NCBI GenBank assembly: GCA_020072965.1
Contig: JAIQFY010000036.1
Location: 1 to 56,834 of the forward strand
Direction of reading: 5' to 3'
Length of the DNA stretch: 56,834 nt
DNA from: Terriglobia bacterium
Lineage (GTDB): Bacteria; Acidobacteriota; Terriglobia; JAIQFV01
Positions within the stretch are counted from its first letter, which is position 1. Each line of letters opens with the position of its first letter. This document shows positions 1 through 56,834 of this stretch, piece after piece. Under the pieces are notes generated by a model. That model had not been told where the DNA came from and searched no databases. It was given only the letters and a program-made list of their open reading frames with translations. The translations under genes and the position numbers were made by a program.

Positions 1-126
1 CACCGACCCTATCGGGTTGAGCCTCGCGCCCGCAAACGGCGCCCCAAGAACTTTCCGCTGTTAACCGCACCACGAAAACTGTATATAGAAATCCGTCACC
101 GGAATCAGTACCGAAAAAACCCTTAA
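1..126 (+). CDS. IS4-type transposase, C-terminal fragment (cut by window edge)
   Basis: Frame 1 is open from the first base to TAA at 124-126 and encodes 41 residues rich in Arg/Lys. It includes KRRPKNFPLLTAPRKLY, which resembles the basic tail (KRRPK-x-[FY]-P-x-L) that ends many IS4-family transposases. The catalytic DDE core would lie left of the window, so neither activity nor intactness can be judged. The repeat-rich, gene-poor DNA just downstream fits an insertion-prone region. The family call is by recall of this C-terminal signature only. Confidence 0.5.
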   Translation, partial: HRPYRVEPRARKRRPKNFPLLTAPRKLYIEIRHRNQYRKNP

Positions 127-442
127 CTTAGTGCCATTCCACCCAGTCACGAATTTCTCTGCTCCCAAGCTGATGAGCTAGAAATCTAATCCCACCTCTG
201 GCAGGGGGTGGATTGTTCAAATCCCGCCTGTCGCTAGAGCGAGGACTGAGCACTCCCCCTGCTTGCCTGCGGTTGACTTGGGAAAATGTCCTGATCCCTG
301 GCAATGGGGCCACGAAGTTACTTCAGAAAACTCGGTGGTTTTGTTTTGGAGGTTGTACCTGAATCATCTCCTCCGCCTGGGCGGACCGTCGGGAGGATTG
401 AGACAGAATGAGGGAGAGGTCCCGGTAGGCGGTAATTGAATC

Positions 443-467
443 GTCCCCCAACTCCCGTTGGGGGGAC
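443..467. repeat. strong intergenic hairpin
   Basis: GTCCCCCAAC at 443-452 pairs with GTTGGGGGGAC at 457-467 across a TCCC loop. On the plus strand it is followed by an A-run, not a T-run, so it does not look like a standard Rho-independent terminator on either strand. It could be a REP-like unit. Confidence 0.5.
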
Positions 468-476
468 TAAAAAGGA

Positions 477-905
477 GCGGGGCTACCAGAGCGGATTATA
501 ACTGTGGGCTTTTCAGGGAGGTGTTCATTGATCTGGGATCGGAGATTTGAGATCACCAGGCGACTTCTGTGAGTTCGTGCGATCCAACCGATAGAAATCC
601 GCCGGCAAAAGCCCCGCCGGGCAAAAGACGCCCAGCGTGGCTACCAAAGCAAACCAACGCCCCAGGGGAGCGTTGCTGTCAGAGCTGGCTCACGAGACAA
701 GGGATTCGGGTCAAGAAGACTTCCTGCGGTCACGGCGGGACTAAGGACCCTGGCCAAGCGAGCTTTGGTAGCCTCCCCGCGGTTTTTTGCGGGGGGGGCT
801 TTTGTTTGCGGTTTGGAAGAAATCTACAGCCCTACCACAATCATGGAAAAGACCCTGCGGCAAGAAATCCGCCCAGCAACATTGGCGCAGCGGGGCTACC
901 AGAGC
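477..905 (+). repeat. 16-bp direct repeat GCGGGGCTACCAGAGC, two copies
   Basis: Identical 16-bp copies lie at 477-492 and 890-905. Related words GGCTACCAAAGC (639-650) and its reverse complement (762-773) lie between them. All four are in the same gene-free stretch, so this looks like one small repeat family rather than chance. Confidence 0.55.
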
Positions 906-965
906 TCAACCGTGTCCTATCTCCCGATTTGATCCGGATTGCTTCATTTTTCCTTAAATTGATCC

Positions 966-1517
966 CTAACTTTCCAGTATCGCCTCGGCATCGATTGTGA
1001 TGTGCACCTCATTCCCGACGACGATCCCTCCTCGATCCAGCGTGCTGTTCCAACTCACTCCAAAGTCATGGCGATTGATCGTGGTTTCTGCAAGAAAACC
1101 GGCACGGGTCTTCGGCCCTTTGTCCATGCCATCTTCCCACCAGGGTGTTTTCCATTGACCTAAGTAGCGAACGTTGAGTGTCGCCTTACGAGTCACTCCG
1201 CGGATGGTCAGATCCCCCGTGACGAGGTAATCATGATCGCCGATAATCTCAATTTGACTACTCTTGAAAGTTATGTTGGGGTGGTTGTCCACATCCAGAA
1301 AATCCGCGCTGCGCAGATGGGCATCCCGCGCGGGCTCTCCAGTCCAGATTCCTTTGGCGTCCAGAGTCGCTTCGACAGAAGCCACCCGCGGATTTTCGGG
1401 ATCAAATCCAAGTGAGCCGTGCACATCCTTGAAGTGTCCGCGGACGTAAGTCACCATCATGTGCCGTGCACGGAATTCAGCCGCCGTATGCCCGGGTTCA
1501 AAAGTCCATTTAGCCAT
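966..1517 (-). CDS. YceI family protein
   Basis: This 183-residue protein belongs to the YceI-like lipocalin-fold family, which binds polyisoprenoid or other lipid-like ligands. Family marks are WTFEPGHTAAEFRARHMMV near the N-terminus, DPENP..ASVEATLDA, LRSADFLDVDNHPNITFKSS and GDLTIRGVTRKA. The start at 1517 is chosen because GGAGG lies about 7 nt upstream; a longer frame reaching 1562 has no such support and the family begins near MAKWTF. No signal peptide follows this start, unlike periplasmic E. coli YceI, so a cytoplasmic location is likely. It is monocistronic as far as can be seen, with a perfect 15-bp palindrome in its promoter region. Confidence 0.9.
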   Translation of the reverse strand: MAKWTFEPGHTAAEFRARHMMVTYVRGHFKDVHGSLGFDPENPRVASVEATLDAKGIWTGEPARDAHLRSADFLDVDNHPNITFKSSQIEIIGDHDYLVTGDLTIRGVTRKATLNVRYLGQWKTPWWEDGMDKGPKTRAGFLAETTINRHDFGVSWNSTLDRGGIVVGNEVHITIDAEAILES

Positions 1518-1537
1518 TGTTGGGCCTCCACGTGGAA

Positions 1538-1552
1538 TAGAGACTGTCTCTA
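1538..1552. promoter_or_regulatory. 15-bp palindromic operator candidate upstream of the YceI gene
   Basis: TAGAGAC-T-GTCTCTA is a perfect odd palindrome about 20 bp upstream of the YceI start. On the minus strand it sits between a TTGTGT -35-like and a TCTATT -10-like hexamer spaced 17 bp, where a repressor would block polymerase. The promoter hexamers are weak; the palindrome itself is exact. Confidence 0.45.
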
Positions 1553-1611
1553 AGATTGACACAAGGAGGGGAGCATTGTCTCAGATCGAGAGTTGGGCTT
1601 CAAGCAGGCTT

Positions 1612-1745
1612 ACCAGGTGATAGGTAATAGGTGATAGGAAAAGAAGTTCAAAGTTCAAGAACTGAATATAAAGGTGTCGGGTGCCGGGTGTCAGGTGTCA
1701 GAGGAGATAGGTTTTTGGTAATGGGTGATAGGTGATAGGAAAAGC
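1612..1745 (+). repeat. dispersed word-array repeat, copy 1
   Basis: An array of AGGTGATAGG and GGTAATAGG words, a TTCAAAGTTCAAG block, then GGTGTC/GGTGCC words, then AGGTGATAGG again. The GGTGTC block matches a second copy near 4130 at 28 of 29 positions in the same orientation. It lies in the gap between the YceI gene and the end of the radical SAM gene and has no coding character. Confidence 0.7.
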
Positions 1746-1867
1746 GAGGACGGTCTCTCATGCGCCTTGAAACCGCAGGACGCTCGATCGCAGACATGTC
1801 CGTGACACCCACAGAAAACGAATGAACTCAGAACCGTTCCAGGCTCAAACCTGAAGTGAGTGGCTTG

Positions 1868-3547
1868 CTAAGCAAACGAGTCTTGGCAACTGTCCTGAAG
1901 CGAAACTGCGGTCGTTGGCTCTTCGGTTCGGAGTTTACCGAGTTCAACGTCCAGTTGGGCCACCAGGTTTTTCGCATAGCGGATGAAGTGGTGGCCAGAG
2001 AGCAGCATCGCAAATCCCAGGCTAAACTTCGGCTGATTGAGGAGCCAGCGGACGACGAGTTGCATCAGGAACTTCCAGTACGCTCTCCGATAGGAGGAGA
2101 GGATCCCCTGGTGGAGGATCGAACGAACAATGATTCCAAGCAGGGGCCAAGGAGGAATGACGGGCGCTTTCTGCGGCTTGCGCGTCTTCCACTGCAGAAG
2201 CGAACGATAGGCCCGATTGTAAAATGCAGAGGGCGAGTACAGGGAAGCGAGAAGCTCGCGGTAACCCTCCACCAAAACGGGCAGCGGGAGGAGCGTCTTA
2301 AAATTCGGGGGATCGAAATTGCTGGTCGCCGTGCTTTGCATTAGTAAGCGGCCTTCTTTCAGCATTCGATCAAAAAGCGGAGTCGTGGGAGGCGCCTGCA
2401 AAAACCCGGCCATGGCCCAGGGGATGGCGGCGCGCTCAATGAAGTCTCTTTGCTGTTCAAAGATATCCTCGGTATCGGAATCGAAGCCGATGATGAACCC
2501 CGCCGTCACCCAGAGACCTTCGCTCTGGATGAAGCGAATGCTCTCCAGGGGATCACGTCGCAGGTTTTGAAGTTTCCTGGCCTCCTTCAGCGACTCCGGG
2601 GAGGGACTCTCGATCCCGATGAACACATAAAAAAAGTTTGCCTTCACCATGGCTTCGATCAGCTCGGGCCTCTGGGCGAGATCAATCGAGGCCTCGGTGT
2701 AAAGCAAGAGCGGATATCCATGAGATTCCTGCCACTCTCCCAGTTTGAGGGCCAGTTCGAGCGCCAGTTTGTGGTTCCCGATAAAATTGTCGTCGACGAT
2801 AAAAACCTGGTCGCGCCATCCGAGTTCAAACAACGCATCGAGCTCCGCTAGCAACTGGCTGGGAGGCTTCGTTCTGGGCTTCCTCCCGTAAATGGTGATG
2901 ATGTCGCAGAATTCGCATTGGAAGGGACATCCGCGGGAGAATTGCACCGCCATAGAGGCATAGTTCTCAATTTTAAGCAGATTAAACCGTGGGAGCGGCG
3001 ATTTGCTGATATCCGGCTTGTCCTTGATATCGTAGAGCCGTTTGGCGGAGCCACGCTCAACATCGGCTGCAATCTCATGGAAAATCTCATCGGGCTCGCC
3101 GACGACGACATGGTCCGCCAGTGAAAGCAGAAGTTCCGGTTCACTGCTTGCAAAGGGACCACCGATCATCGTCCGCTTACCAAGAGCCCTGGCCCTGAGA
3201 AGGGTTTCGCGAATGTCATCCTTCTGGACGCGCATTCCGCTGACCATTACGAGGTCGGCCCAAAGGATGTCCTTATCGCGCAGGTCCTCGAAGCTTCGGT
3301 CGATCAGCCGGAGCGTCCAGTCCTTCGGACAGAGCGCCGCTACGGTAAGTAAACCAAGCGGCGGCTGGTCGGTCTTTATGGGAACAAGGTTCATTATTCC
3401 GTCAAAGCTCCAGAAAGAGGACGGAAAGCGCGGCCAGACCATAAGAACCTTGAGCCCCGGGCCGAGAGGGGGAAAGTTTTGTAGCTCGCTTGGGTCCTCG
3501 GCGACCCCAGGTGCGGATCGCTTCTGAAAATCGGCCAACTGGGACAT
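1868..3547 (-). CDS. B12-binding-domain radical SAM protein (HpnP-like, DUF4070 class)
   Basis: A 559-residue radical SAM enzyme. Residues ~30-165 form a cobalamin-binding-type Rossmann domain (KVLMVWPRFPSSFW; QPPLGLLTVAALCP). The radical SAM core carries C207-x3-C211-x2-C214 in FSRGCPFQCEFCD for the 4Fe-4S cluster. The following IYGRKPRTKPPSQLLAELD and VFIVDDNFIGN segments resemble hopanoid C-2 methylase HpnP and relatives, and the C-terminus matches the DUF4070-type extension. The substrate is unknown; no hopanoid genes are seen nearby. The start at 3547 (MSQLADF) has GGGAGGAG about 4 nt upstream and is preferred over 3571. Repeats in the same orientation lie on both sides of the gene. Confidence 0.85.
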   Translation of the reverse strand: MSQLADFQKRSAPGVAEDPSELQNFPPLGPGLKVLMVWPRFPSSFWSFDGIMNLVPIKTDQPPLGLLTVAALCPKDWTLRLIDRSFEDLRDKDILWADLVMVSGMRVQKDDIRETLLRARALGKRTMIGGPFASSEPELLLSLADHVVVGEPDEIFHEIAADVERGSAKRLYDIKDKPDISKSPLPRFNLLKIENYASMAVQFSRGCPFQCEFCDIITIYGRKPRTKPPSQLLAELDALFELGWRDQVFIVDDNFIGNHKLALELALKLGEWQESHGYPLLLYTEASIDLAQRPELIEAMVKANFFYVFIGIESPSPESLKEARKLQNLRRDPLESIRFIQSEGLWVTAGFIIGFDSDTEDIFEQQRDFIERAAIPWAMAGFLQAPPTTPLFDRMLKEGRLLMQSTATSNFDPPNFKTLLPLPVLVEGYRELLASLYSPSAFYNRAYRSLLQWKTRKPQKAPVIPPWPLLGIIVRSILHQGILSSYRRAYWKFLMQLVVRWLLNQPKFSLGFAMLLSGHHFIRYAKNLVAQLDVELGKLRTEEPTTAVSLQDSCQDSFA

Positions 3548-4234
3548 AGACTCCTCCCGAGGCGAATCCAATGGATTCGCCTCGTAAACGTTGCTCTGGG
3601 GTTAGCTGAGCTGGGCCGAATGCCCACAATTCCCAGCTGCGTCATCCCCTAAACCGGCACGTTTCATGCAGATTGTCACTTCAATCGCTTGTGAAACAAC
3701 GTCGTGCAAACGCAAAAAATATTAGGGATTGTTTGTCCGATGGAGATGATGGTTACGGTGGATCCAGGACCGCAAGGCAGCAACATTTCCGATAGCGGGC
3801 AGTAGAGCCAATTCCCAGCGCTGCACCAGAACGACCTTGCCTCAAAGAACCGCGTGTTCACCATTCAGCGGTATGCAAACGCTCCCTCCGCACGCTGAAT
3901 CCAAATAGGCGGTGAACTCACTCTTGCCCAGTCGTCAATGGCAGAAAGGGTCAAGGCCACAGTGCACCGATCCCGTCACCGAATCCTTATCAATGCCAGA
4001 TCTGTAAAGGAAGGATACGAAGACCCGCCCATACTAACACAGCTTGGGGTCAGAGTTCCACGGGCCGTTTCTCAGATCGACCCTAAATTTTGGGCAGTTC
4101 CTAATTTCACAAAGTCAGTAGAAAAAGGAGGTGTCCGGTGCCGGGTGTCAGGTGTCAGGAGAAGCAGGTATTAGGTAATAGATGATAGGTGAAGAGCAGT
4201 TCAAAGTCACAAGTACAAACGCGGGAGCGGCTGG
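3548..4234. other. intergenic region without a recognisable gene
   Basis: Short frames here (for example 3676-3864 minus and 3938-4174 plus) have no family features, no ribosome binding site and partly overlap the dispersed repeat at 4125-4215. Nothing else was recognised. Confidence 0.5.
4125..4215 (+). repeat. dispersed word-array repeat, copy 2
   Basis: Second copy of the array at 1612-1745, same orientation: the GGTGTC/GGTGCC block, then AGGTATTAGG/GATGATAGG words, then TTCAAAGTCACAAG. The order of blocks is partly permuted relative to copy 1, suggesting a modular array. A related TTTGGACTTTGAACC word occurs near 39950. Confidence 0.65.
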
Positions 4235-5118
4235 CTAACTGCTTCGGTCAGAGGGGGCAAAGTATCCCCGCCGGGCGCGGACATGCAGGTTCTTCTCTTC
4301 GGCCGCAATGCGGATGGCGCGGAACTTTCCATCCCGGGCGCCATTCGAGGAGGTATAGGCGAGATTGTACTGGCTGCGGAGTTCGCGTCCAATGTCTTCG
4401 AAGGACTGCGAGAGATCCTGGGCTTTAAAGGGAAAAAAGGCGCGTCCGCCGGATTGCTCCGACAGCTCCTTGAGGATTTTGTCGTACTTGCGTGAATTGT
4501 CCTTGATAGACAGGGCAAAACCGCTGGCGTTGGTGCTGATGGTATAGACAGAGGCTTCAGCGCGCTGCGCCATTTCGACGACTTCGTTGAGGGATTGAAC
4601 CTTGCTCTGATTGTCATCCCCATCCGTAATCACGATAATCACTTTCCGGTAATTGCCCTTCTGGGTCAGCAGCTTTTCCTGGCAGGTGCGGTAGATAGCT
4701 CGACACCCGAATCGAATGTCACCAGCAAGGCCTCATCCCGGCCCTTGCGCAGGATCGACTGGAGGAATTCGATGGCGGCTTCCTGCTCGAATTTCAACTT
4801 TCCGGTGATGGAGGCACTGGCATCCACCAGCAGGGCAATCTTCAGCGGGAGGTCGGTCTCACTCCGGAAGATAAGAATGTTTTGCGGCTTTTCATCCTCA
4901 TAGACCTTGAAGTCATTCTGCTTCAAGTTGGTGACGTAATGGTTCTTGCGGTCGGTAACGGTAAACAAAACCGAGACGTAGTCGACCGGAATCTTGATCA
5001 CCGTCGAAGGCTGATCCTTCCCCTGAGGCACTGCCGCAGGAGACACGAAGTGAATCAGCCCCCCGCCCAGGCATCCCAGCACTATGGCCGATAGGATCCT
5101 TCTTCGCCTTGTCATCAT
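4235..5118 (-). pseudogene. VWFA-related (acidobacterial type) exported protein, disrupted by internal deletion and frameshift
   Basis: Two frames of one gene. The N-terminal part (5118 to ~4697) has a signal peptide and the VWFA start (VDYVSVLFTVTDRK; LKIALLVDASASITGKL; ALLVTFDSGVEL), then runs out of frame to a stop at 4666. The C-terminal part continues in another frame with IYRTCQEKLL, KVIIVITDGDDNQS, GGRAFFPFKAQDL and ends RARRGYFAP, the usual end of this family. The segment normally joining them (QDFT...GGGTALYDA, about 30 residues) is missing, so roughly 90-100 nt including a frame change were lost near 4690-4700. This is either a true deletion or an assembly error. The family's role is unknown. 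Confidence 0.8.
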
Positions 5119-5193
5119 TGCTCCCGGATTTCCCTTCCTGCAAATGTGTATTATAAGAATTAGCCCGATTATAGTCGCCAGAAAATTAGCCTG

Positions 5194-6168
5194 TCAACCG
5201 ACAGCGGAGCCCGGTGCAGTAGTCTTTTCACAGGCCGCAAGAAAATCGGCCAGCAACGGCGGCAACGGCGAATCAAAACTCATCGGTCGCCGGTCCAAGG
5301 GATGCTCAAAACCCAGATGGGCGGCATGGAGAAAATGGCGGTCGAGCGTGGGCTTGGGCGTGGGATGACCCGGCCACCAGATCTGGTTGGGCGCGCCGTA
5401 AGTCCGGTCGCCGACCACGGGATGTCCAATGGCCGAAAGGTGGGCCCGGATCTGGTGGGTGCGGCCCGTTTTGATTTCCACAGCCAGCAGGGAATATTTC
5501 TCAAATTCGCGGAGGACGCGATAACGCGTCAACGCCTCCCGCCCCTGCTGTCGCCGCGTCGTCATCCGCGTGCGATGAACCCGATCGCGCGCCAGCGGCA
5601 ATGCGATTTCTCCCGCCCGCCTCGCAAGCCGGCCATGCACCATCGCCAGGTATTTTTTCTCTACCCGCCTCGCCCGGAATTGCTCGGAGAGGGCGGCGTG
5701 TGCGGCATCCGTTTTGGCGACCACCATGATTCCGGAAGTCAGCTTGTCGAGACGGTGGACGATACCCGGGCGGTTGCCATCCGGGGTCTGACTCAGCGAT
5801 TTCAGATGGAAGCGCAGCGCGTTCACCAGGGTTCCGGATCGCACCCCGGCGCCGACATGGACCACCATGCCCGCGGCCTTTTCGATCACCGCCAGGGATT
5901 CGTCTTCATAAAGAATTTTCAGCGGCAGATCCTCGGGCATCGATCCCTCGCCGGCTGGCCTGAGCTCCCGCCGAAAAGAAACTCGGTCACCCGCCTTCAG
6001 GATCAGGGACGGCTTGGCCGCAACCCCGTTTACCGAAGCACCGCCGGAGTCAATGGACTCTTTGACTTTGGTCCGTGAAAGGGTTGGAACCTGCAGGGAC
6101 AGGAACTTATCAAGCCGTTGTCCTGCGGCCGCCTCATCCACGTGAAACTGAAACATGGGATCGGGCAT
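5194..6168 (-). CDS. rluD: RluA-family 23S rRNA pseudouridine synthase (RluD-like)
   Basis: A 324-residue pseudouridine synthase. An N-terminal S4 RNA-binding domain (residues ~5-75, AGQRLDKFLSLQVPTLSRTKVKESI) precedes the catalytic domain with GIVHRLDKLTSGIMVVAK, where the Asp of HRLDK is the family nucleophile, and GRTHQIRAHLSAIGHPVVGD. It is expected to modify 23S rRNA; RluD is the best guess from the domain order, but RluC-type specificity cannot be excluded. The start at 6168 has AAGAAGG just upstream; an alternative Met lies at 6156. The gene overlaps the 3' end of lgt by 35 nt, so it is translationally coupled and the last gene of the ileS-lspA-lgt run. Confidence 0.9.
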   Translation of the reverse strand: MPDPMFQFHVDEAAAGQRLDKFLSLQVPTLSRTKVKESIDSGGASVNGVAAKPSLILKAGDRVSFRRELRPAGEGSMPEDLPLKILYEDESLAVIEKAAGMVVHVGAGVRSGTLVNALRFHLKSLSQTPDGNRPGIVHRLDKLTSGIMVVAKTDAAHAALSEQFRARRVEKKYLAMVHGRLARRAGEIALPLARDRVHRTRMTTRRQQGREALTRYRVLREFEKYSLLAVEIKTGRTHQIRAHLSAIGHPVVGDRTYGAPNQIWWPGHPTPKPTLDRHFLHAAHLGFEHPLDRRPMSFDSPLPPLLADFLAACEKTTAPGSAVG

Positions 6169-6946
6169 AGACCTTCTTGTGCTGGGAGAAGTAAAGCAGC
6201 AGAGCGGCAAGGATGCAAAGAATGGAGATGAACTGAGCGGTGGAGATCGCTCCTCCCCACATCAGTCCCGCTTCCTCGTGGGCGCGCCAGAACTCCACCA
6301 CGAATCGCCACACGGAATAGCAGAGGAGATAGAGGGAAAAAATCTGGCCATCAAATTTCTTGTGCCGGAACCGCCACCACAAAAAGAGAAAGATGCAAAC
6401 ATTGGCGGCGGCTTCATACAGCTGGGTCGGATGCAGCGGAATGTTCAACGGGACCCCGACCACCTCGTTGCTATATGCACTCGTGAAAGTGACGGCCCAC
6501 GGGAGATGCGTCGGTCTGCCCCAGCAGCAACCGGCACTGAAACACCCGAGGCGGCCGATGGCATGGCCCAGTACAATCCCCGGGGCAAAAGCATCGGTGA
6601 CCGGGAGAATGCGCATTCGCTGTCTGGCCAGGTAGATCAATGCCGCCGCCACCGCCAACAAGAAGCCGCCGTAAAACACCCCTCCCGCGTGCAGGAAGGC
6701 GAGTGAAAAAATCTCCCTGGGATGGGCGGTGTAATAGGACCAGTCCTCAACGATCAAAAATGCCTTGGCCCCAATGAGCGCAGAAAACGCAATCAACAGA
6801 CCAAGGTCAATAATCCTGTCTTTGTTGAGTCCTTCCTTCGCGCCGAAGCGGGAGGCGGTATACAATCCCACGATGAATGCCACCGAGAGAAGAAACCCGT
6901 AGGTGTGAATCGTGAGGCCGCCAATTTTCAAGAGAATCGGAAACAT
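6134..6946 (-). CDS. lgt: prolipoprotein diacylglyceryl transferase
   Basis: A 270-residue polytopic membrane enzyme that transfers diacylglycerol from phosphatidylglycerol to the lipobox Cys of prelipoproteins. Seen: N-terminal HTYGFLLSVAFIVG, HAGGVFYGGF, the signature region GHAIGRLGCFSAGCCWGRP, HPTQLYEA and a C-terminal RFVVEFWR segment. The start at 6946 (MFPILLKIGG) matches the family's N-terminus; the frame stays open to 7060 but that extra piece lacks membrane character. It follows lspA by about 200 nt and overlaps the pseudouridine synthase. Lipoproteins encoded in this window (44360-44830, 46169-47068) are expected clients. Confidence 0.93.
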   Translation of the reverse strand: MFPILLKIGGLTIHTYGFLLSVAFIVGLYTASRFGAKEGLNKDRIIDLGLLIAFSALIGAKAFLIVEDWSYYTAHPREIFSLAFLHAGGVFYGGFLLAVAAALIYLARQRMRILPVTDAFAPGIVLGHAIGRLGCFSAGCCWGRPTHLPWAVTFTSAYSNEVVGVPLNIPLHPTQLYEAAANVCIFLFLWWRFRHKKFDGQIFSLYLLCYSVWRFVVEFWRAHEEAGLMWGGAISTAQFISILCILAALLLYFSQHKKVYARSHVSVSRG

Positions 6947-7149
6947 GACCCGGCTTTCGTCAGGGCCCAATCCACGCCCGTCTGCTTGGATAGATTCAAT
7001 GAAGCGCGTTCGAGTTGGCTCAGCAACGGAACAGTGCCGAGGGGCCGGACCGCGAATCATTCCGTTCTTCTGTGCAGGTCCTTCAAATTACTGGGTGACG
7101 AGCAGATTCCCGCCTTCAAAATGGATATGCATCCCCTGACGCGGAACCA

Positions 7150-7668
7150 TCAAGGATGGTGAACCTGCTTTTCCAGTCCGCGCGGTTTTTCACCGCTCTC
7201 CCGCTTATCAAAGAAGAACAGTGCAATTGCCAGCCCCACCACGCCCACGGTGATGGCGCTGTCGGCCACGTTGAAGACCGGCCAATGGTGATCGCGGATA
7301 AAAACATCGATAAAGTCGGTGACCTTGCCGTCGAAAATCCGGTCCCACAAATTTCCAGCGGCCCCGCCGAGGATCAACGCAAAGGCGATCTGCAGCCCCG
7401 CCTTCTCGGCCGGATAGCGCCATGCCAGGGTAGCCACTACGCCAATGGCCACCAGCGAAAGCCCGATGAGGATCCAGCTTTGAAGCGGCGATGGGTTGAG
7501 GCCGAACATCCCAAAGGCGATTCCGGGATTTTGGCTGTGTGTCAGATGGATGAAATTCCGGACGATGGGAATGGATTCACCCAGAGAGATCTGCTCGACC
7601 ACCCGCATTTTCGACCAGCGGTCAAGCAGGAAGACCAGGAGCGAGACCAAGAGGTAAAGGAAACGCAT
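7150..7668 (-). CDS. lspA: lipoprotein signal peptidase II
   Basis: A 172-residue, four-helix inner-membrane aspartyl protease that removes signal peptides after lipidation by Lgt. Conserved blocks are NPGIAFGMF, GGAAGNLWDRIFDGKVTDFIDV and FNVADSAITVGV; D118 and D136 correspond to the catalytic dyad. The ATG at 7668 shares its A with the ileS stop codon (TGATG), showing translational coupling. The longer upstream in-frame start (7701) lies inside ileS and adds non-family residues. Confidence 0.95.
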   Translation of the reverse strand: MRFLYLLVSLLVFLLDRWSKMRVVEQISLGESIPIVRNFIHLTHSQNPGIAFGMFGLNPSPLQSWILIGLSLVAIGVVATLAWRYPAEKAGLQIAFALILGGAAGNLWDRIFDGKVTDFIDVFIRDHHWPVFNVADSAITVGVVGLAIALFFFDKRESGEKPRGLEKQVHHP

Positions 7669-10562
7669 CAATATCCCATTTCGTCGAGGGCTTCCACGCA
7701 CCGTTCACACACCGAGGGGTATTTGGATGACTGCCCGACGGCCACCGAATAGTTCCAGCATCGCTCGCATTTTGTTCCTTCCGCCCTCTCCACGGCGATC
7801 TGAATGTCATCCACATTAAAGGACGACAATGCCGCCTCGTCATGACTGCGCAGAGAAACCTGTGAGACGATAAAAAGCGTCCGGAGGAAATCCTTGTATT
7901 CCGTCAAGACCTTCATCTTGGTGTCCGGGGCAATAATCACGACCTTGGCTTCAAGGGAGTTTCCAATGAACTTGGACTGTCGGGCCTCTTCCAGGGATTT
8001 CAACACATCGTCCCGCAGCGCGTGCAGCATCTCCCAGTTCTCGAGCCGCGTCACGGCATCCCGGGGCATTCCTCCCACGAGTTCCTGACGGGTTGGCAGA
8101 AGCTGTATGTGAACACTCTCCGGGGCATTCAGGTCCCCACGCGGAATGTGGTGCCAGACTTCTTCGCAGGTAAAACTCAAAATAGGCGCAAGCAGCCGGG
8201 CCAGCGCATCCGCCAACCGGTACAGGGCGGTCTGAGCGGAGCGACGCTTCAAAGAGAGGGCGGCCGACGTGTACAAGCGGTCCTTGAGGATATCAAGATA
8301 AAACGCGCTGAGGTCCACCGTGAAAAAAGCAAACGTCTCGTGATAAATCTTGTGGAAGTCATAGGTCGAGTACCATGCCCTGGCCTGATCGCAGATTTCC
8401 GCTGCCCGCATGAGCACCCACTGGTCCACCTCCTCCATCTTCTCGATAGGCACGGCATCGGCGTCCGGATTGAAATCGGACAGGTTGCCAAGGAAATACC
8501 GGAAGGTATTCCGGACTTTCCGGTAATTCTCCGCAAGTCGCGAGACGGCTTCGAGCGAAAATCGAATATCCTCGCGGGCATCCACCGAAGTAAACCACAG
8601 GCGCAGCATTTCAGCGCCATACTCCTTGACGACCTCATCCGGTTCGATGCTGTTGCCGAGCGACTTATGCATTGTCCGGCCCTCGGCGTCGAGCATCCAA
8701 CCGGTGGTAAGCACTTCGCGGAACGGGCTGGCCTGACGCGTTCCGATACCGATCAACAGGGAAGAATGAAACCAGCCGCGGTATTGATCGCTGCCCTCGG
8801 CGTAAAGATCGGAGGGCCAGGGGAGATCCGGGCGATGACCCAGCACCGCCTCATGGGAAGATCCCGAATCGAACCAAACGTCGAGGATGTCGCTCTCCTT
8901 GCGAAACTTTAAACCCGAGCATCGGAGGCACCGGGTGCCGGGTGGCAATAATTCAATCGCTTCGCGTCCATACCAGGCGTCCGCACTTTCCTTTAAGAAA
9001 ACCTCTGCAACGTGGCGAATCACTTTCGGGTCAATCAGGATCTCGCCACACCCCTCACAATAGAACGCCACGATCGGAACGCCCCACTTGCGCTGACGCG
9101 AGATGCACCAGTCGGGACGGTTGGCGATCATGTTGGTGATGCGTTCTTCGCCCCAGGGGGGATACCATTTCACACCTTGAATGGCCTTGAGGGCGCGGTC
9201 GCGGAGCGAAAGTCCCTGAATCAGATGATCCATCCGGATAAACCACTGAGGCGTGGAGCGGAAAATGACCGGATTGTGGCAGCGCCAGCAGTGGGGGTAG
9301 CTGTGAGTAATCTTCTCCTCCGCGAGCAGCACGCCGTGCGTCCTCATGAACTCCACGATGTGGGCATTCGCTTCGAACACCCGTTGCCCCGCGAAATGTG
9401 CCACCGTGTCATCAAAGCGGCCGACAGAATCGACCGGATTGTACACTTCGAGGTGATTAGCCACGCCCAGCAGGAAGTCCTCCTCCCCGTGCCCGGGTGC
9501 GGTGTGCACGGCGCCCGTCCCGGTTTCGAGGGTGACATGGTCGGCCAGTAGCAGTGGCGAATCGCGGTCGATCCAGGGATGGCGGGCCACGAGATGGTCG
9601 AGCTTTTCACCCCGGAATGCGGCGAGGGTTTTCGGCTCCTTCCAGCCGATTCTTTCCGACACTGAGGGTAGAAGCGCCCGGGCGACAATAAACACCTCTC
9701 CGGAAGGGCTTCCCGGCGCGGGGGCAGGCTCAACCGCGACATACTCAAAGTCACGGTGGACAGCTATGGCCATGTTCGCCGGAAGGGTCCACGGCGTGGT
9801 CGTCCAGATCACAACAGAGACGTTGCGGCCCCGCAGCTCAGGGGAGATCAAGGCGGGATCACTCTTAAGTGGAAACTTCACATAGACGGACGGGGAAGCG
9901 TGATCAGCATATTCGACCTCTGCTTCCGCCAACGCGGTTTCGTCAAAGATGCACCAGTGGACCGGCCGCAGCCCCTTGTAAACAAATCCCTCCTCCACGA
10001 ACTGGGCAAAATTCCTCACGATGGTGGCTTGATACTCATTCGACATCGAGCTGTAAGGATGATCCCATTCCCCGAGCACACCCAGCCGCTTGAACTCCGT
10101 CCGCTGGATATCAATGAACTTTTCCGCGTATTTCCGGCAGGCCTGCCGGAATTCAACCGTGCTGGTGTGCTTGAGCTTCGGTCCATATTCTTGAAGCAAG
10201 CGGGTTTCGATGGGCAGGCCGTGGCAGTCCCAACCGGGCAGGTAGGCGGCATCAAATCCCATCATCGTCCGCGATTTCACGACCACGTCCTTGATGATTT
10301 TAGTGAGTGCGGTCCCGAGGTGGATGTGCCCGTTGGCGTAGGGAGGGCCGTCGTGCAGGACGAAGGTCGGCCGCCCTTTTCGTGCGGCGCGGATCTTCTC
10401 GTAGAGCCGGGTTTCCTCCCATTCCTTTAGACGCAGGGGTTCCGTTTGAGCAAGATTCGCCTTCATCGAAAAGGAGGTTTTCGGGAGGTGCACCGTCTTT
10501 TTCAATTCCAGCACTTTTTCCAATGAGGAAGCTCCATAAATGAAACGCCCCTTGCCATGCAA
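7668..10562 (-). CDS. ileS: isoleucyl-tRNA synthetase
   Basis: About 950 residues; class I synthetase charging tRNA-Ile, with an editing domain between the catalytic halves. Seen: [16 protein letters not shown] (HIGH motif), [17 protein letters not shown]-type core ([14 protein letters not shown]), [17 protein letters not shown] in KMSKS position (HKSLGN form), and a C-terminal zinc motif CERCWNY...CERC. The frame opens at TTG 10562; no good ribosome site is seen there, and GTG at 10514, just before [11 protein letters not shown] where the family begins, is an equally good start. The promoter at 10648-10676 supports transcription of the ileS-lspA-lgt run. Confidence 0.95.
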
Positions 10563-10647
10563 GGGGAGCTGAATCCCGCTTCTTGCTGCGTCTGGGACTC
10601 AAGGGTGCCTCCCCCGGAGCGATCCCGGCGCGCAGGCCAAAAATCTG

Positions 10648-10676
10648 ATTATAAAGAGCAGGCTGCCAATTGTCTA
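10648..10676 (-). promoter_or_regulatory. sigma-70-type promoter of the ileS operon
   Basis: Read on the minus strand: TAGACA (5/6 to consensus -35), 17-bp spacer, TATAAT (6/6 -10). Transcription would begin near 10641, giving an 80-130 nt leader before ileS depending on the start codon used. Confidence 0.65.
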
Positions 10677-10760
10677 GGACTTCAAGCGGCAGCGCCGGTG
10701 GAGTAAGTCCTGACGAAGCGTGGCCGCCAAACCCTCCCCGGCGCCGGGAAGGGATCGACC

Positions 10761-11630
10761 TTAATTGACTCGGCAGTTTGAGAAGACTTGGGTGGTGAGA
10801 ATGGTCTCGCCGTCCTGAACACGTCTGAAGTGAACGGCCGCTGGAAGAATGGGGGCGGAGGACTGCGCCGAACCCGGGGCGTAACGGACGTCGTAGGAGA
10901 ATTCCTGGATGCCTTTCGGTAGTTTTGTCTGTCGAATTTCGAGACGCAGAAGCATCCCGGTGGCCGCATCGAGCCACACTCTGCCGGCGATTCGCATGGG
11001 CATCTCGTGTCCGCCCATGTTGATTTTCCGGCTTTCAAGGTCTTTGACAGTTTGAAAAGCTACAGTGAATGCCTCCCGTCCGTCCCACTGCTCTTTTCCC
11101 AGAAACCGTTGGGCATAAACCTCGCGGTGATTCAACCCCAGGAACTCGGGTGCTGTACTGAAACTGTCGCGGACAAGGAACGAAGGATCGATGGATTGTT
11201 CGGGATGAGTGGGGGGAGAGGATGAATCGCCGGACCCAACAGGCAGGTGCTCCTCAACCAGGCTGATGTCGATCGAGAATTGTCCCAGCTGCTTTATCTC
11301 GGCGCTCACAGCAAATTTTTGATTCTTGATGGACGCCGGCTGGCCCTTTTCGCGTGTCCTTTCGACCTCGGCCTGTTCTTCGCATGAGATTTTCTTCATG
11401 TTCATCTCCTGTGAAGTGAGGCGCTCTCCGAGTCGGGTCAGGAATTGCAGTGCTTTGTCACCTTCCTCCCCCGCAGTGCTTGAAGGGCCGGGTGGCGAGC
11501 CAATCATCTGAGCCCGGCAGATTCGGATTGGAGAGGTCGACCCCCCCCAGACAAAGATGGCGATCCCTGTCCAGAGCAAAGGAAGAGCCCGAAAGCTGAA
11601 ACTCGCACGGAATCTCATTTCGGAGGGCAT
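10761..11630 (-). CDS. exported protein of unknown function
   Basis: A 289-residue protein with an N-terminal membrane or signal segment (FRALPLLWTGIAIFVWGG). The mature part includes EFLGLNHREVYAQRFLGKEQWDGREAF and GRVWLDAATGMLLRLEIRQTKLPKG, a pattern (modified residue, Asp-Ala-Thr-Gly-Met-Leu-Leu-Arg, then a directional comparison) often seen in acidobacterial exported proteins with an outer-membrane-lipoprotein-sorting-like fold. Function unknown. The start is uncertain: ATG at 11630 or 11618, neither with a clear ribosome site. It stands divergent from the NAD synthetase pair. Confidence 0.7.
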   Translation of the reverse strand: MPSEMRFRASFSFRALPLLWTGIAIFVWGGSTSPIRICRAQMIGSPPGPSSTAGEEGDKALQFLTRLGERLTSQEMNMKKISCEEQAEVERTREKGQPASIKNQKFAVSAEIKQLGQFSIDISLVEEHLPVGSGDSSSPPTHPEQSIDPSFLVRDSFSTAPEFLGLNHREVYAQRFLGKEQWDGREAFTVAFQTVKDLESRKINMGGHEMPMRIAGRVWLDAATGMLLRLEIRQTKLPKGIQEFSYDVRYAPGSAQSSAPILPAAVHFRRVQDGETILTTQVFSNCRVN

Positions 11631-11700
11631 TATAGAAAGGTATGCTCGTTTGGGAAACAAAAATAAGAAGGACAAGGTAATCGGGCAGATGAGGTTCTGG

Positions 11701-11782
11701 GTTTTGTTTGGAATTTGGGCTTTGGAATTTGGACTTTATTTGGATTTTGTCCGCCACGGCGGATTGGAGTTTGGAATTTGCT
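11701..11782 (+). repeat. TTTGGAATTTGG word array
   Basis: Imperfect tandem words such as TTTGGAATTTGG, TTTGGACTTTATTTGG and GAGTTTGGAATTTG fill the spacer between two divergent genes. The same words form an inverted pair at 26978-27215. Non-coding, and the composition differs from flanking genes. Confidence 0.65.
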
Positions 11783-11871
11783 GTTAGTTGCCTGTAGCGG
11801 CCTCGTTTGCTTGGCCAAGGGCCGTGTGTTACCATTTTTGTTAGTTTTGTTTCCTAATTGGAACGGCGCCC

Positions 11872-12735
11872 ATGAAATTCAAGATTGCGCTTGCACAAAT
11901 CAACACCAAGTTGGGCAACCTGGAAGCCAACACGCGGCGGCATGATGAGATCATCTCGCAGGCGGCGGCCGCAGGGGCGTCGCTGGTGGTTTTTCCCGAG
12001 CTTTCTCTCTCGGGTTATCTTCTGAAGGATTTAACGCTGGATGCGGCGCTGGATCCCGCCTGTGCCGGCCCGCTCAAACACCTGGCAGCAAACGAAACGC
12101 AGACCGCCTGCGTCGTGGGATTTGTGGAACAGTCGCAGGATTTCAAATTCTACAACGCGGTCGCCTACCTCGATGCCGGGACGGTTCAGCACATCCATCG
12201 AAAGATTTATCTGCCGACCTATGGCATGTTTGATGAGAAGAGATTCTTTGCCGCGGGTGACACCCTGAGGACCGCGGACACCCGATTCGGCCGGCTGGGG
12301 TTCCTCGTATGCGAGGACATCTGGCATTTCTCGACCTCCTATTTGCTGGCGCACCAGGGTGCCCTCATGATTGTGGCGTCGCTGGCCGGCCCCGGACGCG
12401 GGGTCCGTGGTTCCGGCGACATGCTCGGCAGCGCCACGAGCTGGGAGCTACTGGCCCGCACCGTGGCCCAGTTCAACACCGTTTTCTTTGTCACGGTCAA
12501 TCGTGTGGGTTTTGAAGATGGACTGAACTTCTTCGGCGGGTCGCTGGTCGTGGACCCGTATGGAAACATTGTCGCCCGGGGCCGGGTGTTTGATGAGGAT
12601 CTGGTCTTCGCGGAAATCGATTTTGATCTGGTGCGGCGCGCCCGTGCCCAGGTCCCGTTGCTGCGTGACGAAAAGCTGGAACTGACGTTGCGCGAACTCG
12701 AACGCGTCTCCAGGGAAAAGTTTTTGCTCGAATAA
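11872..12735 (+). CDS. nitrilase-superfamily amidohydrolase, likely glutaminase partner of NadE
   Basis: A 287-residue carbon-nitrogen hydrolase. The catalytic triad is visible as Glu in VVFPELSLSGY, Lys in IHRKIYLPTYGMFDEKR and Cys in GFLVCEDIWH. YGMFDEKRFF and LVCEDIWH are typical of the glutaminase domain fused to the N-terminus of glutamine-dependent NAD synthetases. Here it is a separate gene 85 nt upstream of nadE, so the two products probably form a two-subunit NAD synthetase in which this one frees ammonia from glutamine. The inference rests on motif subtype and adjacency; another amidase role is possible. Confidence 0.85.
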   Translation: MKFKIALAQINTKLGNLEANTRRHDEIISQAAAAGASLVVFPELSLSGYLLKDLTLDAALDPACAGPLKHLAANETQTACVVGFVEQSQDFKFYNAVAYLDAGTVQHIHRKIYLPTYGMFDEKRFFAAGDTLRTADTRFGRLGFLVCEDIWHFSTSYLLAHQGALMIVASLAGPGRGVRGSGDMLGSATSWELLARTVAQFNTVFFVTVNRVGFEDGLNFFGGSLVVDPYGNIVARGRVFDEDLVFAEIDFDLVRRARAQVPLLRDEKLELTLRELERVSREKFLLE

Positions 12736-12820
12736 ACAAAATAATTCCGCCGGGGCGCGAAGCAGGCTGGACCAATCAAAACTCAGCCGCTCCGCGGTCG
12801 ATTGGCCGCAGGCACCCTTC

Positions 12821-13666
12821 ATGGATATCACCACAGATCAAGTGGGGGCCCTCCCTCCGTTGAATAGCGCGCTCGCCTTGCAGATTACAATCCGCTTTAT
12901 CGGGGAAGAGCTTCACAAGGCCGGCTTCGAAAACGTGGTCTTGGGCTTGTCCGGGGGCATCGATTCCTCGGTCGTGGCCGCGCTGGCTGCACGGGCGCTC
13001 GGTCCTGAAAGGGTGACAGGAGTGCTGATGCCGTATCGGACCTCCAGTCCCGATTCCCTCGCGGACGCGCATGCCCTGGCCGATCAACTCGGAATCCGGC
13101 GCGAAATGATTGACATCAGCCCCATTGCGGATGGGTTTTTGTCGTTGAAACAGGATTTGAATAACACCCGCAAAGGAAATGTCCTGGCGCGCGCCCGGAT
13201 GATTGTGCTCTATGATTTTTCCGCGGAACTTCATGCCCTGGTGCTCGGCACCAGCAACAAGACCGAAATCCTGCTGGGGTATGGGACGCTTTACGGGGAT
13301 TTGGCTTCGGCGCTGAATCCCGTCGGTGACCTGTACAAGACCGAAATCCGGCAGCTGGCTGCGTTCCTGAACATTCCAGAGAAAATCATATCCAAGCCGC
13401 CCACCGCCGATTTGTGGATCGGCCAGTCGGATGAGGCGGAACTGGGATTTAGTTATGCCGAGGTGGATCGATTGCTGTATCATCGCGTGGACTTGGGTTT
13501 CTCTCCGGAAAAGCTGGTCGAGATGGGCTTCAACCGGAAATTTGTGGCGCGGGTGCTGGAACTCATGCGCCTGAATCAATTCAAGCGATGCGGGCCGTTG
13601 GTTTGCAAGCTGTCACCCCGGACCGTGACCCACGACTTTCTTTATCCACGCGACTGGGGGATGTAG
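12821..13666 (+). CDS. nadE: NAD synthetase, ammonia-using domain
   Basis: A 281-residue N-type ATP pyrophosphatase that amidates deamido-NAD. The P-loop LGLSGGIDSSVVAALAA lies at about residues 42-58. GTSNKTEILLGYGTLYGD and KPPTADLWIGQSDEAELG are family marks. The protein lacks its own nitrilase domain, matching the length of the ammonia-dependent form, but the upstream nitrilase-like gene can supply ammonia. No clear ribosome site precedes ATG 12821, which fits coupling to the upstream gene. Confidence 0.95.
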   Translation: MDITTDQVGALPPLNSALALQITIRFIGEELHKAGFENVVLGLSGGIDSSVVAALAARALGPERVTGVLMPYRTSSPDSLADAHALADQLGIRREMIDISPIADGFLSLKQDLNNTRKGNVLARARMIVLYDFSAELHALVLGTSNKTEILLGYGTLYGDLASALNPVGDLYKTEIRQLAAFLNIPEKIISKPPTADLWIGQSDEAELGFSYAEVDRLLYHRVDLGFSPEKLVEMGFNRKFVARVLELMRLNQFKRCGPLVCKLSPRTVTHDFLYPRDWGM

Positions 13667-13730
13667 GTATGGTTGGCGCCTTCTCCGGCACATTAAGGTG
13701 CGGTCTAATGTCGTACCCGGGCGTTTTCCT

Positions 13731-14621
13731 ATGAATCACAACCGGAAGGTCCCGCTCAATTCGCTGGCGAAAAAACTGGATGGGGATCGCCCCAAAGGGA
13801 CGCTCTACGTCGTGGGGACACCCATCGGAAATCTGGAAGACATCACGCACCGTGCCCTCCGGATCCTGGGCGAAGTGAACCTCATTGCCTGTGAGGACAC
13901 CCGTACAACCCAGAAGCTTTTAAATGCATATAGAATCAAGACGCCCACCACCAGCTATCATGAATACAACGAAATGACCAAGGCGCCGGAGTTGGTGCTT
14001 CAGCTGGAAGAAGGAGAGAACATCGCCCTCGTCAGCGATGCGGGAAATCCCGGAGTCTCTGATCCCGGATACCGGCTGGTTTCACTGGCCATTCGACACA
14101 ACATCCGCGTGGTCCCCGTGCCGGGGGTCTCCGCCTTTGTCGCCGCGCTCGTGGCCTCCGGACTTCCCAGTGATTCCTTCCGTTTTCACGGCTTCCTGCC
14201 TTCCAAGCGCAGCGAGCGGCTGGCGACCCTTGGGCAAGCACGCGTCGCGCAGCGGACCATCATTTTTTACGAAGCCCCCCATCGCTTGATCGCCACACTC
14301 AGGGACATGCTGGAAGTGCTGGGCGACCGGAATCTCGTGGTCGCCCGCGAAGTCACCAAGGTCCATGAGGAATTTGTCCGGGGCAGCATTTCTTCCGTGC
14401 TGGAACAGCTCAAGGGACGGGTCATTCAGGGCGAGATTACACTCATCGTGGACAAGCCGTTGCCGGAAACTCTCCCCCTGGCTCCCCCGGAGAAGCTCAA
14501 ACAGGAATTTGACGACTTGCTTGCCGGCGGCGTAGAACGACGCGAAGCCATGAAGCGACTGGCCCGCAGCTATGGCATTTCCAAGAGCGAGGTGTATCGT
14601 CAACTGGAAACCCAGAAGTAG
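13731..14621 (+). CDS. rsmI: 16S rRNA (cytidine1402-2'-O)-methyltransferase
   Basis: A 296-residue SAM-dependent methyltransferase of the tetrapyrrole-methylase fold that 2'-O-methylates C1402 in the decoding centre. Marks: GTLYVVGTPIGNLEDIT, LIACEDTRTTQKLL, ALVSDAGNPGVSDPGYRLV, VVPVPGVSAFVAALVASG, FYEAPHRL and a C-terminal helical part ending SKSEVYRQL. ATG 13731 is preferred; a GTG at 13698 is possible. It follows nadE by 64 nt on the same strand and ends 20 nt from a convergent gene. Confidence 0.95.
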   Translation: MNHNRKVPLNSLAKKLDGDRPKGTLYVVGTPIGNLEDITHRALRILGEVNLIACEDTRTTQKLLNAYRIKTPTTSYHEYNEMTKAPELVLQLEEGENIALVSDAGNPGVSDPGYRLVSLAIRHNIRVVPVPGVSAFVAALVASGLPSDSFRFHGFLPSKRSERLATLGQARVAQRTIIFYEAPHRLIATLRDMLEVLGDRNLVVAREVTKVHEEFVRGSISSVLEQLKGRVIQGEITLIVDKPLPETLPLAPPEKLKQEFDDLLAGGVERREAMKRLARSYGISKSEVYRQLETQK

Positions 14622-14641
14622 GAGGGATTCCAGTTTTCAGA

Positions 14642-15544
14642 TCAGAATTTCGGGCCTGTCACAGTGCTGACGAGCTTGCCCTCGGGCGTTGGGCCCATTT
14701 TCCCGACTTCATAGTCGCTGTCCATTTTGGAGTAGCGAACTTCCTGCAAGGTCGCCGTGGCTCCACCGTACTGGTCTTTCTTCTGGATCATGGCAGTGGC
14801 GCTGGCACTGTCGTTCCCACCGAGACCGTAAATCAGAAGATTCCCCACAAACTTGGTGGCATTCCCAAGGGCGGCGGGAAAGAGCTGACTCACAAATTCA
14901 GCGACGTGCCCCTGGGGGGTCAGGGAGATGGGACGACTGTCCACAAGCCCGGTCTGATCAAAGAGGTCAGCCCGGAGGTTAATGGAAAATACATTGGGGT
15001 TTACCACGGCGAAAGCGGTGTCCTCTCCCTTACCAGCGTCACGCAGCACGGGGATGGAGAACCGGCTGCACGCCGGCATGGGGGAAACTCCAACGGTGAA
15101 GATCGGAGTGCCCGTGAGCGGGTCACCCTGGTAATAGGTATAGTTCAAATAACCGCCCAGATTGTTGGAACTCGTCACTTCGGTGATGCGCAACCAGCCA
15201 CTTTCGTAGGGTCCCACTCCATCCGTGTCCAACCTGCAGGCTCCGAAGGGTGTGATGTAGAAATGAGTCCCAACCACTTTGCAGTTGCTCGTATAGGAGG
15301 TCCTCAGCCAATGATCCGGGCTGGTATGATCAAAATCTTCCAGGGCGACCTCGATGCCGATATTGGAGGGGTTGGAGACAATAAGGGTGGTGACATAGGT
15401 GTTATTTCCAATCACACCATTAACGACTTGAGGGTACCAGAGGCGCCAGGACGGATCAGTTTGTCCAAGAGTTAGCGTGGATGACAGAAGGACCACAAGC
15501 CCCAGCAAGCCGATTGCGGACAGTACGCAATGCTTAAATCTCAT
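14642..15544 (-). CDS. exported beta-rich protein, acidobacterial repeat-domain type
   Basis: A 300-residue protein with a signal peptide (residues 1-27, ending TLTLGQ). The mature part runs WYPQVVNG, TLIVSNPS, GWLRI, FTVGVSPMP, FSIPVLR, TAFAVVNPN, LTPQGHVAEFVSQLFP and FVGNLLIYG. This order of short motifs recurs in the C-terminal half of the FG-GAP protein at 40236-42863 (FPQFVDGG, FVDTS, TGLAIANPE, LPGGGHTAAFAGELVP, FIGVFDM). A shared secreted beta-sandwich module is inferred. Function unknown; probably periplasmic or cell-surface. Confidence 0.75.
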   Translation of the reverse strand: MRFKHCVLSAIGLLGLVVLLSSTLTLGQTDPSWRLWYPQVVNGVIGNNTYVTTLIVSNPSNIGIEVALEDFDHTSPDHWLRTSYTSNCKVVGTHFYITPFGACRLDTDGVGPYESGWLRITEVTSSNNLGGYLNYTYYQGDPLTGTPIFTVGVSPMPACSRFSIPVLRDAGKGEDTAFAVVNPNVFSINLRADLFDQTGLVDSRPISLTPQGHVAEFVSQLFPAALGNATKFVGNLLIYGLGGNDSASATAMIQKKDQYGGATATLQEVRYSKMDSDYEVGKMGPTPEGKLVSTVTGPKF

Positions 15545-15702
15545 GTCAGACCTCCATTTTCGTTGAGAAACCTAACCTGACGCTTTCCTTGATGCTAGTA
15601 GCCTCTGAATTCGACCTGAATCACCTCATGGAATACCTATGTTAGTACAGGTCGATTTGGAGGAAGTGATTGGTATCACAAGCTTTCGGATTTATTGCTG
15701 AT

Positions 15703-17184
15703 TCACTTGACCGCGATCGTGTGGACCTCACCCAGAGTCGAAAGCGGCTGATCGAATTTTTTCGAATCCCCGACGGCGAGCATGACGAACTGATCGGGAT
15801 GCAGGTACTGCTTCGCCACACGCTGGATATCTTCGCGGGTCACTTTGGCGATTTTGTCCCGGTAGGTCTCCAGGAAGTTGTCCGGCAGACCATAGTAGAG
15901 ATAATCTACCCGTCGCGAGACAATCTGGGAACTGTCGGAAAAACGGAAGACGAAGGAATTCAGCACGATGTCCTTGGCGGTATCCAGTTCTTCCTGGCTG
16001 ACCGGTTGCTCCTGGATCTTCCGAACTTCGAGCAGCGCCGCGTCCATCGCCTTGAGCGTGGTTTCAGGCTTGGTTTCAAACTGAATCCAGAAGTTTCCGT
16101 AATCGCGCTCACCCGGATTGAGGATGCTCCCGACGGCATACGCCAATCCCATCTTAGTCCGGATTTCGTTGACCAGCCGCGAATGGAATCCGCTGCCCAG
16201 AATGGAATTCATGACACTGAGCGGGAAAAAGTCGGGATTACTCAACTTGATCCCCAGCTGACCCAGACGAACGTTGGTCTGGTCGATCGGTCGTTCGATC
16301 AAGTTGACCGATTTCTTAAACTCCAGCTTCACCTCTTCGACCGGTGGATAGGTCACCGCCACCTTCTCCCAGCCTTTGAAAGCCTCCTTGAGCTTCGTGA
16401 GCATCTCGGAGGTATTGAAGTCGCCTGTCACCCCTAAAATCAAGGCGTTCGGATGAAAATATTTCTGGTGAAACTGCACCAGGTCTTCGCGGGTAATGCG
16501 ATCAACGGTTTCAGCCGTGGGAACCCGGGCCAGGGGGTGGCTGGATCCATAGAGCAATTTGTTGAATTCAATTCCCGTCAGTTGTGAGGGGACATCGTTG
16601 CGGCGCCGGATGGCCTCCTTGAGCTGGTTTTTTGCGACCATCAGGCGGTCCTCGGTAAAGGCCGGGCTGCGGAGAATATTTGCAAACAGTTGGAGGCCCC
16701 GGTCGAGATCTTTTTTCATCACCGAAAGGGAGGCCGTGCCCTCTTCCGCAGAGACGGAGGTTTCAATCGAAGCCGCGAGAAACTCGAGTTCCTCGTTGAG
16801 CTGGTCCGCGGAGACGTCTTTTGTTCCTCCGGAGCGCATCACCGTCCCAGTCAGCGAGGCCAAGCCCAGCTTCTCTGCAGGTTCATAGATTGATCCGGTA
16901 CGAATCGCAGCGATGGCGTCCACGGTCGGCAACTCGTGATCCTCCAACAAAAACACCGTCATGCCATTTTCCAGGGTCACGCGCTCGGGTTTGGGAGGAG
17001 TAAACTTCAATTCTGCGAACTTCATGGTGCGGGGGTCTTCGCGGTGAAAGGTGGACGGTGGCGTCTGTTTTGCTCCCCGGTCGGCCGGTGCCGCGGCGGG
17101 CTTGGCCTCTTGGGCGAAAAGAATCACCCCCACCAGCATGCCGGCGAGAGTAAATCCAATCAAAGCCTTCTTCGGGAATGCCAT
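15703..17184 (-). CDS. M16-family peptidase homologue lacking the zinc motif
   Basis: A 493-residue exported protein (signal/anchor ~5-23, ALIGFTLAGMLVGVILFA). It has the M16 fold (LENGMTVFLLEDHELPTVDAIAAIRTGSIYEP; FHPNALILGVTGDF; LGSGFHSRLVNEIRTKMGLAY), but the HxxEH zinc site is replaced by GLASLTGTVM, so it should be catalytically inactive. GLAY near the C-terminus keeps the R/Y substrate-binding region. Such inactive subunits dimerise with an active M16 partner, here encoded about 140 nt upstream. ATG 17184 is chosen for the GAGGAG 8 nt upstream. Confidence 0.9.
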   Translation of the reverse strand: MAFPKKALIGFTLAGMLVGVILFAQEAKPAAAPADRGAKQTPPSTFHREDPRTMKFAELKFTPPKPERVTLENGMTVFLLEDHELPTVDAIAAIRTGSIYEPAEKLGLASLTGTVMRSGGTKDVSADQLNEELEFLAASIETSVSAEEGTASLSVMKKDLDRGLQLFANILRSPAFTEDRLMVAKNQLKEAIRRRNDVPSQLTGIEFNKLLYGSSHPLARVPTAETVDRITREDLVQFHQKYFHPNALILGVTGDFNTSEMLTKLKEAFKGWEKVAVTYPPVEEVKLEFKKSVNLIERPIDQTNVRLGQLGIKLSNPDFFPLSVMNSILGSGFHSRLVNEIRTKMGLAYAVGSILNPGERDYGNFWIQFETKPETTLKAMDAALLEVRKIQEQPVSQEELDTAKDIVLNSFVFRFSDSSQIVSRRVDYLYYGLPDNFLETYRDKIAKVTREDIQRVAKQYLHPDQFVMLAVGDSKKFDQPLSTLGEVHTIAVK

Positions 17185-17324
17185 AGGATTTCTCCTCATT
17201 AGGTTCAGGTCGAATGGGCTGATCATAATTGAATCCTCTTGGAAACGCTGAGCCGTGCGAACCGGCGGGCCACACATTACCTCACGCCAATTCTGAAGGG
17301 TCGCGGTGGGACCGGTGTCTCAGG

Positions 17325-19556
17325 CTACGGTTTTTCAAATATCTTCGGATCGACGCCCGCATTAATCTCCAGGCTGGTCGTCCTGGACTCACTGAGTTTT
17401 TTCCCGTTCTGGTTCTGCACATGCTGAAAAGGGATTTGAATTCCATTCACCGCACGATAGTCAGAGAAGAGGTCTTCGGCTGCAACGTCCGCCCCGAAGG
17501 GTGTTTTGATGGAATATGACATTTTGAGCAGGAAGTGTGTTGTCTTATCAAAACATAGCTTTGTTTGCTGTCCGTCGGCATCGGTTGCCAGAACGACGTC
17601 AGCGGGCTTTCCGTCGACGGGTTCATCATCCTGGGTCTGAAGCTTCGTGTTGGGATCATTGAGCAGAATGATTATCTGGATGGAATCGCGCTTCAGGGCA
17701 TCCTTGAGGCTGGCCAGCGTGGCCGGGGGCATCTCCTGGGTATTAGGGCCAAACTGGATCCACCCCAGGGTACCGTTGGTCGCCTGCGTGACGGTCCCCT
17801 GGGGGACGGTGATTTCAACCCTGAGTTTGCTCGGATAAATCGCGCGGCCGGTTACAGTCACCTCCTGGTCCCCCATGGGTGACGTTAACTTCGCAGTTGC
17901 TTTGGTCACGATATCCTTTACCGCCTTTAAGGCCTCAAGGCCCCCTTTAGTTTTTGTCACTTCAGCAACAATCTGCTTGGCCCGAGCGACGGATTCAGCG
18001 CTTGTCGGGGCTATGGGAGCGGCCGGTCCGTCCGTGGTTCTTTCGGATCTTACCGGCACGTGGTAGGCAACTGTGCGGTTTCCCTTTTTGAAAATGTCCC
18101 GGGCGACTCGCTGCACGTCCGTGGGGCTTACTTTCTGAAGGTTCTCGCGGTAGGCAATCATCTGCTTCCAATCCCCGTTGATCACTTCCGTCTGGGCCAA
18201 CAAAGAAGCCATCCCTGAATTCGAGCGCAGATTTCGAATCAATTGAGCATCAATCTGGTTGACGACTTTCTGCAGTTCCCGCGGAGTCACGAGCGTCGTC
18301 TTCAGCTTGTCGAGTTCCTGGTCGATGCCTTCCTCCACCTCCCCGGTGGTATGGCCGGCCAGGGGGACCCCCACGATCAGGAAGAGCGTGGGATATTTCC
18401 CGTAAATGAGAGGGGTACTCGAAAGCGCTTGAGCTGCCGCGGCAATTTTCTTTTCCAGCACGAGGCTCCGGTACAGCCGCGAGGTTCGTCCGGAAGACAA
18501 CAGGTCCTGAATAACATCCAGGACTACGTCGTCTTTGTCCCGTGCGTCGGGACGATGCCAGCCTAGGAAAAGATAGGGATTAGTGTCGAACTCAACCTCA
18601 ACCCGCCGCTCACCTTGCTGAGGCAACTCCAGGGTATGAATACGCGGCGGCTTGGGCGAGGAAGGGATTGAACCGAAATAATGGTCCACCAGGCGGATCA
18701 TTTCGGTGGTGGAGAAGTCCCCCACAATCGCAATGGTCGTGTTGGAGGGTGCATAATACTTTCTGAAAAACTCCTCCCCATCCTGCCTGGTCAGATGCAG
18801 CAGGTCTGAAGGCCAACCCCATCCGGCATGCAACCCGTAAGGATGGGCCTCAAAGGAATTCACGAGAAACTTTTCAAACAGTTTCCCGATCGGATTGGTA
18901 TCCACGGAGCGCCGGCGCTCCTCCATCACCACATCCCGCTCCTTGTAAAACTGCCGGAATATGGTGTGTGTCATGCGGTCCGATTCCACTGCCGCCCAGA
19001 GTTCGGACTTGTTGGCGGGGAAGCTGACGTAATACTCGGTGGCATCGCGGCCGGTATTGGCATTGAGTCCGGTTCCACCGTTCTTTTCGTAGAGTTGTCC
19101 TACTTCGTTGGAAACCACGAAAGCATCGGCTTCCTTTTGGACCTTTTCCAGTTCGTCGGAAATGTCTTTGATTTTTGCTGCATCCTCATTTCGATCCCGC
19201 GCCGCGGTCAATCGGGCTTCAAGTTCATCGATCTGGGGGAAGAGCAGTTTTTCCTTGGCGTAGTCCCTGGTGCCCAGGGTCGGGGTCCCCTTGAAGGCCA
19301 TATGCTCGAACAAATGGGCCAAGCCGGTCTTTCCAATCTCCTCGTCGACTGAACCCACATCATAGTAAATGTGAAACGCGATCGTCGGATTGGCATGCCG
19401 TTCCATCAGCAGAACATTCAGGCCATTCTTGAGGGTATGCCTCGTCACCCGTGTCTCCAGCCTCTGTAGCGCCTGCGCTGCCAGTCCGGATGTGATCATC
19501 ACAAGGACAAACACCGTGGCGGTGGCATGCGCGGTGATACTCGAAAACCTTTTCAT
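17325..19556 (-). CDS. M16-family zinc metallopeptidase with C-terminal LolA-like extension
   Basis: A 743-residue exported peptidase (signal peptide residues 1-27). The zinc motif HLFEH is present in GLAHLFEHMAFKGT, and a charged insertion (~110-165) of coiled-coil character follows, as in many bacterial M16 proteins. The two M16 halves end near residue 500. The last ~220 residues (VVLATDADGQQTKLCFDKTT; LLKMSYSIKTPFG; FSDYRAVNGIQIPFQ) look like an outer-membrane-lipoprotein-sorting-type fold found in acidobacterial secreted proteins. ATG 19556 has GGAGGG just upstream; the frame's extension to 19904 is not supported. It is followed by the inactive partner, so the two probably form one periplasmic protease. 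Confidence 0.9.
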   Translation of the reverse strand: MKRFSSITAHATATVFVLVMITSGLAAQALQRLETRVTRHTLKNGLNVLLMERHANPTIAFHIYYDVGSVDEEIGKTGLAHLFEHMAFKGTPTLGTRDYAKEKLLFPQIDELEARLTAARDRNEDAAKIKDISDELEKVQKEADAFVVSNEVGQLYEKNGGTGLNANTGRDATEYYVSFPANKSELWAAVESDRMTHTIFRQFYKERDVVMEERRRSVDTNPIGKLFEKFLVNSFEAHPYGLHAGWGWPSDLLHLTRQDGEEFFRKYYAPSNTTIAIVGDFSTTEMIRLVDHYFGSIPSSPKPPRIHTLELPQQGERRVEVEFDTNPYLFLGWHRPDARDKDDVVLDVIQDLLSSGRTSRLYRSLVLEKKIAAAAQALSSTPLIYGKYPTLFLIVGVPLAGHTTGEVEEGIDQELDKLKTTLVTPRELQKVVNQIDAQLIRNLRSNSGMASLLAQTEVINGDWKQMIAYRENLQKVSPTDVQRVARDIFKKGNRTVAYHVPVRSERTTDGPAAPIAPTSAESVARAKQIVAEVTKTKGGLEALKAVKDIVTKATAKLTSPMGDQEVTVTGRAIYPSKLRVEITVPQGTVTQATNGTLGWIQFGPNTQEMPPATLASLKDALKRDSIQIIILLNDPNTKLQTQDDEPVDGKPADVVLATDADGQQTKLCFDKTTHFLLKMSYSIKTPFGADVAAEDLFSDYRAVNGIQIPFQHVQNQNGKKLSESRTTSLEINAGVDPKIFEKP

Positions 19557-19887
19557 AGACCCTCCGAAAAGTGAATGACAACAAGGAATTGCTTCCAAAA
19601 GCTTGTGGCGACGGCCTGCGGCTTCCAAGGCTTCCGAGGTCCGATCGAATTCGGTAGTCCCTTTCGCCAGGCCGCTCCCTTCAAGGCCAGCTGCGGAGTC
19701 ACATTCTTGCTGGTAATACGCAGTTCTTATGCGCCCAGTTTCTCTTTTAACATGGCGGCATAGCGGCGGCTGATGTCGATGCGCTTGCCGGATCGCAGTC
19801 TCGCGACCGAAATCGGGTCTGCGGAGAAAATGCGAGGGTAACCGGCGCAATTCCCGGGGTAATCCACGGAGCTCAACCCGAACTAAT

Positions 19888-19917
19888 TTCGCAGAGGCGC
19901 TCAATCTTTAGTATAAT
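19888..19917 (+). promoter_or_regulatory. promoter candidate for rmuC
   Basis: TTCGCA, 18-bp spacer, TATAAT (perfect -10), about 62 bp upstream of the rmuC ATG. Confidence 0.5.
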
Positions 19918-19979
19918 CGGGGTTCTCCTGACGGTTATGATTTTGTGAGCAATCCCGTTTGAATTCGCCGGGAATTCTG

Positions 19980-21122
19980 ATGCCCACTGAGACGGTTTTT
20001 ATCACGTTGTTTCTTGCCATCGCCATCGTGGCCCTGGGCCTCTATCTCCGGGCTCAATTCCAGGCCCTGCGCCCCGCCAGTGACCCGTCCGCGGCTCTCC
20101 AGTTGATGCAGCAGCAGGTCGATGCCTTGAGGCAACAATTGCAGGAAACCCTCTCAGCCAACGCCCAGCTGATCTCGCAGCAGATGTCCCAGACCATGAC
20201 GACCGTGAACACCAACCTGAATCAAATGACGTCTCAGATCCAGTCGTCGCAGGGAGCGATCGGTCAGCGGCTCGATAATGCGGCCCGGGTAGTGGGAGAA
20301 GTTCAGAACCGGCTGGGAGCCCTCGACGAGGCGTCCAAGCGAATCTTCGAAATGGGAAAGAACCTGACCGAATTGCAGAACATCCTTCGGGCGCCCAAGC
20401 TGCGGGGCGGATTGGGCGAATTATTCCTCGAAGACCTGTTACAGCAGATTTTTCCTCCCCATTGTTACACGATGCAATACCCCTTCAAGAGCGGAGAACG
20501 AGTGGACGCCGCGCTCCATTTGATGAATGGGATTGTTCCCGTCGATTCCAAATTTCCCCTGGAGGGGTTCAAACGATTGGCGGAGGCGGCCACCGACGAG
20601 GAACGGCGGTCGGCCCGGCGCACCTTTGTCCAGGACGTCAGGAAACACATTGATTCGATCGCCAACAAATACATCGTCCCCGAGGAAAAGACGTTTGACT
20701 TTGCCTTGATGTACATTCCGGCCGAAAACGTGTACTACGAAACCATCATCAAGGACGAGAACTTCGGTGACGATAAAAGCATTGCCAGTTATGCTCTCCA
20801 GAAACACGTGGTCCCGGTCTCTCCCAACAGCTTCTACGCCTATTTGCAGGCCATCCTGCTCGGGCTGCGCGGGTTGCATGTCGAGGAGAGTGCGCATGAA
20901 ATCATTCGGAACCTCCAGCAGTTGCGGGGTGATTTTGCGAAGTTCGAGGACGCCTTCCAGTTGATGGGAAAACATCTCGGGCATGCCCAGTCCAGCTACA
21001 CGGACGCTGAAAAACGCCTCGACAAGCTGCAGGGCCGATTGGACCAGACTTTACAGACCCAGGAGCAAGTCGATCTGAAGCCGGCGGCCGCTGTCGCCGC
21101 GCTGGAGTCTCCCGAGACATAA
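19980..21122 (+). CDS. rmuC: DNA recombination protein RmuC
   Basis: A 380-residue protein with one N-terminal membrane helix (FITLFLAIAIVALGLYL), a long coiled-coil (~40-125, Gln/Ala rich) and the RmuC nuclease-like core: LQNILRAPKLRGGLGELFLEDLL, IVPVDSKFPLEGF, AENVYYETI. RmuC proteins are thought to limit inversion at short inverted repeats, notable in a genome this rich in such repeats. ATG 19980 is preferred over TTG 19959. It is divergent from the M16 pair. Confidence 0.93.
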   Translation: MPTETVFITLFLAIAIVALGLYLRAQFQALRPASDPSAALQLMQQQVDALRQQLQETLSANAQLISQQMSQTMTTVNTNLNQMTSQIQSSQGAIGQRLDNAARVVGEVQNRLGALDEASKRIFEMGKNLTELQNILRAPKLRGGLGELFLEDLLQQIFPPHCYTMQYPFKSGERVDAALHLMNGIVPVDSKFPLEGFKRLAEAATDEERRSARRTFVQDVRKHIDSIANKYIVPEEKTFDFALMYIPAENVYYETIIKDENFGDDKSIASYALQKHVVPVSPNSFYAYLQAILLGLRGLHVEESAHEIIRNLQQLRGDFAKFEDAFQLMGKHLGHAQSSYTDAEKRLDKLQGRLDQTLQTQEQVDLKPAAAVAALESPET

Positions 21123-21278
21123 CCGTCCCTTGCCGGGGCTCGGTATCGGATCGCATCGATCCCTCAGATTGCGGGGTGGCGCCGGGCAATCTCGTTCTTG
21201 TCCTGGATGGGGAACGATCGTTCCAATCTCGCGTGGTTCGATTTCATCTTATCTGACCTCTCTGAAGGAGAAGCGTAC

Positions 21279-21713
21279 ATGAAAAAGATTGCCGAACTGG
21301 TGACAAATCGCGAAGTATACTTTATCCGCGCGGGGCAGACTGTTCAGGAAGCAGCGAACTACATGGGAATGCGAAACGTCGGCGCCGTGGTTGTCCTGGA
21401 GGCGGATCGCCTGGCGGGGATCTTCTCGGAACGGGACCTGATGAAGCGCGTCGTGATGCGGGGGCTCGACCCGGCGAATACAAAGATTGAGGAAGTGATG
21501 ACCCGGGAGGTGGTTTCCGCGGATGCCGACGAAACCTACGAGAACTGCCTGCGCAAGATGAAACAGCTCAATGTCCGCCATTTGCCGATTGTCCGGGCAG
21601 GGGAATTGCTGGGAGTGGTCTCGCTGCGCGATTTGTTAATGGTGGATTTGGACGAAAAGGATCACGAACTGAAGATGATGACCGCGTACATCCATTATGT
21701 GCCTCCCAAATGA
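21279..21713 (+). CDS. tandem CBS-domain protein
   Basis: A 144-residue protein made of a CBS pair (residues ~10-65 and ~75-130: AGIFSERDLMKRV, LGVVSLRDLLMVD). Such stand-alone Bateman modules bind adenosyl nucleotides and act as energy or redox sensors. ATG 21279 has AAGGAG 9 nt upstream; the frame runs to 21198 without support. Its partner cannot be named from context. Confidence 0.88.
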   Translation: MKKIAELVTNREVYFIRAGQTVQEAANYMGMRNVGAVVVLEADRLAGIFSERDLMKRVVMRGLDPANTKIEEVMTREVVSADADETYENCLRKMKQLNVRHLPIVRAGELLGVVSLRDLLMVDLDEKDHELKMMTAYIHYVPPK

Positions 21714-21805
21714 AACGGCAGTCGTGGAGACCCTGACGCTTTTCCCCTCCTCACTGTGGACGGTCCTGCCGGGAGTGGCCATCCGGCCGCATACTCCTTA
21801 AGAAC

Positions 21806-22558
21806 ATGCGCCTCATTGCTCATCGCGGCTACTCCTCCATCGCTCCCGAGAATACCCTGGCGGCCTTTGAGCTCGCGCTCGAGTGCGGGGCGAGGGCTGT
21901 GGAGTGTGACCTGCAACGCACCCGCGATGGCCACCTCGTGGTTCTGCATGATGGGACGCTGAACCGGACTACGAATGGGCGTGGAACGGTCCGGTCGAAA
22001 ACCCTGGAAGAACTGCGCCCACTTTCAGCGGGGTATTCCAGGAAATTCGGATCAAGTTTTGTCGGCGAGCGCATCCTCACATTCCAGGAGTTGCTGCTTC
22101 ACGTCCAGCACCGCGCCCATCTTTTCGCTGAACTTAAACGGGAGGGGGTGGCACGAGACGGGAGCGATCGCCGTGAAATGATCCGGCGGGTGCGTGAAAT
22201 GGCGCTCGTGGACGAAGTCACCTTCATCTCGTTTGAGTGGATCGCCCTGGAAGAGATGCGTTCGATGTGCCCCGACGTGCGCCTGGGCTTGCTCTTTGAC
22301 CGATACCGTTCCCGGGAAATGTTTGCAATCTCCGATAGACTGAACGCCCGCATTCTGATGGGACGCGTGGACCTTGTCGAGAAACATCCGGAGGTCATCC
22401 ACGAAGCCCACCGCCGGGGAATGGAGTTGGGTGTCTACACCGTGGATGAGCTCCCCCGCCTGAAGCAACTGGAACAATTAGGAGTCGACGGTGCGGCCAC
22501 AAACCGGATCGGCGATTATGTCTGCGAATTTGCTCCGGCGAATTTCCCGCGTGGATAA
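21806..22558 (+). CDS. ugpQ: glycerophosphodiester phosphodiesterase
   Basis: A 250-residue GDPD TIM-barrel enzyme releasing sn-glycerol-3-phosphate from deacylated phospholipids. HRGY...APENTLAAF carries the first catalytic His and the Glu, AVECDLQRTRDGHLVVLHDGTLNRTTNG carries metal-binding Glu/Asp and the second His, and LGVYTVDELPRLKQLEQLGVDGAATN closes the barrel. No signal peptide, so cytoplasmic, as in UgpQ. It follows the CBS gene after 92 nt. Confidence 0.92.
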   Translation: MRLIAHRGYSSIAPENTLAAFELALECGARAVECDLQRTRDGHLVVLHDGTLNRTTNGRGTVRSKTLEELRPLSAGYSRKFGSSFVGERILTFQELLLHVQHRAHLFAELKREGVARDGSDRREMIRRVREMALVDEVTFISFEWIALEEMRSMCPDVRLGLLFDRYRSREMFAISDRLNARILMGRVDLVEKHPEVIHEAHRRGMELGVYTVDELPRLKQLEQLGVDGAATNRIGDYVCEFAPANFPRG

Positions 22559-23216
22559 AGCTGGGATGGTCTGGATCCCGAGGTTGAGATTTACCGATGG
22601 GCGCTGACCATTCGAAAAGTGTGGCGGAGATGGGCGCTGGCTTCGACGAAGGCGAAGAAAGAAGGCATCCCCCTCACGGCCTTTCAAGGGAATGCCGTAT
22701 GAGCTTTAGTGTGCAGCCTTGCAGGTGCCTGTGCCCTCAGTCGCAAATTTCCTGTGTCTCGTCTCGCGCGGCCGGCTCCCGATCTCAAATTTGAAAAGTC
22801 AGATTCGCCAGGTCGAGAGGGGAAAGCAACGGGCCCCCGCTGGTGTCAGCTCCCATCGGGCTGTTGCCGAAACCCGAGAGCGTCCGGTGAGGGCACCGGG
22901 CCTACAACCTAACCGCATGATCCTGCGTTGTAGGCCGGGTCCCCTGACCCGGCGAAATGATTTAAGCAACAGCCCGCCATGTTCAGACAACTATACAGAC
23001 CGGCGAGGCACCGTTTTGGTCCTGACTCATGGAATCAGAAAAGAGTCTATTTATCCTTCCTCCCCCTGTGTTAGAGGGACGCTGAGGGTCTTCAACTTCG
23101 GATTCCGTGATAAATCTTGTTCTACCAGACCCGATTCGTTGTAAACTTGTCGTAATAATGATCGGCGATATTCGAAACCCGGCCGGTCCTCCACTCTCCC
23201 CCATTGAGGAAGGGTA
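22559..23216. other. intergenic region with a REP-like element
   Basis: About 660 bp without a convincing gene between the glycerophosphodiesterase and the DUF885 gene. The only clear structure is the inverted repeat at 22886-22953. Confidence 0.6.
22886..22953. repeat. REP-like nested palindrome
   Basis: An outer inverted repeat (about 22-bp arms, 19 matches, centred on GGCCTACAAC...GTTGTAGGCC) overlaps an inner perfect hairpin GCCGGGTC-CCCT-GACCCGGC at 22934-22953. This double-hairpin form resembles bacterial REP/BIME units. No transposase of the REP type was seen in the window. Confidence 0.65.
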
Positions 23217-24917
23217 ATGACTCAGACAATCGAAAATGAATTCCACTGCTTTGTCGACGATTTTCTTGACGAGTACTTTGCGTTTCATCCTGAGATCGCC
23301 ACCGCCTCAGGGATTCACGCTCATGATCATCAAATATCCGATTTCAGTCAGGGTGGGATCGCCCGGGATAGCTCGCGGCTGAAAAAGGCAATCTCCCGAT
23401 TGAACAGGATCGGAGCTCGAATCGGCAAGGGTTCGGTCGAAGGCCTCCCCCCTCAGTTTCGACTCGATTTTCAATTAATGAGGGGAACGCTGGAGGCGTC
23501 TCTATTTGAGCTCGAGGAAATGCGCTCGTGGGAGCGCAATCCCAGCGTCTACAATGACCTTCTTAATGCCTCGCTATTCCTGCTTATGAAAAGGGCCTTT
23601 GCCCCCTTGCACACCCGGGTCCGGGCAATTATCGAGCGCGAGCGACAAATCCCAGGCGCCCTGGTGGCGGCCCGGAGAAACCTGCGCCGGGTACCCAGGA
23701 TGCTGGTGCAACTGGCCATCCGGCAATTCGAGGGAACGCTGCATTTCCTGAAACACACCCTGCCCGCGGCTGTGGCCGAGACCCGCGACCCCAGGCTGCT
23801 CGCCGAGTTTGAAGATTCAAACCGTCAGGCCATGGCGGCTTTTTCCGAGTTTATCAGTTTTCTGAGACGACAACTTCTCCCCCGCGGCGCAGAACGCTTC
23901 GGGATTGGCGAGCATCGCTATCGCAGAAAACTCTGGCTCGAGGAGTGGGTGGATCTTCCCCTTGAACATCTGCTGGCGAAGGCGCGGGAGTCATTGAAAG
24001 AGAACCACGAGATGTTTCGCCGCGTGGGTTCTTCCATCCATCGAAGTCGAGGTCTCGAAGAGATCCTGGAACTTATCACCCGCGAACATCCCGCCGGCGA
24101 TCAGGTGCTCGACGTCACGGCGGGGGTGCTCGGCCAACTGCAGGATTTCCTGGTGAAACGCGACCTGATCTCGCTTCCCCCAGCCTCACTTGCGTCGCGC
24201 CAGGGGAGTCTATGCACCGTCGACGAAAGCCCGGAATTCCTGAGGGAACTCACCTTCGCCTCGCTCGACGTGCCCGGCCCGTTTGAGAAGAGGGCGCGCG
24301 AATACTTTTACTACGTCACGCTTCCGGATCCAAAGTGGAGCCCGGAAGCGCGCGAGCAGCATTTGCGCTTCTTTTCACACCAGCTGATTTTAACCACGTC
24401 GATTCACGAAGCCTATCCCGGGCACCTTGTTCACTTCCTTTGGGTCAACCGGCACCCATCCAAGGTACGGCGGCTCTTTGGCGCCACTTCCCACGTGGAA
24501 GGATGGGCGCACTATTGTGAGCAGATGATGATCGAGCAGGGGTTTGGAGATGGCGATCCGCGACTCCACCTGGCGCAACTGCACGAAGCCCAGTTGCGCT
24601 TGTGCCGCTTTATTGTGGGAATTGAGATGCACGCGGGAAGCATGTCGTTCCGTCAGGCCAAAAATTTCTTCGTACGCAATGCCCACATGCAGCCCGTCAA
24701 CGCCGAGCGCGAGGCAAAGCGCGGCATCGTCGATCCCACTTATCTTGTCTACACCCTCGGAAAAATGCAACTGCTTCGACTCCGCGAAGACACTCAAAAA
24801 AAACAAGGCGCCCGGTTCTCGCTCAAGAAGTTTCACAATGCCTGCGTTCAGAATGGGTTTCCTCCGATCCCCCTGCTGCGTGAACTGTTACTCGGTGAAC
24901 GCCGCGCGGTGATATGA
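23217..24917 (+). CDS. DUF885 family protein (predicted metal-dependent hydrolase)
   Basis: A 566-residue protein of the DUF885 family, thought to include metallopeptidase-like enzymes. Hallmarks: TSIHEAYPGHLVHFLW (HExxPGH, probable metal ligands) and SHVEGWAHYCEQMM (EGWAxY), plus C-terminal NAEREAKRGIVDPTYLVYTLGKMQ. No signal peptide is evident, unlike many family members. ATG 23217 follows GAGGAAGGG. Substrate unknown. Confidence 0.88.
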   Translation: MTQTIENEFHCFVDDFLDEYFAFHPEIATASGIHAHDHQISDFSQGGIARDSSRLKKAISRLNRIGARIGKGSVEGLPPQFRLDFQLMRGTLEASLFELEEMRSWERNPSVYNDLLNASLFLLMKRAFAPLHTRVRAIIERERQIPGALVAARRNLRRVPRMLVQLAIRQFEGTLHFLKHTLPAAVAETRDPRLLAEFEDSNRQAMAAFSEFISFLRRQLLPRGAERFGIGEHRYRRKLWLEEWVDLPLEHLLAKARESLKENHEMFRRVGSSIHRSRGLEEILELITREHPAGDQVLDVTAGVLGQLQDFLVKRDLISLPPASLASRQGSLCTVDESPEFLRELTFASLDVPGPFEKRAREYFYYVTLPDPKWSPEAREQHLRFFSHQLILTTSIHEAYPGHLVHFLWVNRHPSKVRRLFGATSHVEGWAHYCEQMMIEQGFGDGDPRLHLAQLHEAQLRLCRFIVGIEMHAGSMSFRQAKNFFVRNAHMQPVNAEREAKRGIVDPTYLVYTLGKMQLLRLREDTQKKQGARFSLKKFHNACVQNGFPPIPLLRELLLGERRAVI

Positions 24918-25145
24918 GCGGGGCTCCCTCCCCTGAAAGCTAAAGTGGCCAAACACGGACGCCCGGCCCACAACAGCCCTGAAGGCCCTCTAAAGTCGGT
25001 GTCTGTCCAGCCTCTTCTCAAGGGCTGCCCACTTTCCTGCATTTGCCCCTTGAGAGGACTTTGAGTACAATGTCGACTTTACTTCCCTCACGGGGCCGGG
25101 GCTCGGGAGGTCCTGGCCGGGAACGCATGGATTGCAAGAATAACA

Positions 25146-25955
25146 ATGCGAGCAGACCTGCACATCCACACCCATCATTCCGACGGCTCTTTCCCGCCGG
25201 AGAGGCTAATTGAACTGGCGGAAGAGCAACGCCTGGATTACCTTGCCATCACCGATCACGATTGCTTTGCCTCCTACGAAGCTGCTTCCCGCGCTATTGC
25301 CTTGCGTGGATTGGCTTTGAAGCTGATCCCTGCAGCCGAATTCACCGCCATGTTGGACGGCGAGGAAATCCATGTGCTCGGTTACTTCAAGGAATTCCCC
25401 TCCACGCGCATTCAACAGTATGCCGGACGAGCGCAAGCGGAACGCCGAAGTCGCGTTGTGCGCGCCCTCGAGAACCTCGCCAAGATCGGCGTGGAGGCCT
25501 CGATCGACGACATTCAGGCTCATCCGGGGTGTCAGAGCCTGACTCAATTGCATCTGGCCTTTCTGCTCATCGAAAAGAAATACGCCTCATCGGTCGCGGA
25601 GGCACGGCGGGTGTATTTGACCGACCGCGTGCTGCCGAAGTTCAACATGCAGGCCAAGGAGGTGGTTGAGACCATCACCGGAGAGGGCGGCGTGGCGGTG
25701 TGGGCACATCCGGAGGCCGAGAATTTTGACCGGAATCTCAAGCTCTTGATCAAGTCCGGGCTGTCGGGTGTCGAGGTTCTCAACCTCCGCCGTCAGAACA
25801 AGGCGTCAAGACAGTTCGTTAAGGCCGCCAGGAAAAACAAGCTGGTGACCACGCTGGGGAGTGACTGGCATGGCCACACCCATCCCTATGGATACGACCA
25901 GCAATTGGAAGGTGAAAAAATTCTTCCTGCGTTCCTGGAGCGCCTCTTTCACTAG
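25146..25955 (+). CDS. PHP-domain phosphoesterase
   Basis: A 269-residue PHP protein. Metal-binding motifs DLHIHTHHSDGSFPPERL, LAITDHDCF, AAEFTA and a C-terminal GSDWHGH are intact. Stand-alone proteins of this size are often 3',5'-nucleoside bisphosphate phosphatases or 5'-3' exonucleases of RNA ends (YciV/RNase AM type). A role in recycling pAp would fit the neighbouring serine acetyltransferase through sulfur assimilation, but this is inference only. Confidence 0.88.
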   Translation: MRADLHIHTHHSDGSFPPERLIELAEEQRLDYLAITDHDCFASYEAASRAIALRGLALKLIPAAEFTAMLDGEEIHVLGYFKEFPSTRIQQYAGRAQAERRSRVVRALENLAKIGVEASIDDIQAHPGCQSLTQLHLAFLLIEKKYASSVAEARRVYLTDRVLPKFNMQAKEVVETITGEGGVAVWAHPEAENFDRNLKLLIKSGLSGVEVLNLRRQNKASRQFVKAARKNKLVTTLGSDWHGHTHPYGYDQQLEGEKILPAFLERLFH

Positions 25956-26022
25956 ACCGGGTGATCTGGCCGCGGAGTTTGGGCGCGCGTGACCGCAGGC
26001 TCGCACGCCTGGGAGGAATCTC

Positions 26023-26961
26023 ATGGACACAGATCTCGAAGGCATAAAACAGGCGATCCTGGCAACGTATACGCGGGAAGATATTCGTCTGCATCACGTG
26101 AATCCCCTCCCTTTGCCTTCCAAGGAGATTCTGGAGGGGCTCCTGGAGGATCTCCTCGCCCTGCTTTATCCCGGCTACTTTGGCAGCACCGTCACCGACA
26201 TCCCCGACGTGACAGAACAGGTGAACAAGCGGGTCGACCTCATCTTCGAGAAGCTGAGGCAACAGATTTATTTGAGTTTTCGACATTTCTGCGACCGGCC
26301 GGGATCCGAATGTTCACATTGCGATGAAGCGGCGCGCGGGACGACCCGGACTTTTCTTGAAAGGATCCCCCGGCTGCGGGAATTTCTCCATAACGATGTC
26401 GAGGCCGCATACGATGGCGATCCCGCTGCCAAAAGCATCGATGAGATCATTTTCAGTTACCCGGGTGTCTATGCGATCACCGTGTACCGAATCGCCCACG
26501 AATTGGAACAGCTTCATGTGCCGCTGCTTCCCCGCATCCTCACGGAGGTGGCGCACTCGCGGACGGGAATCGACGTTCATCCCGGGGCCAAAATCGGGGA
26601 CCATTTCTTTATTGACCATGGGACCGGTGTGGTAATCGGGGAAACGACGGAGATCGGCAATCGTGTGCGTCTCTATCAGGGCGTTACACTGGGTGCTGTG
26701 AACTTTCCTCGCGACGCTGAAGGGCGCCTCATTCGTGGACAAAAACGGCATCCCACCGTCGAGGATGATTGCATCATCTATGCCAGCGCGACGGTGCTGG
26801 GAGGCGAGACGGTGGTCGGGAGGGGCTCCATCATTGGATCCAACGTCCGTTTGATGGAAAGCGTCCCGTCCGGCTCCAAGGTCATGGCAGAACCCGCCCG
26901 CCATACCATCACGCCGCGATTGACCCTGGATAAGAAAGCCGCCGCAGGAAAAAAGAAATAG
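26023..26961 (+). CDS. cysE: serine O-acetyltransferase
   Basis: A 312-residue enzyme making O-acetylserine for cysteine synthesis. Residues ~130-300 form the left-handed beta-helix of hexapeptide repeats (GIDVHPGAKIGDHFFIDHGT, VIGETTEIGNRVRLYQGV, IYASATVLGGETVVGRGS). DPAAKSIDEIIFSYPGVYAITVYRIAH matches the SAT N-terminal domain. The catalytic His and Asp are within the VHPGAKIG...FIDHGTG region. The N-terminus is longer than in E. coli CysE, as in the EpsC-like group. ATG 26023 has GGAGG 7 nt upstream. Confidence 0.93.
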   Translation: MDTDLEGIKQAILATYTREDIRLHHVNPLPLPSKEILEGLLEDLLALLYPGYFGSTVTDIPDVTEQVNKRVDLIFEKLRQQIYLSFRHFCDRPGSECSHCDEAARGTTRTFLERIPRLREFLHNDVEAAYDGDPAAKSIDEIIFSYPGVYAITVYRIAHELEQLHVPLLPRILTEVAHSRTGIDVHPGAKIGDHFFIDHGTGVVIGETTEIGNRVRLYQGVTLGAVNFPRDAEGRLIRGQKRHPTVEDDCIIYASATVLGGETVVGRGSIIGSNVRLMESVPSGSKVMAEPARHTITPRLTLDKKAAAGKKK

Positions 26962-26977
26962 AGCCCAAGGGGAAACT

Positions 26978-27215
26978 CCAAATCCCAAAATCCAAAGTCC
27001 AAATAAATTCCAAACCCCAAAATCAAAATTCCAGACAAAACCCAAATTTCAATACCCAATATCCAAATGAGTTCAAATTTCCAAGTCAAGACTCAAAAGT
27101 GGAATGAATTCTATGTCAACAAGTTCCACGCGGTCAGCGATCTTTGATCGCTTGGAATTTGGAGCTTGGAATTTGGAGCTTGGAATTTATTTGGACTTTG
27201 GATTTTGGACTTTGG
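26978..27215. repeat. long inverted repeat of TTTGGAATTTGG words between convergent genes
   Basis: Arms at 26978-27014 and 27179-27215 match at about 34 of 37 positions as reverse complements, and further CCAAA/TTTGG words extend both arms. It lies between cysE and the convergent gene 27187-27633, whose stop codon falls inside the right arm. It could fold as a large hairpin ending transcription from both sides. Confidence 0.75.
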
Positions 27216-27633
27216 AATTTCTCGCGCCCTGCGCGAGTACCGGTCTTTCCACCCCGTCCAGCTGCGTCACCGCCGTCAAGGCACCCAGGGATTCATTGAA
27301 AAGGACAGGCAAGCCGATGGCCTCCTTGAAATCCTTGTAAAAGGAATTGATCTTTTCGAGGTGAGATGCCGTGGCTGGGATCTCCTGCTGATCATCGGTG
27401 AGGAACTTCTGGTACCCCTTGTCAAGAAGCCGGAAGATCTTCCCATTCCGGAGCAGCCCCGGCGATCGCAGCATTTCAATGCGGTTATCAAGGGTCTCTC
27501 GAAAGAGAACTGCGCTATCTTCCCGGCTTGCCTGCATCCATGAGGGTGAAATGGGAGAGGGGCGAACCTGAAATCCCGCCGCCTTCAATTGGGAGAGGGG
27601 ATCGGTTTGCGACTGGTTCAGTTTACCTGCCAT
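27187..27633 (-). CDS. hypothetical protein
   Basis: A 148-residue protein of no recognised family, predicted soluble and largely helical (FRETLDNRIEMLRSPGLLRNGKIFRLLDKGY; ATASHLEKINSFYKDF). The last eight or so residues (KVQNPKSK) are encoded by the TTTGG word repeat, suggesting the original stop was lost or overwritten when the repeat arrived. No ribosome site is obvious at ATG 27633. Coding status is moderate. Confidence 0.5.
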   Translation of the reverse strand: MAGKLNQSQTDPLSQLKAAGFQVRPSPISPSWMQASREDSAVLFRETLDNRIEMLRSPGLLRNGKIFRLLDKGYQKFLTDDQQEIPATASHLEKINSFYKDFKEAIGLPVLFNESLGALTAVTQLDGVERPVLAQGARNSKVQNPKSK

Positions 27634-28535
27634 ACACGATTTTTCCCGGCATGTCTGATTTTTGAAACTCCAGACAGAAGTATAGCTGACATCCTGCCCA
27701 AAAATACAGGTGCAAAAAACTCCCGCATCAAGAATGATTCCAAAGAGTAAAGGTTTTTATATCAGCATGAGACTGGCCGGTTTGAAATTCCGTATCTTGC
27801 AGGCATGGATGAAACGGAGGATCGAGTTGTGACAGGCATGACGCGGGCTTTGTCTTTCGCGGGGTTTTTTTTGGGGGATGAGCATTCCGTCGTCACGAAT
27901 AAGCAAGCGAGCCATCAGTGGACGTGAACTTCCTGGACCTTGCCCGAGGGTTAATTACCGGCTTTGCTGTCATGTAGATACCGGACTTTTTATGTCCACG
28001 AAGTCCAAAAACATGTAACCTTTTTCACAAAATATGCGACAATGGGTTCGGAGGCTGGGTGGTGTCTGGATGAGGATTCGTCAGTCTCTTCCCCGAAGGA
28101 TGATGCCTACCAGAAGTGGGATGTTTCATACTGTCGGTTGCTCTCTTAAATCATTGTCCTGACCCTCAGGGAAGTGCGATTCCTCTGCCGTTTGACCCTG
28201 CCAATCGAATGCCTGTTCGTACTTTCCAGTTGGATAATGCCCCGAGGGGAGCGACTGGATCTCGAGCAGCGTCATTGCCTCCCGGTGGTTCCGTAGAAAA
28301 ACCAGATCTGCACGGGCTACCCCATATGTTCGGGGCCGGGCGTTCTATGACTAGCCCGGAAGAGTCCGGGCTGCGAGGGACGTTCGCCGGGATAGTCAAA
28401 CCTGTATAGTCACAAGGAGCTTGATCGAGAGGCATTTGTCATCCCGTCGCTAGTGGAACCGTGCACTTCTAGTGTCAGCCTTTTGATTGCCCCGGCTACT
28501 GAGTTCTTGGTTCTAGTTATTTTGGGAGGTAGGTC
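27634..28535. other. 900-bp intergenic region upstream of the heme-sensor operon
   Basis: No convincing gene; short frames lack family features. It contains an inverted repeat GGACTT/AAGTCC at 27983-28006, a T-run after TCGCGGGG near 27858-27872, and the perfect hairpin at 28353-28372. The promoter of the sensor-kinase operon must lie here but could not be assigned. Confidence 0.5.
28353..28372. repeat. perfect hairpin AGCCCGGA-AGAG-TCCGGGCT
   Basis: Eight-bp perfect arms with a four-base loop about 165 bp upstream of the sensor-kinase start. No T-run follows, so it is not a classical terminator; it may be an operator or leader structure. Confidence 0.5.
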
Positions 28536-30176
28536 ATGCGAAGACGTCTGGCCCTTAAGCTGATTCTTTCATTGATGATACTGGTCGGGGTCACGGAGGG
28601 GATCTCCGGCCTTATCAATGTCAAGAGCCAGGAGCGTCAGCTTCTCGACGCTATGATCGAGGGTGCTGATCAACTCTCCAAAGCCATTACCAGCTCCACT
28701 TGGCATGCCATGCTGGCAGACCACCGCGACACCGCCTACGAAATGATGCAGACCATTGCCCTGAAACAGGGCATCAACAAAATTCAGATCTTTAACCGCG
28801 AAGGCCGGGTCATGTTTTCCACCCAACCCGGTGAGACCAGGCAGGTGGACAGGCGTTCGGAGACCTGTGCGTTATGTCATTCCTCGTTGCAGCCCCTGGT
28901 GAAGGTCGACGTGCCCTCTCGTGCACGCATATTTAAGGGACCGGAAGGGAGCCGCAAACTTGCCATGGTGACCCCGATTTACAATGAACCGGCCTGCAGC
29001 CAGGCAGCCTGTCACGCTCATCCGGAAAAGATGAAGGTCCTGGGCGTTCTCGACGTCACCTTGGACCTCGATCGGATCGACCGCGAGGTCGCCAACATTA
29101 AAGTCCGCGGATACCTGGCGACCGGTATCCATATTTTTTTGGTCAGCCTGTTCATCATTTTTTTCACCCAACACTTCGTGGATGCTCCGATTCGGAAACT
29201 GATCGACGCCACCAAAGCTGTTAGCGCCATGCAACTCGACAAACCCATTAAGGTGGAATCGAGTGAAGAGCTGGGTGAGCTGGCCCGTTCATTTGATGTC
29301 ATGCGAGAACGCCTGAAGCAGTCCGTGGCCGAAAACGAGCAATTCCTTCAGTCCCTGGAAGCCAAGGTGGAAGAAAGGACTGAACAGTTGAAGGCGGCGA
29401 ACCAGAAGCTCATGCAAACCGATCGTCTTGCCTCCCTCGGACAACTCTCAGCCAGTGTGGCACATGAGATCAACAATCCTCTCTCGGGAGTCCTGAACCT
29501 GTCCAAGCTGATGCAACGCATTCTCAAGGACGATGGCATCCCCCCCAACCGGATCGAGGAATTCCGGCGGTTTCTCTCACAGATCGTGAACGAGACGACC
29601 CGGGTGGGTCGAATCGTGTCCGACCTTCTGGCTTTTTCGCGGCGCTCCAAGCCCCAAAGTAAGCGCGCGGATTTGAATGCCATTGTGAAAACCACCCTCT
29701 CCCTGGTCTCCCACAAACTATCGCTGGGGAACGTTGGAGTCAATTTGAACCTTGCGGAAAACCTTCCCGTGGTGCCTTGTGACAGCTCTCAGATGCAACA
29801 GGTGGTGATGAATCTTATAATGAATGCCGCGGAAGCGACCTACCGGAAGGGCCAGGGCAGTGTGACGATCACGACACGGGTCCAGGCGGGTGGCTCGAAA
29901 GCGGTTCTGGAAGTGGTAGACAACGGGGAGGGGATCGCCCCGGAAAACATGTCGAAGATCTTTGATCCCTTCTTTTCCACCAAGGAAGAAGGCAAGAGTG
30001 TTGGCCTGGGACTGGCCGTGGTGTACGGCATTGTGGACTCCCACGGAGGCGACATTGAAGTGAAGAGCAAGCGGGGTGAAGGCTCCATGTTTCGAGTGGT
30101 TCTTCCGCTCAGCCCCGAGCAAGAGGTGGCTGAGGCGGCTCCCGCGTCAACCGTGGAAAAAGGAAGCAGAATGTGA
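28536..30176 (+). CDS. membrane sensor histidine kinase with c-heme-like motifs
   Basis: A 546-residue kinase. TM1 is ~7-28 and TM2 ~190-211, framing a periplasmic sensor domain with CALCH (C111-C114-H115, CxxCH) and CSQAACH (C154, C159-H160, CX4CH, a spacing known in cytochrome c3). The end of the domain, HPEKMKVLGVLDVTLDL, resembles heme-containing periplasmic sensors of deltaproteobacteria. HAMP (~212-265), a coiled coil, HisKA with H310 (SVAHEINNPLSG) and a HATPase domain (N-box NLIMNAAEA, DNGEGI, GLGLAVVYG) follow. It probably reads periplasmic redox state or a heme ligand and phosphorylates the regulator two genes downstream. GGAGGT precedes ATG 28536. Confidence 0.9.
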   Translation: MRRRLALKLILSLMILVGVTEGISGLINVKSQERQLLDAMIEGADQLSKAITSSTWHAMLADHRDTAYEMMQTIALKQGINKIQIFNREGRVMFSTQPGETRQVDRRSETCALCHSSLQPLVKVDVPSRARIFKGPEGSRKLAMVTPIYNEPACSQAACHAHPEKMKVLGVLDVTLDLDRIDREVANIKVRGYLATGIHIFLVSLFIIFFTQHFVDAPIRKLIDATKAVSAMQLDKPIKVESSEELGELARSFDVMRERLKQSVAENEQFLQSLEAKVEERTEQLKAANQKLMQTDRLASLGQLSASVAHEINNPLSGVLNLSKLMQRILKDDGIPPNRIEEFRRFLSQIVNETTRVGRIVSDLLAFSRRSKPQSKRADLNAIVKTTLSLVSHKLSLGNVGVNLNLAENLPVVPCDSSQMQQVVMNLIMNAAEATYRKGQGSVTITTRVQAGGSKAVLEVVDNGEGIAPENMSKIFDPFFSTKEEGKSVGLGLAVVYGIVDSHGGDIEVKSKRGEGSMFRVVLPLSPEQEVAEAAPASTVEKGSRM

Positions 30177-30748
30177 CCTTCCTTTATTTAGCGCCCCAGG
30201 GCGCGGTGGATGATGAAGTTCTCACCATCATCGAGACGTGCCTTTGGGCCAACTTCGGGTATGAGATACGCCAGCTGGGATCGTCGGCCGAGCCCGAGTA
30301 CGCCTTCGACCTGCGGCGCCGGCAGTACAGCTCCACCCTGATCCTGCGCCAGCTGGTGGTCAAATGCCCTCCTGATGCCGCCCGCATCCTGGCGGTCACC
30401 GAGAAGGACCTGTTTATCCCCATGCTTAGCTTTATTTTCGGACAGGCTCAGCTGAATGGAACCGTCGCCATCATCTCGCTGGCCCGTCTTCGACAGGAAT
30501 TCTACGGACTTCCGTCAAACCGGATGCTGTTGCTGGCACGGGTCGTCAAGGAGGCGCTCCACGAGATGGGCCACACCTTTGGCCTGATCCATTGTCCCGA
30601 GCGCACTTGCCCCATGTCTCTCTCCACCAATATTCACCAGGTTGATACTAAAGGCAGCGAGTTCTGCGCCGGTTGCCGCGCGCTTCTTCGGGAAAACATT
30701 GGCGCGACATACGAACAAGCCGCAAATATTATGCGTGCGGAGGATTGA
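30173..30748 (+). CDS. archaemetzincin family zinc metalloprotease
   Basis: A 191-residue archaemetzincin. The zinc motif HEMGHTFGLIHC (H130, E131, H134, H140) is followed by C141-x4-C146-P-M148 and later C165-x2-C168, closely matching the family's HExxHxxGxxHC-x4-CxM...CxxC pattern with its second, cysteine-bound zinc. No signal peptide, so cytoplasmic. The GTG start overlaps the kinase stop (GTGA), and the stop lies 2 nt before the regulator's ATG, so it is embedded in a two-component operon. Its substrate is unknown; processing or turnover of signalling or heme proteins is speculation. Confidence 0.88.
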   Translation: MTFLYLAPQGAVDDEVLTIIETCLWANFGYEIRQLGSSAEPEYAFDLRRRQYSSTLILRQLVVKCPPDAARILAVTEKDLFIPMLSFIFGQAQLNGTVAIISLARLRQEFYGLPSNRMLLLARVVKEALHEMGHTFGLIHCPERTCPMSLSTNIHQVDTKGSEFCAGCRALLRENIGATYEQAANIMRAED

Positions 30749-30750
30749 TC

Positions 30751-32109
30751 ATGAAAACACGGTGGGAAATTCTTGTGGTCGATGATGAAGAAGTGATGCG
30801 TGAATCCCTGGCCGCCTGGCTGCGCGAGGACGGCTACGACGTCAATACTGCCTCCTCCGGACGCGACGCCATCGAAAAGGCCCGCCAGAAGGACTATGCC
30901 ATCTATTTCATCGACCTGAAAATGCCCGGGGGAATCGACGGCATCGAGACCATGATGGAGGTGCGAAAGGTCCACCCCGAAGCCTCCATCATCATCATCA
31001 CGGCCTATGCCACCGTCGACACAGCCATCACCGCCATGAAGGAGGGGGCGCAGGAGTATATCGTCAAGCCGTGCAATCCTGAGGAAATCTCGCTGCTGGT
31101 CAATCGCATCATCAAGATCAAGAACCTTCAGCGGGAAAATACGATTCTGAGGAAGAAACTGACCAAGCAGTACTGCTTCCACGACATCATCAGCAAGAAC
31201 CCGAAGATGCTCGAGATATTTCAGTTGATCCAGGAGATCGCCAGCCTCCGAAGCACGGTGCTCCTGCAGGGAGAGAGCGGCACGGGGAAGGAACTGATCG
31301 CCCGGGCAATTCACTTTTCCGGAGACCGGGCCGAACAGCCCTTCATTGGCGTCTCTTGCGCCGCCCTCGCCGAGACCTTGCTGGAGTCAGAACTGTTCGG
31401 TCATGAAAAAGGGTCGTTCACCGGGGCGGTCACGCAGAAGAAAGGCAAATTTGAGATGGCCGATGGCGGAACCATTTTCCTGGACGAGATCGGAGATATT
31501 TCTCCCAAACTGCAGATGGATCTGCTTCGAGTGTTGCAGGAGCGGTGCTTCTATCGTGTCGGCGGCTCCGAAGAGATTAAGGTGGATGTGCGTATCATCG
31601 CCGCGACCAACGTCGATCTTCAGCAAGCGGTGCTCGACGGCAAGTTCCGTGACGATCTTTTTTACCGCCTCAACGTCATCAATATCCGGATCCCCCCCCT
31701 CCGGGATCGCCGCGAGGACATCCCCGTGCTGGCCCGGAGTTTCGTGGAACGCATCGCTCATGAACTGGGTAAGGAGGTGAGCGATATCTCTGAAGGCTCC
31801 CTCAAACTTCTGCTTGACCACAACTGGCCGGGCAACGTCCGTGAATTGGAAAACGCCGTGGAGCGCGCCATCGTCACATGCCGGGGGAGAGCCCTCACGG
31901 AGGAGGATTTCACCTTCCTGACACCACGGGTCGAAGCGAATCGTGGCTGGTCGGTCCCCGCAAATGTCACCCTGCAGGAGTTGGAGAAGGAGGTGATTGC
32001 CGCAACCATCCAGCGGACCCATGGCAACATCAAGGAAGCTGCTGCGGCGCTGGGTATCGATCGGTCCACATTGTATGAGCGGATTAAGAAGTTCGAAATC
32101 CCGAGATAG
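30751..32109 (+). CDS. NtrC-family sigma-54-dependent response regulator
   Basis: A 452-residue activator. The receiver domain has phosphoacceptor D55 (YFIDLKMPG), the AAA+ domain has Walker A GESGTGK (174-180), the sigma-54-contacting GSFTGA loop (221-226) and Walker B TIFLDEIGD, and a Fis-type HTH lies at the C-terminus (NIKEAAAALGIDRSTLYERIKKF). ATG 30751 has GGAGG 7 nt upstream. It should be phosphorylated by the heme-motif kinase and activate a sigma-54 promoter; the nearest good candidate is at 39655-39670, in front of the Qrc-like operon. Confidence 0.95.
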   Translation: MKTRWEILVVDDEEVMRESLAAWLREDGYDVNTASSGRDAIEKARQKDYAIYFIDLKMPGGIDGIETMMEVRKVHPEASIIIITAYATVDTAITAMKEGAQEYIVKPCNPEEISLLVNRIIKIKNLQRENTILRKKLTKQYCFHDIISKNPKMLEIFQLIQEIASLRSTVLLQGESGTGKELIARAIHFSGDRAEQPFIGVSCAALAETLLESELFGHEKGSFTGAVTQKKGKFEMADGGTIFLDEIGDISPKLQMDLLRVLQERCFYRVGGSEEIKVDVRIIAATNVDLQQAVLDGKFRDDLFYRLNVINIRIPPLRDRREDIPVLARSFVERIAHELGKEVSDISEGSLKLLLDHNWPGNVRELENAVERAIVTCRGRALTEEDFTFLTPRVEANRGWSVPANVTLQELEKEVIAATIQRTHGNIKEAAAALGIDRSTLYERIKKFEIPR

Positions 32110-32110
32110 T

Positions 32111-32310
32111 CCACAGATTACGCAGATTACACAGAGGGGTTGAAAACCAAAGCAAAGACAGTTCGTAGTTCGGGCGAATTCTTACACAGGAGCCATGGTC
32201 AGGCGCCTCATAGGATCGCCCACAAGGATTCACCTTAGGCGCATCCGGGCTACGATTGCTGTCTTTGGTTTTTGTTTTTAACCCCTCTGTGTAATCTGCG
32301 TAATCTGTGG
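32111..32310. repeat. 51-bp inverted repeat between convergent operons
   Basis: The left arm 32111-32161 and right arm 32259-32310 are reverse complements, perfect over the first 31 bp (CCACAGATTACGCAGATTAC onward), then imperfect, with a 97-nt loop. It sits exactly between the stop of the response regulator and the stop of the convergent Qrc-region gene, where it could end both transcripts. A partial single copy of the same words lies at about 55168-55198. Confidence 0.85.
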
Positions 32311-32314
32311 ATGA

Positions 32315-33160
32315 TTAGGGTTCCAGAAACATCTGGCCCCACACCGCATCCCAGTCCAAGGACGGATATTCCTTCGAGAGATCCTCCACCAACGCACCGC
32401 CGTCTGCAAGGCTCATTCCCACGCCATCGGCCGCCAGTGAGAACTCCAGCCGCTCCATCTCGCGGGCCAACCACGGCCGGATCTCCGCGCCCCGCAGCAG
32501 GTGCCGCGTATCCATTTTCTTCCCGAGCGGCTTCAGCTTGAGATACCATCCCGCCTTCTTGCCACCGGTCTGAATCACTTCCCCATCTACCGGCGATAGA
32601 ATGCGCAAGTCCGATCCATTCTTTTTGAAATGCCACGCGGTTCCATTCAGATGGAGTGAAGTTCCCGCCGCGGGCAAGCGGACTTCGTCCGGTTCACCGA
32701 TAAGGCGCGACCCAAAATCGTCCAGCCCCACGGTGGTCGTTCCATCCGGTTCGGTCATGACCCAGGTGTGACCCCGGTGGTACTGGCGCTCCAAGGGCAT
32801 GTCAAAACCGAGGATGCACCCTTCTTCGTCTCCGGTTTCATAGCCGGGGTGGATCGTCCGAATTTTTGAGGCCACAAGCTTCGCGTGGTCAGGGCACTCG
32901 CGGCAATCGAATCCTCTTTCGCAGGTCCGATGCCGGAATTCACCGGTCAGTTCGTGCCGACAGGTGCGGTTTCCCTCCGGCAGATCTTCAAAATCCAGTT
33001 TCCACCGGATTTGGTCGGCCTTTTGGGATTGGAAATCCTTTAGAGAGCGTACCAGCACGATCCCCATCGTCCCCAAAATGATCGCTACGACCGAATAAAA
33101 GATGCCGAGAAAGATAAGATTGCCGGGCTCCCACGTGAATCCATAAACCCCAGGAAACAT
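32315..33160 (-). CDS. membrane-anchored H-protein-like (lipoyl-fold) protein with Cys4 motif
   Basis: A 281-residue protein. One TM helix (~12-38) is followed by a positive stretch (RSLKDFQSQK), predicting a cytoplasmic C-terminus. A Cys motif (CRHELTGEFRHRTC...CRECPDH, four Cys) precedes a domain resembling glycine cleavage H protein: HRGHTWVMTEPDGTTTVGLDD then HFKKNGSDLRILSPVDGEVI. A Lys sits near the lipoylation position (KKNGSD) but spacing to the next SPVDG is two residues longer than in GcvH, so lipoylation is uncertain. No other glycine-cleavage gene is nearby. It is the last gene of the Qrc-like operon, 12 nt after the NrfD-like gene, whose stop abuts its GGGAGG. Confidence 0.8.
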   Translation of the reverse strand: MFPGVYGFTWEPGNLIFLGIFYSVVAIILGTMGIVLVRSLKDFQSQKADQIRWKLDFEDLPEGNRTCRHELTGEFRHRTCERGFDCRECPDHAKLVASKIRTIHPGYETGDEEGCILGFDMPLERQYHRGHTWVMTEPDGTTTVGLDDFGSRLIGEPDEVRLPAAGTSLHLNGTAWHFKKNGSDLRILSPVDGEVIQTGGKKAGWYLKLKPLGKKMDTRHLLRGAEIRPWLAREMERLEFSLAADGVGMSLADGGALVEDLSKEYPSLDWDAVWGQMFLEP

Positions 33161-33172
33161 TTCAAACCTCCC

Positions 33173-34405
33173 TTACGATTGCCTGAGCTCCTTTTCCTGC
33201 GGGAACAGAGGCAGGTACCTGAACGAGAGCGAATAGATCAAAACCCCATAAGCCACCACTGCGAGAAAGGTGGCCGTTTCCTGCCAACTGGGAACATACG
33301 AGAGGAAGCGGTCAAACGGAAGTGTCGGCAGCGCTAGCGTCTGGATGGTGAAGACAAACCTGTTCAGCATGACGCCGACACACACCAGAAACGCCGCCGA
33401 CACGAGCCAGCCGGTCTGCTCCCTCCTCTTCTTGTCCAGCAGAATGATCGCCGGCAATAGTCCACACACCACAATTTCAGCGAACAGGAGCCATGTGCCA
33501 AACGGCTCCCAGGAATAGAAATCGAAGGGATTAAAGCCGGAGGCGGGAGCGGTGTGGTTGATCCAGATTAAAGTGTCAATTGTCTTGAACAGGACATAGA
33601 CCATCAGGAGGATACCGGAGATGCGACCCAGCAGGCTGAGCACCTCCCGTTTCACCAGTTCTTTCTTGGACAGCTTGGAAACAAGCCACGTCGTCAACAG
33701 GATAAAGCTGGGTCCGGCGGCAATCGCCGACAGAATGAAAAGAAAAAAGGTCGACGGCCAGATGCCGATACCTTCCCGGAAGGCAAAGGGACGGCCCCGG
33801 AGCACGCCATATAATCCGCCCAGGGAACCCTGGTGGAAGAACGACAGAAACGTTCCCACGCCCGCCAGGACATACATGACTTTGTGGAGATGGAACTCGA
33901 ACACCAGGAGCGAGGGGATCTGCCGGAGCTTGCGGTTGCGCAACACCAGCGGGGCATACTCAACCAACAACACCGTCAGGTAGCACGTGATGCAAAAGGT
34001 GACTTCGGTCAACATGGAGTGAACATTGGGATGCCAGAACGTGAACCACGCCCGCAGCGGCTGCCCCACGTCCACCATGAGGACCACGATCGCCCCGCTG
34101 TAACAGATGAGCCCCAGGACCACGGCGCTGTTGATGACGGCTTTCAACTGATCCTTCTTTAGAATATAGAGCAAAAATCCGGTAAAAAATGCTCCCGCGC
34201 CCAATGCGATTATGGTGAGGTCCAGGTAGATCCACAGACCGAAAGCAAAGCGGTTGTCCATGTTGGTTTGGTTGAGGCCCCGTGCCAGGCAAAGATAACC
34301 GGCATACAGTCCCAATCCCAAGAGGGCGACCCAGGGAAGAATCCACAGCAGGAACTTTGAAAGAGGGCTCCGCCGGAGGCCACGAATGATGAGTTGTTTA
34401 TCCAT
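33173..34405 (-). CDS. qrcD: NrfD/PsrC-like membrane subunit of Qrc-type menaquinone reductase
   Basis: A 410-residue protein with about ten membrane helices (for example LLWILPWVALLGLGLYAGYL, TIIALGAGAFFTGFLLYIL). It has NrfD-family features: GAGAFFTG, VDVGQPLRAWFTFWHPN, SMLTEVTFCITCYL and FHQGSLGGLYGV. In Qrc complexes this subunit binds menaquinone and anchors the periplasmic subunits. ATG 34405 overlaps the ferredoxin gene by 8 nt and has GGAGAAGG upstream; the open frame to 34744 is a shadow of qrcC. The subunit order (cytochrome, Mo-family protein, Fe-S, NrfD) matches Desulfovibrio qrcABCD. Confidence 0.82.
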   Translation of the reverse strand: MDKQLIIRGLRRSPLSKFLLWILPWVALLGLGLYAGYLCLARGLNQTNMDNRFAFGLWIYLDLTIIALGAGAFFTGFLLYILKKDQLKAVINSAVVLGLICYSGAIVVLMVDVGQPLRAWFTFWHPNVHSMLTEVTFCITCYLTVLLVEYAPLVLRNRKLRQIPSLLVFEFHLHKVMYVLAGVGTFLSFFHQGSLGGLYGVLRGRPFAFREGIGIWPSTFFLFILSAIAAGPSFILLTTWLVSKLSKKELVKREVLSLLGRISGILLMVYVLFKTIDTLIWINHTAPASGFNPFDFYSWEPFGTWLLFAEIVVCGLLPAIILLDKKRREQTGWLVSAAFLVCVGVMLNRFVFTIQTLALPTLPFDRFLSYVPSWQETATFLAVVAYGVLIYSLSFRYLPLFPQEKELRQS

Positions 34406-35174
34406 GGACCTTCTCCTTCGCTTTGGGTTTCTGGACTTCCTGCTGAGCGATTTGACGGACCCAGGCTTGATCGGAACGGTAGTAGACCTTCGGCTCGGTT
34501 CCCAGCGTTTCGAGCATTCGAAAGGCATGCCCGTTCTGAACCAGCTGGGCCACTTCACTGTTCGGATCCGCCAGGTCACCAAAGGTGATCGCTCCGGTCG
34601 GGCAGGCCTCAACGCAGGCAGGTTGGTAGTCGGAGGGATCGATTTCGTCCCGGCCCTCGGCGGCGGCCTTCGCTCTTGCCGCCTGAAGCCGTTCATGACA
34701 GAAGTTGCATTTTTCCACGACCCCGCGCATGCGGGGAGAGACATCCGGATTCAGGGTTTTTTCCATTCCTGCCGGCCACACGGGGTCCCACCAGTTGAAG
34801 TAACGCGCGTGGTAAGGACACGCCGTCATGCAGTACCGGCAGCCTAGGCATCGCACCGGGATTTGAGCCACAATCCCGCTGGCGGCGTCGACTTCAACGG
34901 CCTTCTGCGGGCAGACCGAGACACAGGGGGTGTGCTCCCCGCACTGCTGGCATGGCATCGGAATGTAGGCGCTGCGGTTGTTGGGGAAAGGAAGTCCATT
35001 ATCGAACTTGTAAACTCTGACCCAGGTGATCCCGGTGCGATCGGTTGCTTTGGCTGTTGCCGGCGGAATGTTGTTTTCAACCGCACATGCCACCATGCAC
35101 GCGCCACAACCCGTGCACTTGTCCAAATCGATCACCATTCCGTAGCGATGTTGTTTCTTGTTTTTGGTGTCCAT
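34398..35174 (-). CDS. qrcC: four-cluster ferredoxin subunit of Qrc-type complex
   Basis: A 258-residue iron-sulfur protein of the PsrB/HybA/DmsB type. Cys groups CTGCGACMVAC, CQQCGEHTPCVSVCPQ, CLGCRYCMTACPY and CNFCHERL...ACVEACPTGAI supply four 4Fe-4S sites. It passes electrons between the molybdopterin-family subunit and the membrane quinone site. It has no signal peptide and probably crosses the membrane with the TAT-exported QrcB. It overlaps qrcD by 8 nt and follows qrcB by 61 nt. Confidence 0.85.
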   Translation of the reverse strand: MDTKNKKQHRYGMVIDLDKCTGCGACMVACAVENNIPPATAKATDRTGITWVRVYKFDNGLPFPNNRSAYIPMPCQQCGEHTPCVSVCPQKAVEVDAASGIVAQIPVRCLGCRYCMTACPYHARYFNWWDPVWPAGMEKTLNPDVSPRMRGVVEKCNFCHERLQAARAKAAAEGRDEIDPSDYQPACVEACPTGAITFGDLADPNSEVAQLVQNGHAFRMLETLGTEPKVYYRSDQAWVRQIAQQEVQKPKAKEKVHG

Positions 35175-35235
35175 TTATATTGTCCCTCTCCACTCGCTCA
35201 ACCGTTCCCATGGGCGTCCGCAGCGGCGGACGCTC

Positions 35236-37461
35236 CTACGTCGTCACCCTGGCTCGCGTCACGCGCCACGCGCAGTCATCATCGAGATGGCAAAGATCCA
35301 GGATGTTTTGTGTGCCTTGTGTCTCGGCGGTGCTGAACGCCTCTACAGAGGGTCCGACCGCTGCCTCGATCACTCTCGGCATTACCGCAGCGTCGAACCG
35401 GACCTCGACTTTCATTGCGCCCTTCTCAGTCTCGATCCACGCCTGTCCGCCATCGGTAAGCCCGAAAGCCCTGCCGGTTTCCGGATTCACGGCGGTTTGG
35501 CCCGAAAGCTTGCGGAGGCCGGACTCCTGAAACAGCTTGGTCATCAGTGGAGAGATCTGCCCATTCCCGGTCGCGCCGCGCCATCCGAAGGGCATTAAAA
35601 TGAAGCCAAATGCAGCGACAAGCCCGGGTTCTCGCGAGAGCCGCCCCTGCCCCGCGACTTGCAGCCGCTCGAAATTGTCCTTCGTTTTTCCCAGGAGCGA
35701 GAAGTTTGGCATGGGCTTGGTCTCTGCTTTTGAATCGATCCAGCAGCCACCCTCGGAAAGGAGTTTCCAGAGTTGATCTGCAGAGCTTATTTCAGCGATC
35801 GGCACGGTCTTTCCATCACCGGAGCTAAACACAGTTCCGCGCTTCGCCCGGTAAATGGTCTCTACACGGTTTTTCAGCTGCGCCTCATAGGTGCTCCCTT
35901 GCGCTTCTTCGACAAACGGCACGCCGGCCACACTCGCCAGACGCTTGACCCATTCAAAAGGTTCAGTCACCCCCGCAGGCGCGGTCAGCAGCGCGGACGA
36001 CAAGCTGAAAGAAGCGGTCGTCGCATCGATCGGCGCAGGGACATCCTGGATCGATTCGAGGTAGGTTGGCGCCGGAATAATGTAGCCGGCATGCTTTGTC
36101 AGACCCGTCAGGTACGAAGACAGGCTCACGACAAGAGCCCCTTGTGGAACCAGTTTCCTTTCCAAAAGCGCCCAGGGGAGGGCATTTCCGGACTCGGCCG
36201 CATCCAGAATGAGAATTCGGATGGAATGGTCGGGAACATCGCGGATTTCCATTTCAGGTACAGTGGGATGATGGCTGGTCGACATAATATCCGGTACCTC
36301 TCGCCTCGCAACGATCCCGCCGGGACGCCCGATGCCGCCGAGGAGAAGATTTAATCCCGCAATAGCGGTCTCTTCTTCTTTGCCCAAGGGTCCGCCTCCA
36401 GGATCCCCACCGCCGATTACAATCGCCGGCGCGTTTTGCGCCAGGGTTCGTGCTGTCGCGATGATCCTGTCGGGAGCGATCCCGCTGATGCCGGCCGCAT
36501 ACTCCGGGGTAAACTGCTCGACCAGGTTGAGGTAGGCGCGGCCATCTTTCTTTCGAAAGTCAATGGCCTTGCGGCGGATTAAATCCTGGTCGTAAAGATT
36601 TTCATGAATGAGGACATGGGCCAGTCCAAGAGCAAAAGCCGCTTCCGTGCCGGGGTTGATGGCCACCCACTCGTCGGCGAAGGAGGCGGTTCGCGATTGT
36701 CGCGTCTCCACCTGAATGATTTTCAACCGGTAGTCGGGATCTTTTGATCCCTGAGCCTTGATAATCTCCATCATCCGGCCGGGCGTTCCCCAACCATCCA
36801 GAAGCGGGGCCCCGAAGCTCAGGATCATCCGCGTGTTCTCCAGGTCATAGCCCACCGGTCCATAAGGCTTTTCCATCATCTCCTGCAAAACACACAGAGT
36901 GTCACCGCCGAGGGCTGAAGTGGTCACGTAAACTCCATTCGGAACACTCTCCAGGAACCGGCGGTAGACCCTCGAAATGGTTCGTCCGGGTTGTTGATCG
37001 AGGATGACGATCGACTCGTTGGGAGTGCCCGGCTTCAGCCTTGAAATCGCCGCGGCAAGGGCAGCTTCAACCGCCTCCCGGCTCACTGGTGCGAACTCGA
37101 TCTTTCCGTTTTTTTGGACACGCTGGAGCGGCTGCAATGCGCGCCCGGGATGATAGGGGAGATGGTGTCCTCCCAATCCGGCCGGGCAAAGGGTTCCGCG
37201 GCTGACCGGATGTCGAGTCACGCCGGTCAGCATGACGGGCTGGTCGCCGACGCATCGAACCCGCGCCCCGCACCCCGCAGGACACAAAGTGCAAGTGGTG
37301 AATTTCGTGCGAATCTCACCATGGAGCGGCCGGGGAATCCACGACCAGTTCTGAGACCAGATGGCCGCATCATCGATGAGTTTCCAGGGAATCGGCGTCA
37401 GGAAAGCGCCCACCGCGGACCCCCCCACGAATTTGAATAAATCCCGACGCGAAATCTTCAT
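35236..37461 (-). CDS. qrcB: TAT-exported molybdopterin-oxidoreductase-family subunit (QrcB-like)
   Basis: A 741-residue periplasmic protein. The TAT signal is SRRDLFKFVGG (residues 4-14). C57-x2-C60-x3-C64-x27-C92 binds a 4Fe-4S cluster. The body has the dinucleotide-binding architecture of the DMSO reductase family (AWVAINPGTEAAFALGLAHVL-type segment, GGIGRPGGI). The stretch TPIPWKLIDDAAIWSQNW just after the signal matches my recall of QrcB proteins, which carry the fold but no molybdenum cofactor. Whether this protein keeps a metal ligand cannot be decided by eye. Neighbours identify it as part of a cytochrome-linked menaquinone reductase. Confidence 0.82.
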   Translation of the reverse strand: MKISRRDLFKFVGGSAVGAFLTPIPWKLIDDAAIWSQNWSWIPRPLHGEIRTKFTTCTLCPAGCGARVRCVGDQPVMLTGVTRHPVSRGTLCPAGLGGHHLPYHPGRALQPLQRVQKNGKIEFAPVSREAVEAALAAAISRLKPGTPNESIVILDQQPGRTISRVYRRFLESVPNGVYVTTSALGGDTLCVLQEMMEKPYGPVGYDLENTRMILSFGAPLLDGWGTPGRMMEIIKAQGSKDPDYRLKIIQVETRQSRTASFADEWVAINPGTEAAFALGLAHVLIHENLYDQDLIRRKAIDFRKKDGRAYLNLVEQFTPEYAAGISGIAPDRIIATARTLAQNAPAIVIGGGDPGGGPLGKEEETAIAGLNLLLGGIGRPGGIVARREVPDIMSTSHHPTVPEMEIRDVPDHSIRILILDAAESGNALPWALLERKLVPQGALVVSLSSYLTGLTKHAGYIIPAPTYLESIQDVPAPIDATTASFSLSSALLTAPAGVTEPFEWVKRLASVAGVPFVEEAQGSTYEAQLKNRVETIYRAKRGTVFSSGDGKTVPIAEISSADQLWKLLSEGGCWIDSKAETKPMPNFSLLGKTKDNFERLQVAGQGRLSREPGLVAAFGFILMPFGWRGATGNGQISPLMTKLFQESGLRKLSGQTAVNPETGRAFGLTDGGQAWIETEKGAMKVEVRFDAAVMPRVIEAAVGPSVEAFSTAETQGTQNILDLCHLDDDCAWRVTRARVTT

Positions 37462-37514
37462 GGTTGTGATTCTTCCTTTTTATAGTCCGTAAGCATCCTG
37501 GGCAAAAGAAAGCA

Positions 37515-37618
37515 AACCGCAAAGGACGCAAAGAAGGCGCAAAGAGTGCCAAGGAACAAATGGTTTAAACCTTCTCCCTCCTTGCGGTCTTTGCGCCTTC
37601 TTTGCGTCCTTTGCGGTT
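37515..37618. repeat. 30-bp perfect inverted repeat inside the Qrc-like operon
   Basis: The left arm 37515-37544 and right arm 37589-37618 are perfect reverse complements built of GCAAAGGAC/GCAAAGAAGGC words, with a 44-nt loop. It lies between the cytochrome gene stop (37645) and the qrcB start (37461). The hairpin could slow transcription or protect mRNA ends and so set subunit ratios. Confidence 0.85.
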
Positions 37619-37644
37619 GATTCTTGTCTCATAGAATGTGGCTC

Positions 37645-38238
37645 TCATTTATGGCACAGCAGGCAGCTGTTCGAGACTCCCCGCTGCTCATGGCACGAGG
37701 CGCAGTTATCCATTTTCTTGCCATCCCACACCTCGGAGTGAATTCGGGAGAGGGAATGGCCCCAGATGTCCCGGCTGTAGCTAGTCAGACGATCGCTCTC
37801 GTAGGGCCGGAGAGTGTCGCCCGCGCCATGCGGGCCATGACAGCGTTCGCATTGGATCTTGGCGAGCCTCACATGCTGGACATGAGAAAAATAGGCATTT
37901 TCAGGCTGGCGCGAATAGACTAGCCATGGAATTTCTGTGTTCGTCGCTACGTACTTTTCGACAAGAACTTTCTCATCCGGTGAATTGCCCAGGAGGCCCA
38001 CATGACATCCCCCACATTTGCTGATAGAAGGAATCCCATTGAAGCGGCCGTCCGCTTGGAACGAGTGGCAGTCTTCACAGGTCAATCCGGCCTTGTCCCC
38101 GGTATGCACGCGGTGGCTGAATTGGATCGGCTGGTTGGTTTTCTGGTATAGCATGCGTGGAAATCCAAACCAGCCCACTACCAGCATCACAAGAACTCCC
38201 GCCAAAAAAATCAGTCTTCCGCGGTTCTTTACCACCAT
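37645..38238 (-). CDS. qrcA: membrane-anchored pentaheme cytochrome c (QrcA-like)
   Basis: A 197-residue protein with an N-terminal uncleaved helix (~8-28, after MVVKNRGR, so hemes face the periplasm) and five CxxCH motifs at about residues 54, 75, 130, 179 and 192. FSHRVHTGDKAGLTCEDCHS, IPWLVYSRQPENAYFSHVQH and the SISKCGGCH segment closely resemble QrcA, the electron-entry cytochrome of Qrc (six hemes in Desulfovibrio). The electron donor is unknown; no hydrogenase, formate dehydrogenase or type I c3 is in the window. ATG 38238 overlaps the upstream gene by 10 nt. Confidence 0.87.
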   Translation of the reverse strand: MVVKNRGRLIFLAGVLVMLVVGWFGFPRMLYQKTNQPIQFSHRVHTGDKAGLTCEDCHSFQADGRFNGIPSISKCGGCHVGLLGNSPDEKVLVEKYVATNTEIPWLVYSRQPENAYFSHVQHVRLAKIQCERCHGPHGAGDTLRPYESDRLTSYSRDIWGHSLSRIHSEVWDGKKMDNCASCHEQRGVSNSCLLCHK

Positions 38239-39203
38239 CGCCTCCAACTCGCATACGGAGAAAAGAATTGATTAAACAGGTTCAGCACTTCTTCCCGGTT
38301 CAGGTGATGGATCAACTCGCCGTTAAAGATGCCGCCGTCCATGACCAGCCTTTGGTCTTCGGGTTGTGACTGGGCAATATGTTCATGGACAAATTCCGAA
38401 GCCCGGTCCACCTCCTTCTTCATCCACTCCACGGCCGCCTTCCCCCGAACCAGGCCGGCCCGAGCCCCGATTTCCGCCCCTGAAATCGCCGCATTCGGCT
38501 CAATGCCTTCAAACAGCCATCCCGGACCATAGGGATCCGCGACCAGCTTTTCCGGATTGGCTCGCAGGTAATTGTTCGTTCCGGTGACGTGCATGTAGTA
38601 GGGGAAGACCATGTGCAGGTCGACCCCGTTTACGGTGAGCACGGCGGTCGGCCGTTGGACACCTTTCGCAGTCAGGAAACTTAACTTGTCTACCCCCGCG
38701 ATCATCCTGGTGAGGAAGGCATCTACCCCCACGTGACAGACGCCGTCTTTGTTGGTTTCCAACCACATGTGATTTCCCGTATACCCCAACTCGAGAGGCA
38801 CCCTGATTCCTTCCACCCATTCATCCATAGCAACCTCCTGTGGCCCCTTTCCAGCCAGGCTCACTGCCGATGTGTCACGCACTTCCGGTTCCGCCATTGC
38901 CAGGTAGAGTTCGCAATGAAGGTGACTTTCGTTGCCACACCGGGAAAGCAATGACTCGCTGTAAGGGATGTACTTGGTTACGGAAGCGGCAGAGCAATAT
39001 TGAACGAGCGATTCGTGGAGGAAAGGGCAGTGCGACTGGCTCGGTTGCTCCTCGTGAAGCGTCTTGGCATCCGGGCAGGTCACATAGGCAGGTGAAGAAC
39101 ACTTCTCTCCATTTGCATTGGCCGCAGTTCGCAGAATCATCTTCTTGTAAGCCGACGACTTGCAAAATTTCACTTGTGCTTCCCTAAGAAACGGACATCT
39201 CAT
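38229..39203 (-). CDS. Cys-rich plus H-protein-like domain protein
   Basis: A 324-residue soluble protein. The first ~100 residues hold two Cys repeats of the form CPFL-x6-[FY]C...C...C (C3, C14, C35, C43 and C59, C70, C88, C96). A domain then resembles glycine cleavage H protein (LGYTGNHMWLETNKDGVCHV, GVDAFLTRMIAGVDKLSFL), but the lipoyl-lysine hairpin is replaced by FPYYMHVTGTNNYL, so it should not be lipoylated. A helical C-terminus follows. ATG 39203 has AGGGGGT just upstream; the frame to 39377 overlaps the gene before it. It overlaps the cytochrome gene by 10 nt, so the complex or its assembly is its likely place of action. Confidence 0.8.
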   Translation of the reverse strand: MRCPFLREAQVKFCKSSAYKKMILRTAANANGEKCSSPAYVTCPDAKTLHEEQPSQSHCPFLHESLVQYCSAASVTKYIPYSESLLSRCGNESHLHCELYLAMAEPEVRDTSAVSLAGKGPQEVAMDEWVEGIRVPLELGYTGNHMWLETNKDGVCHVGVDAFLTRMIAGVDKLSFLTAKGVQRPTAVLTVNGVDLHMVFPYYMHVTGTNNYLRANPEKLVADPYGPGWLFEGIEPNAAISGAEIGARAGLVRGKAAVEWMKKEVDRASEFVHEHIAQSQPEDQRLVMDGGIFNGELIHHLNREEVLNLFNQFFSPYASWRRWW

Positions 39204-39264
39204 AACACCCCCTGTCATCTTCAGAATTCCGGAATCTACAGAATTTCGGAATTCCTTCATTCGG

Positions 39265-39618
39265 TTAATTGACGGAACGATGAATGGTGGACTCTTCCCC
39301 AAACCTCTCGAGCGGAGGATCCCAATGCTTCTCTTCCCGCAAACTCCATCGGTCCTTATCAAATCGCTCGCCGCCATCGGCCATCGTCAACCCCAGTTCG
39401 GGAACCATATAGGAGTACTCGTCCAACTTCGCGGTCTCACGCTTGTCCGCCCGCACTCGCTGCATAATTTCTTGAAAGATTGCCCTCCCCAAAACCAGAA
39501 CACAGATGCCCGTGACAACACCCAACGCGATATTCGTGACGTTAAGCCAAAATGTTTTTGGATCGCCAAATTCAAACACGGTGTGCCTCCTTCTATTTTT
39601 CTTTGAAGTCTTCCTCAT
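39265..39618 (-). CDS. small single-pass membrane protein, first gene of Qrc-like operon
   Basis: A 117-residue protein. A strongly basic N-terminus (RKTSKKNRRRH) precedes one helix (~27-47, VTNIALGVVTGICVLVLGRAIF), placing the C-terminus (LDEYSYMVPELGLTMADGGERFD) in the periplasm. No family recognised. It is the promoter-proximal gene of the minus-strand operon, 61 nt before the Cys-rich H-like gene, and 25-30 nt from a sigma-54 promoter match. It may help assemble or tether the cytochrome subunit; that is inference. Confidence 0.7.
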   Translation of the reverse strand: MRKTSKKNRRRHTVFEFGDPKTFWLNVTNIALGVVTGICVLVLGRAIFQEIMQRVRADKRETAKLDEYSYMVPELGLTMADGGERFDKDRWSLREEKHWDPPLERFGEESTIHRSVN

Positions 39619-39654
39619 CACACACTAAAGAGGAAGTCCCACACAAATGAAGTA

Positions 39655-39670
39655 TGCAAATTCTGTTCCG
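39655..39670 (-). promoter_or_regulatory. sigma-54 (-24/-12) promoter of the Qrc-like operon
   Basis: On the minus strand, CGGAACAGAATTTGCA. The GG (-24) and GC (-12) are separated by exactly 10 nt, and 9 of 11 informative positions fit TGGCAC-N5-TTGCA. Transcription would start near 39644, about 26 nt before the first gene. The window encodes an NtrC-type activator in the facing operon. Confidence 0.7.
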
Positions 39671-39768
39671 AATATACAGAAATGAGGCAGCATCATTCGA
39701 TCTGAATGATTCTTAATGGCATGTTGTGTAGATGGGGGAGTAGAATGAACTATAGGTCAGCAGCCATC

Positions 39769-39787
39769 GTGTTGGATTCTCCAACAC
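39769..39787. promoter_or_regulatory. 19-bp palindrome, candidate enhancer site for the NtrC-type regulator
   Basis: GTGTTGGA-TTC-TCCAACAC is a perfect dyad with 8-bp arms, centred about 110 bp upstream of the sigma-54 match, the usual distance for activator-binding enhancers. No second copy was noticed upstream of the kinase operon. Confidence 0.6.
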
Positions 39788-40235
39788 ATCCGTCTTGATT
39801 CCCTACACGCGCCCGGGGACGAGTCTTCTTGCGCTGCTTTCAACGGCGGGGTGGTAAATTATTCTTTCCCACGCGAACTCGCCGGTGGTGCCGGAGCCAC
39901 CCAGGATCCAATTTACCGTGGACCTGGCCACCCCTCGCGCCTTTCCGTTTTGGACTTTGAACCTTGAACTGTATTTTCTGTCTTTGCTTTCCCCCTATCA
40001 CACCTCATCTTTAATTCCTGCAATAAAACTCTTTGCAAGTTCACAGAGGCCCGCCCTATAATTTTCGACAGATAGCACACAGTCGGGACCAGCTAAATTT
40101 CGTCGACGAACTCTCAGCAGCTTATTCAGCCTAACACGTGTGCAATGACTTGATGTTCGCGCGGGAATGGTACTGATTCAACGATCTGAAATAGGTTTCC
40201 GCCGCAACGGAATGTGGACTTAACAGGAGGAAGTT
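39788..40235. other. intergenic region upstream of the FG-GAP gene
   Basis: No gene is seen. It contains a short piece of the TTTGGACTTTGAACC word repeat near 39950-39970 and the promoter at 40033-40062. Confidence 0.55.
40033..40062 (+). promoter_or_regulatory. sigma-70-type promoter for the FG-GAP gene
   Basis: TTGCAA, 18-bp spacer, TATAAT (perfect -10). The predicted leader is about 165 nt. Confidence 0.55.
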
Positions 40236-42863
40236 ATGAGCACCGCCAGGCAAGATCTCATTCATATCCAATGCAATCGCCTCGGGTTGACCCTGATCAC
40301 CTTCTCGATTCTCATCATCGCGCTTGTTTCGACAGCGTCGAGGACATTCAGCAGCTGTGCGGCCCCAACCTTTCTTAATGGTCCGACCTTTACTTCGGCA
40401 GGAGTGTCCCCTAGTTCCATCGCCATCGGGGACCTCAACGCTGACGGCAAGCCTGATCTGGCGGTGGTCAACGAGGATTCCTCCAGCGTTTCGATCTTTC
40501 TGGGAAACGGCGACGGAACTTTCCGAGTACTCCAAGGCTTCTTAGTCGGGTTGGGCCCCCGTTCCATCGCGGTTGGCGATGTTGATGGCGATGGCAAACT
40601 TGATCTGGTCGTGGCCAACAGGCTCTCCAACAGCGTCTCCATCCTGGGGGGCAATGGGGACGGCACGTTTCGTATCAGGGTGGATTTTATTATCGGTGGC
40701 CATCCCTCGTTTGTGGCTCTGGGCGACTTTAACGGAGATGGCAAGATTGATCTCGCTCTGATCACCCAAGACGATGGCAATGCCACCATCCTGCTGGGCA
40801 ATGGCGACGGGACCTTTCAGGGGCCTGTCGGATTCAGTACGGGGGTCAACCCCCAAGGGCTGGCCGTGGGTGATTTCAACCGCGACGGTAAGGCCGATCT
40901 GGCCGTCGCCAACGAGAACTCCGACACGGTGTCTATCCTGCTGGGCAATGGCGATGGTACTTTTAAAACCGCCGTCAACCTGAGCGCCGGCGCAAGGGCT
41001 GATTTCGTCACGGTGGCTGATCTCGATGGGGATGGCAGGGCCGACCTGGTGGTGGCCAACCGGTTATCAAACAGCGTTTCGGTTCTGCTGGGCAAGGGGG
41101 ACGGCACTTTCCAGACTCCCGTAGAGTATTTGACCCAGGGCATCTCACCCAATTTCATCGCCGTGGCCGACTATAACGGTGACGGCAAACTCGATCTCGC
41201 CGTTTTGAATGAGAACTCCATCTCCGTTGCGATTTTGTTGGGCAATGGGGACGGTACCTTCCAGCTTGCGGTTCTTTTTCTGGCCGGACCCAGCCCCCAG
41301 GCCATCCTCACCAGTGAGTTCACGGGCGACGGCAAGGCCGACCTGGTGGTCGTCAACAAATCCACCAACACCGTCTCGCTGTTGTTAAATGGTTGCACCT
41401 CACCGACCAATGCGGTCAACCTCCAGGTCTTGCCGGGGGGATCCAACACGACATCGACCCTGGGGAGCGAGGGACCCGTTCAAGCGGGTGATGCGATAGT
41501 CAATCTCACCACCGGCGCCGCTCCTTTCGGAACCGCCGTCTTCAGTGTCACCCAGAATGGGGTCGTGGTCGCCGAAGCCGGAGTCCCTGCCTCTCCGCCT
41601 ACGACGGCCGCCCGGATCTTCATTGATCTTCAGACGGGGGCCACCGCCAAGTCCGGTCGCCTTGAAGCCACGGCAATCACGATCAACACGGGCTTTGCGA
41701 TCGTGAACCGTGGCGGCGCGACCGCGAATGTCATCTTCACCCTGCGCGAGATCAACGGACAACCCACGGCCATCGGACACGGCCTGATTCCGGCCGGCGC
41801 GCACATCGCCAAGTTCATTAACCAGCTCCTCGACATCGCCCCCGACTTCGTGTTGCCGTCAACAATGCTCACGGGCCACCAGTTTGCGACGCTCGAAATA
41901 CGCAGCGACCAGCCCCTCTCTGTCCTGGCGTTGCGGTTGACCACGAACCAGCGCGGCGAAACCCTCATCACGAGCACCCCCATCGCCGATCTGACCAAGC
42001 CGCCATCGACCGACCCCGTGTTCTTTCCTCAATTTGTCGACGGGGGCGGCTACCAGAGTGAATTCTTCCTGCTCAACACCTCCACCGTCGTTGCCAATGG
42101 GACAATCAAGATCCTGGGCAATGACGGTGTTCCGCTCAACACGTCCCTCGTCAATGGCCAGGCAGGATCATCGTTCCCCTACTCCATCCCGCCGGCAGGG
42201 TTTTTTATCTTCCAGACCACCGGGTTGGTGCAGACGGTCAACACGGGCTCGGTGCAGATTGTTCGAAGCGGCAATTTCACGCCCGTGGCGGCAGGGGTGT
42301 TCAAGTTCACCCGGGGAAATATCCTGGTGACCGAGTCAGGCATCGCTGCCACCATCCCGACCACCCATGCCCGCATCTTCGTGGATACCTCGACCACTGC
42401 CTTGGGTCACCACAACACGGGATTGGCGATTGCAAACCCGGAGCTCTTCACCGCCCTCAATTTGGCCGTCACAGCGTTTCAGGCCGATGGATTAACTCCT
42501 GTGGCCGTGCCCACAAACTTTACCACGCTCCCCGGCGGGGGACACACCGCCGCGTTTGCGGGCGAGTTGGTTCCCGGTCTCCCCGGCGGCTTTATCGGCG
42601 TGTTTGACATGACCTCGGCCTCGCCGTTCGTGGCCCTGACGCTTCGATCCCTCGACAATTCCCGCGGAGATCAACTCCTGACCACTTTCCCGGTGGCAGA
42701 CTTCAACCAGCCTGCCCCATTCCCGATCGTCTTTCCACAGATCGCCGACGGTGGAGGATTCAAAACCCAAATCATTTTGTTGGGTGCCGGCATCGGCGCC
42801 AACACCACGATCAATTTCTTCACGGATAACGGCTCCGCCCTGGCGGTTGCCAAGAAACCGTAG
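40236..42863 (+). CDS. exported FG-GAP/VCBS beta-propeller protein with C-terminal beta modules
   Basis: An 875-residue protein with a signal/anchor segment (~18-36). Residues ~58-388 hold seven repeats of about 47 residues, each with a Ca-binding D-x-[DN]-x-DGK-x-DL and ending LLGNGDGTF, predicting a seven-bladed propeller. The C-terminal half contains about two copies, plus a partial third, of a module marked by FPQ-x-DGGG, FVDTS, NTGLAI-N, LPGGGHTAAF and FIGVFDM; the same module forms the protein at 14642-15544. It is likely a surface or periplasmic protein for binding. Function unknown. AGGAGG precedes ATG 40236. Confidence 0.88.
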   Translation: MSTARQDLIHIQCNRLGLTLITFSILIIALVSTASRTFSSCAAPTFLNGPTFTSAGVSPSSIAIGDLNADGKPDLAVVNEDSSSVSIFLGNGDGTFRVLQGFLVGLGPRSIAVGDVDGDGKLDLVVANRLSNSVSILGGNGDGTFRIRVDFIIGGHPSFVALGDFNGDGKIDLALITQDDGNATILLGNGDGTFQGPVGFSTGVNPQGLAVGDFNRDGKADLAVANENSDTVSILLGNGDGTFKTAVNLSAGARADFVTVADLDGDGRADLVVANRLSNSVSVLLGKGDGTFQTPVEYLTQGISPNFIAVADYNGDGKLDLAVLNENSISVAILLGNGDGTFQLAVLFLAGPSPQAILTSEFTGDGKADLVVVNKSTNTVSLLLNGCTSPTNAVNLQVLPGGSNTTSTLGSEGPVQAGDAIVNLTTGAAPFGTAVFSVTQNGVVVAEAGVPASPPTTAARIFIDLQTGATAKSGRLEATAITINTGFAIVNRGGATANVIFTLREINGQPTAIGHGLIPAGAHIAKFINQLLDIAPDFVLPSTMLTGHQFATLEIRSDQPLSVLALRLTTNQRGETLITSTPIADLTKPPSTDPVFFPQFVDGGGYQSEFFLLNTSTVVANGTIKILGNDGVPLNTSLVNGQAGSSFPYSIPPAGFFIFQTTGLVQTVNTGSVQIVRSGNFTPVAAGVFKFTRGNILVTESGIAATIPTTHARIFVDTSTTALGHHNTGLAIANPELFTALNLAVTAFQADGLTPVAVPTNFTTLPGGGHTAAFAGELVPGLPGGFIGVFDMTSASPFVALTLRSLDNSRGDQLLTTFPVADFNQPAPFPIVFPQIADGGGFKTQIILLGAGIGANTTINFFTDNGSALAVAKKP

Positions 42864-43066
42864 GTGATTTTTGAGGCGCCGAGGTCAGACTTCCGATTCT
42901 GGGTTCATGTGCATCTCGATGCTGCGGTCTTTGCGGTCACTCCCACAATGACCCCTGACTCCGGGCTTGTGATCATCTTGACTGAGGACTGGGAAATTCA
43001 ATGAAGCAGAGGGGGTAAAACGGGAAACTCCTGAAGCCCGTGGTTCTGCTGATCACAGAACTCTAA

Positions 43067-44263
43067 TCACGCGGGCCTTACGGCCGCCACAATCGCCTCG
43101 GCAGCTGCTTCTGCCGCCACTTCGCCGACGACATTAACATCGGCCCTCCTCGAGTGGCGCTCATCGAAGACGGACAACGCAAACACAGTGTCGCCGTCCA
43201 GCTGGGTATGGGCAGGACGGAGCACGCGCGCCAGGCCGTTCTGCGCCATCTGCGCGATCTTTTGCATTTGGATTTTGTTGAAGACCGCATCGGTGGCAAT
43301 CACCACCAGGGTTGTGTTCTGGGGTTTCCAACGGGAGGCTGTGTCTGCGCTCTCCCGTTCAAACATTTTTCGGGTGCTCTCAGACATCTGCTCGGCGAGC
43401 ATGCGAAGGGACGCCCGCGCGGAGTCGCTCATGGGGGAACGGGTGTGACCGACACGGCGTCCGCTCACTCCGCGCCCCCGGCCGCCGGCCGGGACCTTGG
43501 ATGATTCTTCAGCGCCGGCCCTGAAACCTCTGCACAGGATTCCCCGCTTCATCTGCGCGACCGTATCCGCGAATCTCTTCGAGCCAGGGGAGACGCGGGC
43601 GCCCGCGAGAATTCGTCCACTCCGCGGGTCAACCACATCCCCAAAGGCATTCACGACCGCAAAGGCCTGCACCGTGATCCGGTTCAGGGACGAAGGATTG
43701 CGGCTCTTCGGGATGCGTGCTGAACTTAGGCGCGGTTTCGTGTCGGACGCAGATAAACGCACCATGCTGAATCCGAACCCGCCGGGCGACGCACATTCCA
43801 CTCCAAACAATTTTCCCACCGTGGCACCCGTCCCTGCGCCGACGGCACCTTGCTCCACGCGATCCGATCGCGCGGAGGCGGTGGCGCTGAATCCCGCCTG
43901 CTTGTCTGGTCTCACCCAGGGGTTTCCGACGCCCAGATCATACACGATGGCGGAGGCAACGATGGGAACATGGGTCACCCCCACGTCAAAACCGATCCCG
44001 CGTTGCTCCAGGTAATCCATCACCCCGTCCGCGGCAGCCAATCCAAAAGCGCTCCCGCCGGCTAGCACGATCGCATGGATCCGTTCGACCAGGTGACCGG
44101 GCTGACAGGAGGCGATTTCCCGTGTTCCCGAAGCTGACCCCCGGATGTCAACCCCCGGGACCGCGCCATGTTCGCAGACCAATACAGTACAGCCGGTCCT
44201 GGCCTGGGAGTCAGTGTAATGCCCCAGCGCGAGCCCGGGGATGAGTTGAACTGTGGACCTCAT
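43067..44263 (-). CDS. P1-family (DmpA/OAT-type) aminopeptidase
   Basis: A 398-residue member of peptidase family P1/S58, self-processing N-terminal-nucleophile enzymes. Marks: IPGLALGHYTDSQARTGCTV, VLAGGSAFGLAAADGVMDYLE, GAVGAGTGATVGKLFG, VNAFGDVVDP and NTTLVVIATDA, in which the residue after Asn is the expected cleavage site and nucleophile. An insertion of low complexity (~245-290, rich in Arg/Gly/Ser) precedes it and is longer than in most relatives. No signal peptide. Substrate unknown. Confidence 0.88.
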   Translation of the reverse strand: MRSTVQLIPGLALGHYTDSQARTGCTVLVCEHGAVPGVDIRGSASGTREIASCQPGHLVERIHAIVLAGGSAFGLAAADGVMDYLEQRGIGFDVGVTHVPIVASAIVYDLGVGNPWVRPDKQAGFSATASARSDRVEQGAVGAGTGATVGKLFGVECASPGGFGFSMVRLSASDTKPRLSSARIPKSRNPSSLNRITVQAFAVVNAFGDVVDPRSGRILAGARVSPGSKRFADTVAQMKRGILCRGFRAGAEESSKVPAGGRGRGVSGRRVGHTRSPMSDSARASLRMLAEQMSESTRKMFERESADTASRWKPQNTTLVVIATDAVFNKIQMQKIAQMAQNGLARVLRPAHTQLDGDTVFALSVFDERHSRRADVNVVGEVAAEAAAEAIVAAVRPA

Positions 44264-44359
44264 GTGATGGTGTTCGTCAAAGGGAGAAGCGCTCTGCGGC
44301 GGAGTGCAGGGAATGCTACCGTAGCAGGGGCCGATAGCGGTTCAATTCGATGAATCAGC

Positions 44360-44830
44360 TCACTTCCTGGGAGCATCCTTGCTATGGGCCGGCTCCATTG
44401 GACCCGGCGGGGGAGGCGCCGGCGTGCCACTGCCCGCGGGGGGAGTCACATTGGGATGTCCGGGGGGCAGTGGCGTTTCAGCAGAGGCCGGGGCGCCCGC
44501 ATGGCCCCCAAACATCGAACCACTGGTCGCTTCGCCCTTTTCCACTTCCCAACCGTCCGCCGTCTTCTTCAATGAGTATTTGTATCCAATGGTCATGTCA
44601 TTGGAACTGCCACCCTTGAACAGGACGTCTACCGTGGCCTGATTCTGCGCGACCTGGAAGTTCTTGTATTCCACTTTCAAGGCCTGCAAGTTGATGCTCT
44701 TCTTGGTGGTGAGGTATTTCTCCAGCGATTCCCGGATGGCTTTCTCCTCCGACGATCCCTGGGGGGCCTTGTTGCATGCCCCCGCCATCATCACCAGGCT
44801 CAGAAGAAATAGAGTGATTAATTTTTTCAA
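44360..44830 (-). CDS. predicted lipoprotein
   Basis: A 156-residue protein with a lipoprotein signal peptide ending MMAGAC (Cys at about residue 19). A small alpha/beta domain (IRESLEKYLTTKKSINLQAL; TVDVLFKGGSSNDMTIGYKY) is followed by a Pro/Gly-rich tail of about 45 residues. TTG at 44830 is chosen as start because GGAGG lies 7 nt upstream and it gives a normal signal (MKKLITLFLLSLV). Function unknown. It would be lipidated by Lgt and cleaved by LspA. Confidence 0.75.
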   Translation of the reverse strand: MKKLITLFLLSLVMMAGACNKAPQGSSEEKAIRESLEKYLTTKKSINLQALKVEYKNFQVAQNQATVDVLFKGGSSNDMTIGYKYSLKKTADGWEVEKGEATSGSMFGGHAGAPASAETPLPPGHPNVTPPAGSGTPAPPPPGPMEPAHSKDAPRK

Positions 44831-44934
44831 GTATGCCTCCGTCGATTTCAAGCACTCTGATACGGGCGTGTCAAAGCCCCTTCCGGGGATATTTCTCCAG
44901 CCTCAAGGGATGATTCCAAGGATGGGCCCGCCCT

Positions 44935-46158
44935 TCAAATTCTCTCTACAACGGTCGCGTCGGTGAGGCGCCAATCCTCGTCGCGGGATTCCGCGCCCCT
45001 GATCTTGACGATATCGCCACGAGTCAAATCACCGAACGCCCGATTGGCCGGGCCTTCGTGCCGGTCGAGGCGTGTGAACTGGAATCTTCCGGATTCACCG
45101 CACAGGAAGGCGCGCCGCTTTCCCTTCTCAACAATCAGCTCACTCACCATGCGCCAGCAGGCCGACAGTCCCGAGAGACCCATGGATGAATGATTTACAT
45201 CCAGAACATTTTTACCATCTTTTCGAAGGACGAGATAGGAAAATTTCAGCGCGTCTTTGCGGTTTCCAATGATCTGATCGATTGCTGTGACTTGCCTGGG
45301 CGGCCGCCACTCAAACTCGGTATGGCACCAGTCTTTTCTGTTCCCGGCGGCCACACAGGGACACGCGCGCTGGTGCACGCAGGGGGCGAAAACATTCGCG
45401 CCCGCGATTAGTTCGAGAACGGCGTTGTGCAGTTGGTGGAGTGTTCGGGAAGATTCCCGAAGCGCTGGCTCAATCAGAATCAAACTCCCGTGAAACTCCA
45501 ATTGGTCGAGCAGTCCCCGGATCAGACTGACTTGAGCAAGGAGAGACATCGGTCCCGAATCCGCCAGCTCGTTCCAAACGTTGGCCAGAATGATGATGTC
45601 AAACAGACCGTGGAGGTCGGGCTGAGCGGCGGGCCGGGCCAACATCTCCTGGATTGATGCAGCCAGTGTCTTTAAGCCCGCCCGTCTCTCTTCGATCCCG
45701 ATCCGGTCTCGAAGGCAGTGAAAAAGGTGCCGGCATATCTTCAGCATCTCGCGATTCGGATCGACTGCAGAGAAATGAAATCCGCCGTCCGGTGAGAGCG
45801 CGTGTAGATATTCCAGTGCGGCGAGCGTCATCGTGCCTGGGCCGGCCCCGACATCCAGAACCCGGAACGGCCGTTGATCGTCCGAGCGTTTCCGGGCGAC
45901 TTGCTCCACGAGCTGCGGTTTCATCTCATCGAAGACCGCTTCCAGCTTGCTGTAATTGGCGGGGAGAAAATAGGCAAGGTAAGCGGCCCGGCTATCTGGA
46001 TCGGCCAGGTAGTCTTCCGGCCGCGCCCCGCGATGGGATGTAAAGAAGGCGGATAGCTTCGCGACAGCTCGGGCCAGGGCCGCCGGCGATAAGCCATGCC
46101 GGAGCGTTTCAATGCAACTCTCCAGCTCGGGAGGAAAATCGTATGCAAGGCGGGTCAT
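44935..46158 (-). CDS. Rsm22-like ribosomal small-subunit methyltransferase-family protein
   Basis: A 407-residue protein of the Rsm22 family, linked to small ribosomal subunit assembly. The SAM-binding core shows FRVLDVGAGPGTMTLAALEYL and FSAVDPNREMLKICRHLF. A Cys cluster CVHQRACPCVAAGNRKDWCH gives four Cys likely to bind Fe-S or zinc, as in the mitochondrial homologue. The C-terminal part resembles an OB-type domain (DLTRGDIVKIRGAE). It starts 10 nt after the TPR lipoprotein gene, so the two are an operon. Confidence 0.85.
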   Translation of the reverse strand: MTRLAYDFPPELESCIETLRHGLSPAALARAVAKLSAFFTSHRGARPEDYLADPDSRAAYLAYFLPANYSKLEAVFDEMKPQLVEQVARKRSDDQRPFRVLDVGAGPGTMTLAALEYLHALSPDGGFHFSAVDPNREMLKICRHLFHCLRDRIGIEERRAGLKTLAASIQEMLARPAAQPDLHGLFDIIILANVWNELADSGPMSLLAQVSLIRGLLDQLEFHGSLILIEPALRESSRTLHQLHNAVLELIAGANVFAPCVHQRACPCVAAGNRKDWCHTEFEWRPPRQVTAIDQIIGNRKDALKFSYLVLRKDGKNVLDVNHSSMGLSGLSACWRMVSELIVEKGKRRAFLCGESGRFQFTRLDRHEGPANRAFGDLTRGDIVKIRGAESRDEDWRLTDATVVERI

Positions 46159-46168
46159 GGGACTCAGA

Positions 46169-47068
46169 TTACTTGTTCGGAGCCGGTTCGGCAGGCTGGT
46201 GACGAGCCGCCGCGGAGGCTTTTCCCTTCGGAGGTGATTTCCTTATCCAGTTCACCTCGTGCGGAGTTCGCCGATCGCTCTTCCGCCTCTCGAGTTCTGC
46301 GAGCTGCTGGGCCACAAAATCGCGATCCTCGGGGCGGGGGGTGATCTTCTTTAATGCGGCGATGGCCTGATCGAGCCGCTCCTGGGAGACATAGCAGTCG
46401 ACGATCTCGAGCTGGGCGTGCCGGCGGCATTCCTCGCATTTCGAATGGTCAATGATGTCCTGAAGCTGAACAACGGCCTCGTGCCATTGCTTGCGAATCT
46501 CGTAAATGGCCGCCAGCTTGATCCTTGCTTCGTCCGATCGGTGCTCTTCGGGCTGGTCCTGAATCAGTTTCTTGAATTCAATGATCGCCTGGTCAAACTG
46601 GTCAAGATGAAAGTAGTCCGTGGCGATTTTGTATCGGACCCGCCGCCATTCATCCCGGCTCGGCGTGTGCAGGGAAATCTGTTCGAGGATATCGATGGCT
46701 TTACGATAATCCTGTATGTCCCGCTCATACAGCTCCGCAAGACGATCGCCCACCGTGAAAGTATACTGGCTGCTTGGGTATTTCTCCAGGAACCCTTCGT
46801 AAGCGGCTTGCGCCTTGCCCGAGTTTCGGAGGTTGAGGTAATAAATGTTTCCGAGGTTGTAGAGGCCCTTCTCCGCAAATTCTCCACTAGGGTGCTTCTG
46901 CAGGTAGGATTCATAGAGAAGGACGGCCTGGTCATAACTCCCCACGCGTTGCGCCCCCTCAGCCCTGCCAAACAGGTGTGACTCGCTTCGGGAACACGCC
47001 GCCAACCCGATCATACAAAACCCTAATAAGACAATGCCCAGGCGTGGAGGTAAGTGTAAGCTTTTCAC
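46169..47068 (-). CDS. TPR lipoprotein, BamD-like
   Basis: A 299-residue protein with a lipoprotein signal (GIVLLGFCMIGLAACS) and TPR repeats (YDQAVLLYESYLQKHPSGEFAEKGLYNLG; AQAAYEGFLEKYPSSQY; FDQAIIEFKKLIQDQPEE), the layout of BamD/YfiO and related envelope scaffold proteins. Two CxxC-like Cys (CEEC) lie near residue 225. GTG 47068 is preferred over ATG 47107: GGGGGT lies just upstream, and an extended -10 box places the transcription start at about 47107. A role in outer-membrane assembly is likely but not shown. Confidence 0.8.
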   Translation of the reverse strand: MKSLHLPPRLGIVLLGFCMIGLAACSRSESHLFGRAEGAQRVGSYDQAVLLYESYLQKHPSGEFAEKGLYNLGNIYYLNLRNSGKAQAAYEGFLEKYPSSQYTFTVGDRLAELYERDIQDYRKAIDILEQISLHTPSRDEWRRVRYKIATDYFHLDQFDQAIIEFKKLIQDQPEEHRSDEARIKLAAIYEIRKQWHEAVVQLQDIIDHSKCEECRRHAQLEIVDCYVSQERLDQAIAALKKITPRPEDRDFVAQQLAELERRKSDRRTPHEVNWIRKSPPKGKASAAARHQPAEPAPNK

Positions 47069-47113
47069 CAGACCCCCGCTTAAACTGGAATTTTTCAAGC
47101 CGTGCATCTATAA

Positions 47114-47122
47114 ATTATATCA
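47114..47122 (-). promoter_or_regulatory. extended -10 promoter for the TPR-Rsm22 operon
   Basis: TGATATAAT on the minus strand, with no good -35. It lies about 45 nt upstream of the GTG start at 47068 and decides against the ATG at 47107, which would be at the transcript's first bases. Confidence 0.5.
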
Positions 47123-47353
47123 CGCGACCTGGGGCCCCGCCGCCGCGGCGAAACAACTGCGAGCTTTTGGACCCTACGTGACCTTGCGTCCTCTCCAAAT
47201 CGTTGAGATCGCCAATCAAGATTGCATCTCTCCGGGCCCTCTCTCCCGAACCCGGTCCCCACACGGTAGATATGATAATCCGTGCCTTGATTTCCGGGAG
47301 AAACCACACCTTGATCTCGATCGCCTGGAGTGAGAGAATTAGAAACAGACAAC

Positions 47354-49639
47354 ATGGAACGACAATCAATGCCCATCTCCTCGAGATGGCTTCAAGGAGC
47401 GATCCTCACTTACCTCGTGGGATTTTCAATCCTGGGTGCTCTGGCCTACCTGGTTTACCAGCGACAACCGCCGATTCCTGGCCGAGTGGTCAGTGCAGGC
47501 GGGGAAGTGTTGTTCACCCGGCAAGATATCATGGAGGGGATGAACGTCTTTCAGCGCTATGGGCTCATGGAATACGGTTCAGTTTATGGTCATGGGGCCT
47601 ATCTCGGCCCTGACTTCACAGCTGACTACCTCCATAAGACGGCTGAAATTCTGCTCCGGCGGTATGAATCGGACGTGCCGGGCCGCGTCCCGGCTAATTC
47701 CCGGGTGGTAACTGAGCTGCACGAAAATGCATATGATGGCGGGACCGACACCATCATTTGGAGCGACGCACGGGCCTCCGCCCACCGGATGATGGAAGAC
47801 TACTACCAGTCCGTGTTTCACAACAAAGAGAGTGAAGGGGGCGCGCAGGCGCTATGGATCGCTGATCGGAAACAGATCCGAAAACTCACCGCATTTTTCG
47901 CCTGGACCGCCTGGACCGGCACGACAAACCGTCCCGGAGAGAACAGTTCCTACACCAACAATTGGCCTCCGGAACCGCTCGCCGGTAATACGGTGACGCC
48001 GGAGGCCGTTACCTGGAGCGTCATCTCCATCATCGGCCTGTTTGGCGGGACAGGACTGGTACTGTTTTTTTTCGGGAGGTACGACTGGCTGGGATGGAGT
48101 GAGTCGCCGCGCCAGGTGCGGTTGCGCCCCGTGGAGGAGGTTGCGCTGGCCCCCGCCCAACGAGCAGTGGTGTGGTTTCTCGTGGTGACCTCAGTTCTTT
48201 TCTTCGTCCAAACCTTGTGTGGAGGTCTCGTTGCTCATTTCAGGGCCGAGCCCGGAAATTTCTTCGGATTCGACATTTCCCGAATTCTTCCTTACAACAT
48301 TGCCCGAACGTGGCATGTCCAGCTTTCTATCTTCTGGGTTTCAGCGTCCTATCTGGCCATGGGAATCTTCCTGGTCCCACTGATCGCCGGACGTGAGCGG
48401 AGCGGTCAGGCGCCGTTGACGATCGCCCTCCTCCTTGCGCTCGTCGTGGTGGTGTTTGGGAGCCTGACGGGTGAGTATGCAAGCATCAAAGGCTGGCTCG
48501 ACAAAGGGTGGTTCTGGTTCGGCGATCAGGGATGGGAGTATCTTGATCTCGGTCGAATATGGCAGATCCTGCTCGTGATCGCGCTATTCTTGTGGGTATT
48601 CATCTTGTACCGGGGATTGAAAGGAAAATTGCGAGAGCAACACCATGGGACGATGCCCTGGCTCCTGTTTTACGCCGCGCTGACAATCCCCGCGTTCTAT
48701 GCGGTGGGCCTCCTGACCAGTCCGGAACGGGGATTTGTAATCACCGATTTCTGGCGATTCTGGGTGGTCCATCTCTGGGTGGAGGATTTTCTGGAACTGT
48801 TCACCACCGTGATGGTGGCTTACATGTTCGTTCTGATGGGCACGGTTCGGGAAAAGACTGCCATCCGCATCATCTATCTCGACGTTATCTTGTATTCCCT
48901 GGGCGGTGTGGTCGGCACCATGCATCATCTTTACTTCAGCGGGACCCCCGCGGTCCACATGGCCCTCGGTGCCGCGTTTTCTGCGCTGGAAGTCATCCCG
49001 CTGGTGTTGCTGACGCTCGAAGCCTGGGGGTTCATGCGGTCGGGGGAGCAATCCGTGGCGGGGAAAGACCATATCCACCGCTGGGCGGTTTGGTTCCTCG
49101 TTGCGGTGGGCGTATGGAACTTTGTCGGCGCAGGCATCTTCGGGTTCCTGGTCAATCTGCCTGTCGTGAGTTATTACGAGATTGGAACGAATCTGACTGC
49201 CAATCATGCTCACACCGCGATGATGGGGGTCTACGGGATGCTCGCGATCGGACTCTTGCTCTTCTGCCTGCGTTACCTCATGCAGCCCGCCAAATGGAGC
49301 GATCGCGCCGCCAAGATCTCCTTCTGGTCGCTCAACATAGGATTGACCTGGATGGCTTTCTTCAATCTTTTCCCCATCGGGATCGTTCAACTCAATGACG
49401 CTGTCAGCCGGGGCTATTGGCATGCGCGAAGCCTGAATTTCGTGATGACGAAGTGGGTGCATATCCTGGAATGGGCGCGACTGCCCGGCGATGGGCTTTT
49501 CATTCTGGGCGGGGCATTGCCTCTGTGCTGGCTCTGTTGGCGAGCGGTACGCTATCCGAACCCCGGGCAGAGCAAGCCGGACACGGAGCTGCCTGTACCT
49601 TTGTTCACCCATGAGGCTGGATCCGCAAGCAGAGGATGA
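47354..49639 (+). CDS. norZ: quinol-dependent nitric oxide reductase
   Basis: A 761-residue single-subunit qNOR reducing NO to N2O with quinol electrons. The N-terminal extension (VVSAGGEVLFTRQDIMEGMNVF...YGSVYGHGAYLGPDF) mimics the NorC domain without a heme motif and marks the qNOR class. The core has ~12 helices with His ligands in RTWHVQLSIFWV, WVVHLWVEDFLELFTT, HHLYFSG and ANHAHTAMMGVYG. It stands alone, without norD/norQ, and probably serves NO detoxification or simple denitrification. It draws on the quinol pool fed by the Qrc-like complex. Upstream regulation is not clear. Confidence 0.93.
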   Translation: MERQSMPISSRWLQGAILTYLVGFSILGALAYLVYQRQPPIPGRVVSAGGEVLFTRQDIMEGMNVFQRYGLMEYGSVYGHGAYLGPDFTADYLHKTAEILLRRYESDVPGRVPANSRVVTELHENAYDGGTDTIIWSDARASAHRMMEDYYQSVFHNKESEGGAQALWIADRKQIRKLTAFFAWTAWTGTTNRPGENSSYTNNWPPEPLAGNTVTPEAVTWSVISIIGLFGGTGLVLFFFGRYDWLGWSESPRQVRLRPVEEVALAPAQRAVVWFLVVTSVLFFVQTLCGGLVAHFRAEPGNFFGFDISRILPYNIARTWHVQLSIFWVSASYLAMGIFLVPLIAGRERSGQAPLTIALLLALVVVVFGSLTGEYASIKGWLDKGWFWFGDQGWEYLDLGRIWQILLVIALFLWVFILYRGLKGKLREQHHGTMPWLLFYAALTIPAFYAVGLLTSPERGFVITDFWRFWVVHLWVEDFLELFTTVMVAYMFVLMGTVREKTAIRIIYLDVILYSLGGVVGTMHHLYFSGTPAVHMALGAAFSALEVIPLVLLTLEAWGFMRSGEQSVAGKDHIHRWAVWFLVAVGVWNFVGAGIFGFLVNLPVVSYYEIGTNLTANHAHTAMMGVYGMLAIGLLLFCLRYLMQPAKWSDRAAKISFWSLNIGLTWMAFFNLFPIGIVQLNDAVSRGYWHARSLNFVMTKWVHILEWARLPGDGLFILGGALPLCWLCWRAVRYPNPGQSKPDTELPVPLFTHEAGSASRG

Positions 49640-49969
49640 TTTGGCTTGATCAGATCCATCAGGAACGGATCCTCCCCGCGTCAGCAATTAGAGTTCCGGC
49701 TTCCCTCTGTTTTCCAGGCTGCTCGTTACTGCCCTTTCCAAGCTCCGGTCGGCATGACTCCCTCCATTCTAGTCCTGTATGCAGGTGTGCGGCGTGGCAC
49801 GCCATGTTTGCCCACCGAAGGGCGGTGCATTCATCGTGGTTGATGCGCTTGATGTGACGAAGACCGAACGGTTTGCATATGAATGGGGAAGTGGCCTTCC
49901 GCAGATTGCCTCCTCCCGCCCCGTGAGATCTCGAATGCTTGCGAGCGCCACAGGCTCCCCTCTTTCCGT
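49640..49969. other. intergenic spacer
   Basis: Spacer of 330 bp between the converging ends of the NO reductase and the XRE regulator. No gene, repeat or terminator was recognised. Confidence 0.5.
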
Positions 49970-50827
49970 TCACTGGGATCGGAAATGAAGCGGGTCTCTG
50001 AGATTCTGCAACTCCCGGTAATAATAGAGCGGGGTGGGTCGCTTTCCTTTGAATCGCAGCTTCCTGAGGAATTCGATTTCCTCCTCGGTCGCATTGCCGC
50101 TCAGGGAAGCCTCCTCGAGGAACTCTTTGAATCCCGGCTCTTCGGTGGCGGGCGGCTCGGGTTTCTTTTCAACATACTCAAATCTCTTGGGGTGCCCCGG
50201 CGCCACTCTGCGGTTCAAGATGACCTCCATGCCGAACGTTGCGAGGTTGATGTCCCACGACTCGATCAGCGGATCCAGGAATGAGACGCAGTTCTCAACG
50301 GACACGTTAAAGATATCGGCGTCCAGGAATTCAAGAACAATGACCCGCATCTCCTCGTAAGTGCGCTGGCTGAGTCGCGCCATCAGGCGGAGCCAGTTTT
50401 CGCTTTCCAATTCCTCCTGGGCCACTCTTTTCACCACGTCCAGCAGTTTCTGTATGACCAGGCGTTCCAATTCGCCGAACGGCTGCTTCTCAAAAATCGC
50501 GCGGATTTGTTTCATTTTGGCGGGCCTGCATTTGCGGAGCACCAGTTCGCGAACCTCTTTGAAGAGGGGCGCGGGAGGTTCGCCCAGTCTTCTCTTTAGT
50601 TCCTCCTGGCGCTGAAGGTCAGCCAGCTTCGAAAGCTTGCTTCCAGGGAGCTTAAGAAACTTCCCCATTTTTTCATAGATGTCTGTCCGGCTCGGGGTGG
50701 GGGGCGTTTTCTTCCCCGTCAGCAACTGCGAGATGTAAGACTCTGTGACTTGTGCGGCAGTCGCCAAACCTCTCTGCTCGAGGCCCATTTGATCCAGCCG
50801 TTTCCTGATCACCAAAGCAAGATTCAC
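49970..50827 (-). CDS. XRE-family transcriptional regulator
   Basis: A 285-residue protein. An N-terminal HTH of the Xre/Cro type (LVIRKRLDQMGLEQRGLATAAQVTESYISQLLTGKKTPP) binds DNA. The remaining ~210 residues are charged and helical with no recognised ligand domain. GTG 50827 has AGGGAG 7 nt upstream. TGATTAA direct repeats at 50843 and 50857, close to its own start, are candidate autoregulatory sites. It is divergent from a run of small plus-strand genes. Confidence 0.85.
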   Translation of the reverse strand: MNLALVIRKRLDQMGLEQRGLATAAQVTESYISQLLTGKKTPPTPSRTDIYEKMGKFLKLPGSKLSKLADLQRQEELKRRLGEPPAPLFKEVRELVLRKCRPAKMKQIRAIFEKQPFGELERLVIQKLLDVVKRVAQEELESENWLRLMARLSQRTYEEMRVIVLEFLDADIFNVSVENCVSFLDPLIESWDINLATFGMEVILNRRVAPGHPKRFEYVEKKPEPPATEEPGFKEFLEEASLSGNATEEEIEFLRKLRFKGKRPTPLYYYRELQNLRDPLHFRSQ

Positions 50828-50842
50828 AGAATGTCTCCCTTC

Positions 50843-50863
50843 TGATTAACTCTGTTTGATTAA
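50843..50863. promoter_or_regulatory. TGATTAA direct repeat, candidate operator
   Basis: TGATTAA at 50843-50849 and 50857-50863, spaced 14 bp start to start, immediately upstream of the XRE gene. Related TTAA words recur in the operator at 50917-50934. Confidence 0.4.
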
Positions 50864-50899
50864 GTCTTGCCAGCCTTCTGACACTATATCAGATTCAAC

Positions 50900-50934
50900 T
50901 TGACAAAAAAAGTAAATTAACCTAATGTGGTTAA
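50900..50934 (+). promoter_or_regulatory. promoter with overlapping operator for the monooxygenase-like gene
   Basis: TTGACA (perfect -35) at 50900-50905, 17-bp spacer, TAATGT at 50923-50928. The dyad TTAACC-N6-GGTTAA at 50917-50934 covers the -10, where a repressor such as the divergent XRE protein would act. Confidence 0.6.
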
Positions 50935-51028
50935 CGACAGTGAGGAATTACCTCCACTCTCCAAATGATCTGAACTAAGTCAGGTTATCTGAAATCGACC
51001 TCTTAGAAGACAACAACGGAGGTGTCCC

Positions 51029-51352
51029 ATGTATGCACGAAATGTCTCCTTCCATCTAAAAACCAACAGCGTCGCGGAGTTTACCGAGACCATTGAGAAC
51101 AAGATCATTCCCCTCCTGCGAAAACAGAGGGGCTTCCAGGACGAGATCACGTTTGTCGATCCGGTGAAATTGGACGCGATTGGAATCAGTTTGTGGGAGA
51201 ACAAAGAGGATGCGGATGCCTACAACCGCGGAACGTATCCGGAAGTTCTAAAAGGCTTGGCAAGAGTGGTTGAGGGCACCCCTCAGGTTCGGACCTTTGA
51301 GGTATGCAACTCGACCTTCCACAAGGTCGCAGCTCTTACCTTGGCCCTCTGA
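51029..51352 (+). CDS. ABM-like dimeric alpha-beta barrel protein
   Basis: A 107-residue protein of the antibiotic-biosynthesis-monooxygenase-like fold (MYARNVSFHLKTNSVAEFTE; IIPLLRKQRGFQDEITFVD; ISLWENKEDADAYN). Such proteins range from heme-degrading or cofactor-free oxygenases to stress proteins of unknown role. CGGAGGT precedes ATG 51029. It is the first gene after the XRE-controlled promoter. Confidence 0.75.
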   Translation: MYARNVSFHLKTNSVAEFTETIENKIIPLLRKQRGFQDEITFVDPVKLDAIGISLWENKEDADAYNRGTYPEVLKGLARVVEGTPQVRTFEVCNSTFHKVAALTLAL

Positions 51353-51452
51353 TAGGTGACCGTGGTTTTTCCAGTGGGGGCGGCCAAGTCTGCCCTATTC
51401 CCGCTCCAGCGAAGAAGAATCTTTGAACAACAAGAAGAAACGAGGCTTTCAA

Positions 51453-51803
51453 ATGCTTACGAAGATTATGAAATGGGTTTCCTTCGCGGCGTTGATTTTG
51501 GCGTTGATCTGGCGCTCCTCCGCGGGCATGCTCATAGCGGTTGAGTTGGTAGTTTCCGTGGGCGCCCTGCTGGTCGTCGCCCAGGCCCTGCGCGCTCGCA
51601 AGTACGTATGGGGCGCAGGATTTATGGCCATAGCCGTGCTTTTCAACCCCGTTGCGCCATTTCCGCTTTCTCGCGCGATGTTTTTCTGGTTGGTATTGAT
51701 CTCCATGTCGGCGTTTCTGGCCTCTATGGCCGCATTGAAAATGCAGCCCATACTCTCGATGCCCTCCATTGCGAACTTGAAGCCGGGAAGAGAGTCATTT
51801 TAG
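51453..51803 (+). CDS. small four-helix membrane protein
   Basis: A 116-residue hydrophobic protein with about four helices. The segment FNPVAPFPLSRAMFFWLVLI resembles a conserved motif of small DUF6804-like membrane proteins. ATG 51453 (GAGG 8 nt upstream) is preferred to the TTG at 51423. Function unknown. Confidence 0.65.
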   Translation: MLTKIMKWVSFAALILALIWRSSAGMLIAVELVVSVGALLVVAQALRARKYVWGAGFMAIAVLFNPVAPFPLSRAMFFWLVLISMSAFLASMAALKMQPILSMPSIANLKPGRESF

Positions 51804-51858
51804 GACCGGGCACAAGGAAGTCCAGAACATTACCTTAGAGGCGAGCAGAGGAGGAACC

Positions 51859-51996
51859 ATGTCAGAGCGAAATGGGGACAAAGCCAGATTCGGCCGTGAA
51901 CGAAAGCACAAGATTCTTCAGCGGAAGCGGACTCGAGAAGCGCAGAGAACACAAGAAAATAAAAGCTCCAGGAAGACGAGCCCCGGGCCCGATTAG
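51859..51996 (+). CDS. 45-residue basic protein
   Basis: ATG 51859 to TAG 51994-51996, beginning MSERNGDKARFGRERKHKIL, with an excellent AGGAGG 5 nt upstream. The composition (Arg/Lys about one third, no hydrophobic core) suggests a nucleic-acid- or ribosome-associated peptide. I recall similar short NGDK/RFxRxRKxK proteins from Acidobacteria, but could not check. It sits 55 nt after the small membrane protein gene and was too short to be picked up by length-based gene calls. Confidence 0.7.
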   Translation: MSERNGDKARFGRERKHKILQRKRTREAQRTQENKSSRKTSPGPD

Positions 51997-52113
51997 AAAG
52001 AGAGTTGTATGTAGGCCGCTCGGGCTGATCGAGGGGTTCCATAAGGCAGGTTCCTTCCAGGTTGAGTGGAATCTTTCGAATCGTAAAACGCTAACTGCCT
52101 TGGCGCGGCTTCC

Positions 52114-52467
52114 ATGACAGTCAGTTTAAATGCACCTCGGAAAGGTGGCTTAGTGCACATTCAATACGTGGATTATGTACTTTCAGAAGGCACTCGGAGT
52201 TACAGCTTTGATGTCATTGATGCGGTAGGTAAAAGCCGCGAATTCAGCGTGATCGTTCCCATAGAGGCATTCCGGCGTTCTGGTTTAAGAACTCAGGATG
52301 GGCCGGGAATTTGTTACGAGCGGATGGTACAGGAACTGGAACGAGAAACGGTGGATTCGCGGGCCGAGACCCCTCTGCAGATTAAGGACCAGGACATCCT
52401 GGAGTATATGAAAAAGCAGTACCCCCGCAAGCACTCAGGCAAAAAAGAAGCGGGTATGAATTCTTGA
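52114..52467 (+). CDS. hypothetical protein
   Basis: A 117-residue soluble protein of no recognised family. The N-terminal half is predicted beta (VHIQYVDYVLSEGTRSYSFD; FSVIVPIEAF) and the C-terminal half helical and basic (ILEYMKKQYPRKHSGKK). The ribosome site is weak. Same strand and close spacing to its neighbours suggest co-transcription. Confidence 0.6.
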   Translation: MTVSLNAPRKGGLVHIQYVDYVLSEGTRSYSFDVIDAVGKSREFSVIVPIEAFRRSGLRTQDGPGICYERMVQELERETVDSRAETPLQIKDQDILEYMKKQYPRKHSGKKEAGMNS

Positions 52468-52500
52468 AACAAGACGTTTGGTAAAGAAATGAGGATCCCA

Positions 52501-53322
52501 ATGATCAGCGCTCGCACGATGGTAATTTCAATTTCCATGACTTTGCTTTCGGCCTCTTTGATGAGTGCGCAGGAAGGGAAAATACTCGACGTGAAGGGGA
52601 TCGACCCGCGTCTGGCGGCAATTCAAGAACTCCCGTGGCAGTCCCGGAGCCTTGTCGGGGCATCACTTTCCTGGGTTGCCCCTTCGCCGCCTTCGATGGG
52701 TGCCCCCGATCTTTCCAGATACCGCAATTTTCAGTTTGGAATGACTGTCCCTGAGATTGCGAAGCTGGCAGGTGTGGAGGCGTCGACCGTGCGGGTGATT
52801 CACAGTCGTCCGGCGATGATTCAAGAACTGGAATGGCAGCCGCGAGACTTCGCTCGAAGCTCACCGCAGGCCGACTCGGTGAATGGAGTCCTCTTCAGCT
52901 TTTATAACGGCGAGCTCTTTCGAATGGTGATCGACTATGATTCCTATAAGACCGAAGGGATGACCGTTGACGACATGGTCGATGTCATTTCCTCGGCATA
53001 CGGAACGGCGACGAGGCCTGCTGCCGGAATCACCGTCTCGACCAGCGAAGTCTATAACGATAGTGAGATAGTCATCGCGCGTTGGGAAGACTTGCAGTAC
53101 TCGTTCAACCTCTTTCATTCCTCCTACAAACCGACTTTTGGAGTGATTGCATTTTCAAAAAAGCTGGATGCCCTGGCGCGGACCGCAGTCGCCGAAGCAA
53201 TCCGGCTGGATGAGCGAGAGGCTCCCCGACGGGAAATCGACCGTCAAAAGAAACAAGCGGCTGACGACCGGGCCGCGCAAGAGAAGGCCAGGGAACTGAA
53301 TAAAGCGAAGTTTCGTTTTTAG
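52501..53322 (+). CDS. exported protein with an internal duplicated motif
   Basis: A 273-residue protein with a signal peptide (VISISMTLLSASLMSAQ). Two related segments, AAIQELPWQSR (after the signal) and AMIQELEWQPR (about 70 residues on), suggest an internal duplication. The C-terminus is a charged helix (RREIDRQKKQAADDRAAQEKA) of coiled-coil type. ATG 52501 has GAGG 7 nt upstream; ATG 52489 is the alternative. Function unknown. Confidence 0.7.
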   Translation: MISARTMVISISMTLLSASLMSAQEGKILDVKGIDPRLAAIQELPWQSRSLVGASLSWVAPSPPSMGAPDLSRYRNFQFGMTVPEIAKLAGVEASTVRVIHSRPAMIQELEWQPRDFARSSPQADSVNGVLFSFYNGELFRMVIDYDSYKTEGMTVDDMVDVISSAYGTATRPAAGITVSTSEVYNDSEIVIARWEDLQYSFNLFHSSYKPTFGVIAFSKKLDALARTAVAEAIRLDEREAPRREIDRQKKQAADDRAAQEKARELNKAKFRF

Positions 53323-53427
53323 TGCGCCGGCCTAGCAAGCGGCCGTCGCATTTAGCGCGGGCCCGCTTATCATGCACGTGCATTCTGGCGGACTCTCAAG
53401 CAGGGCCGCCTTTAACTGGAGGAATCA

Positions 53428-53700
53428 ATGGTTTCTAAGCTCTTTGTAGGCAATCTACCCCATAGCACGACCGACCGTGCCCTGAACGATTTTGTGACTG
53501 CCGCGGGGTTTCGCGTGTCGACTGCAATAGTGATTTGCGACAAGATGACGGGTGCACCGTGGGGATTCGGCTTTGTTGAGCTCGCTGAAGGCGAAGATAT
53601 CCAGCGGGCCATCGCCGGTTTGAACGGTCAGGCCCTGGAGGGCCGCGCGTTGACCGTGAATGAGGCGAAGCCCCAGCGGACGAACTCTGCGCGCCCATAG
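53428..53700 (+). CDS. RRM-domain RNA-binding protein
   Basis: A 90-residue single RNA-recognition-motif protein. RNP2 is KLFVGNLP (residues 4-11) and RNP1 is WGFGFVEL; beta-alpha-beta-beta-alpha-beta order is complete. Such stand-alone RRMs occur in cyanobacteria, Acidobacteria and others, often as cold- or stress-induced RNA chaperones. GGAGG lies 5 nt before ATG 53428. Confidence 0.92.
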   Translation: MVSKLFVGNLPHSTTDRALNDFVTAAGFRVSTAIVICDKMTGAPWGFGFVELAEGEDIQRAIAGLNGQALEGRALTVNEAKPQRTNSARP

Positions 53701-53783
53701 AAGGACATCGGGTTTCGAGGGGGTTCCAACGGCAGGCGGTATTTCCAGGAATCCTCTCAACTTGGTAGATCCATGGGCGGCTA

Positions 53784-54791
53784 CTAAACCAGTCCCATTG
53801 ACCTCTTGACACGACGGAGTGTCTCTTCGGCCATCGGACGAACACGGTCTGCACCCTCACGGAGGATCTGCTGGAGATGCCCCGGATCCGCCATGATCCG
53901 GGAGTATTGATCCTGAATCGGCTGAAGGGCTGCTATGACCTGGTCAGCCACTTCACGCTTCAAAAAGTTGTACCCCTTCCCGTGGAAGTGCGATTCGATT
54001 TCCTCTCGAGTCTTTCCCGAGATGACTTCAAAGATTTCCAGGAGATTTCTTACGCCCGCAGAGCCATGAGCGAATCGGACCTCATTCCCCGAGTCTGTGA
54101 CCGCTCGCAGTATCGATTCTCGAATGGTTTCGGGAGGCTCCGTCAGTCCAATGGAGTGACCCTTCCTTTGCTCGCCCAGACTCTTGCTCATCTTGATGGT
54201 AGGATCATCCAATCCCATGATGCGTGCGCCGGAGCTCCAGATCATGGGCTCCGGGATGACAAAAACCTCACCAAAAAGGCTGTGAAATCGCTGCGCGATG
54301 TCACGGGTCAATTCCACGTGCTGCTTCTGGTCTTCTCCCACCGGCACCCGGTCCGCTTTGTAGAGGAGAATGTCGGCGGCTTGAAGGACTGGGTAATCGA
54401 GCAATCCCGCGCTGACGGTGGTTAGCCTGTCCGCCTTCGACTTGTATTGAGTCATCCGCTCGATCCAGCCAATTGGCGTGACACAATTTAGAAGCCATGT
54501 GAGCTCCGCGTGCGCAGAGATGTGGGATTGCGTGAAAATTGCCGACTGCTTGGAATCGATCCCGCAAGCAATGAATAGAGCGGCCACCTCCAATATCTTC
54601 CTCTTAAATTCGTCCGGCTTTACCGTCTCCGGAATCGTTATGGCATGGAGATCAACAATGCAAAAGATGTTGTCGAATTGTGACTGATTCTCCACCCAAT
54701 GCTTGAGGGCACCCAGGTAGTTTCCCAGGTGGATCTTGCCGGTTGGCTGAATCCCCGAAAAAACGCGCTTCTTTGGTTCAACCTGTGTCAT
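53784..54791 (-). CDS. trpS: tryptophanyl-tRNA synthetase
   Basis: A 335-residue class I synthetase charging tRNA-Trp. FSGIQPTGKIHLGNYLGA is the HIGH-type motif, KMSKSLGEQ the KMSKS loop, and VGEDQKQHVELTRDIA the family's central signature. Length matches bacterial TrpS. The start at 54791 (MTQVEPKKRVFSG) is preferred to 54920, whose extra 43 residues are not family-like. Confidence 0.95.
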   Translation of the reverse strand: MTQVEPKKRVFSGIQPTGKIHLGNYLGALKHWVENQSQFDNIFCIVDLHAITIPETVKPDEFKRKILEVAALFIACGIDSKQSAIFTQSHISAHAELTWLLNCVTPIGWIERMTQYKSKADRLTTVSAGLLDYPVLQAADILLYKADRVPVGEDQKQHVELTRDIAQRFHSLFGEVFVIPEPMIWSSGARIMGLDDPTIKMSKSLGEQRKGHSIGLTEPPETIRESILRAVTDSGNEVRFAHGSAGVRNLLEIFEVISGKTREEIESHFHGKGYNFLKREVADQVIAALQPIQDQYSRIMADPGHLQQILREGADRVRPMAEETLRRVKRSMGLV

Positions 54792-54969
54792 GGCCCATCG
54801 TTCCGTTTGGAATCTCAGGTTTTCGAGTAACCAGGGTAAGTATAGTGACAAAAGGACCCAGCGACCAAGGACAATGCTTGGGCTCTTGTATAGTTCGAGG
54901 AACTTTCCCCCCTGTTCCATGTTAAATCCATAAGGAATACCAATCAGGCGTCATCGCGGCAGGGATGTT

Positions 54970-54998
54970 TTGATTCATTCTGATGAGAGTTGTAGAAT
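54970..54998 (+). promoter_or_regulatory. sigma-70-type promoter upstream of rpiB
   Basis: TTGATT, 17-bp spacer, TAGAAT. It gives a leader of about 205 nt before rpiB, containing a short ATCTGAGTAATCTGCGCAAT word related to the inverted repeat at 32111-32310. Confidence 0.5.
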
Positions 54999-55210
54999 AG
55001 GGGTTTAGCATACTCTTGAGACAGGTTACTACGGCTCTTTGGAGCTGAAGAGCGCCGGTGAGGCCATCGATTCAGATTGAGGTTCCACGGATGGCACGGG
55101 CAGGAAGATCCGAATTCGATGCTTGCCGAACGACAGCCTGATACGGCGTTTAAAGTAGAGTCATCTTTATTATCTGAGTAATCTGCGCAATCTGCGGACA
55201 GGAGAGCCCT

Positions 55211-55681
55211 ATGCGCTTAGTTGTTGGTGCCGATCATGCCGGATTCGATCTGAAAAAAAATGTGGCAGCCTACGTCCGCGAACTGGGGCACGAAGTGTTG
55301 GATGTGGGCGCGTTCAGCAGCGTCGAGCCCGATGATTACCCTGATTTTGCCGAAGCCGTGGGACTGGCACTGAGAAACCGCCAGGGGGAACGGGGGATTC
55401 TCATCTGCGGGAGCGGCGTGGGAGCCTCCGTCGCCGCCAACAAGATTCCGGGTATCCGCGCCGGTCTGTGTCACGACACCTACTCCGCACATCAGGGCGT
55501 CGAGCACGACGACATGAATGTCCTGGTCATGGGATCACGGGTGATCGCCGCGGAACTCGCCCGTGAATTGGTTCGCAATTTCCTGGGAGCAAAATTCACC
55601 GGCGAAGAGCGCCATGTGCGGCGCGTGACAAAAGTGAAAGACCTGGAGACACGGTTTCTTCTGTCTTCTACGAAACCATAA
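55211..55681 (+). CDS. rpiB: ribose-5-phosphate isomerase B
   Basis: A 156-residue RpiB/LacAB-family isomerase interconverting ribose-5-P and ribulose-5-[52 protein letters not shown] (active-site Cys in CGSG) and NVLVMGSRV are conserved. AGGAGA precedes ATG 55211. It is followed 59 nt later by an aldolase gene, a pentose/hexose phosphate pair. Confidence 0.95.
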
Positions 55682-55740
55682 ACCACCATCGCAGCCCCGG
55701 CGATCGACCGGGAGAGGAATTCACGGCCTGGAGGAAAATC

Positions 55741-56643
55741 ATGAAAACGCTCCGTGAGGTTTTGAAAGACGCGGAAGACCGGCGGATTGCCGTTGGCCAT
55801 TTTAATGTTTCGGATCTCGTCCTCCTTAGGGGGGTCTTCTCTTCGGCTCGCGAGTTGAATGTCCCTGTGCTGGTGGGCGTTTCGGAAGGTGAGCGGGAGT
55901 TCATGGGAGTTCGCCAGATTGTCGCGCTTGTAAAGAGCCTTCGCGAAGAGCACGACTACCCCATCTTTTTGAACGCCGATCACACGCATTCCCTGGCTAA
56001 AGCGGATGAGGCGGCAAGGGCAGGTTTTGATGCGGTTGTTTTTGATGCTTCGTCCCTGCCATTCGATGAGAACGTGTCCCAGACCCGGAGAACAGTCATC
56101 GCGCTCAAGGCGATCAACCCTTCCGTCATCGTCGAGGGAGAAATCGGCGATATTGGGAGTGGCTCAGAAATTCACGAGAAGGTTCCGGAAAGATCGAAGA
56201 CCCTCAGCACTCCCGAAGAGGCCCGGCAATTCATTGCCGCTACCGGGGTTGATGTGTTGGCTCCCGCCGTGGGGAATATGCATGGACTTCTTGAAAGTAT
56301 GGTTCACGGAGGTGTAAAGAAGCGTCTCGATATTGGGAGAATTGACGAAATCAAAAAAGCGACTGGAATCTTCATGACACTCCACGGCGCCTCGGGGACC
56401 GATGACGAAGATTTGAAGAAAGCGATCCAGGTCGGGATGACCATTGTTCATATCAATACGGAATTACGTGTGGCCTGGCGGCATGGGATGGAGACTGCAT
56501 TTGCCAAAGACCCTCAGGAAATAGTTCCATACAAGATCCTGCCGGCGGCTCTTGAGGCCGTGAAGAAAATCGTCCGGGAGCGGCTGCAGTTGTTTAACTC
56601 CACGGAAAGCCCCGAAAGGGGGCAACAGTCTGCGAGGGCATGA
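55741..56643 (+). CDS. fba: class II fructose-bisphosphate (or tagatose-type) aldolase
   Basis: A 300-residue class II aldolase. AVGHFNVSDL, FLNADHTHSLAKADEAARAGFDAVVFDAS (zinc His and catalytic Asp region), IVEGEIGDIG, AVGNMHGL and TLHGASGTDD match the family. It cleaves ketose-bisphosphates to dihydroxyacetone-P and an aldehyde; FBP is the default substrate, but tagatose-type or other sugars are possible. GGAGG lies 7 nt before ATG 55741. Confidence 0.92.
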   Translation: MKTLREVLKDAEDRRIAVGHFNVSDLVLLRGVFSSARELNVPVLVGVSEGEREFMGVRQIVALVKSLREEHDYPIFLNADHTHSLAKADEAARAGFDAVVFDASSLPFDENVSQTRRTVIALKAINPSVIVEGEIGDIGSGSEIHEKVPERSKTLSTPEEARQFIAATGVDVLAPAVGNMHGLLESMVHGGVKKRLDIGRIDEIKKATGIFMTLHGASGTDDEDLKKAIQVGMTIVHINTELRVAWRHGMETAFAKDPQEIVPYKILPAALEAVKKIVRERLQLFNSTESPERGQQSARA

Positions 56644-56802
56644 CCGGTCGAGCGGAGGATGGGAAAAAGGGTCAAAATAGGCCCGGAGGGCCAACAGATT
56701 GTAGATAGGATGAGAAGGCCAATCTCCGCGGAGTACCGGTACAATGGTCTCCAAGGAAAAAAATCAACCCGGGCTTAAAAGCCCAGAGAGAGGAGATTGG
56801 CC

Positions 56803-56834
56803 ATGACGGATTATAACAAAGCAGGGCGGGTGAT
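56803..56834 (+). CDS. start of a reading frame cut by the window edge
   Basis: ATG 56803 with GAGGAG 7 nt upstream, open to the end (MTDYNKAGRV). It is preceded by a short inverted repeat GGGCT-TAAA-AGCCC near 56769-56782. It could be the beginning of a transposase, but ten residues are too few to say. Confidence 0.35.
   Translation, partial: MTDYNKAGRV

Follow-up and report, generated by a model that had tools for sequence, protein, structure and literature searches.

A variant Qrc menaquinone reductase locus with a conserved module of lipoate-less H-like proteins predicted to face the cytoplasm

Results and discussion

Judged from its sequence, the locus described here is a variant of the Qrc menaquinone reductase, found mostly in organisms that are not sulfate reducers and provided with a conserved module of three proteins predicted to lie on the cytoplasmic side (N-side) of the membrane. 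Qrc has been placed in sulfate reducers of the Desulfobacterota (PMC6303296, PMC8076601, PMC13059093) and in one sulfate-reducing acidobacterium (PMC10564751). In the present survey some 80 genomes from several further phyla carry it; most of those tested have no dsrA, and Qrc is accompanied throughout by HB and nearly always by HA and TMs. No description of an N-side H-like module was found in the literature (CC-licensed papers).

The locus lies in an Acidobacteriota genome of soil type, within a window of 56,834 nucleotides (the whole stretch of DNA analysed), as a seven-gene operon at 39579-32315 on the minus strand, in the order TMs, HA, QrcA, QrcB, QrcC, QrcD, HB. The features are as follows.

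39655..39670, minus strand: putative sigma-54 -24/-12 promoter CGGAACAGAATTTGCA, upstream of TMs
39265..39579, minus strand: TMs, small protein with one transmembrane helix, predicted N-out/C-in, cytoplasmic tail with LGLTMADGGE
38229..39203, minus strand: HA, soluble, two four-Cys units, lipoate-less H-protein domain, DGG box
37645..38247, minus strand: QrcA, membrane-anchored pentaheme cytochrome c (NF041781, 207.9 bits, cut-off 180)
35236..37461, minus strand: QrcB, Tat-exported molybdopterin-oxidoreductase-like subunit with a four-Cys motif
34398..35174, minus strand: QrcC, ferredoxin-like subunit
33173..34405, minus strand: QrcD, NrfD-family quinone-reactive membrane subunit (NF041784, 595.2 bits, cut-off 570)
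32315..33160, minus strand: HB, membrane-anchored by a transmembrane helix, one Cys motif, lipoate-less H domain, LADGG box
30751..32109, plus strand: RR, NtrC-type sigma-54-dependent response regulator, start MKTRWEIL
30173..30748, plus strand: AMZ, archaemetzincin-family protein (NF033823, 153.7 bits, cut-off 145)
28536..30176, plus strand: HK, histidine kinase whose sensor part contains the heme-c-type motifs CxxCH and CxxxCHxHP

The order and coordinates of the seven genes agree with those of a first-pass annotation, but the overlap that it gave for TMs and HA disappears because the most likely start of HA is ATG 39203 (MRCPFLREAQ...), with AGGGGG ahead of it, which gives a protein of 324 aa. 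For TMs the most likely start is GTG 39579, preceded by the ribosome-binding site AGAAGGAGG; this start removes a charged N-terminus and thus makes the protein N-out/C-in. The likely start of QrcA is an ATG at about 38238, which overlaps the end of HA.

The Qrc core

The four central genes encode a Qrc-type complex, predicted from sequence to pass periplasmic electrons to menaquinone. QrcA and QrcD pass the NCBIfam equivalog cut-offs whereas QrcB and QrcC stay under theirs, the best family being nevertheless a Qrc one for both QrcB (NF041783, 292 bits, cut-off 440) and QrcC (NF041782, 383 bits, cut-off 400). QrcA also matches subunit A of alternative complex III, and five CxxCH motifs were counted in 67 of its 68 relatives. 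In QrcB the residues Cys57/60/64/92 are conserved at 98-100%, and QrcC has 16 cysteines, each conserved at 99-100% among 77 sequences. QrcD scores 595 bits with its own family against 122 for HybB and HmcC (HmcC 121.8, cut-off 550); its profile gave no match among PDB sequences. Moreover, D70, Y110, D120, S138, E142 and Y150 are invariant in all 89 QrcD relatives, in D. vulgaris numbering, which was transferred at a constant offset of 8 solely by means of residue lists in the literature. These six residues have been shown or proposed to form the menaquinone site and the proton path (PMC13059093, PMC6303296, PMC8076601). A core grouping with a non-Qrc family, which would have spoken against the original assignment, is rejected by these scores together with the residue conservation.

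The accessory proteins

TMs is the only coding match to TMADGG in the genome, and its motif LG.TMADGG is conserved at 97-100% in 59 relatives. The DGG box is common to TMs, HA and HB. Each H-like protein had been described as joined to one Cys motif; such motifs are indeed present in both, but HA has two four-Cys units (Cys 3,14,35,43 and 59,70,89,97) and only HB a single one, C-x12-C-x5-C-x2-C (Cys 67,80,86,89). The eight cysteines and the DGG of HA are invariant in 46/46 aligned sequences and the four cysteines of HB in 52/52.

HA and HB match Pfam GCV_H (E 4e-5 and 1.5e-6), with GcvH equivalog scores of 24-31 bits, below the cut-off of 115.85-117. Structure prediction of the two proteins alone, which had been suggested as a check, returned the H-protein fold: the AF2 model of HA (pLDDT 86.4) aligned with the E. 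coli H protein at Z 14.8 and rmsd 1.8 over 122 residues, and that of HB (pLDDT 89.7) with the H protein 1htp at Z 11.7 and rmsd 2.0 over 118 residues, alignments confined to the H domains.

The lipoylation sites are degenerate, as first noticed. The lipoyl-lysine column holds Gly in 39 of 46 HA sequences and Lys in none of them, and Lys in 5 of the 52 HB sequences, against the Lys kept by the genome's own GcvH. This bears on the idea that HA and HB are lipoate- or thiol-based electron relays like LbpA of the sulfur-oxidising Hdr-like system. The H-protein fold and the many cysteines would suit such a role, and LbpA offers an H-like precedent in sulfur oxidation (PMC6067878). Nevertheless a lipoate-based version of the redox relay guessed at the outset is contradicted by the lysine column, no Hdr-like genes occur among the operon families, and we hold a relay of this kind to be extremely improbable.

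Lysine and arginine are richer after the transmembrane helix than before it in 52/52 HB and 58/59 TMs sequences, and most members of HA have no transmembrane-like stretch. These biases support the predicted cytoplasmic placing of both H-like proteins. With HB and TMs C-in and HA soluble, all three would lie on the side where protons enter.

Linkage and distribution

HB directly follows qrcD in all 78 informative loci of other genomes from several phyla, and TMs and HA stand ahead of qrcA in 52 of 53. These loci belong to Acidobacteriota, Ignavibacteria/Bacteroidota, Eisenbacteria and others. Qrc without HA was seen in Myxococcota (L087, L124) and in one genome of Ignavibacteriae (L113). Within the phylum, full-length HA is present in 5/5 genomes with Qrc and in 1/391 without it, in addition to one fragment. 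The gene-neighbourhood survey thus shows the H-like genes to be a fixed part of the locus, and their random placement next to unrelated operons is rejected by this co-occurrence. As the qrcABCD order is kept but in nearly all loci preceded by TMs-HA and followed by HB, the locus is best described as a variant and not as the classical complex.

The host genome, which is 100% complete, lacks dsrA, so sulfate reduction in this host is rejected; dsrA is also absent from 51 of 59 genomes with Qrc. The first proposal, that the locus is a new form of Qrc in an organism that does not reduce sulfate, therefore stands. The genome encodes a [NiFe] hydrogenase, and the gene after it resembles a cytochrome b belonging to this enzyme. 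The hydrogenase need not use Qrc, and is at most a possible donor to it; with no dsrA either, the donor and acceptor context of Desulfovibrio is missing. Such a context might suit a Qrc that works backwards as a menaquinol oxidase and supplies acceptors in the periplasm or outside the cell, with the N-side module related to this reversal, and Qrc has been reported to be reversible in syntrophy (PMC6303296). However, QrcD retains the residues that the quinone-reducing enzyme cannot do without, and a tetraheme c3-like cytochrome in the genome could be the donor, and we consider reversal very unlikely.

Regulatory cassette and wider family

The putative sigma-54 site before TMs scores 13.0 in the host operon. 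Sites scoring at least 13.5 occur in 29 of 59 loci, compared with 1 for the reverse strand and 1.1 (maximum 4) for shuffles. HK is convergent to the qrc operon and recurs with it in other loci, and RR was found in 26 of the 49 Qrc loci with at least 5 kb downstream of qrcD.

Outside Qrc, a wider H-like/DGG family of the phylum accompanies HmcBC-type modules (at locus L174 HmcB scores 428.5 bits, cut-off 420) and a cassette of HK, archaemetzincin and sigma-54 regulator. The FeS/NrfD pair (QrcCD, HmcBC) and this cassette are shared by Qrc and wider-family loci. Among 65 H-like loci, NrfD or FeS is near 42, HK near 41, RR near 43 and AMZ near 34, and at ten the H-like gene stands with a kinase and no NrfD/FeS pair was detected. 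The N-terminal helix of one H-like protein matches HmcD, which is a known subunit of Hmc (30.4 bits, cut-off 34). No QrcA, QrcB or molybdopterin-like subunit was detected in the HmcBC-type loci. A search of CC-licensed papers gave nothing relevant on H-like proteins in association with NrfD, Qrc or archaemetzincin.

This company of kinase, regulator and archaemetzincin, the ten loci without a detected pair and the putative promoter ahead of TMs could mean that the H-like proteins belong to a signalling arm and, together with HK, AMZ and RR, would monitor the state of the complex and regulate its expression. One genome (G313) even retains HA and TMs beside HK-AMZ-RR with no qrcABCD-HB there. 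But in this single genome ADGG is lost from TMs and EGG replaces the otherwise invariant DGG of HA although the cassette stays, as if the box were retained only where Qrc is present. Moreover HA, HB and TMs sit in the qrcABCD operon and not with the kinase, and about half of the Qrc loci with enough downstream sequence have no cassette nearby and retain HA/HB. We regard a signalling arm as rather unlikely.

Assembly factors are typically encoded by accessory genes within the operon. HA, HB and TMs might accordingly load Fe-S clusters into QrcC/HmcB-type subunits, or keep QrcB, QrcC and QrcD together until Tat export and insertion, and then leave the finished complex. Their cytoplasmic location would fit a QrcB with a Tat signal, and Qrc and HmcBC loci have an FeS subunit in common. 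A maturation role, likewise guessed at the outset, is weakened for QrcB alone by the related H-like proteins at HmcBC-type loci without detected QrcB, and a TorD/NarJ-like role fails to explain the wider-family loci, where no molybdopterin-like subunit was detected. Two permanently membrane-anchored proteins would also be unusual for such chaperones, and the Qrc of Desulfovibrio is described with four subunits, HA, HB and TMs not being among them (PMC13059093). An assembly role thus seems unlikely to us, if still worth considering.

Proposed role

The reading that we prefer, with a confidence that is evenly balanced, is that the QrcCD quinone module carries HA, HB and TMs as accessory subunits on its cytoplasmic side. 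Periplasmic electrons would enter the pentaheme QrcA and, via QrcB/QrcC, reach menaquinone at the periplasmic face of QrcD, protons being drawn from the cytoplasm through QrcD, so that Qrc would act as an electrogenic menaquinone reductase; we infer this direction to be the one taken in vivo. TMs and HB would be single-helix anchors beside QrcD on which soluble HA docks. The H-protein domains without lipoate may serve as protein-binding platforms, the Cys motifs may bind metal (Fe-S or Zn) and the DGG box may be the common contact. The module would cap or gate QrcD at the N-side face through which protons are taken up; it may also report, or couple, the redox state of the cytoplasm.

Membership in the complex is favoured by the Qrc scores and residues, the linkage, the co-occurrence of HA with Qrc in the phylum, the topology, the FeS/NrfD pair and cassette shared with the wider-family loci, the HmcD match and the decay of DGG in G313. 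Against it count the Qrc loci without HA and the ten kinase loci without a detected NrfD/FeS pair. In addition, the purified QrcABCD of N. vulgaris, a complex of four subunits, is active and electrogenic (PMC13059093), which means that the core reaction in that organism needs no such N-side module.

Should the three proteins belong to the complex, electrogenic modules of the QrcCD type would possess undescribed cytoplasmic subunits, and the control of N-side proton entry into NrfD-family proteins would become testable. More tentatively, and less likely than not, the lipoate-free DGG/Cys H-protein family as a whole might assemble into a cytoplasmic sub-complex on NrfD quinone modules of Qrc and Hmc type, in Acidobacteriota as well as Ignavibacteria and further phyla. 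There it would gate the entry of protons or inform the heme-sensor/sigma-54 circuit of the cytoplasmic redox state. Electrogenic quinone reductases would then be under a level of control that has not been described before. A context is also gained for the many proteins that annotation by name transfer would label 'glycine cleavage system protein H'.

Comparison with known systems

HA and HB resemble GcvH in fold over about 120 residues. They differ from it in the missing lipoyl lysine, the N-terminus with Cys motif and/or transmembrane anchor, the C-terminal DGG extension and the operon of a respiratory complex. LbpA of sHdr sulfur oxidation (PMC6067878) is likewise a GcvH homologue recruited to energy metabolism; LbpA however binds lipoate, whereas HA and HB have lost the lysine and their operon has no Hdr-like genes.

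Hmc and the HmcBC-like modules share the FeS and NrfD pair with the present locus, and those of the phylum also H-like/DGG proteins, HK, RR and archaemetzincin, one H-like anchor matching HmcD. In contrast, QrcA and QrcB were not detected in them and their H-like proteins are without the double Cys unit of HA.

The Qrc of Candidatus Sulfopaludibacter MAG CO124 belongs to the same clade, with TMs, HA, HB and the cassette all present at locus L074; its qrcABCD is reported to be transcribed under anoxia (PMC10564751). The term 'glycine cleavage' is absent from the main text of that paper. Unlike the present host, CO124 is a dsrA-bearing sulfate reducer (PMC10564751).

The QrcABCD of Desulfovibrio/Nitratidesulfovibrio vulgaris (PMC6303296, PMC13059093) shares with this locus the ABCD order, a QrcA and a QrcD over the cut-offs and the invariant residues of menaquinone site and proton path. 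QrcA has five CxxCH here against the six hemes reported for D. vulgaris, QrcC 16 conserved cysteines against a reported [3Fe-4S]+3[4Fe-4S], and QrcB retains a four-Cys motif against a QrcB reported to be cofactor-free. The present hosts mostly lack dsrA, the sigma-54/heme-kinase cassette is found here, and three extra N-side proteins are present, a contrast with classical qrc loci that rests on published descriptions of the latter.

Operon organization and identity of its core

The window is the entire contig C62 of its genome (5.9 Mb, 100% complete), on which the operon and a regulatory cassette are arranged as follows.

39579-32315, minus strand: TMs-HA-QrcA-QrcB-QrcC-QrcD-HB, seven genes head to tail
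39579, minus strand: GTG start of TMs (small single-helix membrane protein), good Shine-Dalgarno sequence 5' of it, differing from the longest-ORF model
39203, minus strand: ATG start of HA (H-protein-like, as is HB), good Shine-Dalgarno sequence 5' of it, differing from the longest-ORF model
Plus strand, convergent to the operon: histidine kinase with c-type heme motifs
Plus strand, convergent to the operon: archaemetzincin, score above the family cut-off
Plus strand, convergent to the operon: NtrC-type sigma-54 regulator

The divergent neighbour upstream of the operon (40236-42863) contains repeats resembling FG-GAP/VCBS, and a large ORF with multiple transmembrane helices (47330-49639) resembles a nitric oxide reductase of the quinol-dependent type, with no NCBIfam match at 1e-5.

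Both QrcD (595.2 bits) and QrcA (207.9 bits) score above the equivalog cut-offs of NCBIfam; for QrcC and QrcB the top-scoring family is Qrc too, with scores under the cut-off, and QrcD reached only 122 bits against HybB and HmcC. By these profile matches the core of the operon is Qrc. Residues of Nitratidesulfovibrio vulgaris QrcD assigned to menaquinone binding or the proton path, by proposal or by mutagenesis (PMC6303296, PMC13059093, PMC8076601), were placed by a constant offset of 8 from the published positions; as about 20 published positions agree at this offset, the mapping is safe for the N-terminal half. F63, I67, D70, Y110, D120, S138, L140, E142 and Y150 are invariant in 89/89 QrcD sequences and M139 is kept in 88/89. 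R87, E164, Y227, Y311, E319, R358 and E413 mismatch here; unequal loop lengths or genuine divergence may be the cause.

Linkage of HA, HB and TMs to Qrc

The accessory genes HA, HB and TMs belong to the Qrc locus. A QrcD-alignment scan of one genome per species (84,980 species) gave 119 matching relatives, of which the best 80 were kept (67-80% identity; Acidobacteriota, Ignavibacteria/Bacteroidota, KSB1, Kryptoniota, Eisenbacteria and Myxococcota), most of the loci compared being MAG contigs. Among these best 80, HB is directly 3' of qrcD in all 78 loci with enough sequence, and HA and TMs are 5' of qrcA in 52 of 53. HA and TMs are both missing at the two Myxococcota loci (L087 and L124), and at an Ignavibacteriae locus (L113) TMs is present and HA was not found; no HA was found elsewhere in these three genomes. 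In a further genome (L105) HA is encoded on another contig and not beside qrc. Many Terriglobia/Bryobacterales/Solibacter MAGs are among the named relatives carrying the locus, so the phylum of the window's genome is probably Acidobacteriota. QrcD is rare in the phylum (5/396 genomes), and full-length HA occurs in the same five genomes and in G313.

G380 contains only a cysteine-unit fragment of HA type, a stand-alone double unit lacking the H domain (L171, 7037-7549), and no QrcD over the cut-off. In two Ignavibacteriales loci (L130, 5594-6310, and L131) a second HB-like protein immediately follows HB; the L130 copy has no transmembrane anchor.

G313 represents a natural deletion: TMs and HA are kept beside the cassette, no qrc genes lie at that locus, and QrcD over the cut-off was found nowhere in the genome. 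ADGG is gone from the TMs of G313, and HA has EGG in place of the otherwise invariant DGG, which suggests, from this one genome, that the DGG box matters only when Qrc is present.

Structure and possible role of the accessory proteins

The AlphaFold models of HA (pLDDT 86.4) and HB (pLDDT 89.7) match solved H proteins at Z 14.8 and 11.7, respectively, and in the H-domain tree they form separate clades (support 1.0 and 0.93) above unsupported deeper branches. Unlike GcvH of the window's genome, which has the lipoyl lysine, most HA carry Gly in that column and HB carries mixed residues; a lipoate relay is thereby contradicted, and the redox-relay role proposed in the first-pass annotation fails in this form. 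The docking and maturation roles that it also proposed may apply. All eight Cys of HA (46/46 sequences) and all four of HB (52/52) are invariant. A DGG box, 94-100% conserved, is common to TMs (LG.TMADGGE), HA (DGG) and HB (LADGG); in a DNA-level search TMADGG occurs once in the window's genome.

An HA profile search found H-like proteins in 222/396 phylum genomes, a count in which weak matches may include ordinary GcvH. Members of this wider family share with HB the spacing C-x12-C-x5-C-x2-C (C-x-W-M-x-A-G-V-V-x-Y-K-L-C...), and 25 of 29 examined have the DGG box. Two things are common denominators of H-like proteins, the regulatory cassette and an FeS/NrfD pair: among the 65 loci read, an NrfD or FeS gene lies within 8 kb in 42, the kinase in 41, the regulator in 43 and the archaemetzincin in 34. 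Two or more H-like genes are present in 19 of the loci, and 11, several of them at contig ends, lack all of these neighbours. The pairs are HmcBC/HybAB-like; at L174 HmcB exceeds its cut-off and the anchor of one H-like protein matches HmcD.

A second such locus occurs in the window's genome (C106, 89233-92055; L033, 9234-12056), with HmcB/HybA-like FeS and HmcC/HybB-like NrfD genes, adjoining apparent genes for cytochrome b, a Rieske protein, an NrfH-type cytochrome and multiheme cytochromes. The H-like protein encoded at this second locus lacks a DGG box. L173 (8118-9702) encodes a tandem H-like pair, one membrane-anchored and one soluble with C-x12-C-x5-C-x2-C, followed by kinase, regulator and archaemetzincin, with no NrfD/FeS gene detected within 18 kb.

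From the Lys/Arg distribution, HB's H domain and the TMs tail are predicted to be cytoplasmic, and TMs, HA and HB are therefore predicted on the proton-uptake side of QrcD. HA, HB and TMs would be N-side accessory subunits of the QrcCD module, and the H-like proteins likewise of HmcBC; we rank this first, at about an even chance. That the H-like proteins are instead assembly factors comes second and seems rather unlikely.

Regulatory cassette and promoter

The kinase of most relatives carries CxxCH and CxxxCHxHP motifs, and the regulator is found 3' of qrcD in 26 of the 49 Qrc loci having at least 5 kb beyond it. A -24/-12 element upstream of TMs is high-scoring in 29/59 loci (1 on the reverse strand, 1.1 in shuffles), the window's own site being a weaker one; these elements match the adjacent sigma-54 regulator. 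A role of the H-like proteins as signalling partners ranks third, slightly less likely again than assembly, behind the preferred N-side subunits. The archaemetzincin-family protein (30173-30748 in the window) lies between the heme-type kinase and the sigma-54 regulator, an arrangement recurring phylum-wide at Qrc and Hmc-like loci.

Host metabolism and comparison with Desulfovibrio Qrc

The host is not a sulfate reducer, no dsrA being present in its 100% complete genome; dsrA is absent from 51 of the 59 Qrc-containing genomes tested and present in eight, among them Ca. Sulfopaludibacter MAG CO124. As regards the electron donor, the genome encodes a tetraheme c3-like protein and a NiFe hydrogenase whose next gene resembles the hydrogenase's own cytochrome b. 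The direction in which electrons pass through Qrc in vivo is inferred purely from homology.

The core subunits differ from those reported for Desulfovibrio. QrcA has five CxxCH motifs in 67/68 sequences, whereas six hemes are reported there; QrcC has 16 conserved Cys, against one [3Fe-4S] cluster in the Desulfovibrio complex; and in 98% of sequences a four-Cys motif is retained in QrcB, whereas Desulfovibrio QrcB is reported to be cofactor-free.
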